A DNA stretch of 64,000 nucleotides from Branchiostoma floridae (Eukaryota > Chordata > Leptocardii > Amphioxiformes > Branchiostomatidae): positions 16,195,452 to 16,259,451 of the forward strand of contig NC_049996.1 in the NCBI RefSeq assembly GCF_000003815.2. The letters run 5' to 3'. A model generated the notes under the pieces. The model saw nothing but the letters and a program-made list of their open reading frames with translations. It was not told where the DNA came from and searched no databases. Made by a program: the position numbers and the translations under genes. Of this stretch, positions 1-64,000 are shown piece after piece (position 1 is the stretch's first letter; every line of letters begins with the position of its first letter).

Positions 1-195
1 GTCTGCACATCAGCAGATAAGGAAACAATCTTAAGACTGTGAGAACCAAATGATCATGCAGGGGTTACATTTGATTCTGTCTGCTCCACTTACGGTAATG
101 CATGTAATACAGTAATAGATGTAACAAATAAGCAACCTTAATTTTCATATGCTACAAACTTCTAACACTTCATTAACACACAAAGGATGTGTGCT

Positions 196-229
196 AAAAA
201 GAGATAATCATTAATGATTATCTCTTTTT
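196..229. repeat. perfect 34-bp palindrome
   Basis: Two 17-base arms meet without a spacer (arm AAAAAGAGATAATCATT followed by its exact reverse complement). It lies in the intron before the TRADD-N exon of the leftmost gene. It could form a cruciform or a hairpin in the pre-mRNA. No larger element was found around it. Confidence 0.85.
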
Positions 230-366
230 TATGATTTATCAACAGTACATTACAGTATTACAATCAGCAAAATTCTTGACAATGTACATGTACATTGAGT
301 TGTGCTCATGATATCAAATATTTCTTTTCACCCTTTTGTGTCCACCTCCTGAACTGTGTGGTCTAG

Positions 367-801
367 ATCCAGTCCTTCCTGTGCGCCTACAGCTGGCTGT
401 GGTGTCGCAAACATCTGCTCAAGGGCAGGCTGGGGACAAAGAGCCAAAGGATAAAATCTTAGAGCGAATCCTAGAACTAGAGCGGGAACTGTTTACTGTA
501 GACGTGTTTAATGATCCGGTACGCTACAGAAAAGTACGAAAACTCTTTAAGAAACACAAGGCTCTGTTAAAGAGGGCTCTTAAGGGATCTGTCATCCTCC
601 TCCTGACGTTCCTACGCCAGACTGATATGGACAGGTTCTACCACAACCACTACAGGGTTGGGGAGGGCAGCCTGTCTCAACAACTCTCACACATCCTCAT
701 CTCAGAACACCTACAGGACAAGGTCAAGGGTGCACAGCTGATCGTGAGGCTCCAGGTGAAGCATGAAGACTATCTGCGGGTTCGAGGCAGACTGGGACAA
801 G
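367..801 (+). CDS. exon: TRADD-N-like domain
   Basis: The acceptor CTAG ends at 366; the Met codon at 336 lies in the intron and is not a start. A charged helical stretch (LERILELERELF, then RKLFKKHKALLKRALK) leads into GSVILLLTFLRQ, a helix ending HYRVGEGSLSQQL, and a strand-helix VRLQVKHEDYLRVRGRL. The order (GS-hydrophobic strand, helix with a YxxG turn, strand, helix with YxxxR) matches the TRADD N-terminal alpha-beta domain and the equivalent exon at 13321-13692. Known for this fold: it binds partner domains in TNF-receptor signalling. The partner here is unknown. Confidence 0.65.
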
Positions 802-2953
802 GTGAGAAATGCAAGTTTTGCTGAAACTTTCAGTTTTGCCCATAACAGAGTCTTAAACTCTTGTGGAACAAAAGAACGAAGATTTATTTCATAATCTTCT
901 TAGTTCTACCAACAAGGATTTAAACTTTCATGTCAATCATTCAATTACAATGTTATTTTCTCCTTTTGTAGAAAAAGTTTTGAAGAGAATAAGATTTCTT
1001 ATTTGCAATAAGATTTAGCATCAAACAACTCAGTCTGTACTTCATTTATTTACATGTGTTATAAATCTAGTCCCTTCAGTCGTTTATCTAATTTTCAAGG
1101 GAGCCTGCATAAAGAGGTCTTACACAACACTTTGACCATGAAAGCTCCTTGCTTTGACCAATAAACAGGATTGGACCGTACCACTTCTGTTGACAACTTG
1201 CTGACCCTCCCACCCCCCAACAGACAAGTGGACCATTCCAGCCTGAGAGCCTTAGACCTGGCCGTGGTTGGTAGAGAGGACCAGTCCTGTGCAGAGGGAC
1301 GTGATCACAACTCAACACCGAAGTTCCGAGTCAGACAGATGCAGGCAGTTGTGAGAACAGGTAGGGAGAAAGCAGAAGGACTGGCTAGGCAGCTGCAAGA
1401 GCTTCAGATCAAGCAGGGACTGACACAGACAGCCAGAGAAGAGACAGAAGCCACAGAATACCTTCTGAGCAAGGAGGTAATCAGGAGGACAGAGCAGAAG
1501 GAGAAAGCAGGGAAAATCCTAGAACAGAAGCTAGAAATTCAGCATCTAAAAGAAACCAACAATAGCATGGCAGCTACAATAGTGGAACTTACAGCTGAGA
1601 ACACAAGGATTTCCAATCGACTTGCAGACATTCCTAAACTCTGTGAAGAAGTCAGAAAATGGAGAGAGAAAGACAAGACATCACAGAAAGTCCTGTCAGA
1701 ACATGAAGTAGAAATCCAGCGGCTCCAGGAGACCAACAAGAGCATGGCAGCTACAATAGAGGAATTGCTGGAGGGCAAACACACACTGGCAGATGGTAAG
1801 GCACAAATAATGCATGAGAACTGCCTTTTTCTAGGCTAACAATGACAACTGTTGTCACTTCTTCCCATGAGTTTCAAGCATGGAAAAACTTCTAGATTGT
1901 GTGAAATTGTCTATATGCTGTTGCAGGTTTTTCAGCTGCGGCCACATCTCAGGACAGCAGGAAATCTCTTCTACAAAGGTTTATGGGTTTATTTTCATCA
2001 AGGGAGGACCGCTTTGAAACCCCGGCAGATCCAGGTACAAATCACACTTTCTAACAATCTAATCCTTTACCAGTTTAAGACAGTTTTTACGGGAACAGGA
2101 CAGTTACAAGGAAGTTTTTTTTACCTGTTCCTTGTAACTGCATAAACTATAAAAGTTCAATGCCCAAAAATTACAAATCTGCATATTGAAATCTCAGTTT
2201 TCTCTGTCTCTAAAAGGCAATAAGCTAGAAAGATGGATGTAGCTATTTGTGATCATTTGTAATACCTGTGCATATTGTAGTATGTATTATATACAGGTAT
2301 ACTTTAGTCTACTATATTAGTGTCCTGTTTGCAATGCATATATGGAAGATATTCGAATCTGCTGCTTTGTAATTCAAAAGTAGGGCAATTCTAATGAAAT
2401 GTACGTTCTATTCATGTCAGCTGTAGGATCCGTTGATGACGAAAGTGGCCCTCTTCGACTCGATGGACGAATAACAACAGGATCCATTGATGACGAAAGC
2501 GGTCCTCGTCGACTCTACGGACGAACAACAATAGGATCCATTGAAGAAAGTCCCAGATACGACGTGTTCATCTCATACAGCAGTAAAGAGTCACCTTGGG
2601 TAAGGGATCTACAAAATGATCTTAAACAAAATGGTTACATCTTGTGTTTATGTGAATGTGACTTTGGGGATGTAGCCAACGCAATTCACCAAAGCCGCAA
2701 GGTAATATTGGTCATATCCGAAAATTTTATCAAGAGTGGTTTGTGCAGCTTTGTACTGAACCTTGTTCGGAAACGTAAACGTGACCTAAAACAAAATTGT
2801 GTTGTCATTAAATATGATGACTGTGAGATACCAAGAGAGTTAGCTGAGCTTACATGTCTGGACTGGGCAAAACAAACAGGCAAGGGAACATTTTGGGCGA
2901 AGCTGCATGAAGCACTCGGACCAGCGCTAGCATTAGTTGAGGAAATTGATTAA
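367..2953 (+). CDS. TRADD-N / coiled-coil / TIR protein, 3' part of gene
   Basis: Coding exons 367-801, 1169-1795, 1927-2034 and 2421-2953 (TGA at the end). Every junction has an AG acceptor and GT donor and leaves one base (G) to complete the next codon, so the frame runs unbroken from a split Asp codon at 367 through 566 further residues. The first exon carries an alpha/beta region like the N-terminal domain of TRADD, the second a long coiled coil, the third a short Ser/Arg-rich linker and the last a TIR domain. The phase at 367 requires at least one earlier exon left of the window. TRADD-N, coiled coil and TIR are protein-assembly modules, so a cytosolic signalling adaptor or effector is likely; that role is inference. 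Paralogue of the gene at 11073-17560. Confidence 0.85.
1169..1795 (+). CDS. exon: conserved linker plus coiled coil
   Basis: Begins LDRTTSVDNLLTLPPPNRQ and continues VDHSSLRALDLAVVGRED, almost identical to the start of the exon at 14960-15619. About 150 residues rich in E, K, Q and L follow in heptad-like order, ending LEGKHTLADG before the donor at 1796. Within it a unit repeats: EIQHLKETNNSMAATIVEL and, about 60 residues on, EIQRLQETNKSMAATIEEL, showing an internal duplication of the coiled coil. Confidence 0.85.
2421..2953 (+). CDS. exon: TIR domain
   Basis: Opens with two tandem copies of a 17-18 residue linker (GSVDDESGPLRLDGRITT, then GSIDDESGPRRLYGRTTI). The TIR follows: box 1 YDVFISYSSKE, helix WVRDLQNDLKQNGY, strand ILCLCECDF, strand VILVISENFIKSGLC, and a box-3-like TFWAKLHEAL. 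These match TLR/MyD88-type TIRs. The stretch after CECDFGD is short: the RDxxPG signature of the BB loop of TLR TIRs is missing, going straight to VANAIHQSRK. One Glu lies just before DFGD, but whether it is equivalent to the catalytic Glu of NADase TIRs cannot be decided by eye. Confidence 0.85.
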
Positions 2954-3362
2954 GTCATGCTGCCCTCCATCACGGTGATTAGGACACATCCAGTTAGGCC
3001 CCCTGACAACTTAAACATATGTCAGGTATTCTAACACTAGGCTGGAAAAGGGTCCATGACCTTATCACATCTCTCAATGAAAACTATATCAATGATTCTG
3101 GAACGATTTGATCTGTAATTTTCAACACAAAAACTGGACTTACCCAAATTTTCAAAATTACAGTTCAACTGCTTTCCAGAATGACATCTACAGGTGATCT
3201 TCAAGTTATATCAATGATTATATACGTACAGCCCCTGCCTTCCTCTTAATCAGGAAGTCTGAGTCACTAACTCTATGGTAGCTAACCACTTTGCGAAGTC
3301 AGCCACTGCCGTTAACCTTTTAGTTAAGCTAGTACGTTAATTTGGTCAACAAGTTAAACTGT

Positions 3363-3487
3363 TAGCCTGGGTACCATCCGATTTCAACCGGGGCTCCTTA
3401 CACTTGCTATAAGTCGCTACCCTATTCTTAATGGTAGCGAGTGTGACTGTAAGGAGCCCCAGTAGAAATAGGATGGTACCCAGGTTA
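3363..3487. mobile_element. short hairpin MITE
   Basis: About 125 bp, nearly all in two inverted arms. The left arm carries CCTGGGTACCATCC and GGGGCTCCTTACA; the right arm carries TGTAAGGAGCCCC and GGATGGTACCCAGG, with a short loop near 3430. The foldback form without coding is typical of non-autonomous DNA transposons. The superfamily was not assigned. Confidence 0.7.
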
Positions 3488-4452
3488 GTGAGCTGTTTGA
3501 TTAAGCTAGTAAGTTAGTCTGGTAAACATGTTATCTCATTAGCATGTGTTCATGAGTTCACATCAGTTATCAATTGAAGTAACATTAATAGACAGTCAAT
3601 GCCTTTGTCAGGAAGAGTTGATGCCTGCCTGCGTGCAGGAGCAATCTCACTTGTAGACATTTGCAGAAATCTAATTAAATATAACATTGGACGACGCATC
3701 CTTTTGTGCACGATAAATGGTGGATGCGACCACCTTAAGAACACTAAACATTTTGGTAGCAGTGTTGTAACACTGTATAAGAGGCAGGATTTTGTAAAAT
3801 GAGCAAAGAGCTAAATTTACAACTTTCTGTATCATAATGGAGGTAATTATAACGTTAGATCCCCAATCTGTAAAAGATTTACCAATGGCATTTTAAGACA
3901 GTATGAAAAGCCGGCCAAGTAGTGTCAAACCACCAATTACATTTGATACTGTCTTATGCCACTGGAAATCTGCTTGGAGATCTCATTACAAAATTGTATC
4001 CAATCCTGTAACAGCCGTGACTGATTAAAGTTGACAAGAATATCGATATCAAAGTCACATTGTAAAGGATAACTTTGACTATGGAATCTGTATAGCTTTT
4101 TTTCTATTATATATTTCCATATTGTAACCAAAATTGGTCGCATGAAGTATTTAGTCATTGTATCAGACATTTTGTCTGCCAATATAAATGTAAATAATCT
4201 ATGAGCAAATTTTATATCAAATTCTGATGATATTGAGATGCTTATTCCAACTATAAGGAACAACTTTTAATGGCAATTTTTAAAAAAAGGATCAAAATCA
4301 AAAGCATATTATGGAACAGCTAAAACCTTACTCTTATAGGAAACATTAAGTAATGTGAAAGAGAAATGCAATCTAAAAAGTGTTTTCACGTGTCATCATT
4401 GTCTTTGCCAAGGTTATTCGGGTGTGTATATCTGACAAACGGTATGTCATTG

Positions 4453-4507
4453 TGTGTGTGTGTGTGTGTGTGTGCGTGTGCGCGCGACTATGTGTGTGTG
4501 TGTGTGT
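4453..4507. repeat. (TG)n microsatellite
   Basis: TG dinucleotides interrupted by a short CGCGCGACTA segment; potential Z-DNA former. The His/Thr- and Cys/Val-rich open frames across it are artefacts of the repeat. Confidence 0.9.
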
Positions 4508-5553
4508 TAACAGCATAAACTTGAGAAGCCTTGGATGGATCCTGATGATATCTGGTAAGTGGGTAGGGGCCAGGAAAATCAAGGTAAACTTTGATAATGG
4601 GCCCCCTAGCGGCTTTCTAATGTATGGCAGCAGAACTTCCGTTTTTGATATCTTGTGATCGTGATTTTTGAGTGGTAGATAGCTCTTAGGACAGAGAGTA
4701 AGTGTTGTTAGTTTAGACATCCCAGCAGCTTTTTCTAACTGCAGGGTCGACTTTGTTTCCAAGTTTAGAATAGAGACTTCTATTTTTCGTTTCCATAGTA
4801 TCAAAGGAGTACTAGTGTTGCATCGTTCAGTCTTAATTCACCAGCGGTAAAATGGGTCACAATGCCAGTGTTTGTGGCCATATCTTTGCACATCAAAATT
4901 GGTACATCATCAGTCATACAGGGATATAACAGATAAAAGCTATCATTTGTTTAGTACTATGCCCACAGACTGACTAGGGTTAAAGTGTTTTATAAGGAAG
5001 AAACCAGGTCTACAAAGGAAACCAACTCAGCACAGCATCCTAGATGTAATAGTCTTTATTAGTAAAAGTTAAAAACGCGGAGTTGTGTATGTTTAAATTC
5101 ATCACATTGATGCAAACATTTTCATACATTATAGATCAGAAACAACCAACACAAAACATCAAGCAGCGCATACTTAAAGTTTATGCCACAGATAAGCTAC
5201 ACTGATTTTTGTTACATTTTGTTGGCTCTCCGATTTTGAAGAGTAAATGCTTAACTAAGATATTAGCTTGAAAACAGTGTGTTAAAATTATACAGCGTGG
5301 CATTCGGCATAAAATCTTTTCCCTTTAGAAGACTCAACACACACCAATAGAAACTCAAGAAGTAGTATAGAGCTAGGCACGACATTAGCTCTGAAACTAA
5401 ATACTTCATCAACAGGTCATTGATGGCAGCTAGACTGGGAATTTCAAACTGATATTATGGCATTTAGAAGTGGCTTTTGGCGACCTGAAAATTACTAGTA
5501 TGTTGTTGCTCTCTGGGTATCCCAGAAGGCCTATTAAAGTCACATTTCCGACA

Positions 5554-5722
5554 GGTGTAGCAGGCCTAGGCTAGATTATACCCGGAGTATACTTTGGCCA
5601 AGGGGGGTATAATCTAGATTACACCCCGGGGTATAATTTGGCCCAGGCTAGAATATACCCGGGTTTAATCTAGGTATACCCGGGTATATTCTGGCCAGGG
5701 GTAGATTCCGGCCTGCTACACC
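5554..5722. mobile_element. MITE with 13-bp perfect terminal inverted repeats
   Basis: Bounded by GGTGTAGCAGGCC at 5554-5566 and its exact complement at 5710-5722. The 169-bp interior is built of repeated, partly inverted TATACCCGGG/TCTAGATTA blocks. Non-coding. Confidence 0.75.
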
Positions 5723-5902
5723 AGGCTTTTCGCGGAAACGAAAAAATGAAAGTTTATTCCAATAAATATCCACGATGTATGTCGTAGAATTTCTACTGAC
5801 GCTGAAGAAGAGTGACGGATGTCACTTGAAATGTCCGGAAGTGAATATCCGTTTTTTTTATCCAGTTGTAAATATTGAATTGTGTTTGAACATTGTTTAC
5901 AT

Positions 5903-6780
5903 GGATGTCTAAGGGTTTTCGGAAAAACCTGTCCAGTCCGGAATGCGGAAAACCCTGTCCAGTCTGAAAAGAGGGTCTGCATGGGGGTATACGTTGTAAG
6001 CTACTAAGTACTAGTATACAACAACATTTTTTATCTTTGATATGGCTAAGCACAGAAATAACATCAACTTGAAATGTGACACAATGTCATACAAAAATTA
6101 TAACTTAACAAAAATCATCCATCATTGTTACTTCTGTGCATCATATAAAAAACTTCTACTCTTTGAGACTGAACATGCTATTAGCCTTACGGCATAATTT
6201 TGCAAATAAAACACATTATTTTTAAAAGGATACATAGTTCTATACAGCTCACAACTTCTACTAGGGTTTGAAAAATGTCATCTCGGCTTTATTGTAGTGC
6301 ATTGTAAAATATATGTAATGTTTTAACATTGTGTACTAAGGTCATTCTTAAACCAGGATTTAAACAGACCAGCTCTCAAAATGAGTACTGCACACTTATC
6401 ATTCAAAGAAAACCTTTCAAAGTCTGTCTTTGTAATGTATTGCCACTATTTAACAACCCGAAATTGATGGACACTCACTATCCATTATTTGATGGACAAT
6501 GGGTGTAATTCTCTCCCCTCATGTCCTACCAGATAAGTGTTAATTGGGTACTTTGCATTTGACAGAACTGACTTTGTGTGCATGTTGTACCTTTAGATCA
6601 CTCATTATGCTGCCGATTCTATAGTTATGTGTATCAGTTTAGTGTAGGTGCTGTCTGAAGTAATAGTTTTAAGCATTGCCAGGAACCCCTATGCAGACCC
6701 TCTTTTCAGACTGGACAGGGTTTTCCGCCCCATTTCCCTGTTTGGACTGGACAGGGTTTTCCGAAAACCCGGATGTCTAA
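5903..6780. mobile_element. two ~90-bp inverted copies of a MITE end, ~700 bp apart
   Basis: 5903-5987 reads GGATGTCTAAGGGTTTTCGG, then CCTGTCCAGTC, then GAGGGTCTGCATGGGG. 6687-6780 is the diverged reverse complement, from CCCCTATGCAGACCCTC to CCGGATGTCTAA. The GGGTCTGCAT ends point inward. The same end sequence recurs at 59428 and 60137. This may be a composite of two insertions or a larger foldback element. Confidence 0.65.
6288..6293 (-). terminator. candidate poly(A) signal of the pannexin gene
   Basis: TTTATT on the plus strand gives AATAAA on the minus strand, about 620 bp after the pannexin stop codon. Position and hexamer fit, but no transcript evidence is visible and other A/T-rich hexamers exist in this region. 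Confidence 0.3.
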
Positions 6781-6909
6781 CCTTCATAAACGTATGTCAT
6801 AACATTATTTTTGTTTCGTGTTGTGTTTTTGTAGTCTTTTATATCGTACTTTTCGTCCCCCCAAACTGCCCATCCGCGTCCCTTTGTGGAAATGTGACGT
6901 TATTATACG

Positions 6910-8797
6910 TTACCCTAACTCAGGTGCTACCTTCAAAAGGCTTTTCACATAGTTATACTTCTCCACCGATTCTATGTTGGCTTTGAAGAAGGCGTGCATC
7001 ATGTGGCTGTCGTTTAGTGACTTGAGTGCTGGCCAGAATTTCAGACGGTGTTTACTAACTTGGTTTGCTTCATCATCTACATGTGGTATAATGATCGGTC
7101 GACTTTGTGCATCCTCATCATTATCATCATCTTTGACTGGCTGGGGGTCAGCACGTCCTCCTCCCTGCCCTCCGTCCTGTTCTCTTTCCTGCCCTCCTTC
7201 CTGTCCTATTTCCTGCCCTCTTTCTTGCCCTCCTTCCTGTCCTCTTTCCTGCCCTCCTTCCTGTCCTCCTTCGTGCAATCCTTCCTGCCCTCCTTCCTGC
7301 CCTTGCTCTTCTTCTTGCTCTGTTTGATCCTTCCTGACTTCAATGCCGACCTCTGCGAAAGGTTGGTCTTTAGCACGCACATGAAGCGTGATTATGTGGA
7401 TTAAAGTCAATATGACATTAACCGCTAGTAGTACCACGTTGGTCCACCAAACATATCGGTGCACTGGTGCCGCAGGGACCGTGCAGGTTACCGAAAACTT
7501 ACTTTCCACTGAACATTGGAACTTGTCCTCAATGCTCGTAACAGAGATGGGTTGGTGCGAGGGATAGGCAACGATAAAAGCAATAGCGATAGAAAATGAC
7601 AAAGCCTGTTTCACTAAGTAACAGATGTACACAGCACGAGATTTCCTCCATTTTTTCACTGCTTCCACCAATTCCTCTTGCTTATATGGTGATTTAGGCT
7701 CTTTATCAATGGCCTGTTCTATGTTCTGACCCTGTCCGTCTGCCGGGGCATTTTCTTGCTCGTTGACCGTATTTTTCTTAGTCTCATCAGCGTCTTTTTG
7801 TCTGAATCGGTCATACAGCACTACCATGTCATATGCTATGAATCTTATATTACAAATGACTTCCCTACCAATGGTGACATTCCAAACCAAGAAAGGTGTG
7901 TACATGAGAGCTGCTTGTATGACCAGCATCAGGGCAAACTGGCTATAGCTAAACTTTGGGTTTGCGGAAAAGGAATTCGTCCCTACACAATAAACGTTTA
8001 CGAACTCAGAAAGCTGCCGGGTGTAGACTGGTATCCCGCTGAAGGGGTTGTCGGTCGAGTTACCGTCAGACACAAACGTTACGTTCTCGGGTTGGACGGT
8101 TCCATGTACCAGGTGCAGGGGGAAACACTTGGTACTGGATCCTGAAACATAATGAAGCAATCAGATAATTCTTATCATACCATGTTTCTTGATGGATGCT
8201 ATGTTCATTTAAATTTGTCTTCCTGTTTCGGCAAAAAGGCGAAGAAATTGTTTGGAGGGTCTAGGTTTGTGGTTGATATTTCTCATACTATGTTGCGAAA
8301 TGACATCAGAAATACTAACATGGCTGACAGGTGGGGGGAAGTGGTGTCTACCAAAATTAGAGAAGTTGAAGTAACAAAACTCAGTTGATCTTGTAGCTGA
8401 AGGGATATACACCCCCCCCCCCCCCCACACACACACACAGAGTTATTTTGCTTCAGGATAATTCCCTGGAAGAGAAAGTCGCGCAATTAAAATACGACAT
8501 AAACTGGGGTGTGCACCATCCTTAAGAAGCAAATTCAAACAAACCTTTATGCTAGACATAATTTTCAGAAGAAAGAAATCTTAATCGGCGATACAACCAT
8601 TTATGTTTACTATACTTGTCTCATGTTCAAGAGGACTAATGATATTTACCTAGCAGATCCCGTCCTACCAGCACAGTAGACATGAGGACCGGCAGCCAGC
8701 AGGAGACGACTTTAAGTACAGAGTCTGCCCACAACTCGGCATGCAGACTTGCCGGGTCCGTCACGTCCACTAACGACTGGAGAAGGGTGTCAATCAT
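6910..8797 (-). CDS. pannexin/innexin-family channel protein
   Basis: Two coding exons: 8797-8650 (ATG at 8797, donor CTAG|GTAAAT) and 8141-6910 (acceptor TTTCAG), joined with one base carried over; 1380 nt, 459 residues plus stop. Four membrane segments are visible: VVSCWLPVLMSTVLVG, LMLVIQAALMYTPFLVW, YICYLVKQALSFSIAIAF and WWTNVVLLAVNVILTLIHII. Each extracellular loop has two cysteines (KCFPLHL and VYCVGT; FQCSVESKF and TCTVP), as in pannexins and innexins. GRDLLGSSTKCFP matches the family's TM1-loop pattern, and NIESVEKYNYVKSL near the C-terminus resembles the pannexin ENISEVKSY end. Family role: hexa- to octameric plasma-membrane channels or gap junctions. Asn-Xaa-Thr/Ser sites in loop 1 (NVTF, NSTD) could be glycosylated, which in pannexins disfavours junction formation. 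Confidence 0.85.
7165..7322 (-). repeat. G-Q-E-rich tandem repeat in the pannexin C-tail
   Basis: A 12/24-bp tandem repeat encodes units such as GQEGGQERGQE in the cytoplasmic tail. It is in frame, so unit number can vary without breaking the protein. The mirror frames on the plus strand (Pro/Ser/Cys and Leu/Pro/Ser runs) are shadows of it. Confidence 0.9.
8410..8440. repeat. poly-C / (AC)n tract
   Basis: About 17 C residues followed by an AC run, inside the pannexin intron. Confidence 0.9.
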
Positions 8798-9689
8798 CGT
8801 GTGTCACTGGTTTGTAAGCTTCGGCTGTGAAGTCAAGAATCAGCGCATTGTAAGACCATGGTATTGTTTGTGAGATGATTGTTTTTGGAAATCCCCTCGT
8901 TTCAATTACAGAATCACATTAACCAGCTGAACACTGCACTGGTTTTCTATAAACGACGGGGAGACTAAACCACCTCGTGGGTAGGCTCTTAAAAGGCGGA
9001 GCACCGGGTCACACCTAACCTTCGATCTAATACAGGTAACTTTGCACATCGAGCTCAATGCGTTGTTTATAGCTATTTATTATAGTTATGACACCCCAAC
9101 AGTACTATTTAATGGTAACGAGTTCCAAGTACACTCGAAAAACTTCAAACCTGGCGTGATGCCGTTACGGAACCTAAGAAAAGAACAATCTCCCACCTAT
9201 TCACTTGAATGGTGACCTGACCTGACTGTTGAGAACACTTCAGCTCGACCATGAAACTAAAAACTGACATACGAGAAGTCTCCATTCAGCTACAATAAAA
9301 GACCTGTCCGTCAGACAAAAAAGGTTGGCAGCAAACAAACGTTAACGGCTTGGCGGCCCTGGCGTGTGTAAAAAGCCCAGTCTTTTCTGAGCACAGTCTT
9401 TTTGTTTAGTTACTTTTCAAACTTTTTTGTAATTCAAAAGGTTTTGCATTTTCCTGAATATTGGGCCAATTCTTACATACGCTTGAGAATACAAACTCAA
9501 CAAGGCTCTTATGACATCCAGTAAAACAGACCATAGTTGACCCTTTATTTTTTTGCGGGAACTACTTATTACCTACAGTGGTAACTTTCCACAGCGGATG
9601 GATATGGGAGTCGTTTAGGGGTCAGGCAGAACATACCTGCGCCAGGTTATGCGTACGGTTACAGGTGCACAAGATGGCTGCCATTAGTT

Positions 9690-9863
9690 ACAGACTGCAA
9701 TAAACCAACCACTGACTTTTCTTAAAGCTAAACCACAGCAAATATGCCCTGAAAACTGTGGTCCGTTCCACAAGCTACAGAGCAAGGGGGCACTGCGGCT
9801 TCAGAACGTCGCCGGGCTCCAAACGACCGAACGACCGACTGTTTCTTCAGAGTCGCTATCTCG
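9690..9863 (+). other. possible 5' UTR exon of the FN3/protease gene
   Basis: A GC-richer stretch ends with a good donor, CTATCTCG|GTAAGC, at 9863. Just upstream (about 9673) is AAGATGGCTGCC, a YY1-type motif often found near animal transcription starts. A 5' UTR exon splicing to 11056 would fit the acceptor TTATCTTCAG in front of the first coding exon. Circumstantial. Confidence 0.35.
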
Positions 9864-10648
9864 GTAAGCTCCTTTTCCTCCTGGTTTTCTATATTTTCAG
9901 CAGCTGTATCTGTGAATTAGGCGATCGAAATTTATTGACTTGATTTCGTGTAAAGGTGTGATTTGTCACTTGATTAAATTCTGTATGGGCACTCGTTCAG
10001 CTTTTTTCACTATACTATTTCCTGTAAAGATATCATTTTTACAGTAGTTGAAATTCTACATGCAAAGCATTACGTTTGGGTATTAACTTTACATACCAAG
10101 ATGATATAGGGAATCCTTTTAGGACAAAGTGAAAACATACAAAATCTTAACAGTGCATATAACTTTTAATGTAAATGATGGCCCGTATTACTGTAAAAGT
10201 GCAGTGTGACTGCTTCACTGCTCCGCAAATAAATAAAATACCTCTTCACTATTTGCTCATCAATGTTCTACTTGCAATGCTCGCAAACAAAAGTATACGT
10301 AACAGCAACTGTTCCTCTGACACATCTGAAATGCAATTAGCACCAGGTGCGTCAGGCATGCGGTCGGTAGACGTTGTGTTTGTCTGGAATAGGCCCAATA
10401 TACGTAACTCAAACGCGGCTATGCGCAGCAAGAGAAAATGGAAATGCAAATCATACGCACGTCATGCGAAATGAATACGCTGAAGTCACAATTCATACGC
10501 CAGATGGGCGTGACGTGTAATTCAATTTATTCCAAAAAATTCCAAAAGTTGGGCGTACGGCTGCGTATTGACAGACATTCATGCGGAAATCATGCGCAGT
10601 TGAAAATAAACGAAGGTGTGACCCCACCTTAATACATGTATTCTGCCT

Positions 10649-10650
<2 letters not shown>

Positions 10651-10690
<40 letters not shown>
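10651..10690. repeat. (TA)n microsatellite
   Basis: About 20 TA repeats between the candidate 5' UTR exon and the first coding exon. Confidence 0.95.
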
Positions 10691-10691
<1 letters not shown>

Positions 10692-11072
10692 TGTGTCAAA
10701 TCGTAGAAATATGGAGTTTTACAGATTTCGTTTGTGTAATGTACGTAAATTAGGGCATTCCAATTGAAATAAAGTTTATTGATTGATTGGCCGATTGATT
10801 GATTTAAACTACAAAGCATATGCGGTACATGCAAGTTGGTTGCTTGGCATAAAAGCAATTTTGTACCTCTGAGTATTTCCAGTACCCCTGTACTGAACAC
10901 CATTGATGTGTTGTCTGTCGCCAGAAAAGTACATTGTACATTGTACAGAAAGTGTTGTGAACCCTCGTTGTTAGATTCATTGACTACTAACGGAGCGTGA
11001 TTTTCAATGTCAACCTTTTCCCCGTCTTGTCTAACTCTTTTTCTTTTATCTTCAGAAACAACTTAACCCATC

Positions 11073-14000
11073 ATGTCTTCTGCTTTCGGAAACCGGGGAA
11101 GTCCAAATGGTAAGAGTTTTAATGTCATAGAGGAAGAATTTTAGACTGGAGTTCAGCCTTCAACGGTTAGCTTTGGCCCTCCCAAACTGGTTTACAAAGT
11201 TTACAAGGATGGAATCCAGACTATAGGAATTTCCAAAATTTTCTTGCATGAATGGAAAGGTAAACAGCAAACATTTGCTCAAGTCCCCATTTTATATCGG
11301 TTATGGCGCAGTAACGCAATAGTTGGGCCGCATTTGGTAAATACAGTAACCCAATATTTACACGTGAAGATATATTATAACTTTAATTTTCTTAAACAGC
11401 TCCACCAACTCCACGGAGGCCACCAGCTGCTGGAGGACACCAAGTGCGATCAGGTAACCAAAACCTATGCAGAGCATGTTGAGTACCAGAGTTACTCGCT
11501 GGGTGTAGTCTTCACTAAAAGGGCATAGCATTTGGCCATTTCGCCTCTTGTGTGTCACCACTATGTAGCCGCCTTCGTAGACTTTAACGGGGTTGGCTTT
11601 TATTATTATAATTTTTTTGTGTGGTAGGGGGCGCTATTTTCGGATTCTCTAATGCCGGGAAAGGGGGTTTGCCTACTGGACAGGAAGTTTCACCACGTCC
11701 CTTCTGCAGTAAACTCTCTTTGCCGTTGACGTTAATCTCCCTCCCCCCTATCAACCATTGGGTGGGTCAATAATACCTTTGCTTTGCCAATCATGGTGTA
11801 CTTTACTAATTGAGTAGCAAAATATGTTGGGGTAAAGTTCTGCAGCCTAGGACATTTTGTAAATTTAACTGCGCTACGCCGATGTTTTAATCAACACCAC
11901 ACGCATTCCTTTTGTTCTAATCCGAAAGTGATGCTCCCAGACATGGTGGCTAGAAACCGGCTAGCAAATTCATTCATAGCTAGAATTGTACCTTTTATCT
12001 TTTCGATAAGAGAGTATCTTTAGCACAACACTAAACATTGACTAAATCGATTCGATCGTACAGCAACCATCAAGGCTCCGGAAGGACTTGAAGCTGTAAA
12101 GACCAAAAATAGAAGTGTCAAGGTGCGATGGAACCCTGTCAATTTGGACCAGCTCCCAGCAGGCTATCAGCTTCTTGGCTACTGTCTAGAACAGCGCATT
12201 ATGGAGACGGAATACGAAGGTCCGAAGCCATGGGTCTCTGCACAAGGACTCAGGAAAGTTTTGGATCCTGCCATTGCAGACTTCACAGTTGTTGACCTGA
12301 CACCTTATGAGGACTACCTGATTTGTGTGAGATCAGCCGCCTTACAACAGGAGCGAGTGATCATTGGCAAGAGATCTGTGCCCATTCATGTTGTGACGCG
12401 AAAGCCACGTAAGTTTGTTCACAAGATTCACTCAACTACCCTTCTGGGATTAATGCATTAATGATCTTCCTATATTAAGAGTAAGACAGATGGGTGTTTT
12501 CATAGCTCACAATGATGGGGTCAACTTTACATCCTATTCTAAGGAGGGCCTTCTAATGCTGTGAGACACAGAATAACTTTGGAGGCTCATATCAACAACA
12601 AAAAAATGTATCTGGTTAAAATATTGCTTGAGGGTTGACCCGGGTTTGAGTTTAGACAGGATTGTGACTGCGCCAGATTTAGCGAACCAAAATATCCGTG
12701 ACGTAATTCAGCCGGTTAAGCTCATTCATATCCAGATCAAGCCAGATTAGGACATGTTCGTGTAAATGCTGTCTTACTGTTGTTACACTTTAATCAGATC
12801 AGCCATACCGACCAAGGAGCGTGCAGATGGACGACACCCACGGGTCCCTCATACTGACGTGGGAAGAACCATCACCTGCTGCAGATGTCAGTCCTGGATC
12901 CTACGAATATGTCGTCGAGATGTGCCTCTATGTTGACGACAAAACTCTACGTGAATGGACAGAGTGCTGCAAAACAAAACAATGCAAGTTCCCCATAAAG
13001 GAGCATCAGATGTGGAAAATCAAAGTGAACCGCAGCGGAGACTACCGATTCCGTGTTTCAGCCAACAATCCAGAACCGGAAAATAGTGTCAGAAGCCTTC
13101 CACAAGAAATGGGTATGAAATTATTTGGCATAAAATTATCATTTTGTTGTCTTCTATCAAAGGTTGACCAATGCTTTTCCCTAGTGCCCCTTACAGTGCA
13201 TATACTGGATAAACAAATAAAGTAAAAGTGAAAGAGAGGTACAACATTATTGCTACGTTCGACAGCCATAGAATAGTGTTTACAAGTCATATCATCATGT
13301 CATTGACATATCTTTTGCAGGAGACCCAGAGATACCCATTAGAATTGAAGCGCCGTGGTCGAAACAGCTGTTGAATGCAGCTGCTGAAGCACTGTGGCGT
13401 TTGCCTGGTAGATTAATAGGACGGGAGCATGGAAGCATCATCTTCGTCATCTCCTGTCATGACGTCATCAGCCTCCGTGACCTGTGGATGAACTACAGGC
13501 TGGGGAAGGTAAAGAAGTTCTTCCAAAACCTGTTTACTCACCGGACCAGGCCTGCCTCTGTGGTCACAGACACAGAACTGAAGATAAACATTGAGGAACA
13601 AGATTTCTACTCCTGCCGCCGACACCTCCTGCTGACCAGGCCTACAGACAAAGGGTTTAGAGTAGCAAGACTTGGAGATACTCACTCCAGAGGTGGGTGT
13701 ACCTGTATTCAGCTTCTCAGTTAAGGACACTGTAACGGAAGTTAATACAATAAAGTGAAATGATAAGGTGATTCAAATTTGTTAAATTCATAATGATGTA
13801 TACGTATTCCATCCAACATCCCCACGTACTCAGGCAAACCACTGGGCCTAAGTGAAGATTACCCAGTCTACTGCAAACCCACATCTCACAGGACAACCTG
13901 CCCACGGCTGGACTTTTTGGACCCTGCAGTTTCAACCACTCGACTTAAAGGTAGTTAACACTCTAAACATGGATTCTTTGGTCAGGTGATGATTGCAACT

Positions 14001-17000
14001 GCAAAGCAGCATGTTGAGATAGACACAAGTATTGATAACTTTATGTTGATTTGAAGGGGAACAAGACAGATCCTGATGATTTTATTGAGTGAAATCTCTC
14101 ACGAGGTCTTGTTTTGATAATTTGTTACAGTGAAGCATGAAGAACATGTGCGACTCCGACCAGGACGAGGTGAGACCCTTAACCCTATTCAGACGGTGGA
14201 AAAAACACCATTTCTTTCTTGTCTGTTGACAGGAACGTTTTACGAAAATCAGATCAAGAATAACTAGCTTATTATCCATAATAAGTTGTAACTACCTGGT
14301 ATTTTTTCATTAAAAAAAACGTTTACATGAACGTTTTCAGTCTATTTTTGTTGTCTTTTGAGATCATTTATCGTCAAAAATGTTTTTTTTTTTAATTCAA
14401 GGAGGAGGATATAAGATGGCGGAGCCCAATTTGTATCTTACATATGCATGGCGTCATTTCATGACGTTATTTTGACGTCATTGATGTTGTTATTGGCAAT
14501 ATAAGTCGTAATAAACATAAATATTCTGTTATCTACACTTGTTGTTACATCTTTGTATCATACCTTGAAGTTTTCTGAGAATACCCCTTTTTCACAGTTG
14601 TAGCCAATAAAGTCAAATTGATGACGTCAAATGTCTTATAGTCGTCAGATATTAGGTCTACATCATTCTCTAAACATTTGGTGGTCGTATGATAATTCGT
14701 TTTACTTTTAGAGTTACAGGTGTCAGAAGGGGCGGGTCTCAAAAGCAGCTCTTGTCATCTAGTTGGTGATTATCTCGGTTTCAATAGAACTTTGTAGATT
14801 TGCAGCAAGACTTACCGTGAAGGTTACAGTGTTGAAACTGACAGTGTTGTTTATTATAATAATCAGTATAAAACAATAGACTAGTAACAATTGTTTTCCA
14901 TATGTACACAATTTGCTACATCTGTCACTTACTTATTGTCCATTATTCCTATTGAACAGGACTGGACCGTACTACTTCTGTTGACAACCTACTGGTCCTG
15001 CCACCTCCTAGTAGACAAGTGGACCATTCCAGCCTGAGAGCCTTAGACCTGGCCGTGGTTGGTAGAGAGGACAGGTCCTGTGCAGATGGGGCTGATGACG
15101 TCTCAACACTGAAGTTCAGAGGCAGACAGGTGCAGGCAGTTGTAAGAACAGGTAGGGAGAAATCAGAAGGGCAGGCTAGACAGCTACAAGAGCAGGGACA
15201 GATGCAGACAGCCAGAGAGGATACAGAAGTCATGGTGCACCTTCTGCGGAAGGAGGTAATCAGACTGACAGAGCAGAAGGATAAAGCAGACAAAATCCTC
15301 GTCGAACATAAGCTGGAAATCCAGCAGCTCAAGGGGGTAATTAAGATCATGAAAGTTGCAATAGAAGAACTGCTGTATGACAAATATACAGCAAAGGCTC
15401 TGAGTCAGGGTCAAGGCCATGGGAGAGAAGGAGACCCGGCTGAGGAGAAAGCCTCTGCATCTGAGGAGAAAGCCTCTACATCTGAGGAGAAAGCCTCTAC
15501 ATCTGAGGAGAAAGCCTCTACATCTGAGGAGAAAGCCTCTACATCTGAGGAGAAAGCCTCTACATCTGAACTTTCTGAACCAGAAGAGAAACCAGTGGCT
15601 TCTAACACAGCTAATAAAGGTGACATTCGGCGTACATAAGTGAAGTTTACTGTTTGTTAAATTTGTCTGAAGGTAACAACGACAACTGTTCTATTTTCCA
15701 TGACAAATGTCTTAGAGAGATAAAGTTGTCTGAAATCAGTACATTTGAATAGTGTTCAAATGTTGCTTTTGGCTAGGTTTTAGTTTAATTTGTTGCAGGG
15801 TTATATCGTGGTTCAAAGGCAAGAAAATGTTTCTAAAAACAGACTAACCATCCCACAAAATAAATTACTAAGTGTGCAACCTTACACTATATGTGAGAAA
15901 TCCAGCTTCTATAGGGAACACACATTACTCTGTTTAATTTTTGTAAACAGGGCTGAACAATGTTTTCCTTTTATTATGTTTCATGCTGTGGTTTCATAAA
16001 GGACTACTGCAGTTCTGATCATCGAGTTGTTGATTTATCAATGAAATGCATCTAAAGGCTAAATACTAATTGTGATGCCTTCTATCTGCTAGATGTTACA
16101 GATTTTTTCGCCATAGTGGCTTCACTGAATCTACCATGGGAAGGTATTGGGAGAAACCTGAGTCTGCCCGATGCTACCATCGAGCGAATCAGACAGAAAC
16201 ACAAAGATGACACATCAACAGCAGCAGCAGCATTGTCGCAGCATGATGACACTGAGAGATGCTGTACACAGTGCTGTTTGGCAGCACTAGAAGAGTGGCA
16301 ACATCTGTCTGGCACCAGCGCATCCATAGAGGGACTGAAGACAGCACTGAGAGCACCAGGACAGGGTGCCATCGCGGAGGAGTTAAGCAAAAGGTGACCT
16401 TAATTCTATTTTTCGATTAGAATAGCTGTAATTAAGGGTTAATGGCCTGCCCCGAGGTGTATATGGTGCCATAACGACTGGTCCTTTGCTATAACCACCG
16501 AATGAAACCACCGAGTGAGCGAAGCTCATCCAAACTGACCCGGCTCCACTCTGAACGCTAGCGCCGCTTCGTCCAATTGTTCTCCCTCAGAAATTGTTGC
16601 TCCTGGACGTCGCCCAGAGCTTCCCATGGCTCGAAAAATTTGCCTAATCTGATTTTGAGATTTCTTGAATGAAAAACTGCAGCATTATGTCCATAATTTG
16701 CGTATATCTTCTTAATTATCATGTACCAAACTCTGTTTTTCAGAGAGCAGCTAATGAGTGAAATGGTTTCGCCGAGCAAATTGACAAGCATGATGAATCT
16801 TCACGCAGATGTCTATGATGTGATACAGGATAGGATGCGATCCGTGTGTCGTATTAACTGGCCTGGGGGGTCTGGAACCGGTTTCCTGTTGAGTAAGGGA
16901 AAGATTCTTACATGTTACCATGTGTATAAGTTAATGATCGATGCCTCAAGAATGTTCACTGATATAAGTTTGTTCACTGCAACATTCTTTGTGTCTTCTG

Positions 17001-17560
17001 CAGAAGAATACAAAGTTAGCTTTCCTTCCACCACCCTCAAATGTCATAGTGAAGAATCTGACCTAAACTATGCCATTCTGCAATTGTCTGTAGATGATGA
17101 AACAGCGAGTGTCATTGACAGCCTGCCTTGCCTTGGGCGGTACATATCAGAAAGCGAAGACAACCGTAACATGGTAGTTATTGTTGGGCACCCCTACAGT
17201 GGGAGCAAGATGGTTGACTTCTGTCCCATCGTTGGCATGGACCAACGCTACATCATCCATGCCCGCTTTAGGAACCCTGAATTTCCCCATGAAGACCCAC
17301 GCAAACCTCTGTACCATACAGGTGTCATGTTCCACGGCTCCTCAGGCTCCCCAGGGTTTGACACGAAAGGTAATGTAGCGCTCATGCACACCCGAGGGTT
17401 CTACTCTGACATGAGCAGACAGAGCATCGTTGAGCAAGGGGTTAGTCTGTCTGCCATCAGAGACCATGCGCGTCAAAACCTGGCACCTGATGACTTAAGC
17501 GAGATCTTTCCTGATACTAGCGATACTTTCCCAATGGAGGTTGTTGATGTGGAATATTGA
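11073..17560 (+). CDS. FN3-FN3-TRADD-N-coiled coil-death domain-trypsin-like protease
   Basis: Ten coding exons: 11073-11109, 11400-11453, 12064-12408, 12798-13112, 13321-13692, 13834-13950, 14131-14169, 14960-15619, 16093-16393, 16744-17560. All have AG/GT borders; the first eight introns are phase 1 and the last phase 2. The total is 3057 nt, exactly 1019 codons with the stop. No signal peptide (starts MSSAFGNRGSPNG), so the product is probably intracellular and the FN3 domains are not extracellular. Domain order: FN3 about 31-145, FN3 146-250, TRADD-N-like about 288-355, coiled coil 450-585, EEKASTS repeat 588-630, death domain 647-735, protease 777-1000. A death-fold protein with its own protease suggests assembly-triggered proteolysis in immunity or cell death; that is inference. 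Confidence 0.85.
12064..12408 (+). CDS. exon: fibronectin type III domain 1
   Basis: One exon, one domain. It begins APEGLEAVKTKNRSVKVRW and has the FN3 hallmark tryptophan (VRWNP), Tyr in GYQLLGYCLE, Leu-Pro-Tyr in VVDLTPYEDYLICVRS, and a closing strand. Both borders are phase 1, as is usual for mobile FN3 exons. Confidence 0.75.
12798..13112 (+). CDS. exon: fibronectin type III domain 2
   Basis: YRPRSVQMDDTHGSLILTW then EEPSPAADVSPGSYEYVVEM carry the FN3 B strand (LTW) and C strand (YEYVVEM). The end, GDYRFRVSANNPEPENS, is the canonical YxxxVxAxN FN3 F strand. Phase 1 at both ends. Confidence 0.8.
13321..13692 (+). CDS. exon: TRADD-N-like domain
   Basis: GSIIFVISCHDVISLRDLW, then MNYRLGKVKKFFQNLF, then TDTELKINIEEQDFYSCRRH. 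This is a strand, a helix with the WxxYxxGK turn, a strand, and a helix with the YxxxR pattern, as expected for the TRADD N-terminal fold. It occupies the same place, before the linker and coiled coil, as the exon at 367-801. Confidence 0.65.
13834..14169 (+). CDS. two short linker exons
   Basis: 13834-13950 (39 codons, GKPLGLSEDYPVYCKPTSHR onward) and 14131-14169 (13 codons, VKHEEHVRLRPGR) both begin and end in phase 1, so either could be skipped without changing frame. No domain was recognised. The TIR paralogue has no counterpart between its TRADD-N and coiled-coil exons. Confidence 0.7.
14960..15619 (+). CDS. exon: conserved linker, coiled coil and EEKASTS repeats
   Basis: Begins LDRTTSVDNLLVLPPPSRQ, shared with the exon at 1169-1795, then a Q/E/K-rich coiled coil with LEIQQLKGVIKIMKVAIEEL. 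It ends in a low-complexity tail of 7-residue repeats and SEPEEKPVASNTANK. High similarity to the 1169-1795 exon, at DNA level too, shows a recent duplication or gene conversion. Confidence 0.85.
15444..15570 (+). repeat. 21-bp tandem repeat encoding EEKASTS
   Basis: Six units, one EEKASAS and five EEKASTS, nearly identical in DNA. In frame, so length variation between alleles is expected. It forms a charged flexible tether between coiled coil and death domain. Confidence 0.9.
16093..16393 (+). CDS. exon: death domain
   Basis: About 90 residues: DVTDFFAIVASLNLPWEGIG, then RNLSLPDATIERIRQKH, CCLAALEEWQHLSGTSASIE and GLKTALRAPGQGAIAEEL. This is the death-domain helix order, with W in helix 2 (LPWEGIGRNLSL), the I-x-x-I helix 3, the L-x-x-W of helix 5 and the T/S-x-x-x-L-x-x-A-L of helix 6. 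Ends in phase 2. Confidence 0.8.
16744..17560 (+). CDS. exon: trypsin-fold (FAM111/HtrA-like) serine protease
   Basis: About 271 residues in one exon. VCRINWPGGSGTGFLLSKGK is the N-terminal strand pair. The triad is readable: His806 in LTCYHVY, Asp853 in SDLNYAILQL, Ser947 in FHGSSGSPGFD (numbers on the full model). YHTGVMFHGSSGSP resembles the substrate-pocket region of FAM111 and other Trypsin_2-type intracellular proteases. No propeptide-like Arg/Ile cleavage site was seen, so activation is probably by assembly rather than zymogen cleavage (inference). Confidence 0.8.
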
Positions 17561-18209
17561 TTATAATCCTCATGAAGCGTACACTAGTACTCATAGTCAT
17601 GGACATGTTCACTACTAAATAGACTGTCTCACTGCATAGATGATTTATTGATACCATTATATTTGAGGACTTTAGCGAGGTCTTTCCATTGTCATTTGAT
17701 TATGGCATATTTGCAGTAACATTTCATCATGTACATGTGTATGGTATACCGGTATGCAAAGAAAATATCTGATTATACCAAATGATGCATACAACTTAGA
17801 TTACACAGATTAGAAGTAATGGAACGCGACAAAGCGGAGATGTTTTTCAGTAGACATCTGAAATGATAACCAATACATGGACTAAGGAGGTGATGAGCTC
17901 GTTTCTACTTCAAGATCTTGTCCTATGGAAGGGGGCGACTGTTAAAAGGAATATCTCAATAATGGTTAACGATGAATTCAGCATGACAAGTAACCTGTTT
18001 CGTAGAACTAAAACGATTGATAATGCTGCTCGAACAGTATCGTTGAATGAGAGTGGGCCGGCTATGATTAATGGTGGATGAAATTAGCTTGCAACGCTTA
18101 ACGAGAAAGGGCATGCAAACCCTCTTACTTGAAATGTTTCAGGTCAATATCTGTATCTGCTTGGAGAATAGGAGGACCACAGGTGGAAAGTTAAGCAAGT
18201 TTTATTGCT
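17561..18209. other. 3' flank of the protease gene
   Basis: The 3' UTR and downstream sequence up to the retrotransposon. No AATAAA was found near the stop and no exon recognised. The small open frame at 17863-18081 has no recognisable features. Confidence 0.5.
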
Positions 18210-20628
18210 ATTATAAAAATTGCTAAAAAAGAAAAAACGAGATTTCCACCAACAAATCATGGATCAATTGTCTTCACTAAGGGAAAGAAACCCGAGTGCA
18301 TTCTGGAATTTGATAAATAAACTGAAACCAGGAAAGCCAAATGACGATAACCAGATTACAGAAGAGGAATGGGTAAACCACTTCAAGAATCTTGACAAAT
18401 TTTCTGATAGCCCTACAGACAACGGCCTTCCCAGTGAAAACATTCAAACAGACTTTTCGAACACCCCACCAAACTCGTCAGAACTGGATTCCACAATTAC
18501 CCCAGAAGAATTGGACACCGCAGTCTTAAAACTAAAAAACAATAAGTCAAGCGGCAATGACAGAATTTTGAATGAAATGCTAAAATCTGGTAAAATGTTG
18601 CTTAAAGAACCTATACTCCACTTGTTTAACACTTGCTTACAAAATGGTCATTTCCCGCAAGAATGGTCAGTAAGTCATATTGTTCCTATCCACAAGTCAG
18701 GAGACACCTCCCTGCCAGATAACTACAGAGGGATTTCTATAATCAGCTGTTTAGGGAAATTATTCTCCTCCATTCTAAATTCACGCCTTGTCAAATACGC
18801 AGAACACAATAACCTCTTCCAGCCACACCAAGCAGGCTTCAGACAAAACTTTAGAACTACCGATAATCTGTTTGTTTTAAGTACACTAGTTAGCAAATAT
18901 CTAAACAAAAACCGTCAACTTTACGCTTGCTTCATTGATTTTAGCAAAGCATTTGATTCTGTTTGGAGAAACGGCCTCTTGTTTAAATCGAGTAAACTCG
19001 GTATTGGTGGTAAATTTCTAAAAGTAATAGAGGGCATGTATTCAAAGACTATAAACTGCGTTAAATCTAAAAATGGATTGACTGAAACTTTTGTTACTAA
19101 CTGTGGTGTGAGACAAGGGTGCAACTTAAGCCCTACATTATTTAACCTTTTTCTTAGCGATATTGTGTCCCAATTTGACGGTGCTCCTTGTAATCCCCCA
19201 CTTATGCACAGCAAAACTGTCCCATGCTTGTTGTATGCTGACGACTTGGTAATTTTTTCCGAGTCCAAACAGGGATTACAGCATTCCTTGAACAATCTGG
19301 AAAATTATTGTGCACTTTGGAAATTAAAAGTAAATCTTAGGAAAACAAAAATTATTGTATTTACAAAGGGTGGCAGTCTACCTAAAAACTGTTCTCTCCT
19401 GTTTGATAATCGTGAAATAGAAATTGTAACTTGTTATACTTATCTTGGTATTATTGTGAGTGCAGCTGGCACGTTTAAAGCTAACAACAAATACCTGAGT
19501 GGCAAAGGTCTGAAGGCTTTATTCGGAATAAAACAATCTTTAGATAAAGCCACCGCCTCATTACCAGTTAGAAACAAACTTTTCGATGCATGTGTCAAAC
19601 CTATTCTACTTTATGGCTCAGAAATATGGGGCGCATTTAAAAGCCCTAAAACCTGTCCCATTGAATCTGTTCACCTTAAATTCTGCAAACAAGCACTAAA
19701 TGTCCCCAGACCAGCATCTAACCTTGCCACAAGAGCGGAATTAGGGAGGTACCCCATTCAACTGGAAGCCTCCCTGAACGCTATCAAACACTTTCTAAGA
19801 ATCCGTCAAAACGTGCCAGCTGACAGTCTACAAGCCGACGCCCTATCTTGTCAATTACAACTAGATGATAATGGAAATAAGTGCTGGGCGTCCGGCGTTC
19901 GTAAGATACTGGAGGAATGCGGTTTTGCCTACATATGGAGATCTCAAATATCTCTAGGAAGAAACCTATCACCTATAACCAACGCCATCAGCCAACGATT
20001 AAAGGATATTTACATTCAAACATTTAGAACCGAAATACACAATGACAACCGGGACAAATCTTTCGGTAACAAATTACGAACCTATAGATTATTCAAGACT
20101 ATTTATAAAGAAGAAGAATATCTGATGGTGAAAAACATACAGCACAGAGTGGCTGTCACTAAACTCCGGATTAGTTGCCACAAGTTACATATCGAAACTG
20201 GAAGGCACAACCGCACCCCTCTGCAGCATAGAGTCTGCCAATTTTGTGATCTACAACATGTAGAAGATGAACAGCATTTTATTTTACACTGTAAATTGTA
20301 CCATAATGAACGGATTGTGCTTTATGAATATATCAGAAAAGAGTTCCCATATTTTGAACATCTGAATGCAACGGATAAATTTCTATTTTTGATGCGCCTA
20401 GACAAACCCTGTATATCAAACATTATATGTTCTTATATCTACACCTGTTCAAAGAAGCGAAAAGATGTCGACCATCCTGTTAGCTTAGTACCTTCAACTA
20501 GTTAAATTGTATCCTGTTGTTTTTTTCATATATTTGTTATTCTGTTATCAGTCACGTCTGTTATCAGTGACCTGTACCTAGCCCGTCGAGGCATGAATGT
20601 ACAATAAAGGTCTTTCATTCATTATAAA
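18210..20628 (+). mobile_element. 5'-truncated non-LTR retrotransposon (LINE)
   Basis: Contains the RT half of an ORF2 with no upstream endonuclease, then a short 3' UTR with AATAAA near 20602 and a TTTCATTCATT tail. ATTATAAA occurs at 18210-18217 and again at 20621-20628, a candidate 8-bp target-site duplication around a 5'-truncated insertion. The clade was not assigned; the C-terminal layout resembles jockey/RTE/CR1-type ORF2s. Confidence 0.85.
18220..20505 (+). pseudogene. reverse transcriptase ORF2 fragment
   Basis: 761 codons open from 18220 without a stop. RT motifs are in order: NNKSSGNDRILNEML (fingers), LPDNYRGISI, ACFIDFSKAFDSVW about residue 237 (motif A Asp), GVRQGCNLSPTLFNLF about 297 (motif B), LLYADDLVIF about 339 (catalytic YADD), and ALWKLKVNLRKTKIIVF. 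A Cys/His knuckle (CQFCDLQHVEDEQHF) lies near residue 672. The intact frame implies a young copy. The apurinic endonuclease half is absent, so it is called a truncated element, not a host gene. Confidence 0.85.
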
Positions 20629-21243
20629 TACACGCATGTATAAATGTATAGCTTTGAGCTATGTGGACCACAATAATGTGTGTACCTTTACCCTTTTTCC
20701 TTTATGTTGTAGTATTAGTATGATTGCTATTATTTGCATGAGCCGAATATCATCTGTAATGACGCTAAATTAATATATTCAGGCTCCTTTTGAACTTGAT
20801 TAAAAAAATGTGGTTCAGAGATTTCAAACTTTTGTCACCGTCATGTTGGTGTATCTGTGGGTTTCATCTTGTCAGGGACATCAGGTCAGGCAAGTAAATT
20901 TTATGAACGATATCCTCTGTAAACTTGCAAGAGAGCACGTTGAAACAAACTTTTGTGATAATTGTCGAGTTGTGTAAATTTTGCCATCGAAGGGCTCAAG
21001 GTGACAGACTTGTGGCCCTTACATGTATAACAGGTGCCAGCATCGTCACACATCATCGCCCATTTCTCTAAAGAAGACGCATTTTTTTATGGATAGCACT
21101 GTTTCAAAGTAATGAGCTAGTTAATTATGCCTATTCTGAACTCAATTAACTACCTGAAATGTTGTGTCCAAGTGATACAGGCTATCGTGTATGTATCCTT
21201 GACCATTTATCATTGCTGATTGGGTAGAGTGTAGACCTGTAAC

Positions 21244-21679
21244 TAGGGGTGGGTACCGGTACAGAAAATTGAGGTCCAGGTCCGGTGAGGTCCAAAGGAT
21301 CAGATCCAGGTTTGGATCTGGACCTGATTCAGTATGTGAGAACTTGTGAATGGAGGATACTCTTAACAATGGTCCATTTCGCAACAAAGAGATCTGTTTT
21401 GTAAAGTGTTTGACTCCCACTGGCGTTATAAAATCCTACAAGGCTAACTGCCTCTGTACTATTGACTGTAAAACTGGGTAGAAATGACTATAGACTCTAC
21501 TCTACTTTGCTTGTTATTTTCCTCGACGGGTAAGCCACGAAACATGTGAATGCCTGATCATATAATCTGTTCATTTTCCAATAGGTCCAACATCCGGTCC
21601 ACTGAATTTCTTTAGGTTTTGCTTTTTCTGTACCGGTTTAATAAGAAATTAAACGTTTCTGTACCAGTACCCACCCCTA
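21244..21679. mobile_element. MITE, TIR TAGGGGTGGGTACCGGTACAG
   Basis: Left end at 21244 and the imperfect complement (TCTGTACCAGTACCCACCCCTA) at about 21658-21679. The interior has GGTCCAGGTCCGG and GATCCAGGTTTGGATCTGG short palindromes. Non-coding. Confidence 0.75.
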
Positions 21680-21714
21680 CCTGTAACACATTGATCCTTA
21701 ACGGTTGTCCACTA

Positions 21715-21975
21715 CATACAACATGACATGGAACAAACTGGTGGACAAAGCTGTGGATGTCTTTATTGATGTCTCAGTGCCTCTGTGTCTTCACAACACC
21801 TCAAAGATCAGACTTAGAAAATGAAGTAATATTTCAACCAATATTTCTTTGTGGTTGTTTTTCCCCTCAAACGTTCAAACCACATTCTCTTCAAGTACAA
21901 AGTTATTATGTCATACATGGAATCTAAGTGGTCAAAATGTTGTTCCTAGAATTCAAACAGTGTATTAAATGTTCC
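21715..21975. repeat. dispersed repeat, copy 1
   Basis: About 260 bp beginning CCACTACATACAACATGAC. It is matched, with small indels, by 30425-30690, and its first 35 bp also by 29654-29688. The frame is broken here. Confidence 0.8.
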
Positions 21976-22599
21976 TGTGACAAATAGAAAGATAGTACCA
22001 GTGTATAACAAAGTATTATATATTTAGTACGTAATGGGAGTATTATATATTTAGTACATGATCGGTGCCAGACACATTATCATATACATTTGCATGATAA
22101 ATGAGAAAATGTTATAATTCCATAGAGTAGCAAATGACGGGGATTTCATTACAACATCATGAAGCTTAGTGAAGGTGAACATTACTAGATATAAATCATT
22201 CAAATTAGTTGGATATTTACAGAATTAATCAGAAAACACTAAAATGGCCTTCTTTGCTACGATAAGACTTTCAAACTTTGGACTTGTGCCTCTTGGATAG
22301 AGAGGATGATCAACTGAGACAAATTATGCAAATCTGGACCTTATTTGCATAAAGAAATGGAAAAACAGAACTACTTCACTCGAAAAGATCCAAACGATTT
22401 GGCGAAGGTATGAGATCGTTGAACTCTAGTCTACACATGCAAACACCGATGGGACCTTTTTGTGACAAAATAAAGAAGTACCCCTGTCATACATAAGACT
22501 CATTAGGACTTTAAATGATATAAACTGAATCTCTGTTATATACTTCGTCTGACCCTTGCCTCTTCCCTCATGACCTCAATGAAAAGCGGCCTGTACAGT

Positions 22600-22850
22600 A
22601 GTCTCAAAGCAGACCCTACGGTGCCTTAGGCTTTAACACGTTAAACAGCCTCATTACCCTACACATTGGGTACCCGCCTGTGGCACTGGCTGCAAATACA
22701 CCCGATATTATTATTAGAGGTAGTATCAAAGCTGGCCAAGGAGTGTAGAGGGCCAAAGGGAGTCAAACGGGCACCTGGTGCCGCTATACTAAGTCCCTTG
22801 TCAGCCTTGATACTATCTCCAAGGCACCGTAGGGTCTGCTTGGAGACTAA
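22600..22850. mobile_element. MITE, TIR TAGTCTCcAAGCAGACCCTACGG
   Basis: Inverted ends at 22600 and 22850, with a second inverted pair (AGTATCAAAGCTGGCcAAGG and CCTTGTCAGCCTTGATACT) inside. The same family as 60332-60498. Confidence 0.8.
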
Positions 22851-22904
22851 CCTGCAGGCCGATTTGAGCTTTCATGAATAAACAAAGGTTCAAACAAGAA
22901 CTGC

Positions 22905-23340
22905 GCCAGTATCACCTCACCTCACCGGTCCCATAGCCTCACCGGCCGTAGGGGCAGCAATGCCATCAACACAAGTTTTCCATCTTCGTCTATCTTCGGC
23001 CAAGGTTTCTAGCTGGTGTACTGTTTGTCCCGACCATTCGTTCAAGTCACTAGTCCAAGTCCGTCGCGGACGTCCCCTAGGTCTTTAAATACACCCTCCG
23101 CCCCACCTTGCACTAAGTTGCAGTATAGTGTGAGTCAAAGTGCCCTTTGCTCTCGTAGCATTGCCAAACCATTGTAACTTCTTCTTTTTCACAAGCGAAA
23201 GGAAACTGGGGCATGGGCCTGGCTGCTAGGGCATTAACACGCTGCATGACTTCTCTGTTTGTGGTGTGCGATGACCAATGTACCCGAAGTAGCGCCGGTA
23301 ATGGCCTGAGGACATTTTTGTACAATCCCGCATTTGCATA
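22905..23340 (-). pseudogene. 3' fragment of a second LINE
   Basis: Read on the minus strand: HTTNREVMQRVNALAAR, then after frame changes GRPRRTWTSDLNEW and LAEDRRRWKTCVDGIAA. This is the RGRPxxTWxxDL...AEDRxxWK motif that ends many LINE ORF2 proteins. Frameshifted and truncated; no RT core remains. Confidence 0.6.
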
Positions 23341-23530
23341 CCGACTACTGAGAAACCCCTTGAGTCTGTCCAATGTGGTTCCTGTCAATTTTCACTTGTT
23401 TTGATATCGCACCAGTGGTGTCTACGGGCGACACGGGAAAACCTCGAGTTCCAAACTGCATCCAGCTGAACAGAACAGGAGAAACAGGACAGAAGAATCT
23501 TTTCTTTATGGTACGTGTTCTTTGAATTTT

Positions 23531-23772
23531 GTAGAAATTGCTAAACTTTCTTTCCAATACTAAATTAATATATGGACTTACCCTAAATTTTCAGTCAAAC
23601 TCCGTCGACCTTGTTCACAGAATGACCCTCTCTATATATGCTACACCACCCCACACCTACTTTCTTTGCGAGAGAGGGTCATTCTTTGAACAAGGTCGAC
23701 GGAGTTTGACCGAAAATTTAGGGTAAGTCCATATATTGATTTAGTGTTGGAAAGAAAGTTTAGCAATTTCTA
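23531..23772. mobile_element. foldback MITE with ~100-bp arms
   Basis: The left arm GAAATTGCTAAACTTTCTTT, through TATGGACTTACCCTAAATTT and CAAACTCCGTCGACCTTGTT, is repeated inverted to 23772, leaving a loop of about 45 bp. Related to 48336-48607; both are followed by TACCAACACAGATGAAC. Confidence 0.85.
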
Positions 23773-24149
23773 TAATGTAATCTACCAACACAGATGAACT
23801 TTCATGCTTTAACATTTGACTTTAACATTGTCGGCAAATACAACCAAGTAATCATATTAAGATGTCGAAAAACTCTTTTAAAGCTTTACATTAGGTTCAT
23901 GTCATTAGATTTTCCGAGTGTTACCATAAAACAACCTACCTCAATCCTACCTTAGTAAAGCGTTGGCATTTTCCCCAGCCGACCTTTCCTTCTCGCTTAG
24001 TTCGTTGTTACCTTTATAAAGTCTGTAGACATTGTATTTTAGGCAGCGCTTGTATGTCTGTATGTCTTTGGCCTTAGTACACAAAGTAAATCAAAAACAG
24101 AAGGATTGATTTCATATTTGGTGTGTTAGGCCCGGCCTTTCTACTAGAA

Positions 24150-24370
24150 GGCGATCGCGCTGCGCTCTCACTGTGACCTAAATAGTGTACGTTAATATGT
24201 GTAACCTTTGTTTTCACACTGGATATATCATACAAAACGTAAAAGTGTGACTGAAAGGACAACAAAAGACACAAAGTGTAAAAAGATTCGTTTCTTTTCC
24301 ACACAATTCGTTGATCGATATGTCAAATTATAGGTGGTCATAGGTCGCAGAGAGAGCGCGGCGAGAGCGC
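24150..24370. mobile_element. possible MITE with GC-rich ends
   Basis: GGCGATCGCGCTGCGCTCTC near 24150 and GAGAGAGCGCGGCGAGAGCGCC near 24350-24371 are imperfect inverted repeats around an AT-rich core. Boundaries uncertain. Confidence 0.45.
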
Positions 24371-24504
24371 CAATATAGTGGAAATGGGACAATATATTAA
24401 AGAACAGTGTGACAAAAAATGGAAAAATGGATAATAACTATATTTGGTGCTCTTTCTATAAATTTGGCCACATTTATCTACACATGCAAACACCTGTAAC
24501 AGTG

Positions 24505-24670
24505 GAGTTCAAGCGCTGCCAAACTGACCACGCCAACAGCTCTGAGCTTTTGGCGTTGCGGTCTGCACGCTGGATTAGTGATCTGCCGGTTCGAACCCGG
24601 GTGTCGGCATGTTGTTTCTTTCTGTTTCTACTCGTCCCTCTGGTTGTTTCATTGGTTCCCACACCGGGAT
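24505..24670 (+). repeat. tRNA-derived SINE-like sequence
   Basis: GGTTCGAACCCGGGTGTCGGC near 24590 is a tRNA B-box, with A-box-like sequence about 50 bp upstream. The following tail (TTTCTGTTTCTACTCGTCCC, then CTGGTTGTTTCA) recurs at 24936-24995. No intact cloverleaf. Confidence 0.5.
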
Positions 24671-24814
24671 AGCCTCTACCAGGCTCCGTGGATCGGTAGA
24701 ATCATTATGTAAGGAAACGTACTCTTCTGGCCGGCTAACTCCCCTAGTGTACTATAGACTCTATTTGTCCAACTTCTACAATTAGACCACCGATCCACGA
24801 AGCCTGGTAGAGGC

Positions 24815-24881
24815 TACACCGGGAATCTAACCCGGGCCTTGGCAGTGAGAACGCCAAAATCCTAACCACTAGACCATATCT
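24815..24881 (-). pseudogene. tRNA-Glu-like pseudogene
   Basis: The minus strand reads TGGTCTAGTGGTTAGGAT (A box), a CTC anticodon position in GGCGTTCTCACTGCC, and CCGGGTTAGATTCCCGG (B box with TTAGATT for TTCGATT). D, anticodon and T arms follow tRNA-Glu, but the acceptor stem does not pair and the B box is mutated. A SINE head or dead tRNA is likely. Confidence 0.6.
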
Positions 24882-24892
24882 TGAAAAGAAAA

Positions 24893-24930
24893 GGGTTGGG
24901 TTGGGTTGGGTTGGGTTGGGGGGGGGGGTG
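24893..24930. repeat. (GGGTT)n with G run
   Basis: Five TTGGG-type units followed by about ten G. A G-quadruplex former. Not the animal telomere repeat. Confidence 0.9.
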
Positions 24931-25558
24931 TCCCGGGTGTCGGCATGTCGTTTCTGTCTGTTTTTACTCGCCCATCTGGTTGTTTCACTCCGATGTGACC
25001 TCTTTCTGACACCATCAAGAAATACCCCTGCCAGACAGTAGACGCCTTCATCAGACAGAGCCAGTATCGCCTTAGGACATTTTTGTAACAATACCGACAT
25101 TTGCATACCGATTACTGAAATCCCTTGATTCTGTCCATATACGTTATATAAGCTTAAGGTCCTTGTTCTGTCCAATTTTACATCGCATTGGTGTCAAACC
25201 AAGTAGGTTTAATAAAACCTCCCTGGTCAAACCTACAAAACTGGGCGACTCCAGCAATAAAAATAGGTTGATAAAGCCAAAATTCTTCTGTCCTAACGAC
25301 GGTATGTGTTCTTTGAAATTTGATACAAATGTGTTAAACATTGGCGGCAAATACAACCAAGTACATGTAAACATATTAAGGAGGACATCATTTGCATAAT
25401 TGATGTCCAACAATGTTCACCTATACATAACTTCCCAATGCTACAAGTAAGAAGTTCCGATCATTTACCACAATGACATTATAGCATTTTCTCATCAATT
25501 ATGCAAATTAGGTCTTTATTTTGCATGATATCTATCAATGCTCTTCTCCTTCTCAGTT

Positions 25559-25806
25559 AAGGCCCCCTCTCACTTGACGTGCGGCACGCTTGCGGCATTG
25601 CTGCGTTCGGAAGATGCTCAACGAATTTCAGAGATAAAGAACGAATTTTCTTACTTGTTGTGTATTTTGTGGTCTTCTATGTCACACTTTTACGTATTGC
25701 GCAATATCTGAATTATAACAAATCGGAGAAAATAACAAAACAGTACCGCAGTGAACGAACGCAGCAATGCCGCAAGCGTGCCGCACGTCAAGTGAGAGGG
25801 GGCCTT
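25559..25806. mobile_element. MITE with ~50-bp TIRs (AAGGCCCCCTCTCACTTGAC)
   Basis: The end AAGGCCCCCTCTCACTTGAC plus GTGCGGCACGCTTGCGGC is inverted at 25760-25806. The core CAACGAATTTCAGAGATAAA recurs in the element at 29442-29650, whose ends differ. Confidence 0.85.
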
Positions 25807-26571
25807 TACAAATGTCACATGTTGCAATGGTCCTATAATGGAACTGAGCGTGTTTAGACAATTTCCTAATCAATCATGCTAATTAGATTACAATTTGCAT
25901 AATCAATATGTAATCATATGAAGCATCACTTTCTATCACCATCTACTTACGAAAATCATGACAATTCGTCAACCCATTATTGAGTTATTCGCTTTCAAAG
26001 CCTGACACCAAACCTGCCCTACAGTTCCAAAACAAGCCGTTAGGGAGCCCAAACCTATACCACTCACTCTCGAGAGCTGTCTACCACTCCAAAAGAATAG
26101 CCCATAACTCGACATATCAAACCCGGAAGTTCCGCTGCAGTTCCGTAACAAGCTGCTGGAAGGCCCCAAATCTAACCGTTTCCAGGTCTCATCAAGACCT
26201 ACAATACATGTATATCGAATATCAGTACAATCCATCCGAGCGTTCTCGAGTTACGCTGGTCTTCTACATACATACATACAAACGCTACCCAAAACATAAC
26301 CTTCTTGACGAAGGTAATAAATGACCTAGTATTATGTTTCCTTTGAAGTAAATGTTTCTCCTTATTGACCCTTAATGGTACATGGTAGGATGTTCATACC
26401 CATGGTATAGGGAAGTTAGGTCAACGTGACGTGAGTACAGTGAAATATGCCTTATACTAATTAGGACCTAATTTGCATGGTCAATGCTAATTAGACCTAC
26501 TTCCTTGAAACATTATATGCATTGATTAATGATGAGATACAACATTGTTCCTTTCATTCACCCTTGACAGC

Positions 26572-26677
26572 TCCGTCTCTGGGCTCCGTGAAGACTAGCG
26601 TCCTGCAGAATCTCCCTGGAGTCTTTCAGCAGACATTCGACTCACTAGCGTTTATAATTCAAACACTGGACGACTGA
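26572..26677 (+). CDS. possible terminal exon of unknown gene
   Basis: After the acceptor CACCCTTGACAG, a frame reads PSLGSVKTSVLQNLPGVF then QQTFDSLAFIIQTLDD and a stop, entering with two bases of a split codon. No upstream partner exon was found. It may be chance; kept because splice site, frame and stop agree. Confidence 0.25.
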
Positions 26678-26958
26678 CACCACATCATCATCATCATCAG
26701 ATGACGATCATCAGATGACCCCGCGAGGGGCATAGTAGGGGGGGGGGGAGTTGAGGTCCCGGGTTAGGGCGGGCAGCCCTCCTGCCTGGCACTCAACGCT
26801 GGGAGCACTTACTGCCGTGTCAGGCAGGAATTGTTCTGGGAAAGTGTGAGAATTTGTATGTGTCAGTGCGGGCTGGTTCTTGAGTTGGTGGCTTAGTAAC
26901 CACGAGTACGCCCTTGGTTGCTTTGAGCAAGTTCCGTGAATATAAAAAGGACGACAAA

Positions 26959-28212
26959 ATGGCGGCTGCACTCTCAAGTTTAAGGGAGGACATCTGTGAA
27001 GACCTGACCTGCAGCATCTGCCTGGAGCTGTTCACCAGGCCCAAGATGCTGCCCTGTCAGCACACCTTCTGTCAGGACTGCATACAGCACCTTGTAGGAG
27101 GTGGAATCTTCTTCCTATGCCCGTACTGTCGCCAGCTGACCAGGATACCAGCCCAGGGGGTCCCAGGTTTGCCAGACAACCGCATGGCTTCAAGTCTGTG
27201 CAGGAAACTTAAACGGCAGTTGGGAGAAATTCGGCCTGGACACTCTGGGTCTATCTTAGCAGGAACGTCACGTAACGTTGCAGCACTGGACGCAGGACAA
27301 CGTCACGGGAACCAACAGCAAACAGAGCCTTCAAGGATAATGATTGGTGGGGAGGGATCGAGGAAAGGGGAGTTTCGGTGTGCCGTTGGTGTCGCAGTGT
27401 CAGATGAAGGGGAGATCTTTGTAGCAGACCATCGGAACCAGAGAATCCAAGTCTTCACCCTGCGGGGGGCATTCGTTCGGCAGTTCCCAACGGTCGTGCC
27501 CGATGAAGAGACGATGATGAATCCTGACGATGTGGCCTTGGACGGGGAGGGGAACCTGTGGGTGGTGGGGAAACAGTTTGTGGTAGAGAAGCCAGACTCC
27601 ACTGGCTTTGCTGTGCGGTACACAAAACAGGGCATTGTGCAGGAGAAGTTTGACCTACTAGGCATCAGGTGGTACAGAGGAGTTGCCGTGGACACCAGGA
27701 GGAACCACATCCTCATCACACAAACCGTAGGAGATTGGGACAACCAGGACAAGCTATGTGGTGAAGTGCACGTGTTTCGTGCAGATGGAACACTTGTAGG
27801 AACTGTTGGCGCTCATAACTCGTGGTGGGGCTATCTGTTTAGACGCCAGAGGTTGAAGTACCCAGCGTTCCTTACTGTGGATGGGGACGGAAACGTGTTC
27901 GTGACAGACTGTGAGAACCACTGCGTGTTTGTGTACAACGAGGACGGACAGTTTCTGTTCCAGTTCGGAGGCGAAGGAAGCGGTGACGGCCAACTCAACG
28001 ATCCCCAGGGCATATGTACAGACAGTGCGGGGAACATCGTCGTGGCAGACATGGGAAACGGGCGTGTGGAGATGTTTGACAAGACAGGCAAATTCCTGCG
28101 ACACGTCGCCACGGATGCGCAGCGCCCCCTGGCCGTTGCCATGGCAACACAGGGTCAGCTGGTGGTTACAGATATGCATCATGACATAGTCACCATATTT
28201 GGTAACTACTAA
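26959..28212 (+). CDS. RING finger / NHL-repeat protein (TRIM2/3/32/71-like), intronless
   Basis: 417 residues in one exon. Start at 26959 (CAAAATGG) is preferred over the in-frame ATG at 26914 because of its Kozak context and because the RING begins 17 residues later. C3HC4 RING: C18-S-I-C21, then LPCQHTFCQDCIQH and LCPYCRQ. After a linker of about 65 residues, NHL repeats begin (GEFRCAVGVAVSDEGEIFVA, DDVALDGEGNLWVV, PAFLTVDGDGNVFVTDCENH, GQLNDPQGICTDSAGNIVVA, ending QLVVTDMHHDIVTIFGNY), about six blades. No B-box or coiled coil is seen between RING and NHL, unlike full TRIM-NHL proteins. Likely E3 ubiquitin ligase with substrate or RNA recognition by the propeller (family knowledge). Being intronless, it may be a retrogene or a single-exon family expansion. 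Confidence 0.85.
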   Translation: MAAALSSLREDICEDLTCSICLELFTRPKMLPCQHTFCQDCIQHLVGGGIFFLCPYCRQLTRIPAQGVPGLPDNRMASSLCRKLKRQLGEIRPGHSGSILAGTSRNVAALDAGQRHGNQQQTEPSRIMIGGEGSRKGEFRCAVGVAVSDEGEIFVADHRNQRIQVFTLRGAFVRQFPTVVPDEETMMNPDDVALDGEGNLWVVGKQFVVEKPDSTGFAVRYTKQGIVQEKFDLLGIRWYRGVAVDTRRNHILITQTVGDWDNQDKLCGEVHVFRADGTLVGTVGAHNSWWGYLFRRQRLKYPAFLTVDGDGNVFVTDCENHCVFVYNEDGQFLFQFGGEGSGDGQLNDPQGICTDSAGNIVVADMGNGRVEMFDKTGKFLRHVATDAQRPLAVAMATQGQLVVTDMHHDIVTIFGNY

Positions 28213-28313
28213 ACCTGATATTTGTTCAATCTTTGTATTGTATATGAATGTATGTGCTCACGACATCAGCCTGCTGTGTCCACATTATATTGTTTGTTGA
28301 ATATTGCAATTTG

Positions 28314-28344
28314 AATAAAGTCGCATGTCGCGTGGGTGAATAAA
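28314..28344 (+). terminator. two AATAAA poly(A) signals
   Basis: AATAAA at 28314-28319 and 28339-28344, about 105 and 130 bp after the RING-NHL stop; a short 3' UTR. Confidence 0.7.
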
Positions 28345-28874
28345 GTCAAAGTCAAGGGTAAACTTGGTCGGAGCAATTGTTTGGACAATGGACAGCTTTA
28401 GTGCCTCTTTTGGGAAAAAAAATGCAAAATTGGTTCCAACAGAAGACGCCCCCAAAATAGGCAATCTTGTAATTTTACTACCCAAAATATGTATTTATGA
28501 AAGTTTACTTTCATTCGTTTCTAAATTATATTAACTTTTTCCACAAAGTGGAGTATTCTATTGCAACAAGGAGTGGAAAACACCGGGGCAAATGGGGAAA
28601 GTTATGCTCTTGATGGTAATATATCATTTCTTAACTTTTTTTATGTATTATTCTTATTTCATTACTTGTGGATGGGTGGTTCACTGTCCAATTCATTTCT
28701 TTTGATTTATGAATAAAATGTTTAAAAAACAACTTACAACGAAGCCAGACAACAATTACCAATCTCTGCCATGTCAGGGCTCACAGTGACAGATTTGTGG
28801 CACTTCCATGTATAACAGGTGCCAGCATCGTCACACATCATTGCCCATTTCTCTAAGGGACCAATATTTTTTTA

Positions 28875-29357
28875 TAAGGCCACAGCAAGTAGATTTTATG
28901 GATGACATACGCGCGCTCATTGATTTTCGCCTCATTTCAGAAAAAAAAGATTTTCTTCTTCAGGGATCGTCAGATAGACCAATATGGGTGTTGTAACCTA
29001 ATAAGTGTATGTAGAATTGACACTAGAGAGGTAACCATGATTGTAGTTCCAGAAGTGAAACTTGCTGGATAGTTGTAAATGTGGCACCAATAAGGAAGCC
29101 ATGAATGTAGTTGCCAACATGCTTAGTCATACCAGTCCACCACACTAGTGTCACCTTTACTAGACTAATTCACACCTTGAATACAGGAATGAATGTCTTG
29201 TTGGTTGTGATGCTATAGTTTGTCACTTTAAATCTTGTAACTTTATTATCTACTTTGAAAACTTGTTTTATTATACCCATCGTTTTTTTTCGCCTTTTCT
29301 CATTATTTTTGCAGTCTGCAGAGGATGTTATCCATAAAATTGACTTGCTGTGGCCTA
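28875..29357. mobile_element. MITE, TIR AAGGCCACAGCAAGTAgATTTTATGGATGAC
   Basis: Inverted ends at 28875 and 29357. The whole ~480 bp recurs in opposite orientation at 59573-60096, including an inner stretch with CAGGAATGAATGTCTTGTTGG-like sequence. Non-coding. Confidence 0.85.
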
Positions 29358-29441
29358 AAATAGCATTGTTTGAAAGTAATGCGCAAGTTAATTTCATCCG
29401 TGTATACCTTTATGTTGGAAGAAGGTTTATCATTGTACTCA

Positions 29442-29650
29442 CTGCACTTGGGGCACCGGTGCGGCACTGCGGGGTTCGTAGACGGCTCAACGAATTTCAG
29501 AGATAAAGAACGAATGTTGTTCCGTTTTGTGTATTTTGTTGTCTTCTAAGTCATACTTTTACGTATTACGCATATCTAAATTTTACAATGTCGCAGTGAA
29601 GGAACCCCGCAGTGCTGCACCGGTGCCCCAAGTGCAGTGAGAGTCCACCT
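29442..29650. mobile_element. MITE, TIR CACTGCACTTGGGGCACCGGTGC
   Basis: The ends CACTTGGGGCACCGGTGC and GCACCGGTGCCCCAAGTG are inverted. The core matches 25559-25806, so two end types share one core. Confidence 0.8.
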
Positions 29651-29825
29651 TAACCACTACATACAACATGACATGGAACAAACTGGGATTTTTTATGTGA
29701 TATTCAAACCAAAGTATTATTTCAGCCTGTGCCTTGGTATAAAAACAATGACTTGATCTGCTGAAAATTGGCACAGGGATGCCTTGGGTATATGTTAACA
29801 GGACTACATTCACACTTTTGGCATA

Positions 29826-30310
29826 CAGTCAAACCTGTCTATAGCGGCCACTCAAGGGACTGGAGAAATGTGGCCACTATAGACAGGTGGCCACTATAGA
29901 GAAAATGTTGATCAATTGACCATGAGCAAGCTACACATGATTTCAGTTCCTACTAATCTTTCTCACCAAGTAACATTGTCTCGATCGGTAAATTCACCGA
30001 CAAAGACTTGCACTTTAATGCTCAAGGCATGCATACCTTCTGCAACCGCTAAAATGACCCTGTCAGGAACTCCAAATCCTCGCAAACTACAATTTCAAAC
30101 ACGGTGCAGGGTGACATAAGGCTGCAGTATGGTTGCAATAGGCAGTGTTTCTGTATCAACGGGACCGGAAATCGTGTGGCCGTGGCCGCGTTGGACAGGT
30201 GGCCGCTAAGCCTATTTCTTAATCATTACGAATCCAAGGGACCGACAAAAAGTGGCCACTATGGCCAGGTGGTCGCTATGCAAAGGTGGCCGCTAATACA
30301 GGTTTGACTG
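29826..30310. mobile_element. Tc1/mariner-type non-autonomous element
   Basis: CAGTCAAACCTGTCTATAGC at 29826 and the inverted TACAGGTTTGACTG at 30297-30310, both flanked by TA, the usual Tc1/mariner target duplication. Inside are repeated AGGTGGCCACTAT words. Confidence 0.8.
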
Positions 30311-30424
30311 TACACCACTGTGGACTGTTAATAATTTTGGGACGTTTGGCTCTTTTCGGACTTAAGTTATAGTTCTGGGCCAGGGGCCGTATCGCCCTGG
30401 CCCAGGGGTCGAATTGTCCGACAT

Positions 30425-30690
30425 TCAACCACTACATACAACATGACATGGAACAAACTGGTGGACAAAGCTGTGGATGTCTTTATTGACGTCTCAGTGC
30501 CTCTGTGTCTTCACATTTACACCTCAAAGATCAGACTTAAAAAAACACATTTCAACCAATATTTCTTTGTGGTTGTTTTTCCCCTTGAACGTTCAAACCA
30601 CATTCTCTTCAAGTACAAAGTTATTATGTCAAACATAGATTCTAAGTGGTCAAAAAAAATTGTTAGAATTCACACAGTTTATTCAACATT
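30425..30690. repeat. dispersed repeat, copy 2
   Basis: Direct match to 21715-21975. Here a 118-codon frame is open from 30443 (MTWNKLVDKAVDVFIDVSVP onward), but copy 1 breaks it and no family is recognised, so it is not called a gene. Confidence 0.8.
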
Positions 30691-31159
30691 CATGTGGCGA
30701 AAAGTAACACATTATGTGTGCCAGAAACGATTACTCATCCCCCACGTGCTAGGTGATCTGTCCCTGGTTAGTATTTCTGAAGGGGAGTTTCATTATTGAT
30801 GCAGGGTGATGCGAGAGCCACTCAACACTCAGGCCCAATAAAGACTGATTACTTCTACATGCATAAATCACTTCAACACTGGGGTAATCACCCCCACTCA
30901 GGAGTGGATCAGTCCAACTCATAATCACTTTCTATTCGACTTGGACTGTTCCACTTCTGATTAGGTGGTTTTACAAAGTCCAACACTGGGGTACTGATTT
31001 TACCTCCCATACAAGAATGGCGCATTCCAACGCGTACACAACTTCCCATTGCATATGGAATGTACCATTTCTATACGGGTGGTTTCACTTAGCTACTAGA
31101 CACTGGAGTACACAGTTTGTAAAAATTTCTTACATCTATGGTGGTGCAATAATTCTTTG

Positions 31160-33113
31160 AAGTGCTTCTTTTTTTTTCTTCCTTTATTTCAAAATAAAAC
31201 ATTGATAAAAAAATTCCGTCACAATCACACCGACATGTCATCACTACCATATTTGGTTTCTCGCAAAATTCCTACCAGCAGAAAAAACTAAACCCGACGA
31301 AAGAAAAGCATGAAAATCACGTCACATAAGGTCAAAGCAGCAGCAGTGTCTTCTCTCTAACTACATGAAGTTTAATAATAGCAATCAAACTATACAGATA
31401 CAAGTGGCTGACTGAGGCCCAAACTGTGCTGACCAACTGTAGCTTATACTGGCCCACAGATGACAATTGTCTTACAATACAATGTTTCATATTGGACATC
31501 CAAAATTGTCGTCATTCATAGTTAGGGTATAAAAGACCCGTTTCTTCCAGATCACTTTAGTGTCACTGACGAAAACTGGAGGGTGCCAGTTGAAATGTCA
31601 GTTCCAAAATCATATCTAGTTGCTTGAGTAATTGCTTTTTGGCATAATTATGGGGGTCCGTAGCATGCTTTTGGCCGTTTTTTTATTTTTATCAGTCTGC
31701 CCCCCCCCCCTCCCCACACAGTTTGGACCCCACCCTACAGCGCTAATAATTCCTACAGAAATCCGACATCTTACAAAGTCGACAAACACGGAAAGCTGCC
31801 GAAGCTGATTTATTCATCCTCACAAATCAAACAGATTCAACACCAGAAATTCAGGCAGTAAAAACATCATCCACAGGACAGCACACGACGACCATATATG
31901 GGCAGCCTTGGGGTCAGAGGTCACAGCACCATTGGAGTTGTGGCTGATTTTTGCCACAAGACAGTGATTTTTGCGACAGTTTTTCCTAATCAAGTTGTAA
32001 CCGCAAAACCTGTATTGCTTTTGCTCCTGTCCATGGGCACCACCATGTTTGGGCCGCCATCTTTGTTTCCCATCATGCTACAGGAGTGGTGTATGATGGG
32101 AAGGGGCGTCACCATATTTCCAACATTGTTACTACTGAAACTTGACAACTTCTGCCCCCAAGGCTGACCCGACTTTCCTTACAGTATCGTTTTTTCCTTC
32201 TCTCGAAGTAGAAAATTTGTACATTTTGGTTTCCTTAAGTGTTATACTTAATGCAGCGAAACTGGGTCCACAAAAATTCCTCTAAGAATTCCTACAACAA
32301 AAAATCATCGACAAACATCCGGACAACTTTTCCTGGGGAATTTACCTGCTCATGATTGCTGCTGACGTGATCACCTGCAAACACCTGTGTGCACACCTGG
32401 CCGAACACTTTCATTTTTTTAATCCAATACTACAGACAGCCTTTAAGGCCAGAATCAAAGGGACGACGTCCAATTTCCATTTTTAGTTGTGCTTCCAAGA
32501 ACAGTGATCCTACAAATGTTATGCCCTTTCCTACTTGTTGTGTGGTCTGCTAAGATTAATGCCTTTAAGTCTAACATCCCTGCCTTCCAACTACTTATTA
32601 CTTACACATTGTTTTTGGTATGTTATCATTTGTCATGCAGTACTGCATGTTGCCACAAGGGGGCCTTCCTTACGTTTTGCTGTGAATTACGTCTGCAAAC
32701 AAGTTCTTAAGTATTTTTGGGGTATCTTAATGCTAAGAAACCATCACGATTTTGCCAACATGTGAATATTAATCCTGAATTTTGCAGAGTCTAAGACTTA
32801 GACACAAGACGAATTCTGTCGCCGTCAGTGCCATATGTAAGAACTCTCTCACACACATTTCCTTCAGAGAGCCCTAAACTGTGCCAGATCAAACTTACAG
32901 TTGCTACAGAAACAAGCTTACAGTTGCTATGGAAACGAACGGTTGCTACAGAGACAGTTGCTATGGAGACACATTTCTGATTGCCGAGTGCACAACTTGA
33001 GCTACAATGCCATTGGTAGAAAAATCCAGCTAAGTACGGACATGTACGCTTTCCTAAAACAGCCCCCCTGACAACGGAGGTGTAACCACGGAGACGAGGT
33101 TGCCATGGTGACG
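31160..33113 (-). other. probable 3' UTR of the MAGUK gene
   Basis: About 1.95 kb between the TGA at 33114 and the AATAAA (plus 31183-31188). No competing exon seen. It includes a C-rich run at 31700-31720, and around 32897-33110 several GTTGCTATGGAAAC-like words. Confidence 0.45.
31183..31188 (-). terminator. candidate poly(A) signal of the MAGUK gene
   Basis: TTTATT on the plus strand is AATAAA on the minus, with an A-rich minus-strand tract 10-20 bp downstream. Confidence 0.45.
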
Positions 33114-33290
33114 TCAGTAGACCCAGGTGACGGGGACCCACTGCGGCTCGGTGCTGAGGCCGTCCACGGCGGACTGCAGCTTCTCGTAGCAGACGTCGAG
33201 GTTGTCGTTGGTGATCTGCAGGTCGAAGAAGTGACCGTACGCGCGCTCCAACCGGGCGCTCTCCTCCACCGTCCTCTTCAGGTCATTGTC
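33114..33290 (-). CDS. MPP2/6: MPP last exon: end of GuK
   Basis: Acceptor TTTGCCCTGCAG then [58 protein letters not shown] and TGA. Phase 0 start. Confidence 0.95.
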   Translation of the reverse strand, partial: DNDLKRTVEESARLERAYGHFFDLQITNDNLDVCYEKLQSAVDGLSTEPQWVPVTWVY

Positions 33291-36200
33291 CTGCAGGGCA
33301 AAGGTCAGGGGTTAGTGAGGTCATTGTCATGATGGGTATAGGTCAGGGGTCAGTACAGGTCATTGTCCTGTAGGGAAAAGGTCAGGGGTTAGTATGGTTG
33401 TTGTCCTGCAGGGTATAGGTCAGGGGTCAGTACAGGTCATTGTCATGTAGGGCAACATAAGGGTCAGTACAGGTCGTTGTCCATTGGTCTGGTCAGTTGG
33501 TCCAACACACATGTACACCCACAAACCCAGGTCATAGCTGTTATAAACCCACAAATCCAGGTTATAGCTGTTGTAAACCCATGTCATATGTGTTATACAA
33601 CACCCAGGTCATTCATAGTTGTTGTATCATAACACACCCAGGTCATACTCATAGCTGTTATACACCCATACACCCAGGTCATACATGTAGCTGTGCAACT
33701 GGCCTGAAGAACCCACACACAGACATGGTACAGACTTTAACACACCAACACAACTGTCTGGATGCACACCAACAAACAAGCATCAGGAAGCATCAGTTAT
33801 AGATGTGTAGCNNNNNNNNNNNNNNNNNNNNNNNNNNNNNNNNNNNNNNNNNNNNNNNNNNNNNNNNNNNNNNNNNNNNNNNNNNNNNNNNNNNNNNNNN
33901 NNNNNNNNNNNTTCAGGGAAGAGAAAAACGAAGCTGGAAACATGAACACAGCTGAGAGTATGCAGAGCAAGATGACATCATGACGTACCAAGGGGATGGG
34001 CTGGGCCCGGGTCTCTGTAGCCGTGGTGACGGCCTAGGGGTCAAGGGTTGGGGGTCAACAATGGAGGGGACAATGTTGGAGGGGGTGCACAGAAATGACA
34101 AAGGTAATGTTCATTTGTGATATGTTGAAACGAACATCACTGATGGAAATAAGCAATCAAAATCAACAAAGAAAGAAGAAAAGGGAAAGAGTTCTGTAGT
34201 GAGATGTTTTCGTGAGTTGTGCTCAGATTTAATGTTTATTTGTGATCTGCTAAAACGAACGCAGCTGATCAATGGAAATAGGCAAAATCAACAAAGAAAA
34301 AAGTTGCCATAAAACCACGAGTTAGGCAGATGTTTCTGTGAGTTGTGTTCAGATTTACCTTGACTTTAGGGTGTTTCTGTAGGCAGTTGGATGATGTCAT
34401 GTTATCAAGCAGAAAAAGTGAATAAGAGCTGATAAGCAGATTTAAGCAGCAACAAGACAGTAAAAAAACTACATAAATATGGCAGAAAACAAAGCAGAAA
34501 TCACTGGTGTCACTAATGAAAGATAACACAAGTTATTTGAAAGGTTGTTTCCAAAATCATAACCAGTTGCTTGAGTGTTTGCTAGTTGGCGCATCTTGTT
34601 ACCTGGATGTCTATCCTTCATCCACATAAAGCAGAAATCAGACTCATTGAGAAGGAGGGTTATAATAGGAGAGATATTACAGCCATACAAACTCATTACC
34701 AGCGATATTGATATATTCATAAGATAACCCACATCGCCAGCGGCTTCCCCCTGGTTGGAATCCTGGTACATCGTGGGTAGTGGTGCATGATGGGTCACCA
34801 GTAATGGGGCATGTTGGGAAGGATTGTGGATCACAGATTTGTCCAGGTATGGGAGCAGGGAATTGTGGGAATGAGAGAGTTGGAGGCAGTGTTACATGGG
34901 ATTCCCAGGTCATATAATATTCCAAGGTCATATCATATTCCAAGGTCATATCATATTCCAAGGTCATATAATATCCCAAGGTCATATAATATTTCAAGGT
35001 CATGCAAGACTCCAAGGTCATGTAAGATTCCAAAGTTATGTATGATTCCAAGGTTATGTGTGATTCCAAGGTTATGTGTGGGGTTGTGAGAAAAACAAAA
35101 CAAGAACAACAATATGTTCATAACTGTGGTGGAATTCGTTCAGTGTAAAACTAAAAGATTCAGACAAAGGATCAGACAGGATCCACGGTTGACAAATAAA
35201 ACAAACAAGACAAACAGAAAATCACAGGAGCCCCGTGTGGTTTTTACCCTGTGTGAGCTGACGGATTGCTGACGCTCCATTCTCGCCTGAGAAGGGGAAA
35301 CGGTACAAATTACAGCTTACCCACTTTAACGCTCAGAACAGGACTTAACTGTTCTACTGTCCATGCAGTGGAGGCCAAGGAAGTAGAAAATGGACAACAA
35401 AATCATGCAAAAGTGGAAAAAAAATCACACGGAAGTGGACAACAAAATCGTACAGACAACAATTTTGTACAGAAGACAGCAAAATCATACAGAAGTGGAC
35501 GCGTCAACAAAATTGTACAGAAAACACAAAGGAATCTGCTTACAATTGAAGTACAGATAGAAAAATGAAGGCATCACTTTTTTTAATGACAAAACGAAAG
35601 AAGAAAGAGAAGAAAAAAGAAGACGTTGCCGGACCCACCCTCTGGATGAGGTTGGAAGGTTCCCCCTTATCAGGAACAGGTGTTCCTTCCTTTTCCTGGG
35701 GATAAAAACCTTCTTAAGACATCTTCAAGTCATACCAACATCTCTCAATGGAGTCGCAAAGTCTTAAGGGCCCAGGTCAAAGGTCATCATAATGTAAGCA
35801 TTACAGCTTGAGCTCAGAGATAGAGAGATGAGTGAATTTGAAAAAAGAAGTTGAAATAAAAAACAGAAGGATAAAAATCTAAGAAAGGCACTAAAACCTA
35901 AGGAAATAACCAAGAACCTTTTTCTCAATGAACGACTGTCGATCCTCATTAATTTCCTTCTGAGCCTGGAAACAAAGAAAAGGTAAAAAGAAAAGAAAAT
36001 TTCGGACTTCAGAAACTGTCAGGTTTCCACTAAAAATGTCTTTAATGATGCAAGAATCAAATGCCCTCTGGTGAACATCTACATCAGTATGAAAATTTCT
36101 CTTTGATTAAGTACACAGAACATATATTTTTGACAAAGAAAGAACAGTAATAGACAAGGGAGAAAAATAATTAAATATGTAAAAAAACACAGGAGAGTTG

Positions 36201-39200
36201 ACAGGATATCATGACAATTTGATTGATTGATTGATTGATTGATTGCTATATTGACCGACCCTGTGTATGAGATTTCCCATGGTTTTCTCCTCTTCGTGAT
36301 TGTTTCCCTCGTCCTCCTCCTAGAGTGGATTCACAAGGGACACAGTATACTACTCGTGACCCAACAGCTCAATGCAAGGCAAGTGTGAGAAATGCTTAAG
36401 TCAGACTAGGAAAATCATCCAAGAAAAATATCTACTCTGGCGTTTATTTTTGTTAGAGACTGGGATGAAGCATTCGTTAATGTACCACCACCATAATTCC
36501 ATTAACTTTGAGATGATAACTATTCGACTGGCTTTTAGTAAAAGTTTCTCTAATGCCAGTTCAGCCATAATGGGAAAACACTGTAAAAACTGACACACAA
36601 GAGAGCGTGCCAAGTACATGCTCTTAACAAGATACTGGCATGCTCCCAAATTCTTTTCTTGATTTGCCACTTTGGATATTTTCATCAATCACATGTTAAA
36701 ACATGCTATTCCAGTATGAAACTACAGATTGCATCAATTTGCCATGGCAACGGCTGAAACACCCAAAATTTCTGCACCTGTTTTTTCCTCTCCATAAAAC
36801 TCTGTCTGTCCTGTGAGATCTCCAGGTGGGCCTAAGGTCAGGGGTCAAAGGGTAGGTCATGTGTATGGTTGTCAAGGGCACAAGAAGGTAGAGGACAACA
36901 TGTGAAAGCGGAATAAATATTAGGTTGGTCAAAAAAGAAATGAAGTTATAAAATGGAATCAGAGAAAGAGCAACACAAAAGACATACATTTATACTTTGG
37001 ACAATATCTAATAAATAATACATGTATTTAAGACAGCAGAAAGACATTTTTACCCTTTTCATTAGCGCTGATCCTTCATCCTATTAAATGTAGAAGTTCA
37101 ACAAAGGAAAACAACATTGAACAAACTGGACACAGAAATTTACATAGGAGACAATTGAGCAGAAACATACATGAGACACAATCAAACAGAAACGTAGATT
37201 GGAGACATTTCAAGCAATATCAGCAAAATCATGACAGTAATAAACGGCATAAAATGTAGAGTAACAGGACAAGAAACTTGCAATCAGAGTCGACAAAAGG
37301 AAACAACAATGAAACAGAAATATCCGACCGTCTCTTCTGAACCCTCTCTGTCCACCGTCAGTGCCTGATGGGGAGGTCAGATGGCAAAGGGCAAGGGTCA
37401 AATGGCAAAGGACAAGGGTCAAATGGTTGGGATAATGTATACAGGGCATGTGACATAAGAACATCAATTCAAGTCTCATGTTAAGTACTAGCAATATAAA
37501 ATAAATCAGAAATCCTGGGAAAAGTAAAAAATAAAATGACCCAAAACATCTACAGACATCAGACCTTCTTCAGTTTAGCCACAGGGGCTATCTCCTTTTC
37601 CTGGCTCTTTTCTTCCCTCCGTCCCTCAAATGTAAACTCGGTAGCTCTTTTGGTTGGATGGGGCTAGAGAGAGTTTACATATAGATACACATGTCCAACA
37701 ACAAAGGCTAAATCTAGTGTCCGTCATATCAAGGGTTAAAACAGTGCATGGTTAGATGCAGTACTGTAGTTGAACACTAGGTGGCGCTCATGTTACATTA
37801 GGTAAGGGTGTGGGAAAAAGTTATGTTATCAGGCCAGTTGCACATCTCTGACTTTTGTATCAGTCATAATGATTTATTCTTCAAACATGGACATATGCAG
37901 TACCGCCTACAATACAAGCACAAGGAGGTGCTCATGCTACATGTGGAGTTGTAGGAGTTGATGAGGACAGAAAGACAGTTGCACAGCAATACACAAATAT
38001 TACATGTAATATCATTCATTCAGTATAAACATGAACATCTGCAGTACCACCTGCTTACACAAGGAGATGCACATGCTACATGAAACACTCTGTCGAGAAA
38101 AATGTACAAAATGAAAAACAGTTTGTATTGTCAAAGGCCAGTTGCACAGCTGTCATCAAATCATCATCCATCCAACAGTCAACATGGATAGGTGCAGTAC
38201 CCCAGACAAACACAAGGAGGCGCTCATGCTACATGAAAACCCCAGTCGTGTTATCAGCAGGCCAGTTTGGCAGTTCTATTGTTCCTATCATTCCTATCTC
38301 ATCATCCATTCAACATTCAAAGTAGCTGGGACAGTACATGTACCTGGGTCAACATGACACAATTTCTTTTATACAGCATTTATCTCAAAATTCACATCCC
38401 AACATTGCTATCATGACAGTTTTCATAATTAATAGCCCGCTCCATAAGCATAAGCATGCTTCTATGTTTGTTTGTTTGTTTGTTTGTTTGTTTATTACCG
38501 TGAGAGTTTTGGTGGTCGCCCCCTCGGCATGCTTGTTTGTTTGTTTGTTTGTTTATTACCGTGAGAGTTTTGGTGGTCGCCCCCTCGGTATGCTTGTTTG
38601 TTTGTTTGTTTATTACCGTGAGAGTTTTGGTGGTCGCCCCCTCGGCATGCTTGTTTGTATGTTTGTTTGTTTATTACCCTCGGCTCGTGCCTGTACATGC
38701 ATGTTTGTTTGTTTGTTTGTTTGTTTGTTTATTACCGTGAGAGTTTTGGTGGTCGCCCCCTCTGCATGTTTGTTTGTTTGTTTGTTTATTACCGTGAGAG
38801 TTTTGGTGGTCGCCCCCTCGGCCCGCGCCTGCTCGTGCATCTCCTTAAGCGTCTCCACGGTCGGCGCCGCGATGAAGACGACGAACGGCATGAACTCTGG
38901 TGTCTTCAAGACTTTCAGCGCCTGGAGGGGAGGCAAGTTTCAGACGTCATTGCATACTGGAACACTTTTCCAATATGATTCTTATGTATGACTGAAGGAT
39001 ATAGACTGAAACAAAGCCTAAGAATCTAAAACCTAACCCTAGCTTATATCCGTGGAGAATTGATTTTTTAAGGCATGCACTCCGGCGTCTTCAAGACCTT
39101 CAGTGCCTGGAGAGGGGAAAGGAGAGATTCAAACATGGTCAAGGATGAAAAGAATATCAGTAACTTCTCTTTACTGACAAAAGACCAGATGATAAGCAGT

Positions 39201-42200
39201 GCTTTTGAAACCAAATACAACTTGCCACATGACTCCCATGCAGGCTACAAGCATTTAGCGTCACTGGGTTACCAGAGTTCAGTGACCCCCATGACGCCAG
39301 GTTACCAGATTTCAGTAACCCCCATTACGACAGGTTAACAAAGTTCAGTGACCCCCATGCTACTAGAGTAACCCATTTGACCCCAGGTTACCTAGGTTTA
39401 GTGACCCCATTCCACCCAGTTTACCAGAGTTCAGTGACCCCAATGACCCCAGGTAACCAGAGTACAGTGACCCCAACGACCCCAGGTTACTTGAGTTTGT
39501 TGCCCTACTGACCTGCGGGTTGACGTCCAGGATGCACATCTCGCCGGAGCGCATGACGTTGCATACGGAGTCGAGTTTCGTGCCGTACAGGTTTCCAAAG
39601 TTCAGTGACCCCCACACCACCCAGGTTACCAAAGTTTAATGACCCCAATGACCCAAGGTCACCCGGGTTCAGTGACTCTACTGACCTGCGGGTTGACGTC
39701 CAGGATGCACATCTTGCCTGAGCGCATGACGTTGCGTACAGAGTCGAGTTTCGTGCCGTACAGGTTTCCCTCGTACTCGCCGGACTCCAGGTACTTGTGG
39801 TCGCGGATGTCTTGCTGCATCGCAGTCTTGTCCGCAAAGTAGTAACCTTTGCCGTCCTCCTCGCCTTCACGGGGGGCGCGGGATGTGTCTGAAAGGGAAG
39901 GGCAAAGTTAGCAGAGAAACAACAGATTTTACTTTACATGAACAGTTGTCAGGAGCAGGCAGACAGACAGAAGTAGTACCGCTTCCAGTCCTTCTCGGAT
40001 TCACGAGGTAAGAGGGATGTGTCTACTGGAGGGACAAACAGGGTTACTGGAGAAACAACAGACCTAATATGGTTCTAGAGAACACACACAGACAGACGGA
40101 CGGACAGACAGATAAAAGAAGTACCCCCTTCCGTCTTCTTTCCGTTCACGCGGCACAATGGCAAGTTAGCGGAGAAACAACAAACAACATGGATCTGGAG
40201 CAGATAACGGACAAACAAACAAACAAGTAGAACATCTTCCAGTCTTCCTCGTCTTCACGTGGCAAGCAGGATACATCTTCAGGAGGGTTGGACATGGTTA
40301 GTAGAGAAACTATGGACCTGACATGCCTCTGGGGCAGACAGACGATGGACACACAGAAGAAGTATGTCTTCTCGTCTTCTTTGCCTTCCTTGGGACATGT
40401 CTGGAAGGTAGGGGCAGAGTTAGCGGAGAATCAAGAGATCTAACATGGTTCTGGAGCAGAGAGACAAACGGATGGACAGACAGACAGACAAAAGTAGTAT
40501 CCCTTCCCATCTTCATTACCTTCACATGGTGCAACAGACAAAATTCTGGAAGGTAAGGGCAGAGTTAGCGGAGAAACAGCAGGCCTTACATGGTTCTGGA
40601 GCTGACAGATGGACGGACTAACTGAAGGACAGACAGACAGACAGACAGAAGAAGTACCCTCTTCCGTCTTCTTTGCCAACAGATGAGGAATTGTGTTTTA
40701 TGAAAGGTACATAAAAGGAGAAAGAAAACCGACAAAGCAGGACTAAGGCACGATCTAGACACAGTTTTTCCCGATATCTGCGAACTGACAACCTCTCACC
40801 GACAGGTCTGGAGCATTCGCCCGATAGCTTGGCAGGGGTCCCTGACAACTTCCGCATGCGTGTAGACTTCTGGAGGTCTCATTAGCATATTAGGGCTCAT
40901 TAGGCTATATAGCTGTTTATGACTGCAAGCGCCACGGGTGTCCCACCCCCAACGTTCCAGATCCCTCCTGACATCTCCACAGATATCGGTAAAAACTGTG
41001 TCTAGATTGGGACTAACTGGGGAAGGCAGACTGAGGTGTTTTTACCACAGAATGCCTGGCACCATGGCAAAAGGACATTTCAATCCAAAAAGCCTCAACT
41101 AACCATCCACTAAGACGTGACGAGGATTAAGACCCAAAACGAGACTGAACTGAACCTAGAGAAGACACCACTAAGAAGCACATCAATTCTTGAGAGCAGT
41201 TACAAAATGTACATGTAAGACCTTCCATGAAGATGTCAAAGTTTGATACAGAGCAAAACACCACAGTGAAAACAATCTGAATTCAGAGACATATCTCAAA
41301 GCTCTCTCAGGATCGCTACAAAGAAACGACTTGAAAGCGACAAATGACTCCATGGGGAGACAACAGTAGAGATTACGATGCCATTCTGGAAACCGTCTTG
41401 TAAACTCGAAACATACAACAAAACGAGTTACAACAAAATAAGTCAAAATAAAAATCCCTTGAAGAAACGTTGTTGCACTGTAATTCTAATGAAAACGATT
41501 TGTTGATTTTTAACAAAAAGAAAGATGACAAAGTAAGTCAAAACTTCATAACTTCATATATAAAAAAATTCCATTTCTGCTTTTAAGCCTTTAGACTTTG
41601 CATGCCTTACAAGAAGTTTCCATGCAAATAAAAGTAAAAAAGTCAATTTCTGCATCGCTGATTTTCGTGTTTTTTCCGTTACCGTCCTGATTTTCGACCA
41701 CGGTATCTAGCGGCGCTGTCAGTTTCATCCGCAAATCGACTGGCGCAAGACACGTCGAGGTCATCCAAATTACCGAGGCAACCAGCTCCTTGCAGTTGTC
41801 AAATGAGATACAAGAACCTACGATACACAGGAATTCACTTGTTACGGAGATGCTGATTGGTTGGAAAACTGTCCTCTAAAACATGAACAAGATACGCCAG
41901 TTAGCCAATGGGAGAAAAGACTCATTACTAACAACATTAGTACGTAACACTTCCATTACGGACATACTGATTGGTTCATCTGAGTTCTTCTCAACCAATG
42001 AGAAAAAAAGGCCCTGAACTACTTGACAATGTAGAAAACTATAACCCACAACAGATAACAATCTGTGTTTAACACTGTGTTTCTACACCAGTGAAAATAA
42101 ACAACCCACTCCATCGCAGCAGTCTTAGATAATGACACTTACTCCTCTCCAAAACCATCATCATTGTGCTGTAAACTACATCTGGTATCTAACCATGCAG

Positions 42201-45200
42201 CACAGCTGACATACGAGACATGCAACGCAGAAAAACTTTAGAACTGAGAAACCAAAGACAAATAGAAATCTTTCACATGTAGAGCAACATCGAATGGTAC
42301 CAACTAGCACGTGACTTACAAACTGTGAGCACATCCAAGATGTTTAGACAGCAGCTAGTGAAACACATGCGAAGTTCAGCTAATGGTATGTTTCCAAAAC
42401 CATATCCAGTTGCTTGAGTAACTATTTTTGGCGAATGGTACATGAGGTATTTGATAATTTTGATAAGGCACATGCATTGTTTTTAATGATATGTGAATGA
42501 CAAGTTTATGTTATGTTGTATATTATGTGTCCACGTGCTATGTGTAATTATTACTAGTACATGTTGCAGACTGTGAAAAGTTGTCAACAACAAAAGGAGT
42601 TAATAAACAATAAATGGAGCCCCTACGACCACTGAGGTTACGGGCCGTGAGTGAGTGAGTGATGTAGCACACATTTAACAGCATCTTCAATTTCAGCCAA
42701 CAGCTTAAAGATTTCACTAGGAAGAAAAAGGACAAGTTGTGGCAATCCTTTTGTCACAATGCCTTATGAAGAATTGTAGCAAATTCCTTGGCAACATCTT
42801 CACTGTGAGAAAGGCACATTCTCATCGCTACAGTTGAGCATTGTTTACTACATTGTGGCATTGTCTTCCAGGTGATTGTGGCAAGATAAAAATGTAGTGA
42901 AAGGTGTATTGTACGACAAGACATCAGAAGGAGCAAAACAGGACGAAAGAAGAATGTACACATGTATCCTAGAAACATGTATAGATACAGAAAAAAAGGA
43001 AAACAGACATTCTAATCTACGGTACAACTTTCTACTCTATAAAGTAATTTTGTGATCAATAACAAAAATGTAGAGAAAGTAACTAAGGAGACAGACATGT
43101 TGCTAAGCAGCAATCAGAGCTAACCAATCACAGCACACTGATTTTATGACATCACAGGGCAATCAAGGGAAACCAGAGCAACTGTCAAATCATTGCAAAC
43201 AAAAAGTAACAAAAATTGGTAGATTGTTGAACTGGTTGTTGGAAGTGGATGATCATGATTAATTATTTTTGCTAATTAGTAGCTGGTTTGATCGTTTGCA
43301 AATTGAAACATTTGATTTTGATGATTGGCTTAGTTTTGGGTGACAACAGGGGTTGGTATTGGGGTGGGTTTGTTTCTTCTTTTTTTTAAGGAATAAAAAA
43401 AGTGATAAAAATTTTTTTCCCCATTTCTTGTTTGAACTTCCTCTGAGAGGAATTTCTGTCAGACTAATTAGAAAGTTATGCAGAAGCAGCAAATTATATA
43501 TATTTTTCTGAAACAAATTACTGAAAAGTCTTTTTTTATTTTCCATGAAAAACGATAATCTTCTTCAAAATAAGATTTTGGAAATTGAATGTCTTCCGTC
43601 TTGACCGTCGTTCAGAACATGACCCAAGACAAACCCCTGTAGACTAGACAAATGACCTTCATGCGATTGACCTTCGCTGGTTCCTGGGAGGGGCCGAGAA
43701 GCATCTAAGGAGAAAACACACTTTAATCAGCTGAGCCATCTTTATATTTTCTCCAGCACCAAATCTTTTCTTTGTTACATTATTTTCACTTCTTTTTGCC
43801 AAATTTTCTGCAGCAATGGAGGCATGGTTTTCTGCAGCAGCAATGGTATGGTTTTGAGACATTTCATGCAGCAATGACATGGTTTTGACAGATTCCATGC
43901 AGCCATGACATGGTTTTTGCACATCATGCAGCAATGGTTTTGATTGCTTGCAAAAGCATACAAACGGTACAAGCTGTCCATGCAGAGTCGAGAAGTCAGA
44001 GATGGTGTTTAACTTTAAAACTCTGCTCTCCACAACACTATCACGTTACTCAGATTCTGTGTTGTGATGTGTGATTGTCACAAATGTTGGGGCTGCACAT
44101 ATACAAATGTAACACAACTGTACATACATGACTCCACATAGTGTACACAAAACTTCCCATCTACATCCCTCACTAGCACTGTAGAGAGGAGAGTAGATGG
44201 AGTAGAAATCTCTTATCACAAATACAAAAATCCAACACCTAGTACTTAACAACCATTACCAAAGTGTGCAGGGTGGAAGAATACCTGCAATCAAACCTGC
44301 TGAACTATCTACTTAACTTGGTATACAGGTTGTAATCATCATCTAACATAATGTCTGTCATTAACACAAGAAGAGTTATTTCATTATTCAAATATGTGAC
44401 AAATACTACAAGAGTTACAGGGCATGCTGGGTGGAGCGGTGCATGCTGGGTACGTACGGGGCATGGTGGTTCCGAAGCGCTCGTGGTCGCTGAGAATGAG
44501 GCGGTTCTTGAGGCTGCGCCGGCCGACGCCCTGGGCTCCGATCAGAATCAGTGTCTTGCGCTGGAACGGAGGCATCTTGGCGACCTCCTCGTAGATGGGC
44601 AGCTCATGTCGGTCAAACTCTGAACAAACAGGGTGATTATAGATGATAAATCAACTCGTCTTTATTAGTCTTGTTAATTTCTTGGAACAGTGGCATCTTG
44701 GAAACCTCCTCCTAGATCGGAGTTAATTAATTTAACTCATTAATGACATTGGAGGTGATCAAATCATCAAAGATACCAGAGTTTTGAGCTAAAGATAACG
44801 ATAATCACAAAATATCCTTTCTTCACAAATAGTACTAAATTAAATTTTAGACACAGACTGTTCACCATATGAACAATGATTCAATTTTACTGCAATTTGC
44901 CAAAGGTTCCATCATAAAAATACTTTTACTGGAGAGGAACACACTTTCACTAAGAAATGAAGTTCAACACACTTTCACTAGACAACACTAAGACCTAGGA
45001 AGCCTTGAAGTCCGTCTCACCTGCGTTCTTGTCAGACAGGTACATCATCTTCTTCTTCTTCTGCTTGGCCAGAGGACCACACCCAACTGTGGAGGGGGGG
45101 GGGGATAAGGTTTGATTGTATCATGAGTATGGCTGAGAAGGCTGTGTAAGGGGTTGGTAGGAACTTCAATCTGTGAATTTATGTCTGTGAAGTTTTTCAT

Positions 45201-45773
45201 AAGAAGTTTGCAGATTTGGTTCAAACTTCAGAGCCTGCTTGAACAAAATGGTTGAACTAGTGATTTTTGTCATAACGGTTTATCACAACAAAGCTGGAAT
45301 CCTGGATAACCCCTTTCACACCTTTGCAAAACTTGGCCCCAATGTTACTTCATTTCAATCCACAATTAGCTATCTAATAAAAATCACCATGCACATAGAA
45401 AAATGACTGTTACTTGATGGTCAGTCGTCTGTAGGCATTTCATAAGAACCAGACATTAGTGGAACAACCAGGTACAAAATATGTCCATTTCTGGGCAAAC
45501 ATTTTGGTCAGATTCCAGTTGGTCCATGGTGCAAATATCTCATAGTTTGGTTCATATGAAGTGCCTACATAGATGACTGGAGACCTAGACTACAGGCATC
45601 ACTACGTGAGTGTCTGCAGACTTGCCTATAGCATTAAGAGCCACCAATCCCCCCCTTCATGTGACTAGCTCTTGTATTGCCCAACATAAAAAAAAACAAT
45701 AATAAATAATCATAATAATTACAACACAGGCTAGAGCGCAACAATATTTTTGTTGTTCTCTTGGAACAATTTG

Positions 45774-45812
<39 letters not shown>

Positions 45813-48800
45813 CAAAGAATCATTGCTAATCAAACACTGGAATACGACTTGTTCTCGATTTTTGAACATTTTTGTTAGAAATTTGTTTGATTGGAGAAAT
45901 CATAGATTTTTCACCCTAGTCTACAAAACATCAAGAAATGTACACAGTGTCCTCAGATAGTAGTTAACCATCACCAGCATTACAGCAGATATTGTTCAAT
46001 CTAAACATAGCATGGAGTTCTAGCATCATGATCAGTCAAGATGCCCTTTATTCTTTTTTTCCCACAAAACACCAATGTTGCAGTTAATGCTCCAGTGGCC
46101 AATCTGGGGCTTCTGCATTCACTCAGGCAATTTTTTTTTATTTCTTCCGTTTTCACCACTTATTTAGGAATGTTTGCAAGGTTGAGTTCAGCTTGCCGTG
46201 AAATCTTTTCATTCATGTAAACTGAACAACATGCCGAAAAACAAACAGGCTAGTTTGCAATCCAAACTTCAACATTTCAGTCTTTCTTTGAAGCAGTCGA
46301 CAATACACAAGTCTTAGAAGTCAAAGTTCTGCACAAAACAAGTACAGCTCAAGTAACAGTTATGCAATACTTCCTTGCATTTTGTGTTGCAATCCTCTAT
46401 TTCTGTCTGCAAAGAATGCCATTAATTTATGGCAAACAAGTGATGTTTTGTTAGTGAACAGGTCAGCAAGCCAAAAAAACATGCCTACGATTTTCCTGTA
46501 TTAAAATTTTCTCTGTCATTTTTGTTATTAACTTTCCTAGTCATGCTATATGCTCAATTGGCACATTCCCTACCTCCACTGCACATGGTACAGTCCTGAC
46601 TAACAGTGGCTGTACCAAGAACAGGAAGGTTCCATTCTGAGCCAAGGGGTGTTAGTAGGGAAATCATGCAGAGGACAAGTTGCACCAAAGATGGATGGAA
46701 AACAAAAATGACAGAAACAGGAACTTCTTTTAATTTCCAAGTCACTAAAGCCCAAACAATTTTTAAGCATAAAATCTTCTATATCTTGTAAAAATAAACG
46801 TGACTGAAAATTTGCCAATTTGCTTCAAAACCTAAATGTTATAATCCATCTAGTCAAAGTAAGAACATGTTTGATAATACATTTGATGTACCCATTTTTC
46901 TTTCAAAATTAACAAGTTGACAATTTAGAATCTAAAACAAGCTGAATACTGGAATCAAAATTTTTCACCTCTTGAAATTCCTCAGAAATATAATGATTTT
47001 CTTTATCTTAAACTGTTTATTCCAAATAAAGAAGATTTTGGAATCTGGAATGAACTTTGTAAAATCAGTTCCTGTTTGTGCTTCTGTTTTGTCCATGTTT
47101 GTTGCATCGTTACATTTCCTGACGGGAGGAACTTACGAATACCACTAGGGCGCTCGACGTAGTCATATTCCGGCTTCACGAAGGCCTTCCTCCTTTCCTC
47201 GAGCACCTGGCTAGGAATCAGGCCCGCCGGGCCGTTATTCTCCGCGTTTGCCGCCTGGAACGAACCAATCACAAACATGCTTTCATAACGGTGAACCAAT
47301 CACAGGACTCGAGACATTCACACCCACCTTCCTTGAGAGAGAGAAGCTGCCTGATTGGCTGAAAAGCTGACCAATCAGACAGAGTAATGGCAATATATTT
47401 GTCTGACAAGTTTTTCTGTAATGCCTTCATCCAACATGTTTTATGCCTGGACCATTTCTGAACAGGAAACAGATTTCGAAAAATTTTCTCTGAACATTTT
47501 CTTTTCTTTTACTTCATGAAATATGCTATGCATAACTATTTTCCAGCAAGTCAAACCTGCACAACTGATCACCTCTACATAAGGACCACCAATCCTGGCC
47601 ACTGTACCACTTTTTGTGGTCCAATAGAAAATTTTCCACATTGACACAGGCATTAAGTAGTGAATACCTGTCCACATAGACCACTCCTAAGTGGTCTTCT
47701 TGGGTAGGTTTGACTGTTTTTGGTTTTGTTTAAAGTCTTTCTGAAAAATGTGGTATAAGGCATAAAGAATGCTGGATAAGGCTTGTTGACATCCATGCCC
47801 CTTTCTGAACTCGCAGCCCTGAAAAAAGGCTGAATTTCCGCAGTGATGTCTTGAGCCTGTGAAAGATTTTTAAAAACATGCCCGGTGAGTTTGCGGAAGT
47901 GCGTACGTTTGTACCACTTCTTCCTGACGGGTTCCTGGTGCACGTACGCTTTCCTTCGCTCCTCTAGAGTCTGGCTCGGAACCAGCCCTGCCGTAATGGT
48001 ATGGTCGAGGAGCCGCGCCTGCAACAAACCGGTACACAACCGCATATAGGGTGGTGTGAGCAAAGTTAGAAACCAGCAGTTAGTGGGAATTCCACTTGTG
48101 GTCACAACTTGCAAGACAGTGCCGCACTCTGTACTGTTAGAAAGAAAAGCATTCCCCCATTCATCAGGCAGACTGTAGAACCAAATGAGTGAGTTAGTCG
48201 AATCTTGTAAACATGCCGACATCCAAACTCTACATGCCAGACAAACCATTGGCAGGGTTGATATCAAACGCTGACAAAACTTTTCTTGATGTAAAATGGA
48301 GGTTAGTATAAAAGAGGTTAATAGAAATGAAAAATTATAGAGGAAATTGCTAAACTTTACTTCCAGCACAGAAAGATTGTCATAAGTATCAGAAAGTCTA
48401 TGCCGCCCGTCTCTGTTGAGCATGGGCCGGTGGGCTCTAATACTTTCTGATACTTATGACCCCCTCCTGCAAAAGTGGTGTGTTCCTGACGTCACTGCTG
48501 GAGATAGGGTCATTCTGTGAACAAGGCCAATGGAGTTCGGCCGAAAATTTAGAGGGTAAGTCCCTATATTTTTCCGTGTTGGAAGTAAAGTTTAGCAATT
48601 TCCTCTATAATGTATTCTACCAACACAGATGAACTTTCATGCTAAGACAAATGAATAATCTTTTTAATAGATAGTAAGAAGGTCTTGGTTGCTGTTTCAT
48701 TCAAATCAGCCACATGCCTGGAATAAACAGCTCACACATTTCCCAACACAATCCTGCTGCACATTTCAGATCCCACATTAGGTGCAGAAGAGTTACAAAT

Positions 48801-51800
48801 ATTTTGATCATTGCAGCTGCAGATTGATGATACAGAAAGGAGCAAAATGGAAAAGCAAGAAAATCGACAAAATAGGTAACTAAGGTTTTGCTGGCATCTC
48901 TTTTTTCTAACATTCCAACATTGAAATTGATTGAAATTTTCGATAAAATTGTCCCAGTAAGATTTTTGTGACACATGAAATTGTGAAGGTGTCAAGAGAA
49001 TCTGATGACAGAATTACACAATGCAATATCAGCCAACAGTTCAGTAACTGTCTGTCAGCTTCTTCAGGGCAATACTGACCGGTATTTTGTCACACCAAGT
49101 GTTGCCATGAGGCAGGTGACAGATGATTACCAAACTGTCTGTGATTTTCTGTCTTGGTTCTCAATACAGAATCTTTAAATGAATATGGTATCGAGTTATC
49201 CTTTAACTTAAGGAAATCATTCAAGGAAATATTCTTGAAATGTTTGACTTCTCGAGACGTACCTGCCACCAGTTGGTGTCGTCTTGGTTGACGATCTGGA
49301 GAACGTCTCCCTTCTGGAAGGCGAGTCCGGCCTCCTTACAGGGGATCAGGTTGTCCTTGGCTGGGTCGTAGTCAAAGTGGGTCTTCACATACACCTGGGG
49401 GAACAAGAGATTTATCTAAGTCATATTATGAACTTGCAGGTGAGGGCAAGGGATGGCAACCCTTCTACTTTGGCATTGGATGGCTGAGCAGACACATTAC
49501 TGAGAGATCATGGGTTTGACTCTTGGCTAGAAACTGGGAAAGGAACCTCACAAATTTATCCTCAATTCACCCAGGTGTAAAATGGGTACCTGACTTTGGT
49601 TGTGGAGGTAAAAGGTGGTGGAAGGAGAGGAATGGGTTCCACCTGCCAATACCAGGCCCTAGACACAGTGGATAACAACCCACTGCATTTCATTTCATTT
49701 ATCTATTTAACCTGTACCTATGGCTATCTTTACCATTGTTTGGGATCAGTCACACCTGGAGTTATATTCCTTAACATATGTGCTTCAGACACAATCCTTC
49801 ATTCTATACTTACGACATGTATCTGCATACCTAAGACATGTACCCACGAACATAGGACACACACCTTCATACCTAAGACACGTACCTGAGTGGCGGGCAG
49901 GTTCTCCTGGTAGCTGGGGAGGATCTTCAGCGTGATGCTGCCGGTGGCGTTCTTTAAGTAATCCTGCAGCGCCTCGGGGCTGTTAGAGACGTCTTTGCCG
50001 TTAATCTCCTTGATGATGTCACCAACGTGGAGTAGACCTGGGGGGGCACACAGGGGGTTACCGGTATTTCACATGGCATGGGGGGGTCTGCAAGGGGGGT
50101 CCATAACATGTTGCACACTTGGGGGGGCACAGGGGCGTATTTCATATGGGATAGGGGGGAGATCCCCAATAAGTAGCTGCCTGGGGGGGAACAGGGTGTT
50201 TATTTCAACTTACACCAGGGGGAAGGAATTAGGTGTGTGCGGAGGGCGTGAGCTGGAGGGCTGAAAATGCTAATGTGCTTGTTGCCTTTCGTGCACCAAA
50301 AATTGGAGCTGTGCAGATACTTTTTGAGTTTGACTGTGGGTGGAACCACTGCACATACATATTTGTGTAGGGTAACATTTGCAAAGGAATAGTCAAACTA
50401 TTATGGACATTTTCAGGTGTCAGAAAAAAACACCTGTATCATATCTTTTTTAAAAATCTTTTGACGTTACCTATTATTTAAGATTGAAGCTCTGGAGACA
50501 GGCAGTAACTTCTTGACTTTGTTTTATTTTTCTGATGTTCCACTTTATTTTATGTCACGCATCCAAAATTTCCAGTCTACCTAGATTTTACTTAGTGTTA
50601 AATACACCAATGCTCTTAATAGTCTTATCCCCCAAACTAAATTTTGCACCCTGGACTGTCATCATGACGTAGAAACGGAATGGAATACAGTACTAAACTA
50701 CAGTGCTAAAAGAACGTCTAAGAAGCAAATTAACAACTCGAGATTGTAGATTCAAACTGGATTTTAGATGACCACTCTGATTGGATGATCTGATTTTCTA
50801 ATAATACTCATGTTGCATCATTCTTCCCCATTATGATTCCATTTATTTCTGAACATAATTCAATTAAAGTTATCATTTTCCATGATTTCTGGACCCCTTG
50901 AAAATCAAACAAATTGCTGTAGGGGCTCGGCAGATGATTTGATGATCAAATAAATAAAAACAAAAATAAAGAACCAACCATCAAAATAACTGCTGCCGAT
51001 GCCTGCAAGGACAAAATTTGTCCAAATATAATGCCAGCACTGCTTTACAAGGGATCACTAAAAAAAGCAAATCTACACTTCTAACAGTGTGACCAATGAA
51101 CATAGCAGCTTCCACTATCAAGCAAACAAGCAAGCAAACAAACAAAACATTATGAATGAATAGTGAATTTTATGACAACAACACTTTCATAACAAGAATT
51201 GGGAGTTACTGTTAATACAGAAATGTTTGCGGTTTTCGCAGTGACCACCGCAAACATTTTTCTATTATGGTATTAGACTGCAGTCTATAGTGTTACAGCG
51301 ACCTCAAAACCACCGCGAAAAAGAGCCCCTTTTCCAACTACCACAAGATTGAATCCCTGCGAACTTAAAAGCATTTACAGTACTTGCAATGGATCCATCT
51401 TTTGCTACTGGTATGTGATGTTCGAGACACATGCACAACTGCAGCAACTGGTCATAAGTACCAGGTATCCTGTGTCACACCCCATCTATGTTCAATGTTG
51501 TACACTGCCTCCCCCACTACTCTTACAAAGAAATCTGAATCTAGACTTTGGCACTTTGGCTTAAATGTCACATTTCAGAAGTAGCATTAGACTGATCCAG
51601 CTAGCTGAAAGTTTTGGGTTACAGTAAGTCCCTATCCTTCTATGTGTTGGCTTTATTCAATCTTCATTCATAATGTCAGCACTAACACAAATGAACAAAC
51701 AAATAAACAAACAAACACCACCCACCTTGCCTGTCAATCATGCCGCCGTGCATGATCCTAGCGATGACCAGTTCTCCGTTCTCGACCTTGAGCGTGACCC

Positions 51801-52362
51801 CTAGAGGCTCCCCCTCGGACTTGCGGATGCCGACCATGCGGATGGCGTCGCCGGGCGCCATGCCGTTGTACGCAGGAGGCGGCGGGGACGAGAGCTGGAC
51901 CGGGGACGGTGGAGGGGTCTCGTACGACTTGGCTGCGACCGCGTCGTGAGCCTCCAGCAGAGCCTGTAAACAACAACAACAACAAATAAACAAATAGCTG
52001 GAAAAAAAGTCAAACTTGAGGAATCAGATGTGAAAGTCTGTACCTGTGGGTCCAGAGTTTCAGAGAGTGAATATATTTTTTCCTACTAACTCTATTTTCA
52101 TCTTCGCTCCATAGCTAAATCTCTACTTTATACTTCAACTAGCCGGGAACCAAAGAAGTAGACCATTGTGGTATAAAGCACAGTTAGCAATAAAATCCTG
52201 ATATCCGACCTTGAAGTGTGGCTCGTTGAGCAGGCCAGAGAGTTCCGCAGCGTCGTTGCTCCCGGCGATGACAGGGTTCAAGTCCGTCACGATGTCGTCA
52301 ACGAGCTTCAGGTTCTCCTCGCGAACAGGCTCGAGCTTCTGTTCCTCTAGACGGTCGTGAGC
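33114..52362 (-). CDS. MPP2/6: MPP2/MPP6-type MAGUK scaffold (L27-PDZ-SH3-GuK), 3' part
   Basis: Exons in transcript order: 52362-52210, 51963-51726, 50037-49886, 49394-49263, 48018-47907 or 47254-47137, 45086-45021, 44619-44458, 39888-39686, 38921-38793, 33290-33114. They sum to 1524 nt (1530 with the other SH3-end exon): 507 or 509 residues plus stop, all in phase. Product: C-terminal half of an L27 domain, PDZ, SH3, a basic hook region ([10 protein letters not shown]) and guanylate kinase-like domain, ending [11 protein letters not shown]. Near-identity to vertebrate MPP6/MPP2 in blocks such as [20 protein letters not shown] (MHGG here), [12 protein letters not shown] and FGTTMP supports a pre-duplication MPP2/6 (Drosophila Varicose) orthologue. 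Role: membrane-associated scaffold at junctions and synapses. GuK domains of this family bind phosphopeptides and are not active kinases (family knowledge). Confidence 0.9.
33281..33490. repeat. 38-39-bp tandem repeat seeded at the last exon's acceptor
   Basis: Six units begin at about 33281, 33319, 33358, 33396, 33435 and 33472. The first contains the true exon start and acceptor (plus strand GGTCATTGTC|CTGCAGGG). Later units keep GGTCATTGTCcTGcAGGG, so several retain the acceptor-like CAG in the minus reading. Confidence 0.85.
33510..33700. repeat. diverged ~32-bp tandem repeat
   Basis: Units such as ACCCAGGTCATAGCTGTTAT and AATCCAGGTTATAGCTGTTG. Intronic. Confidence 0.7.
33812..33911. other. 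assembly gap (100 N)
   Basis: Exactly 100 N, a placeholder length. The missing sequence lies inside the cassette-exon intron next to a tandem repeat, the likely cause of the break. Confidence 1.
33989..34033 (-). CDS. MPP2/6: candidate cassette exon, 45 nt
   Basis: Acceptor CCCCTAG, donor CTTG|GTACGT. Phase 0 at both ends; reads [15 protein letters not shown]. Confidence 0.5.
34090..34360. repeat. two diverged direct copies, ~125 bp
   Basis: Both contain TTTGTGATnTGnTnAAACGAAC, GGAAATAnGCAA and CAAAGAAA in the same order. Intronic. Confidence 0.65.
34733..34762 (-). CDS. MPP2/6: candidate cassette exon, 30 nt
   Basis: Acceptor TACCAG, donor CGAT|GTGGGT. Phase 0; reads [10 protein letters not shown]. 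The polypyrimidine tract is weak; the least certain of the set. Confidence 0.3.
34905..35080. repeat. 18-bp tandem repeat, about nine units
   Basis: Unit ATTCCAAGGTCATATCAT, with drift toward the right end. The open frames across it (IPRSYH and TLEYDM repeats) are artefacts of the 18-bp period. Confidence 0.9.
35248..35286 (-). CDS. MPP2/6: candidate cassette exon, 39 nt
   Basis: Acceptor CCTTCTCAG, donor ACAGG|GTAAAA. Phase 0; reads [13 protein letters not shown]. Confidence 0.5.
35639..35695 (-). CDS. MPP2/6: candidate cassette exon, 57 nt
   Basis: Acceptor TATCCCCAG, donor AGAGG|GTGGGT. Phase 0; reads [19 protein letters not shown]. Its end (NLIQR) resembles the end of the 60-nt candidate (NLIHR). 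Confidence 0.5.
35918..35965 (-). CDS. MPP2/6: candidate cassette exon, 48 nt
   Basis: Acceptor GTTTCCAG, donor AAAAAG|GTTCTT (weak). Phase 0; reads [16 protein letters not shown]. Shares DRQSF with the 33-nt candidate. Confidence 0.45.
36213..36246. repeat. (GATT)n microsatellite
   Basis: Eight or more tandem TGAT/GATT units. The same motif is at 45775-45812. Confidence 0.95.
36260..36319 (-). CDS. MPP2/6: candidate cassette exon, 60 nt
   Basis: Acceptor CACTCTAG, donor CACAGG|GTCGGT. Phase 0; reads [12 protein letters not shown] then TMGNLIHR. Confidence 0.45.
36778..36810 (-). CDS. MPP2/6: candidate cassette exon, 33 nt
   Basis: Acceptor ATCTCACAG, donor AACAG|GTGCAG. Phase 0; reads [11 protein letters not shown], similar to DRQSFIEKK in the 48-nt candidate. 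Confidence 0.5.
37329..37364 (-). CDS. MPP2/6: candidate cassette exon, 36 nt
   Basis: Acceptor CCCATCAG, donor GACG|GTCGGA. Phase 0; reads [12 protein letters not shown]. Confidence 0.4.
37565..37663 (-). CDS. MPP2/6: candidate cassette exon, 99 nt
   Basis: Acceptor CTCTCTAG, donor AAGAAG|GTCTGA (weak). Phase 0; 33 codons, [19 protein letters not shown] then [14 protein letters not shown]. Highly charged, like the other candidates in this intron. Confidence 0.5.
37755..38235. repeat. ~143-bp diverged tandem repeat, four copies
   Basis: GCAGTACnnCC followed by CACAAGGAGGCGCTCATGCT and ACATG recurs near 37759, 37899, 38040 and 38187. Confidence 0.7.
38455..38823 (-). repeat. tandem array of the GuK exon's 3' end with its splice donor
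   Basis: The 38793-38921 exon ends, in the minus reading, GGGCGACCACCAAAACTC TCACG|GTAATAAAC. About 30 nt of exon plus the donor and an AAAC run are copied at about 38494, 38555, 38611 and 38730, besides the true copy at 38790. A fifth intron copy near 38672 carries the next exon part (CTCGGCTCGTGCCTG on the plus strand). Units are 55-60 bp apart, separated by (GTTT)n. Confidence 0.9.
38793..38921 (-). CDS. MPP2/6: MPP exon: GuK central part
   Basis: 129 nt, phase 0 at both ends: [20 protein letters not shown] then [20 protein letters not shown] and TLT. Acceptor CCCTCCAG; donor TCACG|GTAATA. Confidence 0.95.
39072..39106 (-). pseudogene. partial duplicate of the 38793-38921 exon (5' end and acceptor)
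   Basis: CCCCTCTCCAG then [12 protein letters not shown] and an immediate stop. About 30 of 35 bases match the true exon start, then similarity ends. Confidence 0.85.
39265..39680. repeat. minisatellite, ~36-bp unit
   Basis: Units of AGAGTTCAGTGACCCCcATG ACcCCAGGTTACC repeat on both sides of the duplicated exon piece at 39513-39596. Confidence 0.85.
39513..39596 (-). pseudogene. partial duplicate of the 39686-39888 exon (3' part and donor)
   Basis: Reads [20 protein letters not shown] then ILDVNPQ and the donor CCGCAG|GTCAGTAG. It differs from the true exon at few positions (R to C, K to E). No acceptor: upstream it runs into minisatellite. Confidence 0.9.
39686..39888 (-). CDS. MPP2/6: MPP exon: GuK, EGNLYGT segment
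   Basis: 203 nt. [18 protein letters not shown], then [40 protein letters not shown] and [10 protein letters not shown]. Acceptor CCCTTTCAG; starts with two bases of a split codon and ends in phase 0. Confidence 0.95.
39836..40690 (-). repeat. tandem array derived from the 39686-39888 exon's 5' end and acceptor
   Basis: Six diverged copies with a period of about 110-145 bp stand at about 39970, 40112, 40222, 40356, 40490 and 40647. In the minus reading several still translate like the exon: [24 protein letters not shown] and [11 protein letters not shown] against [12 protein letters not shown]. Each is followed by a CAGA/GTCT-rich spacer and GTTAGCGGAGAAAC-type intron sequence. Confidence 0.85.
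39889..44457 (-). other. large MPP intron
   Basis: Beyond the junction repeats and the element at 40748-41011, no exon was recognised. 42385-42430 (CCATATCCAGTTGCTTGAGT) is a dispersed repeat also at about 31600 and 34540. 43805-43940 has ~38-bp units with GCAGCAATGgcATGGTTTTG. Confidence 0.5.
40748..41011. mobile_element. MITE, TIR about 30 bp
   Basis: CGATCTAGACACAGTTTTTCCCGATATCTG at the left and CAGATATCGGTAAAAACTGTGTCTAGATTGG at the right are inverted. Non-coding. Confidence 0.8.
44458..44619 (-). CDS. MPP2/6: MPP exon: start of GuK
   Basis: [20 protein letters not shown] then [20 protein letters not shown] and [27 protein letters not shown] is the degenerate P-loop of MPP GuK domains, lacking the canonical GxxxxGKS/T lysine. 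Donor CCCC|GTACGT. Confidence 0.95.
45021..45086 (-). CDS. MPP2/6: MPP exon: basic hook region
   Basis: 66 nt: [20 protein letters not shown]. The KKKKMMYL stretch is diagnostic for MPP2/6. Acceptor CTCCACAG, donor CGCAG|GTGAGA. Confidence 0.95.
45775..45812. repeat. (GATT)n microsatellite
   Basis: About nine tandem units, intronic. Confidence 0.95.
47137..47254 (-). CDS. MPP2/6: MPP alternative SH3-end exon B
   Basis: 118 nt, acceptor CGTTCCAG, donor [30 protein letters not shown] then [19 protein letters not shown]. Completes the SH3 after WWQ. Same entry and exit phase as exon A. Confidence 0.9.
47907..48018 (-). CDS. MPP2/6: MPP alternative SH3-end exon A
   Basis: 112 nt, acceptor TTTGTTGCAG, donor [30 protein letters not shown] then [17 protein letters not shown]. 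Alignable with exon B through AGL(I/V)PSQxLEERRKA(F/Y)V. Both leave a single C, so either joins the next exon; joining both would duplicate the SH3 end. Confidence 0.85.
48336..48607. mobile_element. foldback MITE, same family as 23531-23772
   Basis: Ends ATAGAGGAAATTGCTAAACTTTACTTCCAGCAC inverted. A further inverted pair CATAAGTATCAGAAAGT lies inside, probably a nested element. Inserted in the intron between SH3 exons. Confidence 0.85.
49263..49394 (-). CDS. MPP2/6: MPP exon: SH3
   Basis: 132 nt, phase 0. [20 protein letters not shown] then [20 protein letters not shown] and NWWQ: SH3 ALYDY-equivalent HFDYDP and the WW pair. Confidence 0.95.
49886..50037 (-). CDS. MPP2/6: MPP exon: PDZ second half
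   Basis: 152 nt. [20 protein letters not shown] then [20 protein letters not shown] and [10 protein letters not shown]. Donor CTCAG|GTACGT. Confidence 0.95.
50038..50225. repeat. G-run-rich diverged tandem repeat
   Basis: GGGGGG runs every 20-50 bp begin directly at the PDZ exon's acceptor. Potential G-quadruplex on the plus (C-rich on the transcript) strand. Confidence 0.7.
51207..51382. mobile_element. MITE, TACTGTaAATnCAnnnAnGTTCGCGG family
   Basis: Ends TACTGTTAATACAGAAATG and GCATTTACAGTA. The interior has ACCGCAAACATTTTTC. The same family at 56579-56790 and 63883-64000. Confidence 0.8.
51726..51963 (-). CDS. MPP2/6: MPP exon: L27 end, linker and PDZ first half
   Basis: 238 nt. [20 protein letters not shown] then a Pro-rich linker and [20 protein letters not shown] then [26 protein letters not shown] is the PDZ carboxylate-binding loop. 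Confidence 0.95.
52210..52362 (-). CDS. MPP2/6: MPP exon: L27 domain
   Basis: 153 nt, phase 0. [20 protein letters not shown] then [20 protein letters not shown] and [11 protein letters not shown]. The N-terminal L27 part and the start codon are not in the window as far as I can see. Confidence 0.95.
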
Positions 52363-52429
52363 CTGGAAAATACGCAAAAAATCTCTATTACAAACCCTTA
52401 TAATGAGCCAATACATCACTTAAACAATC

Positions 52430-52530
52430 GCAAACAGGCTCGAGCTTCTGTTCCTCAAGATGACAGTGAGCCTAAGAAATATGCAAAATATCGCTATTCA
52501 GAAACTTTAACCATTAAAGGTTATCCGAAC
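52430..52530 (-). repeat. partial duplicate of the L27 exon's 5' end and acceptor
   Basis: CAGGCTCGAGCTTCTGTTCCTC is repeated about 110 bp from the true exon end, with the acceptor region (TTCTTAG in the minus reading) and about 30 bp of intron. Diverged; its frame is not continued. Confidence 0.85.
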
Positions 52531-53469
52531 ACTCACAAACAAGCCGAAGTATTTATTCCTATTCATGAGACTGTAAAAACAGTTTTTAAATCCCGTCCCA
52601 AGCACTGCAAAACTCTCCAGTAGTGTGCAAGTCAAGTGAGCGGTAGCTGGATCTGAACCGATGGGCAATTTATGGCAATTTATAACTTTATAGAAAAACA
52701 GTAATTCTTCCATAAGCACCAATTTGACACCTTCAAACTTGTGATATTCCTTCCTATGTGTAATATACTTAAAGTTAAACAGCACTGAGCTGAGCACACC
52801 AAAACTGTACATGTACATACCAACATCAATCCAGGTACAAAAAAAAATGACAAAGGCTATGAAAAAACCATGTGCTGAGCTTCCGAGGCAATGTTTATTA
52901 ATAGCCCATCAATACTGATGATAGGCGCTATAAATATTCAGGTCGATGGAGGTTAAGGTCAATGAGCGATCCCTGAAGATCATCCATTATATTATACTAT
53001 CAAGAAAGGCAAGAAAATACAAAACCTGCCTAGTATAAAATCAAAAACTATGCTTGACAACAGGATGTGGCTTTATGAATTCTTACATGACCATAAAACT
53101 ATTAATACAAAAATTCCTATTTCATAACTGGCATTGGACAATAATCTCATAAAAAATCACCTGCGGGTTAACTCTTTTAGGGAACAAAATCATTGGATTA
53201 AAGCAAAAGGTGCTAAACAACACCACCCTCTTACTTCCTATCCTCTTCAATGTCAAGTTTCTTACAAATCCTAGCTATAGCAAGCTGAAATTGAAAGCTG
53301 ACTGTACACACAAGTCACCAGTCACACAGACTTCCCTACCTGCGACTGTTATCACCAAACTGGATCAAACCCTGGGCTTGGGCTCCTACTACTAGTCTTT
53401 TTACAATATCATGTAGATTTAGGAGGAGAAATATCTCATGTTTTGGATAATTATCAAAAGCAAAAATCT

Positions 53470-54373
53470 AACGTCTCCGGTCCTAATTCCGACCTATCCC
53501 TAATCCCGAACTAGTTGGAAAAACGAGCAGTGCTGCGATACGCATGAGTGCCCCTCATGATATGGGCCGTGACAGTTGACTAAGTTACTCTCTTGAATAC
53601 CACACGGTAAAAACATTTGTTTAAGTTCGAAAGTACCAACAACCAATGCTTGAAAATTTGCTTGGATTTTACCGCTCTGGCGAGAGTTGACGAGCGAACA
53701 GCGTACGAACATGGCCTTCAACACGGCGGAATTATTCAGTGTAGAATACTTAACATCACTGCATGACGCCTCATGTATAAACAGTGATAGTTAAACTTTA
53801 CAACAAGCTACACCTATGTCATGATAGTGTATTTCTTGCTTGATAATCGGAGCTAACACGACGTGCGATTTTTCACGCATCTTCGAGTCCGCCATTTTTA
53901 TCGACCACATGATTTGAAGTCATGTGACCTCCACCATGTAAACAACAACACGCCGTCGATACCATTTTGGATTAAATCGCGCCGCAACTGTTGGCGGAAT
54001 GAAAAGACTGAGCTCTGTTTTCGACAGAAATATAGTTATCAAGTATTTCAATGGCAGTTTCGGTGTTTTAAATGCTTGACTATGTCCATAAATCACACTG
54101 TAGTTGCATAGTTCGGGATTATGGCACACATTTTTGCGATGGAACGTTCCACATGCAAATGAACCTAAAACCATCTGTAGCTTCCGCGAGATGTAATGCT
54201 CCGACGCAAAGCGCATCACTTGAGAAAAATACACGCCTGTCAAGCTTTAATCACGGTTATATGTACAGTACAAGATGAAAGCTCAACTCACAATGGTTAA
54301 GTGTCAAGTACACATTTACAAAACAAGTGTGCGTTCGTGTAGAACATAGGTCGGAATTAGGACCGGAGACGTT
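53470..54373. mobile_element. DNA element with 28-bp perfect TIRs
   Basis: AACGTCTCCGGTCCTAATTC and CGACCTAT at 53470-53497 are exactly inverted at 54346-54373. The 850-bp interior shows no transposase. Confidence 0.85.
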
Positions 54374-54419
54374 ACCAACGACCAAATGATGCAATCTTGC
54401 AGTGACAGATTAAAAAAAA

Positions 54420-55785
54420 ATACTGTAATTCCTGTTTTATTAACGGTAACTTTATGTTCACGGTTTTCACGGTGACGTCTGTGCCGCGAAGTTATCATTG
54501 CCGTTAAAAAATCATTCGTCTTTCGCCCCCCTCCCCCTTCTCCGCTACCATCCAAGTACTTAGAACTAGTACTTACTAGTACGTTACGAATGTCTTATCC
54601 ATTCACACAACACACTTTCAACACGCAACGATCGCCACAATAACAACTCAAACACAAATTCTCCTCAAGAAATAAAACATTTATTCTACAAGCACAAAAT
54701 TGTGTCATTTCTTTTACTTATGTTCATGTTTACGTTACGATAACATAAACCGCTATTTTGTTTACATCGCCGCTAGCAGGCAGCATGTGTACATTTACAA
54801 ACTAAAAAACTACTACAGTGCTATTCAAGCAAGGAATTACTACAGGATCATCACTGAAAGTACTAGTACTAGTACAAAAAATGACTCGTATATTTGTACA
54901 ACTACAGCTAGCGATACATAAAAAAAATGTTACAAAATGGCGGTACCCAAGCCAAGCGTTAGACAAAGGAATTTTCAACAAAGTCGCGGAATTTCAGGTG
55001 ATGAGTACAAATAAACCAGCGAATTTACTGAAATACCAGTATGTTGTAAAAATAAAAGTTGATTCAACACATATACGATACAGGGAGTCATTATTGTATA
55101 GAAATGTGCCACCGGCGACCGGAGGAAAAAGAAACATATCGGCTTTGTTTACTAACAAAACTTACGTACACGCCGTGACATGGCTGCGATAACAATCTAC
55201 TTAGTACATTATCATCGTTTAACTAGATTTCTACAAGTTAAAAACAGAACAAAAAATAAAACTGAGTAGTACCGGTCTTTACAAATACAAGTAATGGCTA
55301 TGGAATTACAGCAACTAAGATTCACAACAATAATAGCGGGGAAATTTTTACGACTAGAAACGTGGCAAACAAAACTCCGCTTACATGCCGAAAAAAAGAC
55401 GTTCGTTTCATAATTCTGAGTTGGAACTACAGTAAATATCGGAGAGATAAACTCTTCACCTTCTTGTGTACAATTTGTGTACAATTTGTGTCCACAAATT
55501 ACGCTGAAAGTTTAAAACTTAGCGCCGTCTTTCACGCCGAAAATATTTCAAAATGGCGCCCGCGTCGCTTGTGTTTGGCGTGGGTATCCCGTCAGCCTAT
55601 GCGGCAAATGTGATTGCGACATATCAGGGGTCATTGGCCCTGTTGCGTTCCGTGCGCTGTCATCAAATCACGGCCGAAACAGGCCGACTTTCTTTTGGTG
55701 AACCGCCGCCACCGCGAACATAGAGTGCCGTTAACACTTAATTTTTTCTCACACCGCGAAATTTTGCTACCGTGAACATAAAGTA
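54420..55785. mobile_element. possible ~1.35-kb element, TTTATGTTCACGG ends
   Basis: TAACTTTATGTTCACGGTTTTC at the left and ACCGTGAACATAAAGTAG at the right are inverted; CCGCGAA words lie near both ends. Related in style to the GTTCGCGG MITEs. No transposase recognised. Confidence 0.45.
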
Positions 55786-55939
55786 GTCCCGTGCATGTAT
55801 AGCCTGATTTAATCGCGCTTCTTAGGCCCGTACTAGAGGCTATAAGCTCCGGATAGCGGAGTTTGCGTTACACAGACTAGTACACATACAAATGTATGTC
55901 CCTATATCCAGTGTTCACATATAATACAATCATGTATAG

Positions 55940-56294
55940 CAGGGCTCTAGCCAGCGTCCGTTTTTCCGTCATCTGACGGAAATTTGCTGCGTGTGACGGA
56001 AAAATTTTAAAACCAATCCGTCAACATTGACGAACAAAAATCTGATAAAAGCTCCTTGGTGGAAGCTACAGGCGGCTTGGGGACGCCGTCCAAGGTCGTA
56101 AAAGCCACACACACTGTTTGTTTTGCTATTGTTATGATTGTTGACAATGTGTGTCGGTGCCTTTTCGCATACAATAATCTCATTAAAACCTGTTTTTCAA
56201 GGTCTCAGTTCAGTCTCTCTAACCCCTGGAATAGTGTTTTCGCGACAATGGGAATTGGCTGACGGAAAAAAATTTCGAGCTGGCTAGAGCCCTG
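55940..56294. mobile_element. hAT-type MITE with 8-bp TSD
   Basis: CAGGGCTCTAGCCAG at 55940 and CTGGCTAGAGCCCTG ending at 56294 are inverted. ATGTATAG stands on both sides (55932-55939, 56295-56302). An 8-bp target duplication and CAGGG ends are hAT hallmarks. Inside are repeated TGACGGAAA words. Confidence 0.9.
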
Positions 56295-56578
56295 ATGTAT
56301 AGTCATCTTAATGCACAGTTGTTATGGGTGTTCATCAGCACTGGTATATCATAAATGTACGTACAGTTTGACAGACGACTCTGCTGGGAAATCAGAACAG
56401 TTAACGCTAACAACAGACTGTCAATCAATCATCCGTCTGCATCATGGCTGACATTGTCAGTGACAACCTAATTAGAACTGAGCACTAACGAGTAAAGCAC
56501 AGTAAACGCTAACGACGACCTGTCAGCACAGCACTTATACAGGGGGAAATGTGGCAGAAATATGTCGGAACATTTTAA

Positions 56579-56790
56579 TACTGTAAATGCAGAAACTTTC
56601 GTGGTGGCTTAATGTTCGCGGTTGTCGCGGTGGTCGCTTCCCCGCGAAATTAAAACTACCTTGAACATTTTTCCATGGCAGTAAGAGACTACAGTGCATG
56701 GTGCTACCGCGAACCTAAAACCACAGTGAAAGGTCATTTTTCCCGCAACCGCGAAATTAAATCCCCGCAAACTTAAATGCATTTACAGTA
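56579..56790. mobile_element. MITE, TACTGTAAATGCA family
   Basis: TACTGTAAATGCA and TGCATTTACAGTA are perfect inverted ends, with CGCGAAATTAAA words inside. Confidence 0.85.
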
Positions 56791-56860
56791 TCTTATTCCC
56801 TGTCTATTTCAGAAAATTTCAGATTTACAAGCTGACAGCCCTAAACATTGTGCCCATTTT

Positions 56861-57140
56861 GATGCATGCAAAATAGAAACTGAAATCAACCTCTGGATTC
56901 AACATGGCTGAAGGTCAACAACAATGTTACCGTTGACCTATGACCCAGCCGGGTTCTCTGATACAGGCAAACAAACAAATAAATAAACAAAGAGAGAAGT
57001 TTTGATGCATGCAAAATAGAAACTGAAATCAACCTCTGGATTCAAGATGGCTGAAGGTCAACAACAATGTTACCGTTGACCGTTATAAGTTAGTATAACC
57101 CAGTTGGATTCTCTGATGCAGGCAAATAAACAAACAAACA
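56861..57140. repeat. 143-bp tandem duplication
   Basis: GATGCATGCAAAATAGAAAC through GTTACCGTTGACC occurs at 56861 and 57004 with few differences, each followed by an (AAAC/AAAT)n run. Confidence 0.9.
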
Positions 57141-57539
57141 AAGAGGAGAGTACTTGCCACAGGCATGTGTAGAACTGCACAGGTGATGATGAGCTATGAG
57201 CTAGTCAGAAATCTGGAGGGAGGGGGGTAGCAGAGAGGGGGGCTACCAGAACAGGGGGGGTGTATGGGGGAGAGGTGTGTGTGGGGGGAGGGGGTGGGGT
57301 TAGTATGGGTACCAGAAACAAGGTGGGTTGTACATGTAAATGTAATGAAAAGGCAGAGGAATATATCAGTGCTTAGTTGAGAATAGGGCAGCCTACAGAC
57401 ATTTTTTGTTCCTAATTCTACTCATTGTTTGGGAAACCATTTTAACGTTAAATTTGTTGATCTTCGTAGTTACATCTGTCATTTTCATCTAACAAAAATA
57501 CAGTCATGAAGTTTCATTTAAGAAGGTTAGACTTCGTGA

Positions 57540-57710
57540 TACAATTCAATCCCTACAACTGGATAAAACGGAGATTATTTTCAGACGTTTCTACTGACAT
57601 CCATCACTCTTCTTCAGCATCACTGAAATGACTCTAGTGATTCTAGTGACGCTGACCATCTAAAAGTAAATCTCTGTTTTTATCTAGTTGTAGGGATTGA
57701 ATTATGTTCG
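57540..57710. mobile_element. foldback element
   Basis: AATTCAATCCCTACAACTGG and CTAGTTGTAGGGATTGAATT are inverted. The inner ACTCTTCTTCAGC segment resembles 5800-5880. Confidence 0.6.
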
Positions 57711-57832
57711 AATATGTCATGAATATGTTTGAAGTTTTTCCGAAATTTTTTAACAGATGTGGTAAAACTAAAAGTTTCAGGAAGGATGGATGGGTCGTGG
57801 AGACCGCCCTGATTGAAAATGTTCCTAGTAAT

Positions 57833-58020
57833 ACCCCCCTCACATTAGGTGAAAATCGATCGAACGACGAGTCTGCGAGCTCTAATTTACAAGGAGGCAT
57901 GACCCTGCTGCCAACGAAGAAATGGCAGAGTTTCCTCCTTCCCGTCAGGGTCATGCCTCCTCGTAATTTAGAGCTCGCAGACTCATCGTTCGATCTATTT
58001 TCGCCTAATGTGAAGGGGGG
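57833..58020. mobile_element. foldback MITE with ~75-bp arms
   Basis: CCCCCCTCACATTAGGTGAA through GGAGGCATGACCCTG is inverted at 57946-58020; short loop. Confidence 0.85.
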
Positions 58021-58226
58021 TATAAAAAAGACAAGCTGGTAGGTGATGTGAACCTACAATTCTGATTCTTCCTGCCAAACAATACAACATTCGGCATGGA
58101 CCATGCAAATTACAAACTGGATCATCAGTCATAACATGACAACAAAACAGTCATGATACAGAAAATGAAAGTGAAAGTAAGAAAGGAGGTCTCAGAAAGT
58201 GAAAGTAAAAAAAATAAGGTAGTTAC

Positions 58227-58262
58227 CGAAGGATCTTCAGGTGGGGGCGTGTTGTTCAAGTC
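58227..58262 (-). CDS. MPP2/6: candidate microexon, 36 nt
   Basis: Acceptor CTTTTCTCAG, donor CCTTCG|GTAACT. Phase 0 both ends; reads DLNNTPPPEDPS. It would insert before the L27 exon. Confidence 0.5.
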
Positions 58263-59427
58263 CTGAGAAAAGACACAGAAAGGGAAAGGAAAAACATCAA
58301 CTAAAGTAAAGACTACGGAAGGAAACAAACGGAAGAAACTATAAAGCTAAAGATGTGCACTGAAAAAGAAGCAAAGAAGAACAAATATTCGAATAAAGTA
58401 CATGAATAAAGTTCATGAATTGCACAACAGAAGCAGACAGAAACAATACAATTGTAGCATGTATGTACTTATACTAGATGCCGAAAGAAAATATTGATAA
58501 GGGAATCGTAAAAGTTCGTGGGGACTTGATGATTGGAGGGGGAAGGAGGCCTTCGTAGAATTTCGACTTCAAGATTGGGATTGAAACAAAAAAACGGTAA
58601 TAAAACGCCATATAAACATTTGTGGCATAATTCCGTTCACAGCTAACTTTGGTTAGGGGCGACCCTCAGACAAGACATTAAATGAAGGTCCTGTGTTTGA
58701 GGGGAGCCACACCTCGAGCAAGTAAAAGAACCCACCACACTTATCGAAAAGAGTAGTGGACCTTCCTGGTGTAAATGGATCAAATAAATCTGCCGATTTA
58801 CTGGGTATGCAGCTTGCACTAGTACTAACTAACACAAATATTTCAGGACTTACACAGTTACCGTAGTACAAAAATCTATAAATAAAAAAAAATATGTGAC
58901 TGTTGAATGACAAGAGTCGTCTGGGCTATTTTTAGAATCCAGGGTTAGGAAGGTCAGATGTTCAACTGTCAAACCCAGGGGTCAGCTGAGCTGTCAATCA
59001 CTCATCAATCAACTGTCAATATCAGCTGTGTTGCCAAGGCAACAATGATCACCATGATGATATACATTTCACTAACACACAAATAAATGTGAGTCCTTTT
59101 TTGGGGGTTATTACAGCGGTTTCAAGATGGAATCTAAGATAAGAAGTTGTATTGTTTGTATAAGAAAAGATGTCTTCAAGAAGGGATAATATGTCTTAAG
59201 ATGTTTACTCAAGGAGATAATCTGATGTCTTAAGACCATCTGCAGTTACTTACACGCACAAATATAGAAACTCCATCTTATACAAGCTCCCAACTTTCAA
59301 GCTACCAGACAAGCTATGGCTTCCTTCGGTCAATATTGACCATAGTAAAATCCTAATTGATATCAGCCCAACAGCATCAGCTGTGGCTAAACAGTCCTAT
59401 ACGACAAGCTGCTAACAGACAAGTAAG

Positions 59428-60149
59428 AGGGTCTGCATGGGGGGTCCTGACAACGATTTACGCTCAATTCAGAAGAGCCCCCTATGTATTACGCTAAATC
59501 AAGGAAGGCAATTACACTAAATTTGGTCGCCTCGCTACGAATTACGTAGATAAGATGCTTTTCCCTAAGAATTAGGCCACAGCAAGTAAATTTTATGGAT
59601 GACATCCTCTGCAGACTGCAAAAATAATGAGATAGGGCGAAAAAAAAACAAGATGGGTAAAAAAAACAAGATGGCAAATTTTCAAAATATACGCTGTAAC
59701 AAGACATGAAGGGACAAAATATGGCATCACAGCCAACAAGGCATTCATTCCTGTATTTAAGAAGCTTATAAGTGCACCAGTGTAGTTAAAGTGACACTAG
59801 TGTAGTAGACTGGTATCATTAACCATGTTGGCAACTACACTCATACTCATAGCTTCCATAGTTGTGCCACTTTTACAACTATCTATCAAGTTGCACCTCT
59901 GCAACTACAGTCAATGCTACAGAGTCTCTATACTGTCAATTCTACATTCAATGATTAGAATACAACACAACCTTTACCCATTTTCGTCTATCCGGCCTTC
60001 CCTGAAGAAGAAAAAAAATCTTTTTTTTTCCAGAAATCAGGCGAAAATTAATGAGCGCGCGGATGTCATCCATAAAATTTACTTGCTGTGGCCTTACGGG
60101 AAATAACATAGGCTGCCTACGCCTTACGGAAAAGAGCATGCAGACCCTC
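59428..60149. mobile_element. outer element with GAGGGTCTGCATG ends
   Basis: GAGGGTCTGCATG at 59428 and CATGCAGACCCTC at 60137-60149 are inverted, bracketing the element at 59573-60096. Same end motif as 5972 and 6690. Confidence 0.6.
59573..60096. mobile_element. MITE, inverted copy of the 28875-29357 family
   Basis: Ends TAGGCCACAGCAAGTAAATT and AATTTACTTGCTGTGGCCTTA. The interior matches 28875-29357 in reverse complement. Confidence 0.85.
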
Positions 60150-60331
60150 AAGTAAATATCCCACTAAGGTTGGAATCTTAAACAGGCAGAGGATCAGCTG
60201 GAAATGTCTCAAACATGCAGTCAGACTGTTTTCATAAATGCAGTGATTTACGAGAGGAATGTTTTTACTGGCTGGACTCTCCTTCTAGTAAAACCAAGCA
60301 CTGAAGGAGCTGGCTTGTGTATTAGTCTCCA

Positions 60332-60498
60332 AGCAGACCCTACGGTGGATAGTATCAAAGCTGGCAAAGGAGTTTAGCCGGCCGGCCGGTCGGTGCCCGT
60401 TTGACTCCCTTGGCCGGCTATCTCCCTTTGGCCGGCTATACTCCTTGACCAGCTTTGATACTATCTCTAAGGCACCGTAGCGTCTGCTCGGAGACTAA
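60332..60498. mobile_element. MITE, same family as 22600-22850
   Basis: TTAGTCTCCAAGCAGACCCT and GTCTGCTCGGAGACTAA inverted, with GCCGGCCGGCCGG near the centre. Confidence 0.85.
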
Positions 60499-63400
60499 TG
60501 TGTATACCCTGTAAACTGTCTGGCACCCAGGCTAGCTGGATTCATGCCATGACTTCGCAGTTCTCATTGCTATTTCAGAAAGCTGAATAAACCCTGAGAA
60601 ACAGGTTTATTGTATTGGTCCAAACTCCAAAGATTGGCAGTGAAAGACTCTGTATCAAGCTCATGTCCAAGATTTAAAGAAAAGACAGATTAGAACTACA
60701 TACAGCACCATCTTGCCACATAGGTCACCTTTTTAGGTATATGACCTTGTCAGTGAACTTGAGATGATCTTAACCAAAATGTTGTTTACTGTTACACAAA
60801 AAGTTTGGTGTTTCATTTCTGTTCAGTTCCTCTTTGCTATTGTGTATCAGAACACTTCCCTACAACCTGCCTACCCCTATCAACAGATGGGCTCACCTGA
60901 TTTTCTGTCAGCAGGATCACTACATTCCAAAATTAAGGGTGATCAATGAAAGATTTTCTTCCATACAAGAAGAGAAAGGTACAATCATTTTGTGTTCTTC
61001 AGAAATTGTATCATTCAGGTAGTCAATTCAGGTCACACCTGTTTGAGGACCGGTCCATTACCCTGTGGGGGTGGGCAGGATCAGCTAATGACAGGTAATT
61101 GAACTTGCACAAAGGCGTCCCGCCTCAGGGCAGAGTCACTAAAACCTGTCTCACGACCCAAACACATAAACACAGAACTCCACGTCTATTATAAACAACA
61201 CCACAATGTACTACAAATGTCTACCTTCATGTTCAACAACAAAGAGGGCAACGTTTGTAAAACAGGGACTGTAGAAATTATTGTAGATGTAAACATACAC
61301 TATACATGTACTAGTGCTACACATGTACTTAGTAGTTTCTAGTTCCCTGCTGAGGCTTCACCAACAATTAGACAACATTCCCAGTCTGTCCAAAACAACA
61401 ATGCAGCTCTGGGAGTCTTAGGGTTTGGTGTTTTCTTTTGCCATACCAGTTTATTTCCTTGGCTTTCAGACATCCAACTACAATGTACTACTACACTACC
61501 TTCCTCACTTCAATGCCCCCCTCCCCCTCTAATTAAATTTGCAAGGACTCATACACAATAGGTAACATTACCGTGTCACTACTGCAGCTTCTAGTCTGTC
61601 TGTCAGGAGCGACTGTACAAAAACAGAATTGTGACCACACCAAAAATATACTGGTACCAAACCCTTCTTGCATCCACATTGCTATGAAATGTTCAAGTAT
61701 TCCATGTGTCCCATATTTCAGCATAACTGGGACAGCAACAACCAAACCACAACCAAAACTCCACAAATAATATCTAAACATTCAACACACAAATCTTGGA
61801 AAAGGACAAAGCTAGTCAAGAACACAATTGCAGCTATATCATATGCCTATACAGCTAGACAGAAACTGAGACCTGTAATTCCCACAGGTACAAACACATT
61901 GCACAGGACTCCTAGTGTGTCCATACCCATGTGGGTCATACAGCATTCTGGTTTGAATGGAACAACAACTGAAACAACAAAACCAAGCATATTGCATCAA
62001 ACCTCCATCTATACAGTATATTACAGAATACCAACCTTTCGTACAGGTATAGCAGAAGCACAAGTACAGAAGATTTCCAGCAGGAGTTTTACTGAGACAG
62101 AGACAGTCTTGTGTTGTGAGGATCAGGTCCAGTCATGCGAGCAGGTAGCGTCCCTCCGTCCTCACCCACCCTGTAATCCGACACCGCGGGGCTAATTCCT
62201 CAGGCACTGCCAACAGCTGTGCGGGCCGAACCACTACGCTAGCAGGGGGGCTGGGGGCAGGATTTTTCCTGACACATAAAGAATCCCTAACACTTCTACA
62301 CAATAGAAAATTTCTATTATATTAACAGCTTTGGCGTTAACTATTCAATGAACATTGCTGCTTATCTGTATGGGTTTAAAATAGAGTAACCACACCCCTA
62401 CAAGTTAAGTGGATTCTCCCACTTATCCTGTCTGTTGGAGTAAATAACAACAAAGAGAACAACTGGGTCATTGGGTCACCCAGCCAAGGTTAATTAATCA
62501 TCGTCAACAAAGTTAACGAACCAGAGACAAAGCTGGGCACTGAGGGTCATGGTTAATTCCCCTAATTTGAGTGAGATAAATGAACCATAGTATTTTTTTT
62601 GTAGTAAACAATACCAGCCTGTCTAGTATTTCTAAATGGTGCAGAAAAAGAAGAAATTCAAGAATGGTTTTATACATTGCAATGAGCGTTTGATGAGCAA
62701 TAAAGGCACTTATGGAAGAGGGGCACTCATAAAGTTATCATTCATTGGTAGAAGTTTGTCACAACAATTTACTGTCAAAAGGTACTAGTAAAATGAAGAT
62801 GTCTAAAAGGTATCGTCTTCCGGGAGGGACGTAAAACGGGGGTCCCGTGCTCGAGGAGGTGCCTTGACCATGTAAATCAGCCTCATTACTCATTTGGGTA
62901 CCTACTGGCTGGCAAAATGCACCTGGTGATTATAAACAGGTATAAATCATTCAAAAATTAGTTTTAGAATTGACTTCATACCATAACTTATCATGAAAAA
63001 AAGATTCCTATGTTTGTCAGCTGTAATACCAACAAAAGCTGCCTTTCATTTCCAAGAATTACAAAATACAAATGATACTTTAGAATCACACCGGTTTTCA
63101 CTACAACCTAGCTCTTAAATCATTTCCTCCTTACTTCTTTTCCTTCCTTCCATATGATCAGGACCCTATAACTTCAGGACAAGTGTAAGAAATATCGAGT
63201 AACTGTTGGAAACTGACACAAGAATACAACAATTGCCACTTTCATCACAAGGAATAGTAGCAGTACTAGCACTACTGTACCAACTTGCCACACACGTGGC
63301 TACATGAAAATTCACAAACATGCTTCAAAACTGACTGGTCTATGCTAAAACCTTATGAGCAACTACGACCCCTAGAAAGCACGGTCCTTTTTCACAGCCA

Positions 63401-63599
63401 AGCCATACGATCACAACCAATGTTTCAATAACCATCTGTCACCTTCTTCAGGGAAAAAAAACCCTACTTTTCCACACTGCAGGTACGGTAGGTGTACTTG
63501 ATACAAGCTGATACAAGATTATTCACAAAACTAAGATCCTTCTTTAAATATTGAAACATACAGTTAACCCTAACCTATAAGGATGATTGTTTTTTTGTT

Positions 63600-63632
63600 G
63601 TTTCATGATCATAATCATGATCATAATCATGA
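63600..63632. repeat. AT-rich palindromic microsatellite
   Basis: Tandem ATCATGATCATA units, self-complementary. Confidence 0.8.
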
Positions 63633-63843
63633 TACAAGCATGTCTGATTGTAACGTTATATTTCCTCTCAACATTGTGCAAGTCACTACAAAATCCTGTT
63701 GATATCCAAAAACAATTCTGAAGATTTGAATGAAATGTCAAGTCAATAAGTTGAATAACGAAGAGAAGTGGTGTTAGGTTAATGAGGTAAAAATTACATT
63801 AACCATTCATTAATAAACACATTAACGAGTCGTTAATACTTAC

Positions 63844-63876
63844 TGAATGACTGGAGAACTGGTCAGCCACAGGCTC
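63844..63876 (-). CDS. MPP2/6: candidate microexon, 33 nt
   Basis: Acceptor TATTTTAG, strong donor CATTCA|GTAAGT. Phase 0; reads EPVADQFSSHS. It starts seven bases from a MITE end. Confidence 0.5.
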
Positions 63877-63882
63877 CTAAAA

Positions 63883-64000
63883 TACTGTAAATGCATTTAA
63901 GTTCGCGGGGATTTAATTTCGTGGTAGCGGGAAAAATGACTTTTCGCGGTGGATTTAATTTCGCGGTAACACCATCTACTGCAGTCTAATACCTTAATAG
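63883..64000. mobile_element. MITE, TACTGTAAATGCA family, cut by window edge
   Basis: TACTGTAAATGCATTTAAGT then CGCGGGGATTTAATTTCG; its right end lies outside the window. Confidence 0.8.

Follow-up and report, generated by a model that had tools for sequence, protein, structure and literature searches.

Human FAM111A has been described as a dimerization-dependent protease whose catalytic triad consists of His385, Asp439 and Ser541 and in which pairing orders the oxyanion hole and switches the enzyme on, autocleavage being independent of pairing (PMC10920703). Its activity was reported to trigger caspase-dependent apoptosis (PMC7534640). A published FAM111A tree covers 14 species including a lancelet, all of which are said to keep an intact triad, and the same report describes a FAM111A-like protein from a lancelet (PMC9798293). 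DEDD2-clade TRADD-N proteins were reported to be expanded in lancelets and other marine invertebrates, to carry variable flanking effectors and to be encoded near retrotransposons (Kaur et al. 2021, PMC8195603). In that account, TRADD-N adopts an RRM-like fold with a turn made of a tiny residue and Ser between strands 2 and 3, human TRADD carries a TRADD-N domain and then a death domain, and the trypsin fusions described are bacterial. Bacterial EAD-trypsin and NucA-trypsin conflict systems, in which a small assembly domain is joined to a Trypsin_2 domain, have been described as well (Kaur et al. 2020, PMC7159879).

Here we describe a gene of ten exons lying in a 64,000-nucleotide window, the whole stretch of DNA that was analysed, from Branchiostoma floridae. 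Its product is best read as a new version of the established TRADD-N/death-fold effectors, equipped with a FAM111-like protease. Like the DEDD2-clade proteins, it combines an effector with death-fold and TRADD-N-like domains, and it resembles the bacterial systems in joining a small assembly domain to a homologous Trypsin_2 domain; the main text of PMC8195603, source data tables aside, makes no mention of FAM111, fn3, FNIII or fibronectin. The explanation that we prefer, with a probability of about 0.5, is an intracellular signalling gene built by exon shuffling in which the FAM111-like protease is strongly weakened or dead.

As the original prediction had it, the ten exons splice in phase into 1018 residues without internal stops, and all nine introns (9/9) are GT-AG (Table 1). 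Exons 2 to 8 have phase 1 at both ends; exon 9 also starts in phase 1, and its junction with exon 10 is in phase 2. No in-frame Met occurs in the Death exon, and the reading frame opens just 39 bases upstream of it, hence this exon needs splicing to upstream sequence and cannot start a gene alone. Frame, phase and the absent start in this exon thus argue, at the level of sequence, for a single gene rather than neighbours run together, and the domain order that had been proposed holds in outline.

Table 1. Exons of the ten-exon gene and of the neighbouring gene (gene A) in the window, with the basis for each assignment.
Feature	Position	Strand	Content	Basis
Exons 1-2	11073-11109, 11400-11453	+	Pro-rich leader, ~30 residues	Splice
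Exon 3	12064-12408	+	First FN3-like domain	Pfam fn3
Exon 4	12798-13112	+	Second FN3-like domain, weak	Pfam fn3 and Tissue_fac, below cut-off
Exon 5	13321-13692	+	TRADD-N-like, with Gly-Ser turn	Predicted model, no family match
Exons 6-7	13834-13950, 14131-14169	+	Linker	Splice
Exon 8	14960-15619	+	Charged linker with SEEKAST repeat	Common to neighbouring gene
Exon 9	16093-16393	+	Death domain	Pfam Death
Exon 10	16744-17560	+	FAM111-like trypsin-fold domain	Pfam Trypsin_2, FAM111A match
Gene A exon	367-801	+	TRADD-N-like	Length, phase, Gly-Ser motif
Gene A exon	1169-1795	+	Linker, homologous to exon 8	DNA identity
Gene A exon	1927-2034	+	Short linker	
Gene A last exon	2421-2952	+	TIR	Pfam

Pfam matched Death at residues 655-694 with E 6e-5 and 23.5 bits in the whole protein, and with E 1.5e-7 and 31.9 bits when exon 9 was searched alone; both scores exceed the curated cut-off of 22.6, which bears out the predicted death domain. 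The FN3 assignment came close for exon 3, for which fn3 scored 24.6 bits in the whole protein, 0.4 bits short of the Pfam cut-off of 25, and 22.7 bits with the exon alone, but no fn3 score reached that cut-off; exon 4 gave 13.4 bits for fn3 and 15.9 bits for Tissue_fac, each below its Pfam cut-off. Exon 5, predicted to be TRADD-N, matched no Pfam or NCBIfam family. Neither PF09034 nor PF20694 matched it at E up to 10 in a scan whose search filters drop weak matches, whereas human TRADD matched both. Its pairwise scores against TRADD were equalled by 49/500 and 61/500 shuffles with two matrices and are not significant, setting it apart from human TRADD, which is not known to have a protease or FN3. 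Structure searches with exon 5 were uninformative. A low-confidence AlphaFold model made from two sequences (pLDDT 51.4) starts with a strand, a helix and two strands, continues with two helices, a strand and a helix, and ends in two short strands; Gly37-Ser38 falls between strands 2 and 3. The predicted order and the position of the Gly-Ser motif fit the arrangement described for TRADD-N (PMC8195603). What stands of the TRADD-N claim is therefore this motif and modelled order, but not a match to the family models or a significant likeness to TRADD, and we regard exon 5 as probably TRADD-N-like, not proven as TRADD-N.

A coiled coil had also been proposed; a crude heptad test of exon 8 gave it no support, since 43/200 shuffles scored as well. 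Exon 8 contains a SEEKAST tandem repeat at 15442-15561 (+) with six copies of EEKAS, none of which occurs in the linker exon of the neighbouring gene.

The proposed FAM111/HtrA-like affinity of the C-terminal domain was supported by Pfam, which matched Trypsin_2 at residues 791-958 above its cut-off (E 9.7e-10 in the whole protein, 1.8e-10 in the exon alone), and by phmmer, with which just two PDB sequences fell below E 0.01, both of them FAM111A (E 1.9e-11 and 5.5e-11). In a MAFFT alignment, the human FAM111A protease domain (8s9k/8s9l) is 35% identical to the query and shares with it the motifs GHPY, TCxHV and MHxxGF. A profile built from 16 plasmid and viral-contig relatives gave 67.0 bits for the query and 54.6 bits for the FAM111A fragment. 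When these 16 relatives were placed in a tree with the query and FAM111A (18 rows), the latter two came out as sisters with support of 96/84, a position of which we are unsure, both branches being long. Where vertebrate FAM111A has two ubiquitin-like domains, the lancelet protein carries a TRADD-N-like part and a death domain; ubiquitin-like domains were absent from the Pfam hits of the 1018-residue protein, although Pfam may not detect them, and two marine invertebrate FAM111A-like proteins were also reported to lack them (PMC9798293).

The original prediction described an intact protease that has its His, Asp and Ser in place. Two of the three, His806 and Ser947, are indeed retained opposite FAM111A His385 and Ser541, as is the GSSGSP motif at Ser, but Asn855 (codon AAC, 17066-17068) aligned opposite the catalytic Asp439, in a register that is firm because the bacterial relative L002 aligns there without a gap. 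Across the 18 rows, His and Ser were each present in 18/18 and Asp in 17/18, the query being the sole exception; the column thus holds Asp in 17/17 aligned relatives, including 16/16 bacterial or viral-contig rows. The Asp meant originally was probably Asp853, two residues upstream of Asn855; at the position of Asp853 the 18 rows vary among D, E, R, K and A. Judged by this substitution, the protease would not be intact. In trypsin, the same Asp-to-Asn change cuts activity several thousand-fold at neutral pH. Given that the triad was reported to be intact across 14 species (PMC9798293), Asn855 is unusual. The predicted fold of residues 748-1018 had a mean pLDDT of 32.1, too low for triad geometry. 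In FAM111 proteases an N-terminal helix makes the dimer; the same low-scoring model has a helix at 10-30 of exon 10.

Because the catalytic Asp is Asn855, we prefer a weakened or dead protease and rank an active one second. A working protease that is switched on by death-domain assembly, as originally proposed, with Asn855 tolerated or Asp853 acting as a substitute, appears doubtful in view of the 17/17 Asp column, the variable position of Asp853 and the cost of the equivalent change in trypsin. Nevertheless, the triad differs at one residue only, a change for which one base (AAC for GAC) may suffice; the Ser motif is retained, as is much of the fold. This argues against a dead enzyme, as long-dead enzymes often lose more. 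An active protease would also agree with the retention of His806 and Ser947, with the dependence of FAM111A activity on pairing (PMC10920703) and with the resemblance of the bacterial relatives to parts of predicted conflict systems. Among PADLOC defence models, the query domain matched RT-Protease_XI with E 3.3e-8 and, weakly, Avs1b (PADLOC E 0.0041; NCBIfam E 0.013, far below cut-off), matches that also favor activity.

Thirteen of the 16 relatives were scanned with Pfam (L001-L005 and L009-L016, with L006-L008 left out). An effector-associated domain was found in 5/13 (EAD1 in two, EAD8 in two and EAD11 in one) and a nuclease-family domain in 6/13 (Endonuclease_NS in four, Endonuclease_1 in one and Exo_endo_phos in one), shares that are not frequencies, the 12 plasmid rows being a selection from longer lists. 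On a Nostoc plasmid (L014:2150-5687), an EAD1-trypsin gene is followed by a second EAD1 gene, a MoxR ATPase and a VWA gene, and one EAD8-trypsin gene lies after a NACHT gene. These loci fit the conflict systems as described in PMC7159879 and PMC8195603, thereby supporting the parallel with bacterial assembly-domain proteases that had been drawn for the lancelet gene. The bacterial proteins differ from it in using other assembly domains and in keeping the triad Asp in 16/16 rows.

If the protease is strongly weakened or dead, as we prefer, the FN3-like pair and the TRADD-N-like domain would receive or relay a signal, and the death domain would assemble the protein with other death-domain proteins, thereby crowding the C-terminal FAM111-like trypsin fold. 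The output could then be proteolysis of strongly reduced strength, or a pseudoprotease could pair with intact relatives, presumably encoded in the same genome, and tune or block them, by analogy with the action of c-FLIP on caspase-8. If the protease is dead, the protein is a candidate decoy within a caspase-independent death-domain pathway. Since FAM111A needs pairing for proteolysis (PMC10920703), death-domain assembly beside such a fold would be a plausible switch.

We consider it unlikely that the protease is absent from most transcripts, either through read-through of the exon 9 donor to a stop, which would yield a TRADD-like adaptor, or because exon 10 is a separate gene. A TGA does lie right after the exon 9 donor (16395-16397), exon 9 ends, by our own reading, at about the end of the death domain, and the donor is middling at 6.7 bits, a score that 3.2% of the GTs in 1-20000 reach (about 3% for the donors of exons 8 and 9 alike). 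However, the exon 8 donor is equally middling at 6.6 bits, the exon 10 acceptor is a CAG with 71% pyrimidines upstream, and its phase fits that of exon 9. In the neighbouring gene, moreover, a TIR exon takes up this end.

The end of this second gene, gene A, occupies 367-2952 (+) at the left edge of the window, on the same strand as the ten-exon gene, and its start probably lies to the left of the window. The TIR exon scored above the Pfam cut-offs for both TIR_2 (48.8 bits) and TIR (34.9 bits). The TRADD-N-like exon of gene A gave no Pfam or NCBIfam match, and its TRADD-N tests were not significant. The linkers of the two genes are clearly related, 14955-15332 and 1164-1550 being 82% identical at the DNA level over 390 columns, and the conserved block starts no more than 5 bases from the predicted acceptor. 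A weak resemblance was also seen between exon 7 and the end of the TRADD-N-like exon of gene A (23 bases, 87% identity, E 0.31). The three visible internal exons of gene A are phase 1-1 and its TIR exon is entered in phase 1, like the death exon. The shared linker and matching phases show that the two genes have a common scaffold with different endings, TIR in one and a death domain plus a FAM111-like domain in the other, and from its sequence gene A would be an exon-swapped effector. We also consider it unlikely that Asn855 reflects a sequencing error, a rare allele or the onset of decay in a recently dead gene: although the difference is of one codon at a locus read from one copy, the rest of the 1018-residue frame is open and dN/dS between the two linker exons is 0.50 (193 codons, without an error estimate and with a poorly aligned tail included).

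On a strongly weakened or dead protease, a wider scheme may be put forward tentatively. A scaffold of TRADD-N-like domain and linker would be fitted by exon shuffling with either a TIR domain or a death domain plus a FAM111-like pseudoprotease. Through assembly, the pseudoprotease would act as a brake on active FAM111-type proteases or as a decoy for them, and the locus would be an animal counterpart of the bacterial conflict systems that pair an assembly domain with trypsin. If true, FAM111, a human protease tied to antiviral defence and DNA replication, would join the assembly-domain-plus-trypsin logic of these predicted bacterial systems, and the locus would provide an example of an animal swapping immune effectors as exon cassettes. 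No description of a death-domain-FAM111 fusion was recognised in the titles and abstract starts of the papers listed by the literature searches, and supplementary tables may list this architecture.

Several other features were observed in the window. Just downstream of the ten-exon gene, a long open frame of the non-LTR reverse transcriptase type extends over 18217-20505 (+), with an RVT_1 match of E 2e-39. A 416-residue open frame at 6910-8160 (-) has a sub-threshold Innexin match (E 3.6e-4) and an EGGQE-rich repeat. A single open frame at 26884-28212 (+) combines a RING domain with NHL repeats and is TRIM-like, and the open frame at 38326-38991 (+) contains a tandem repeat.
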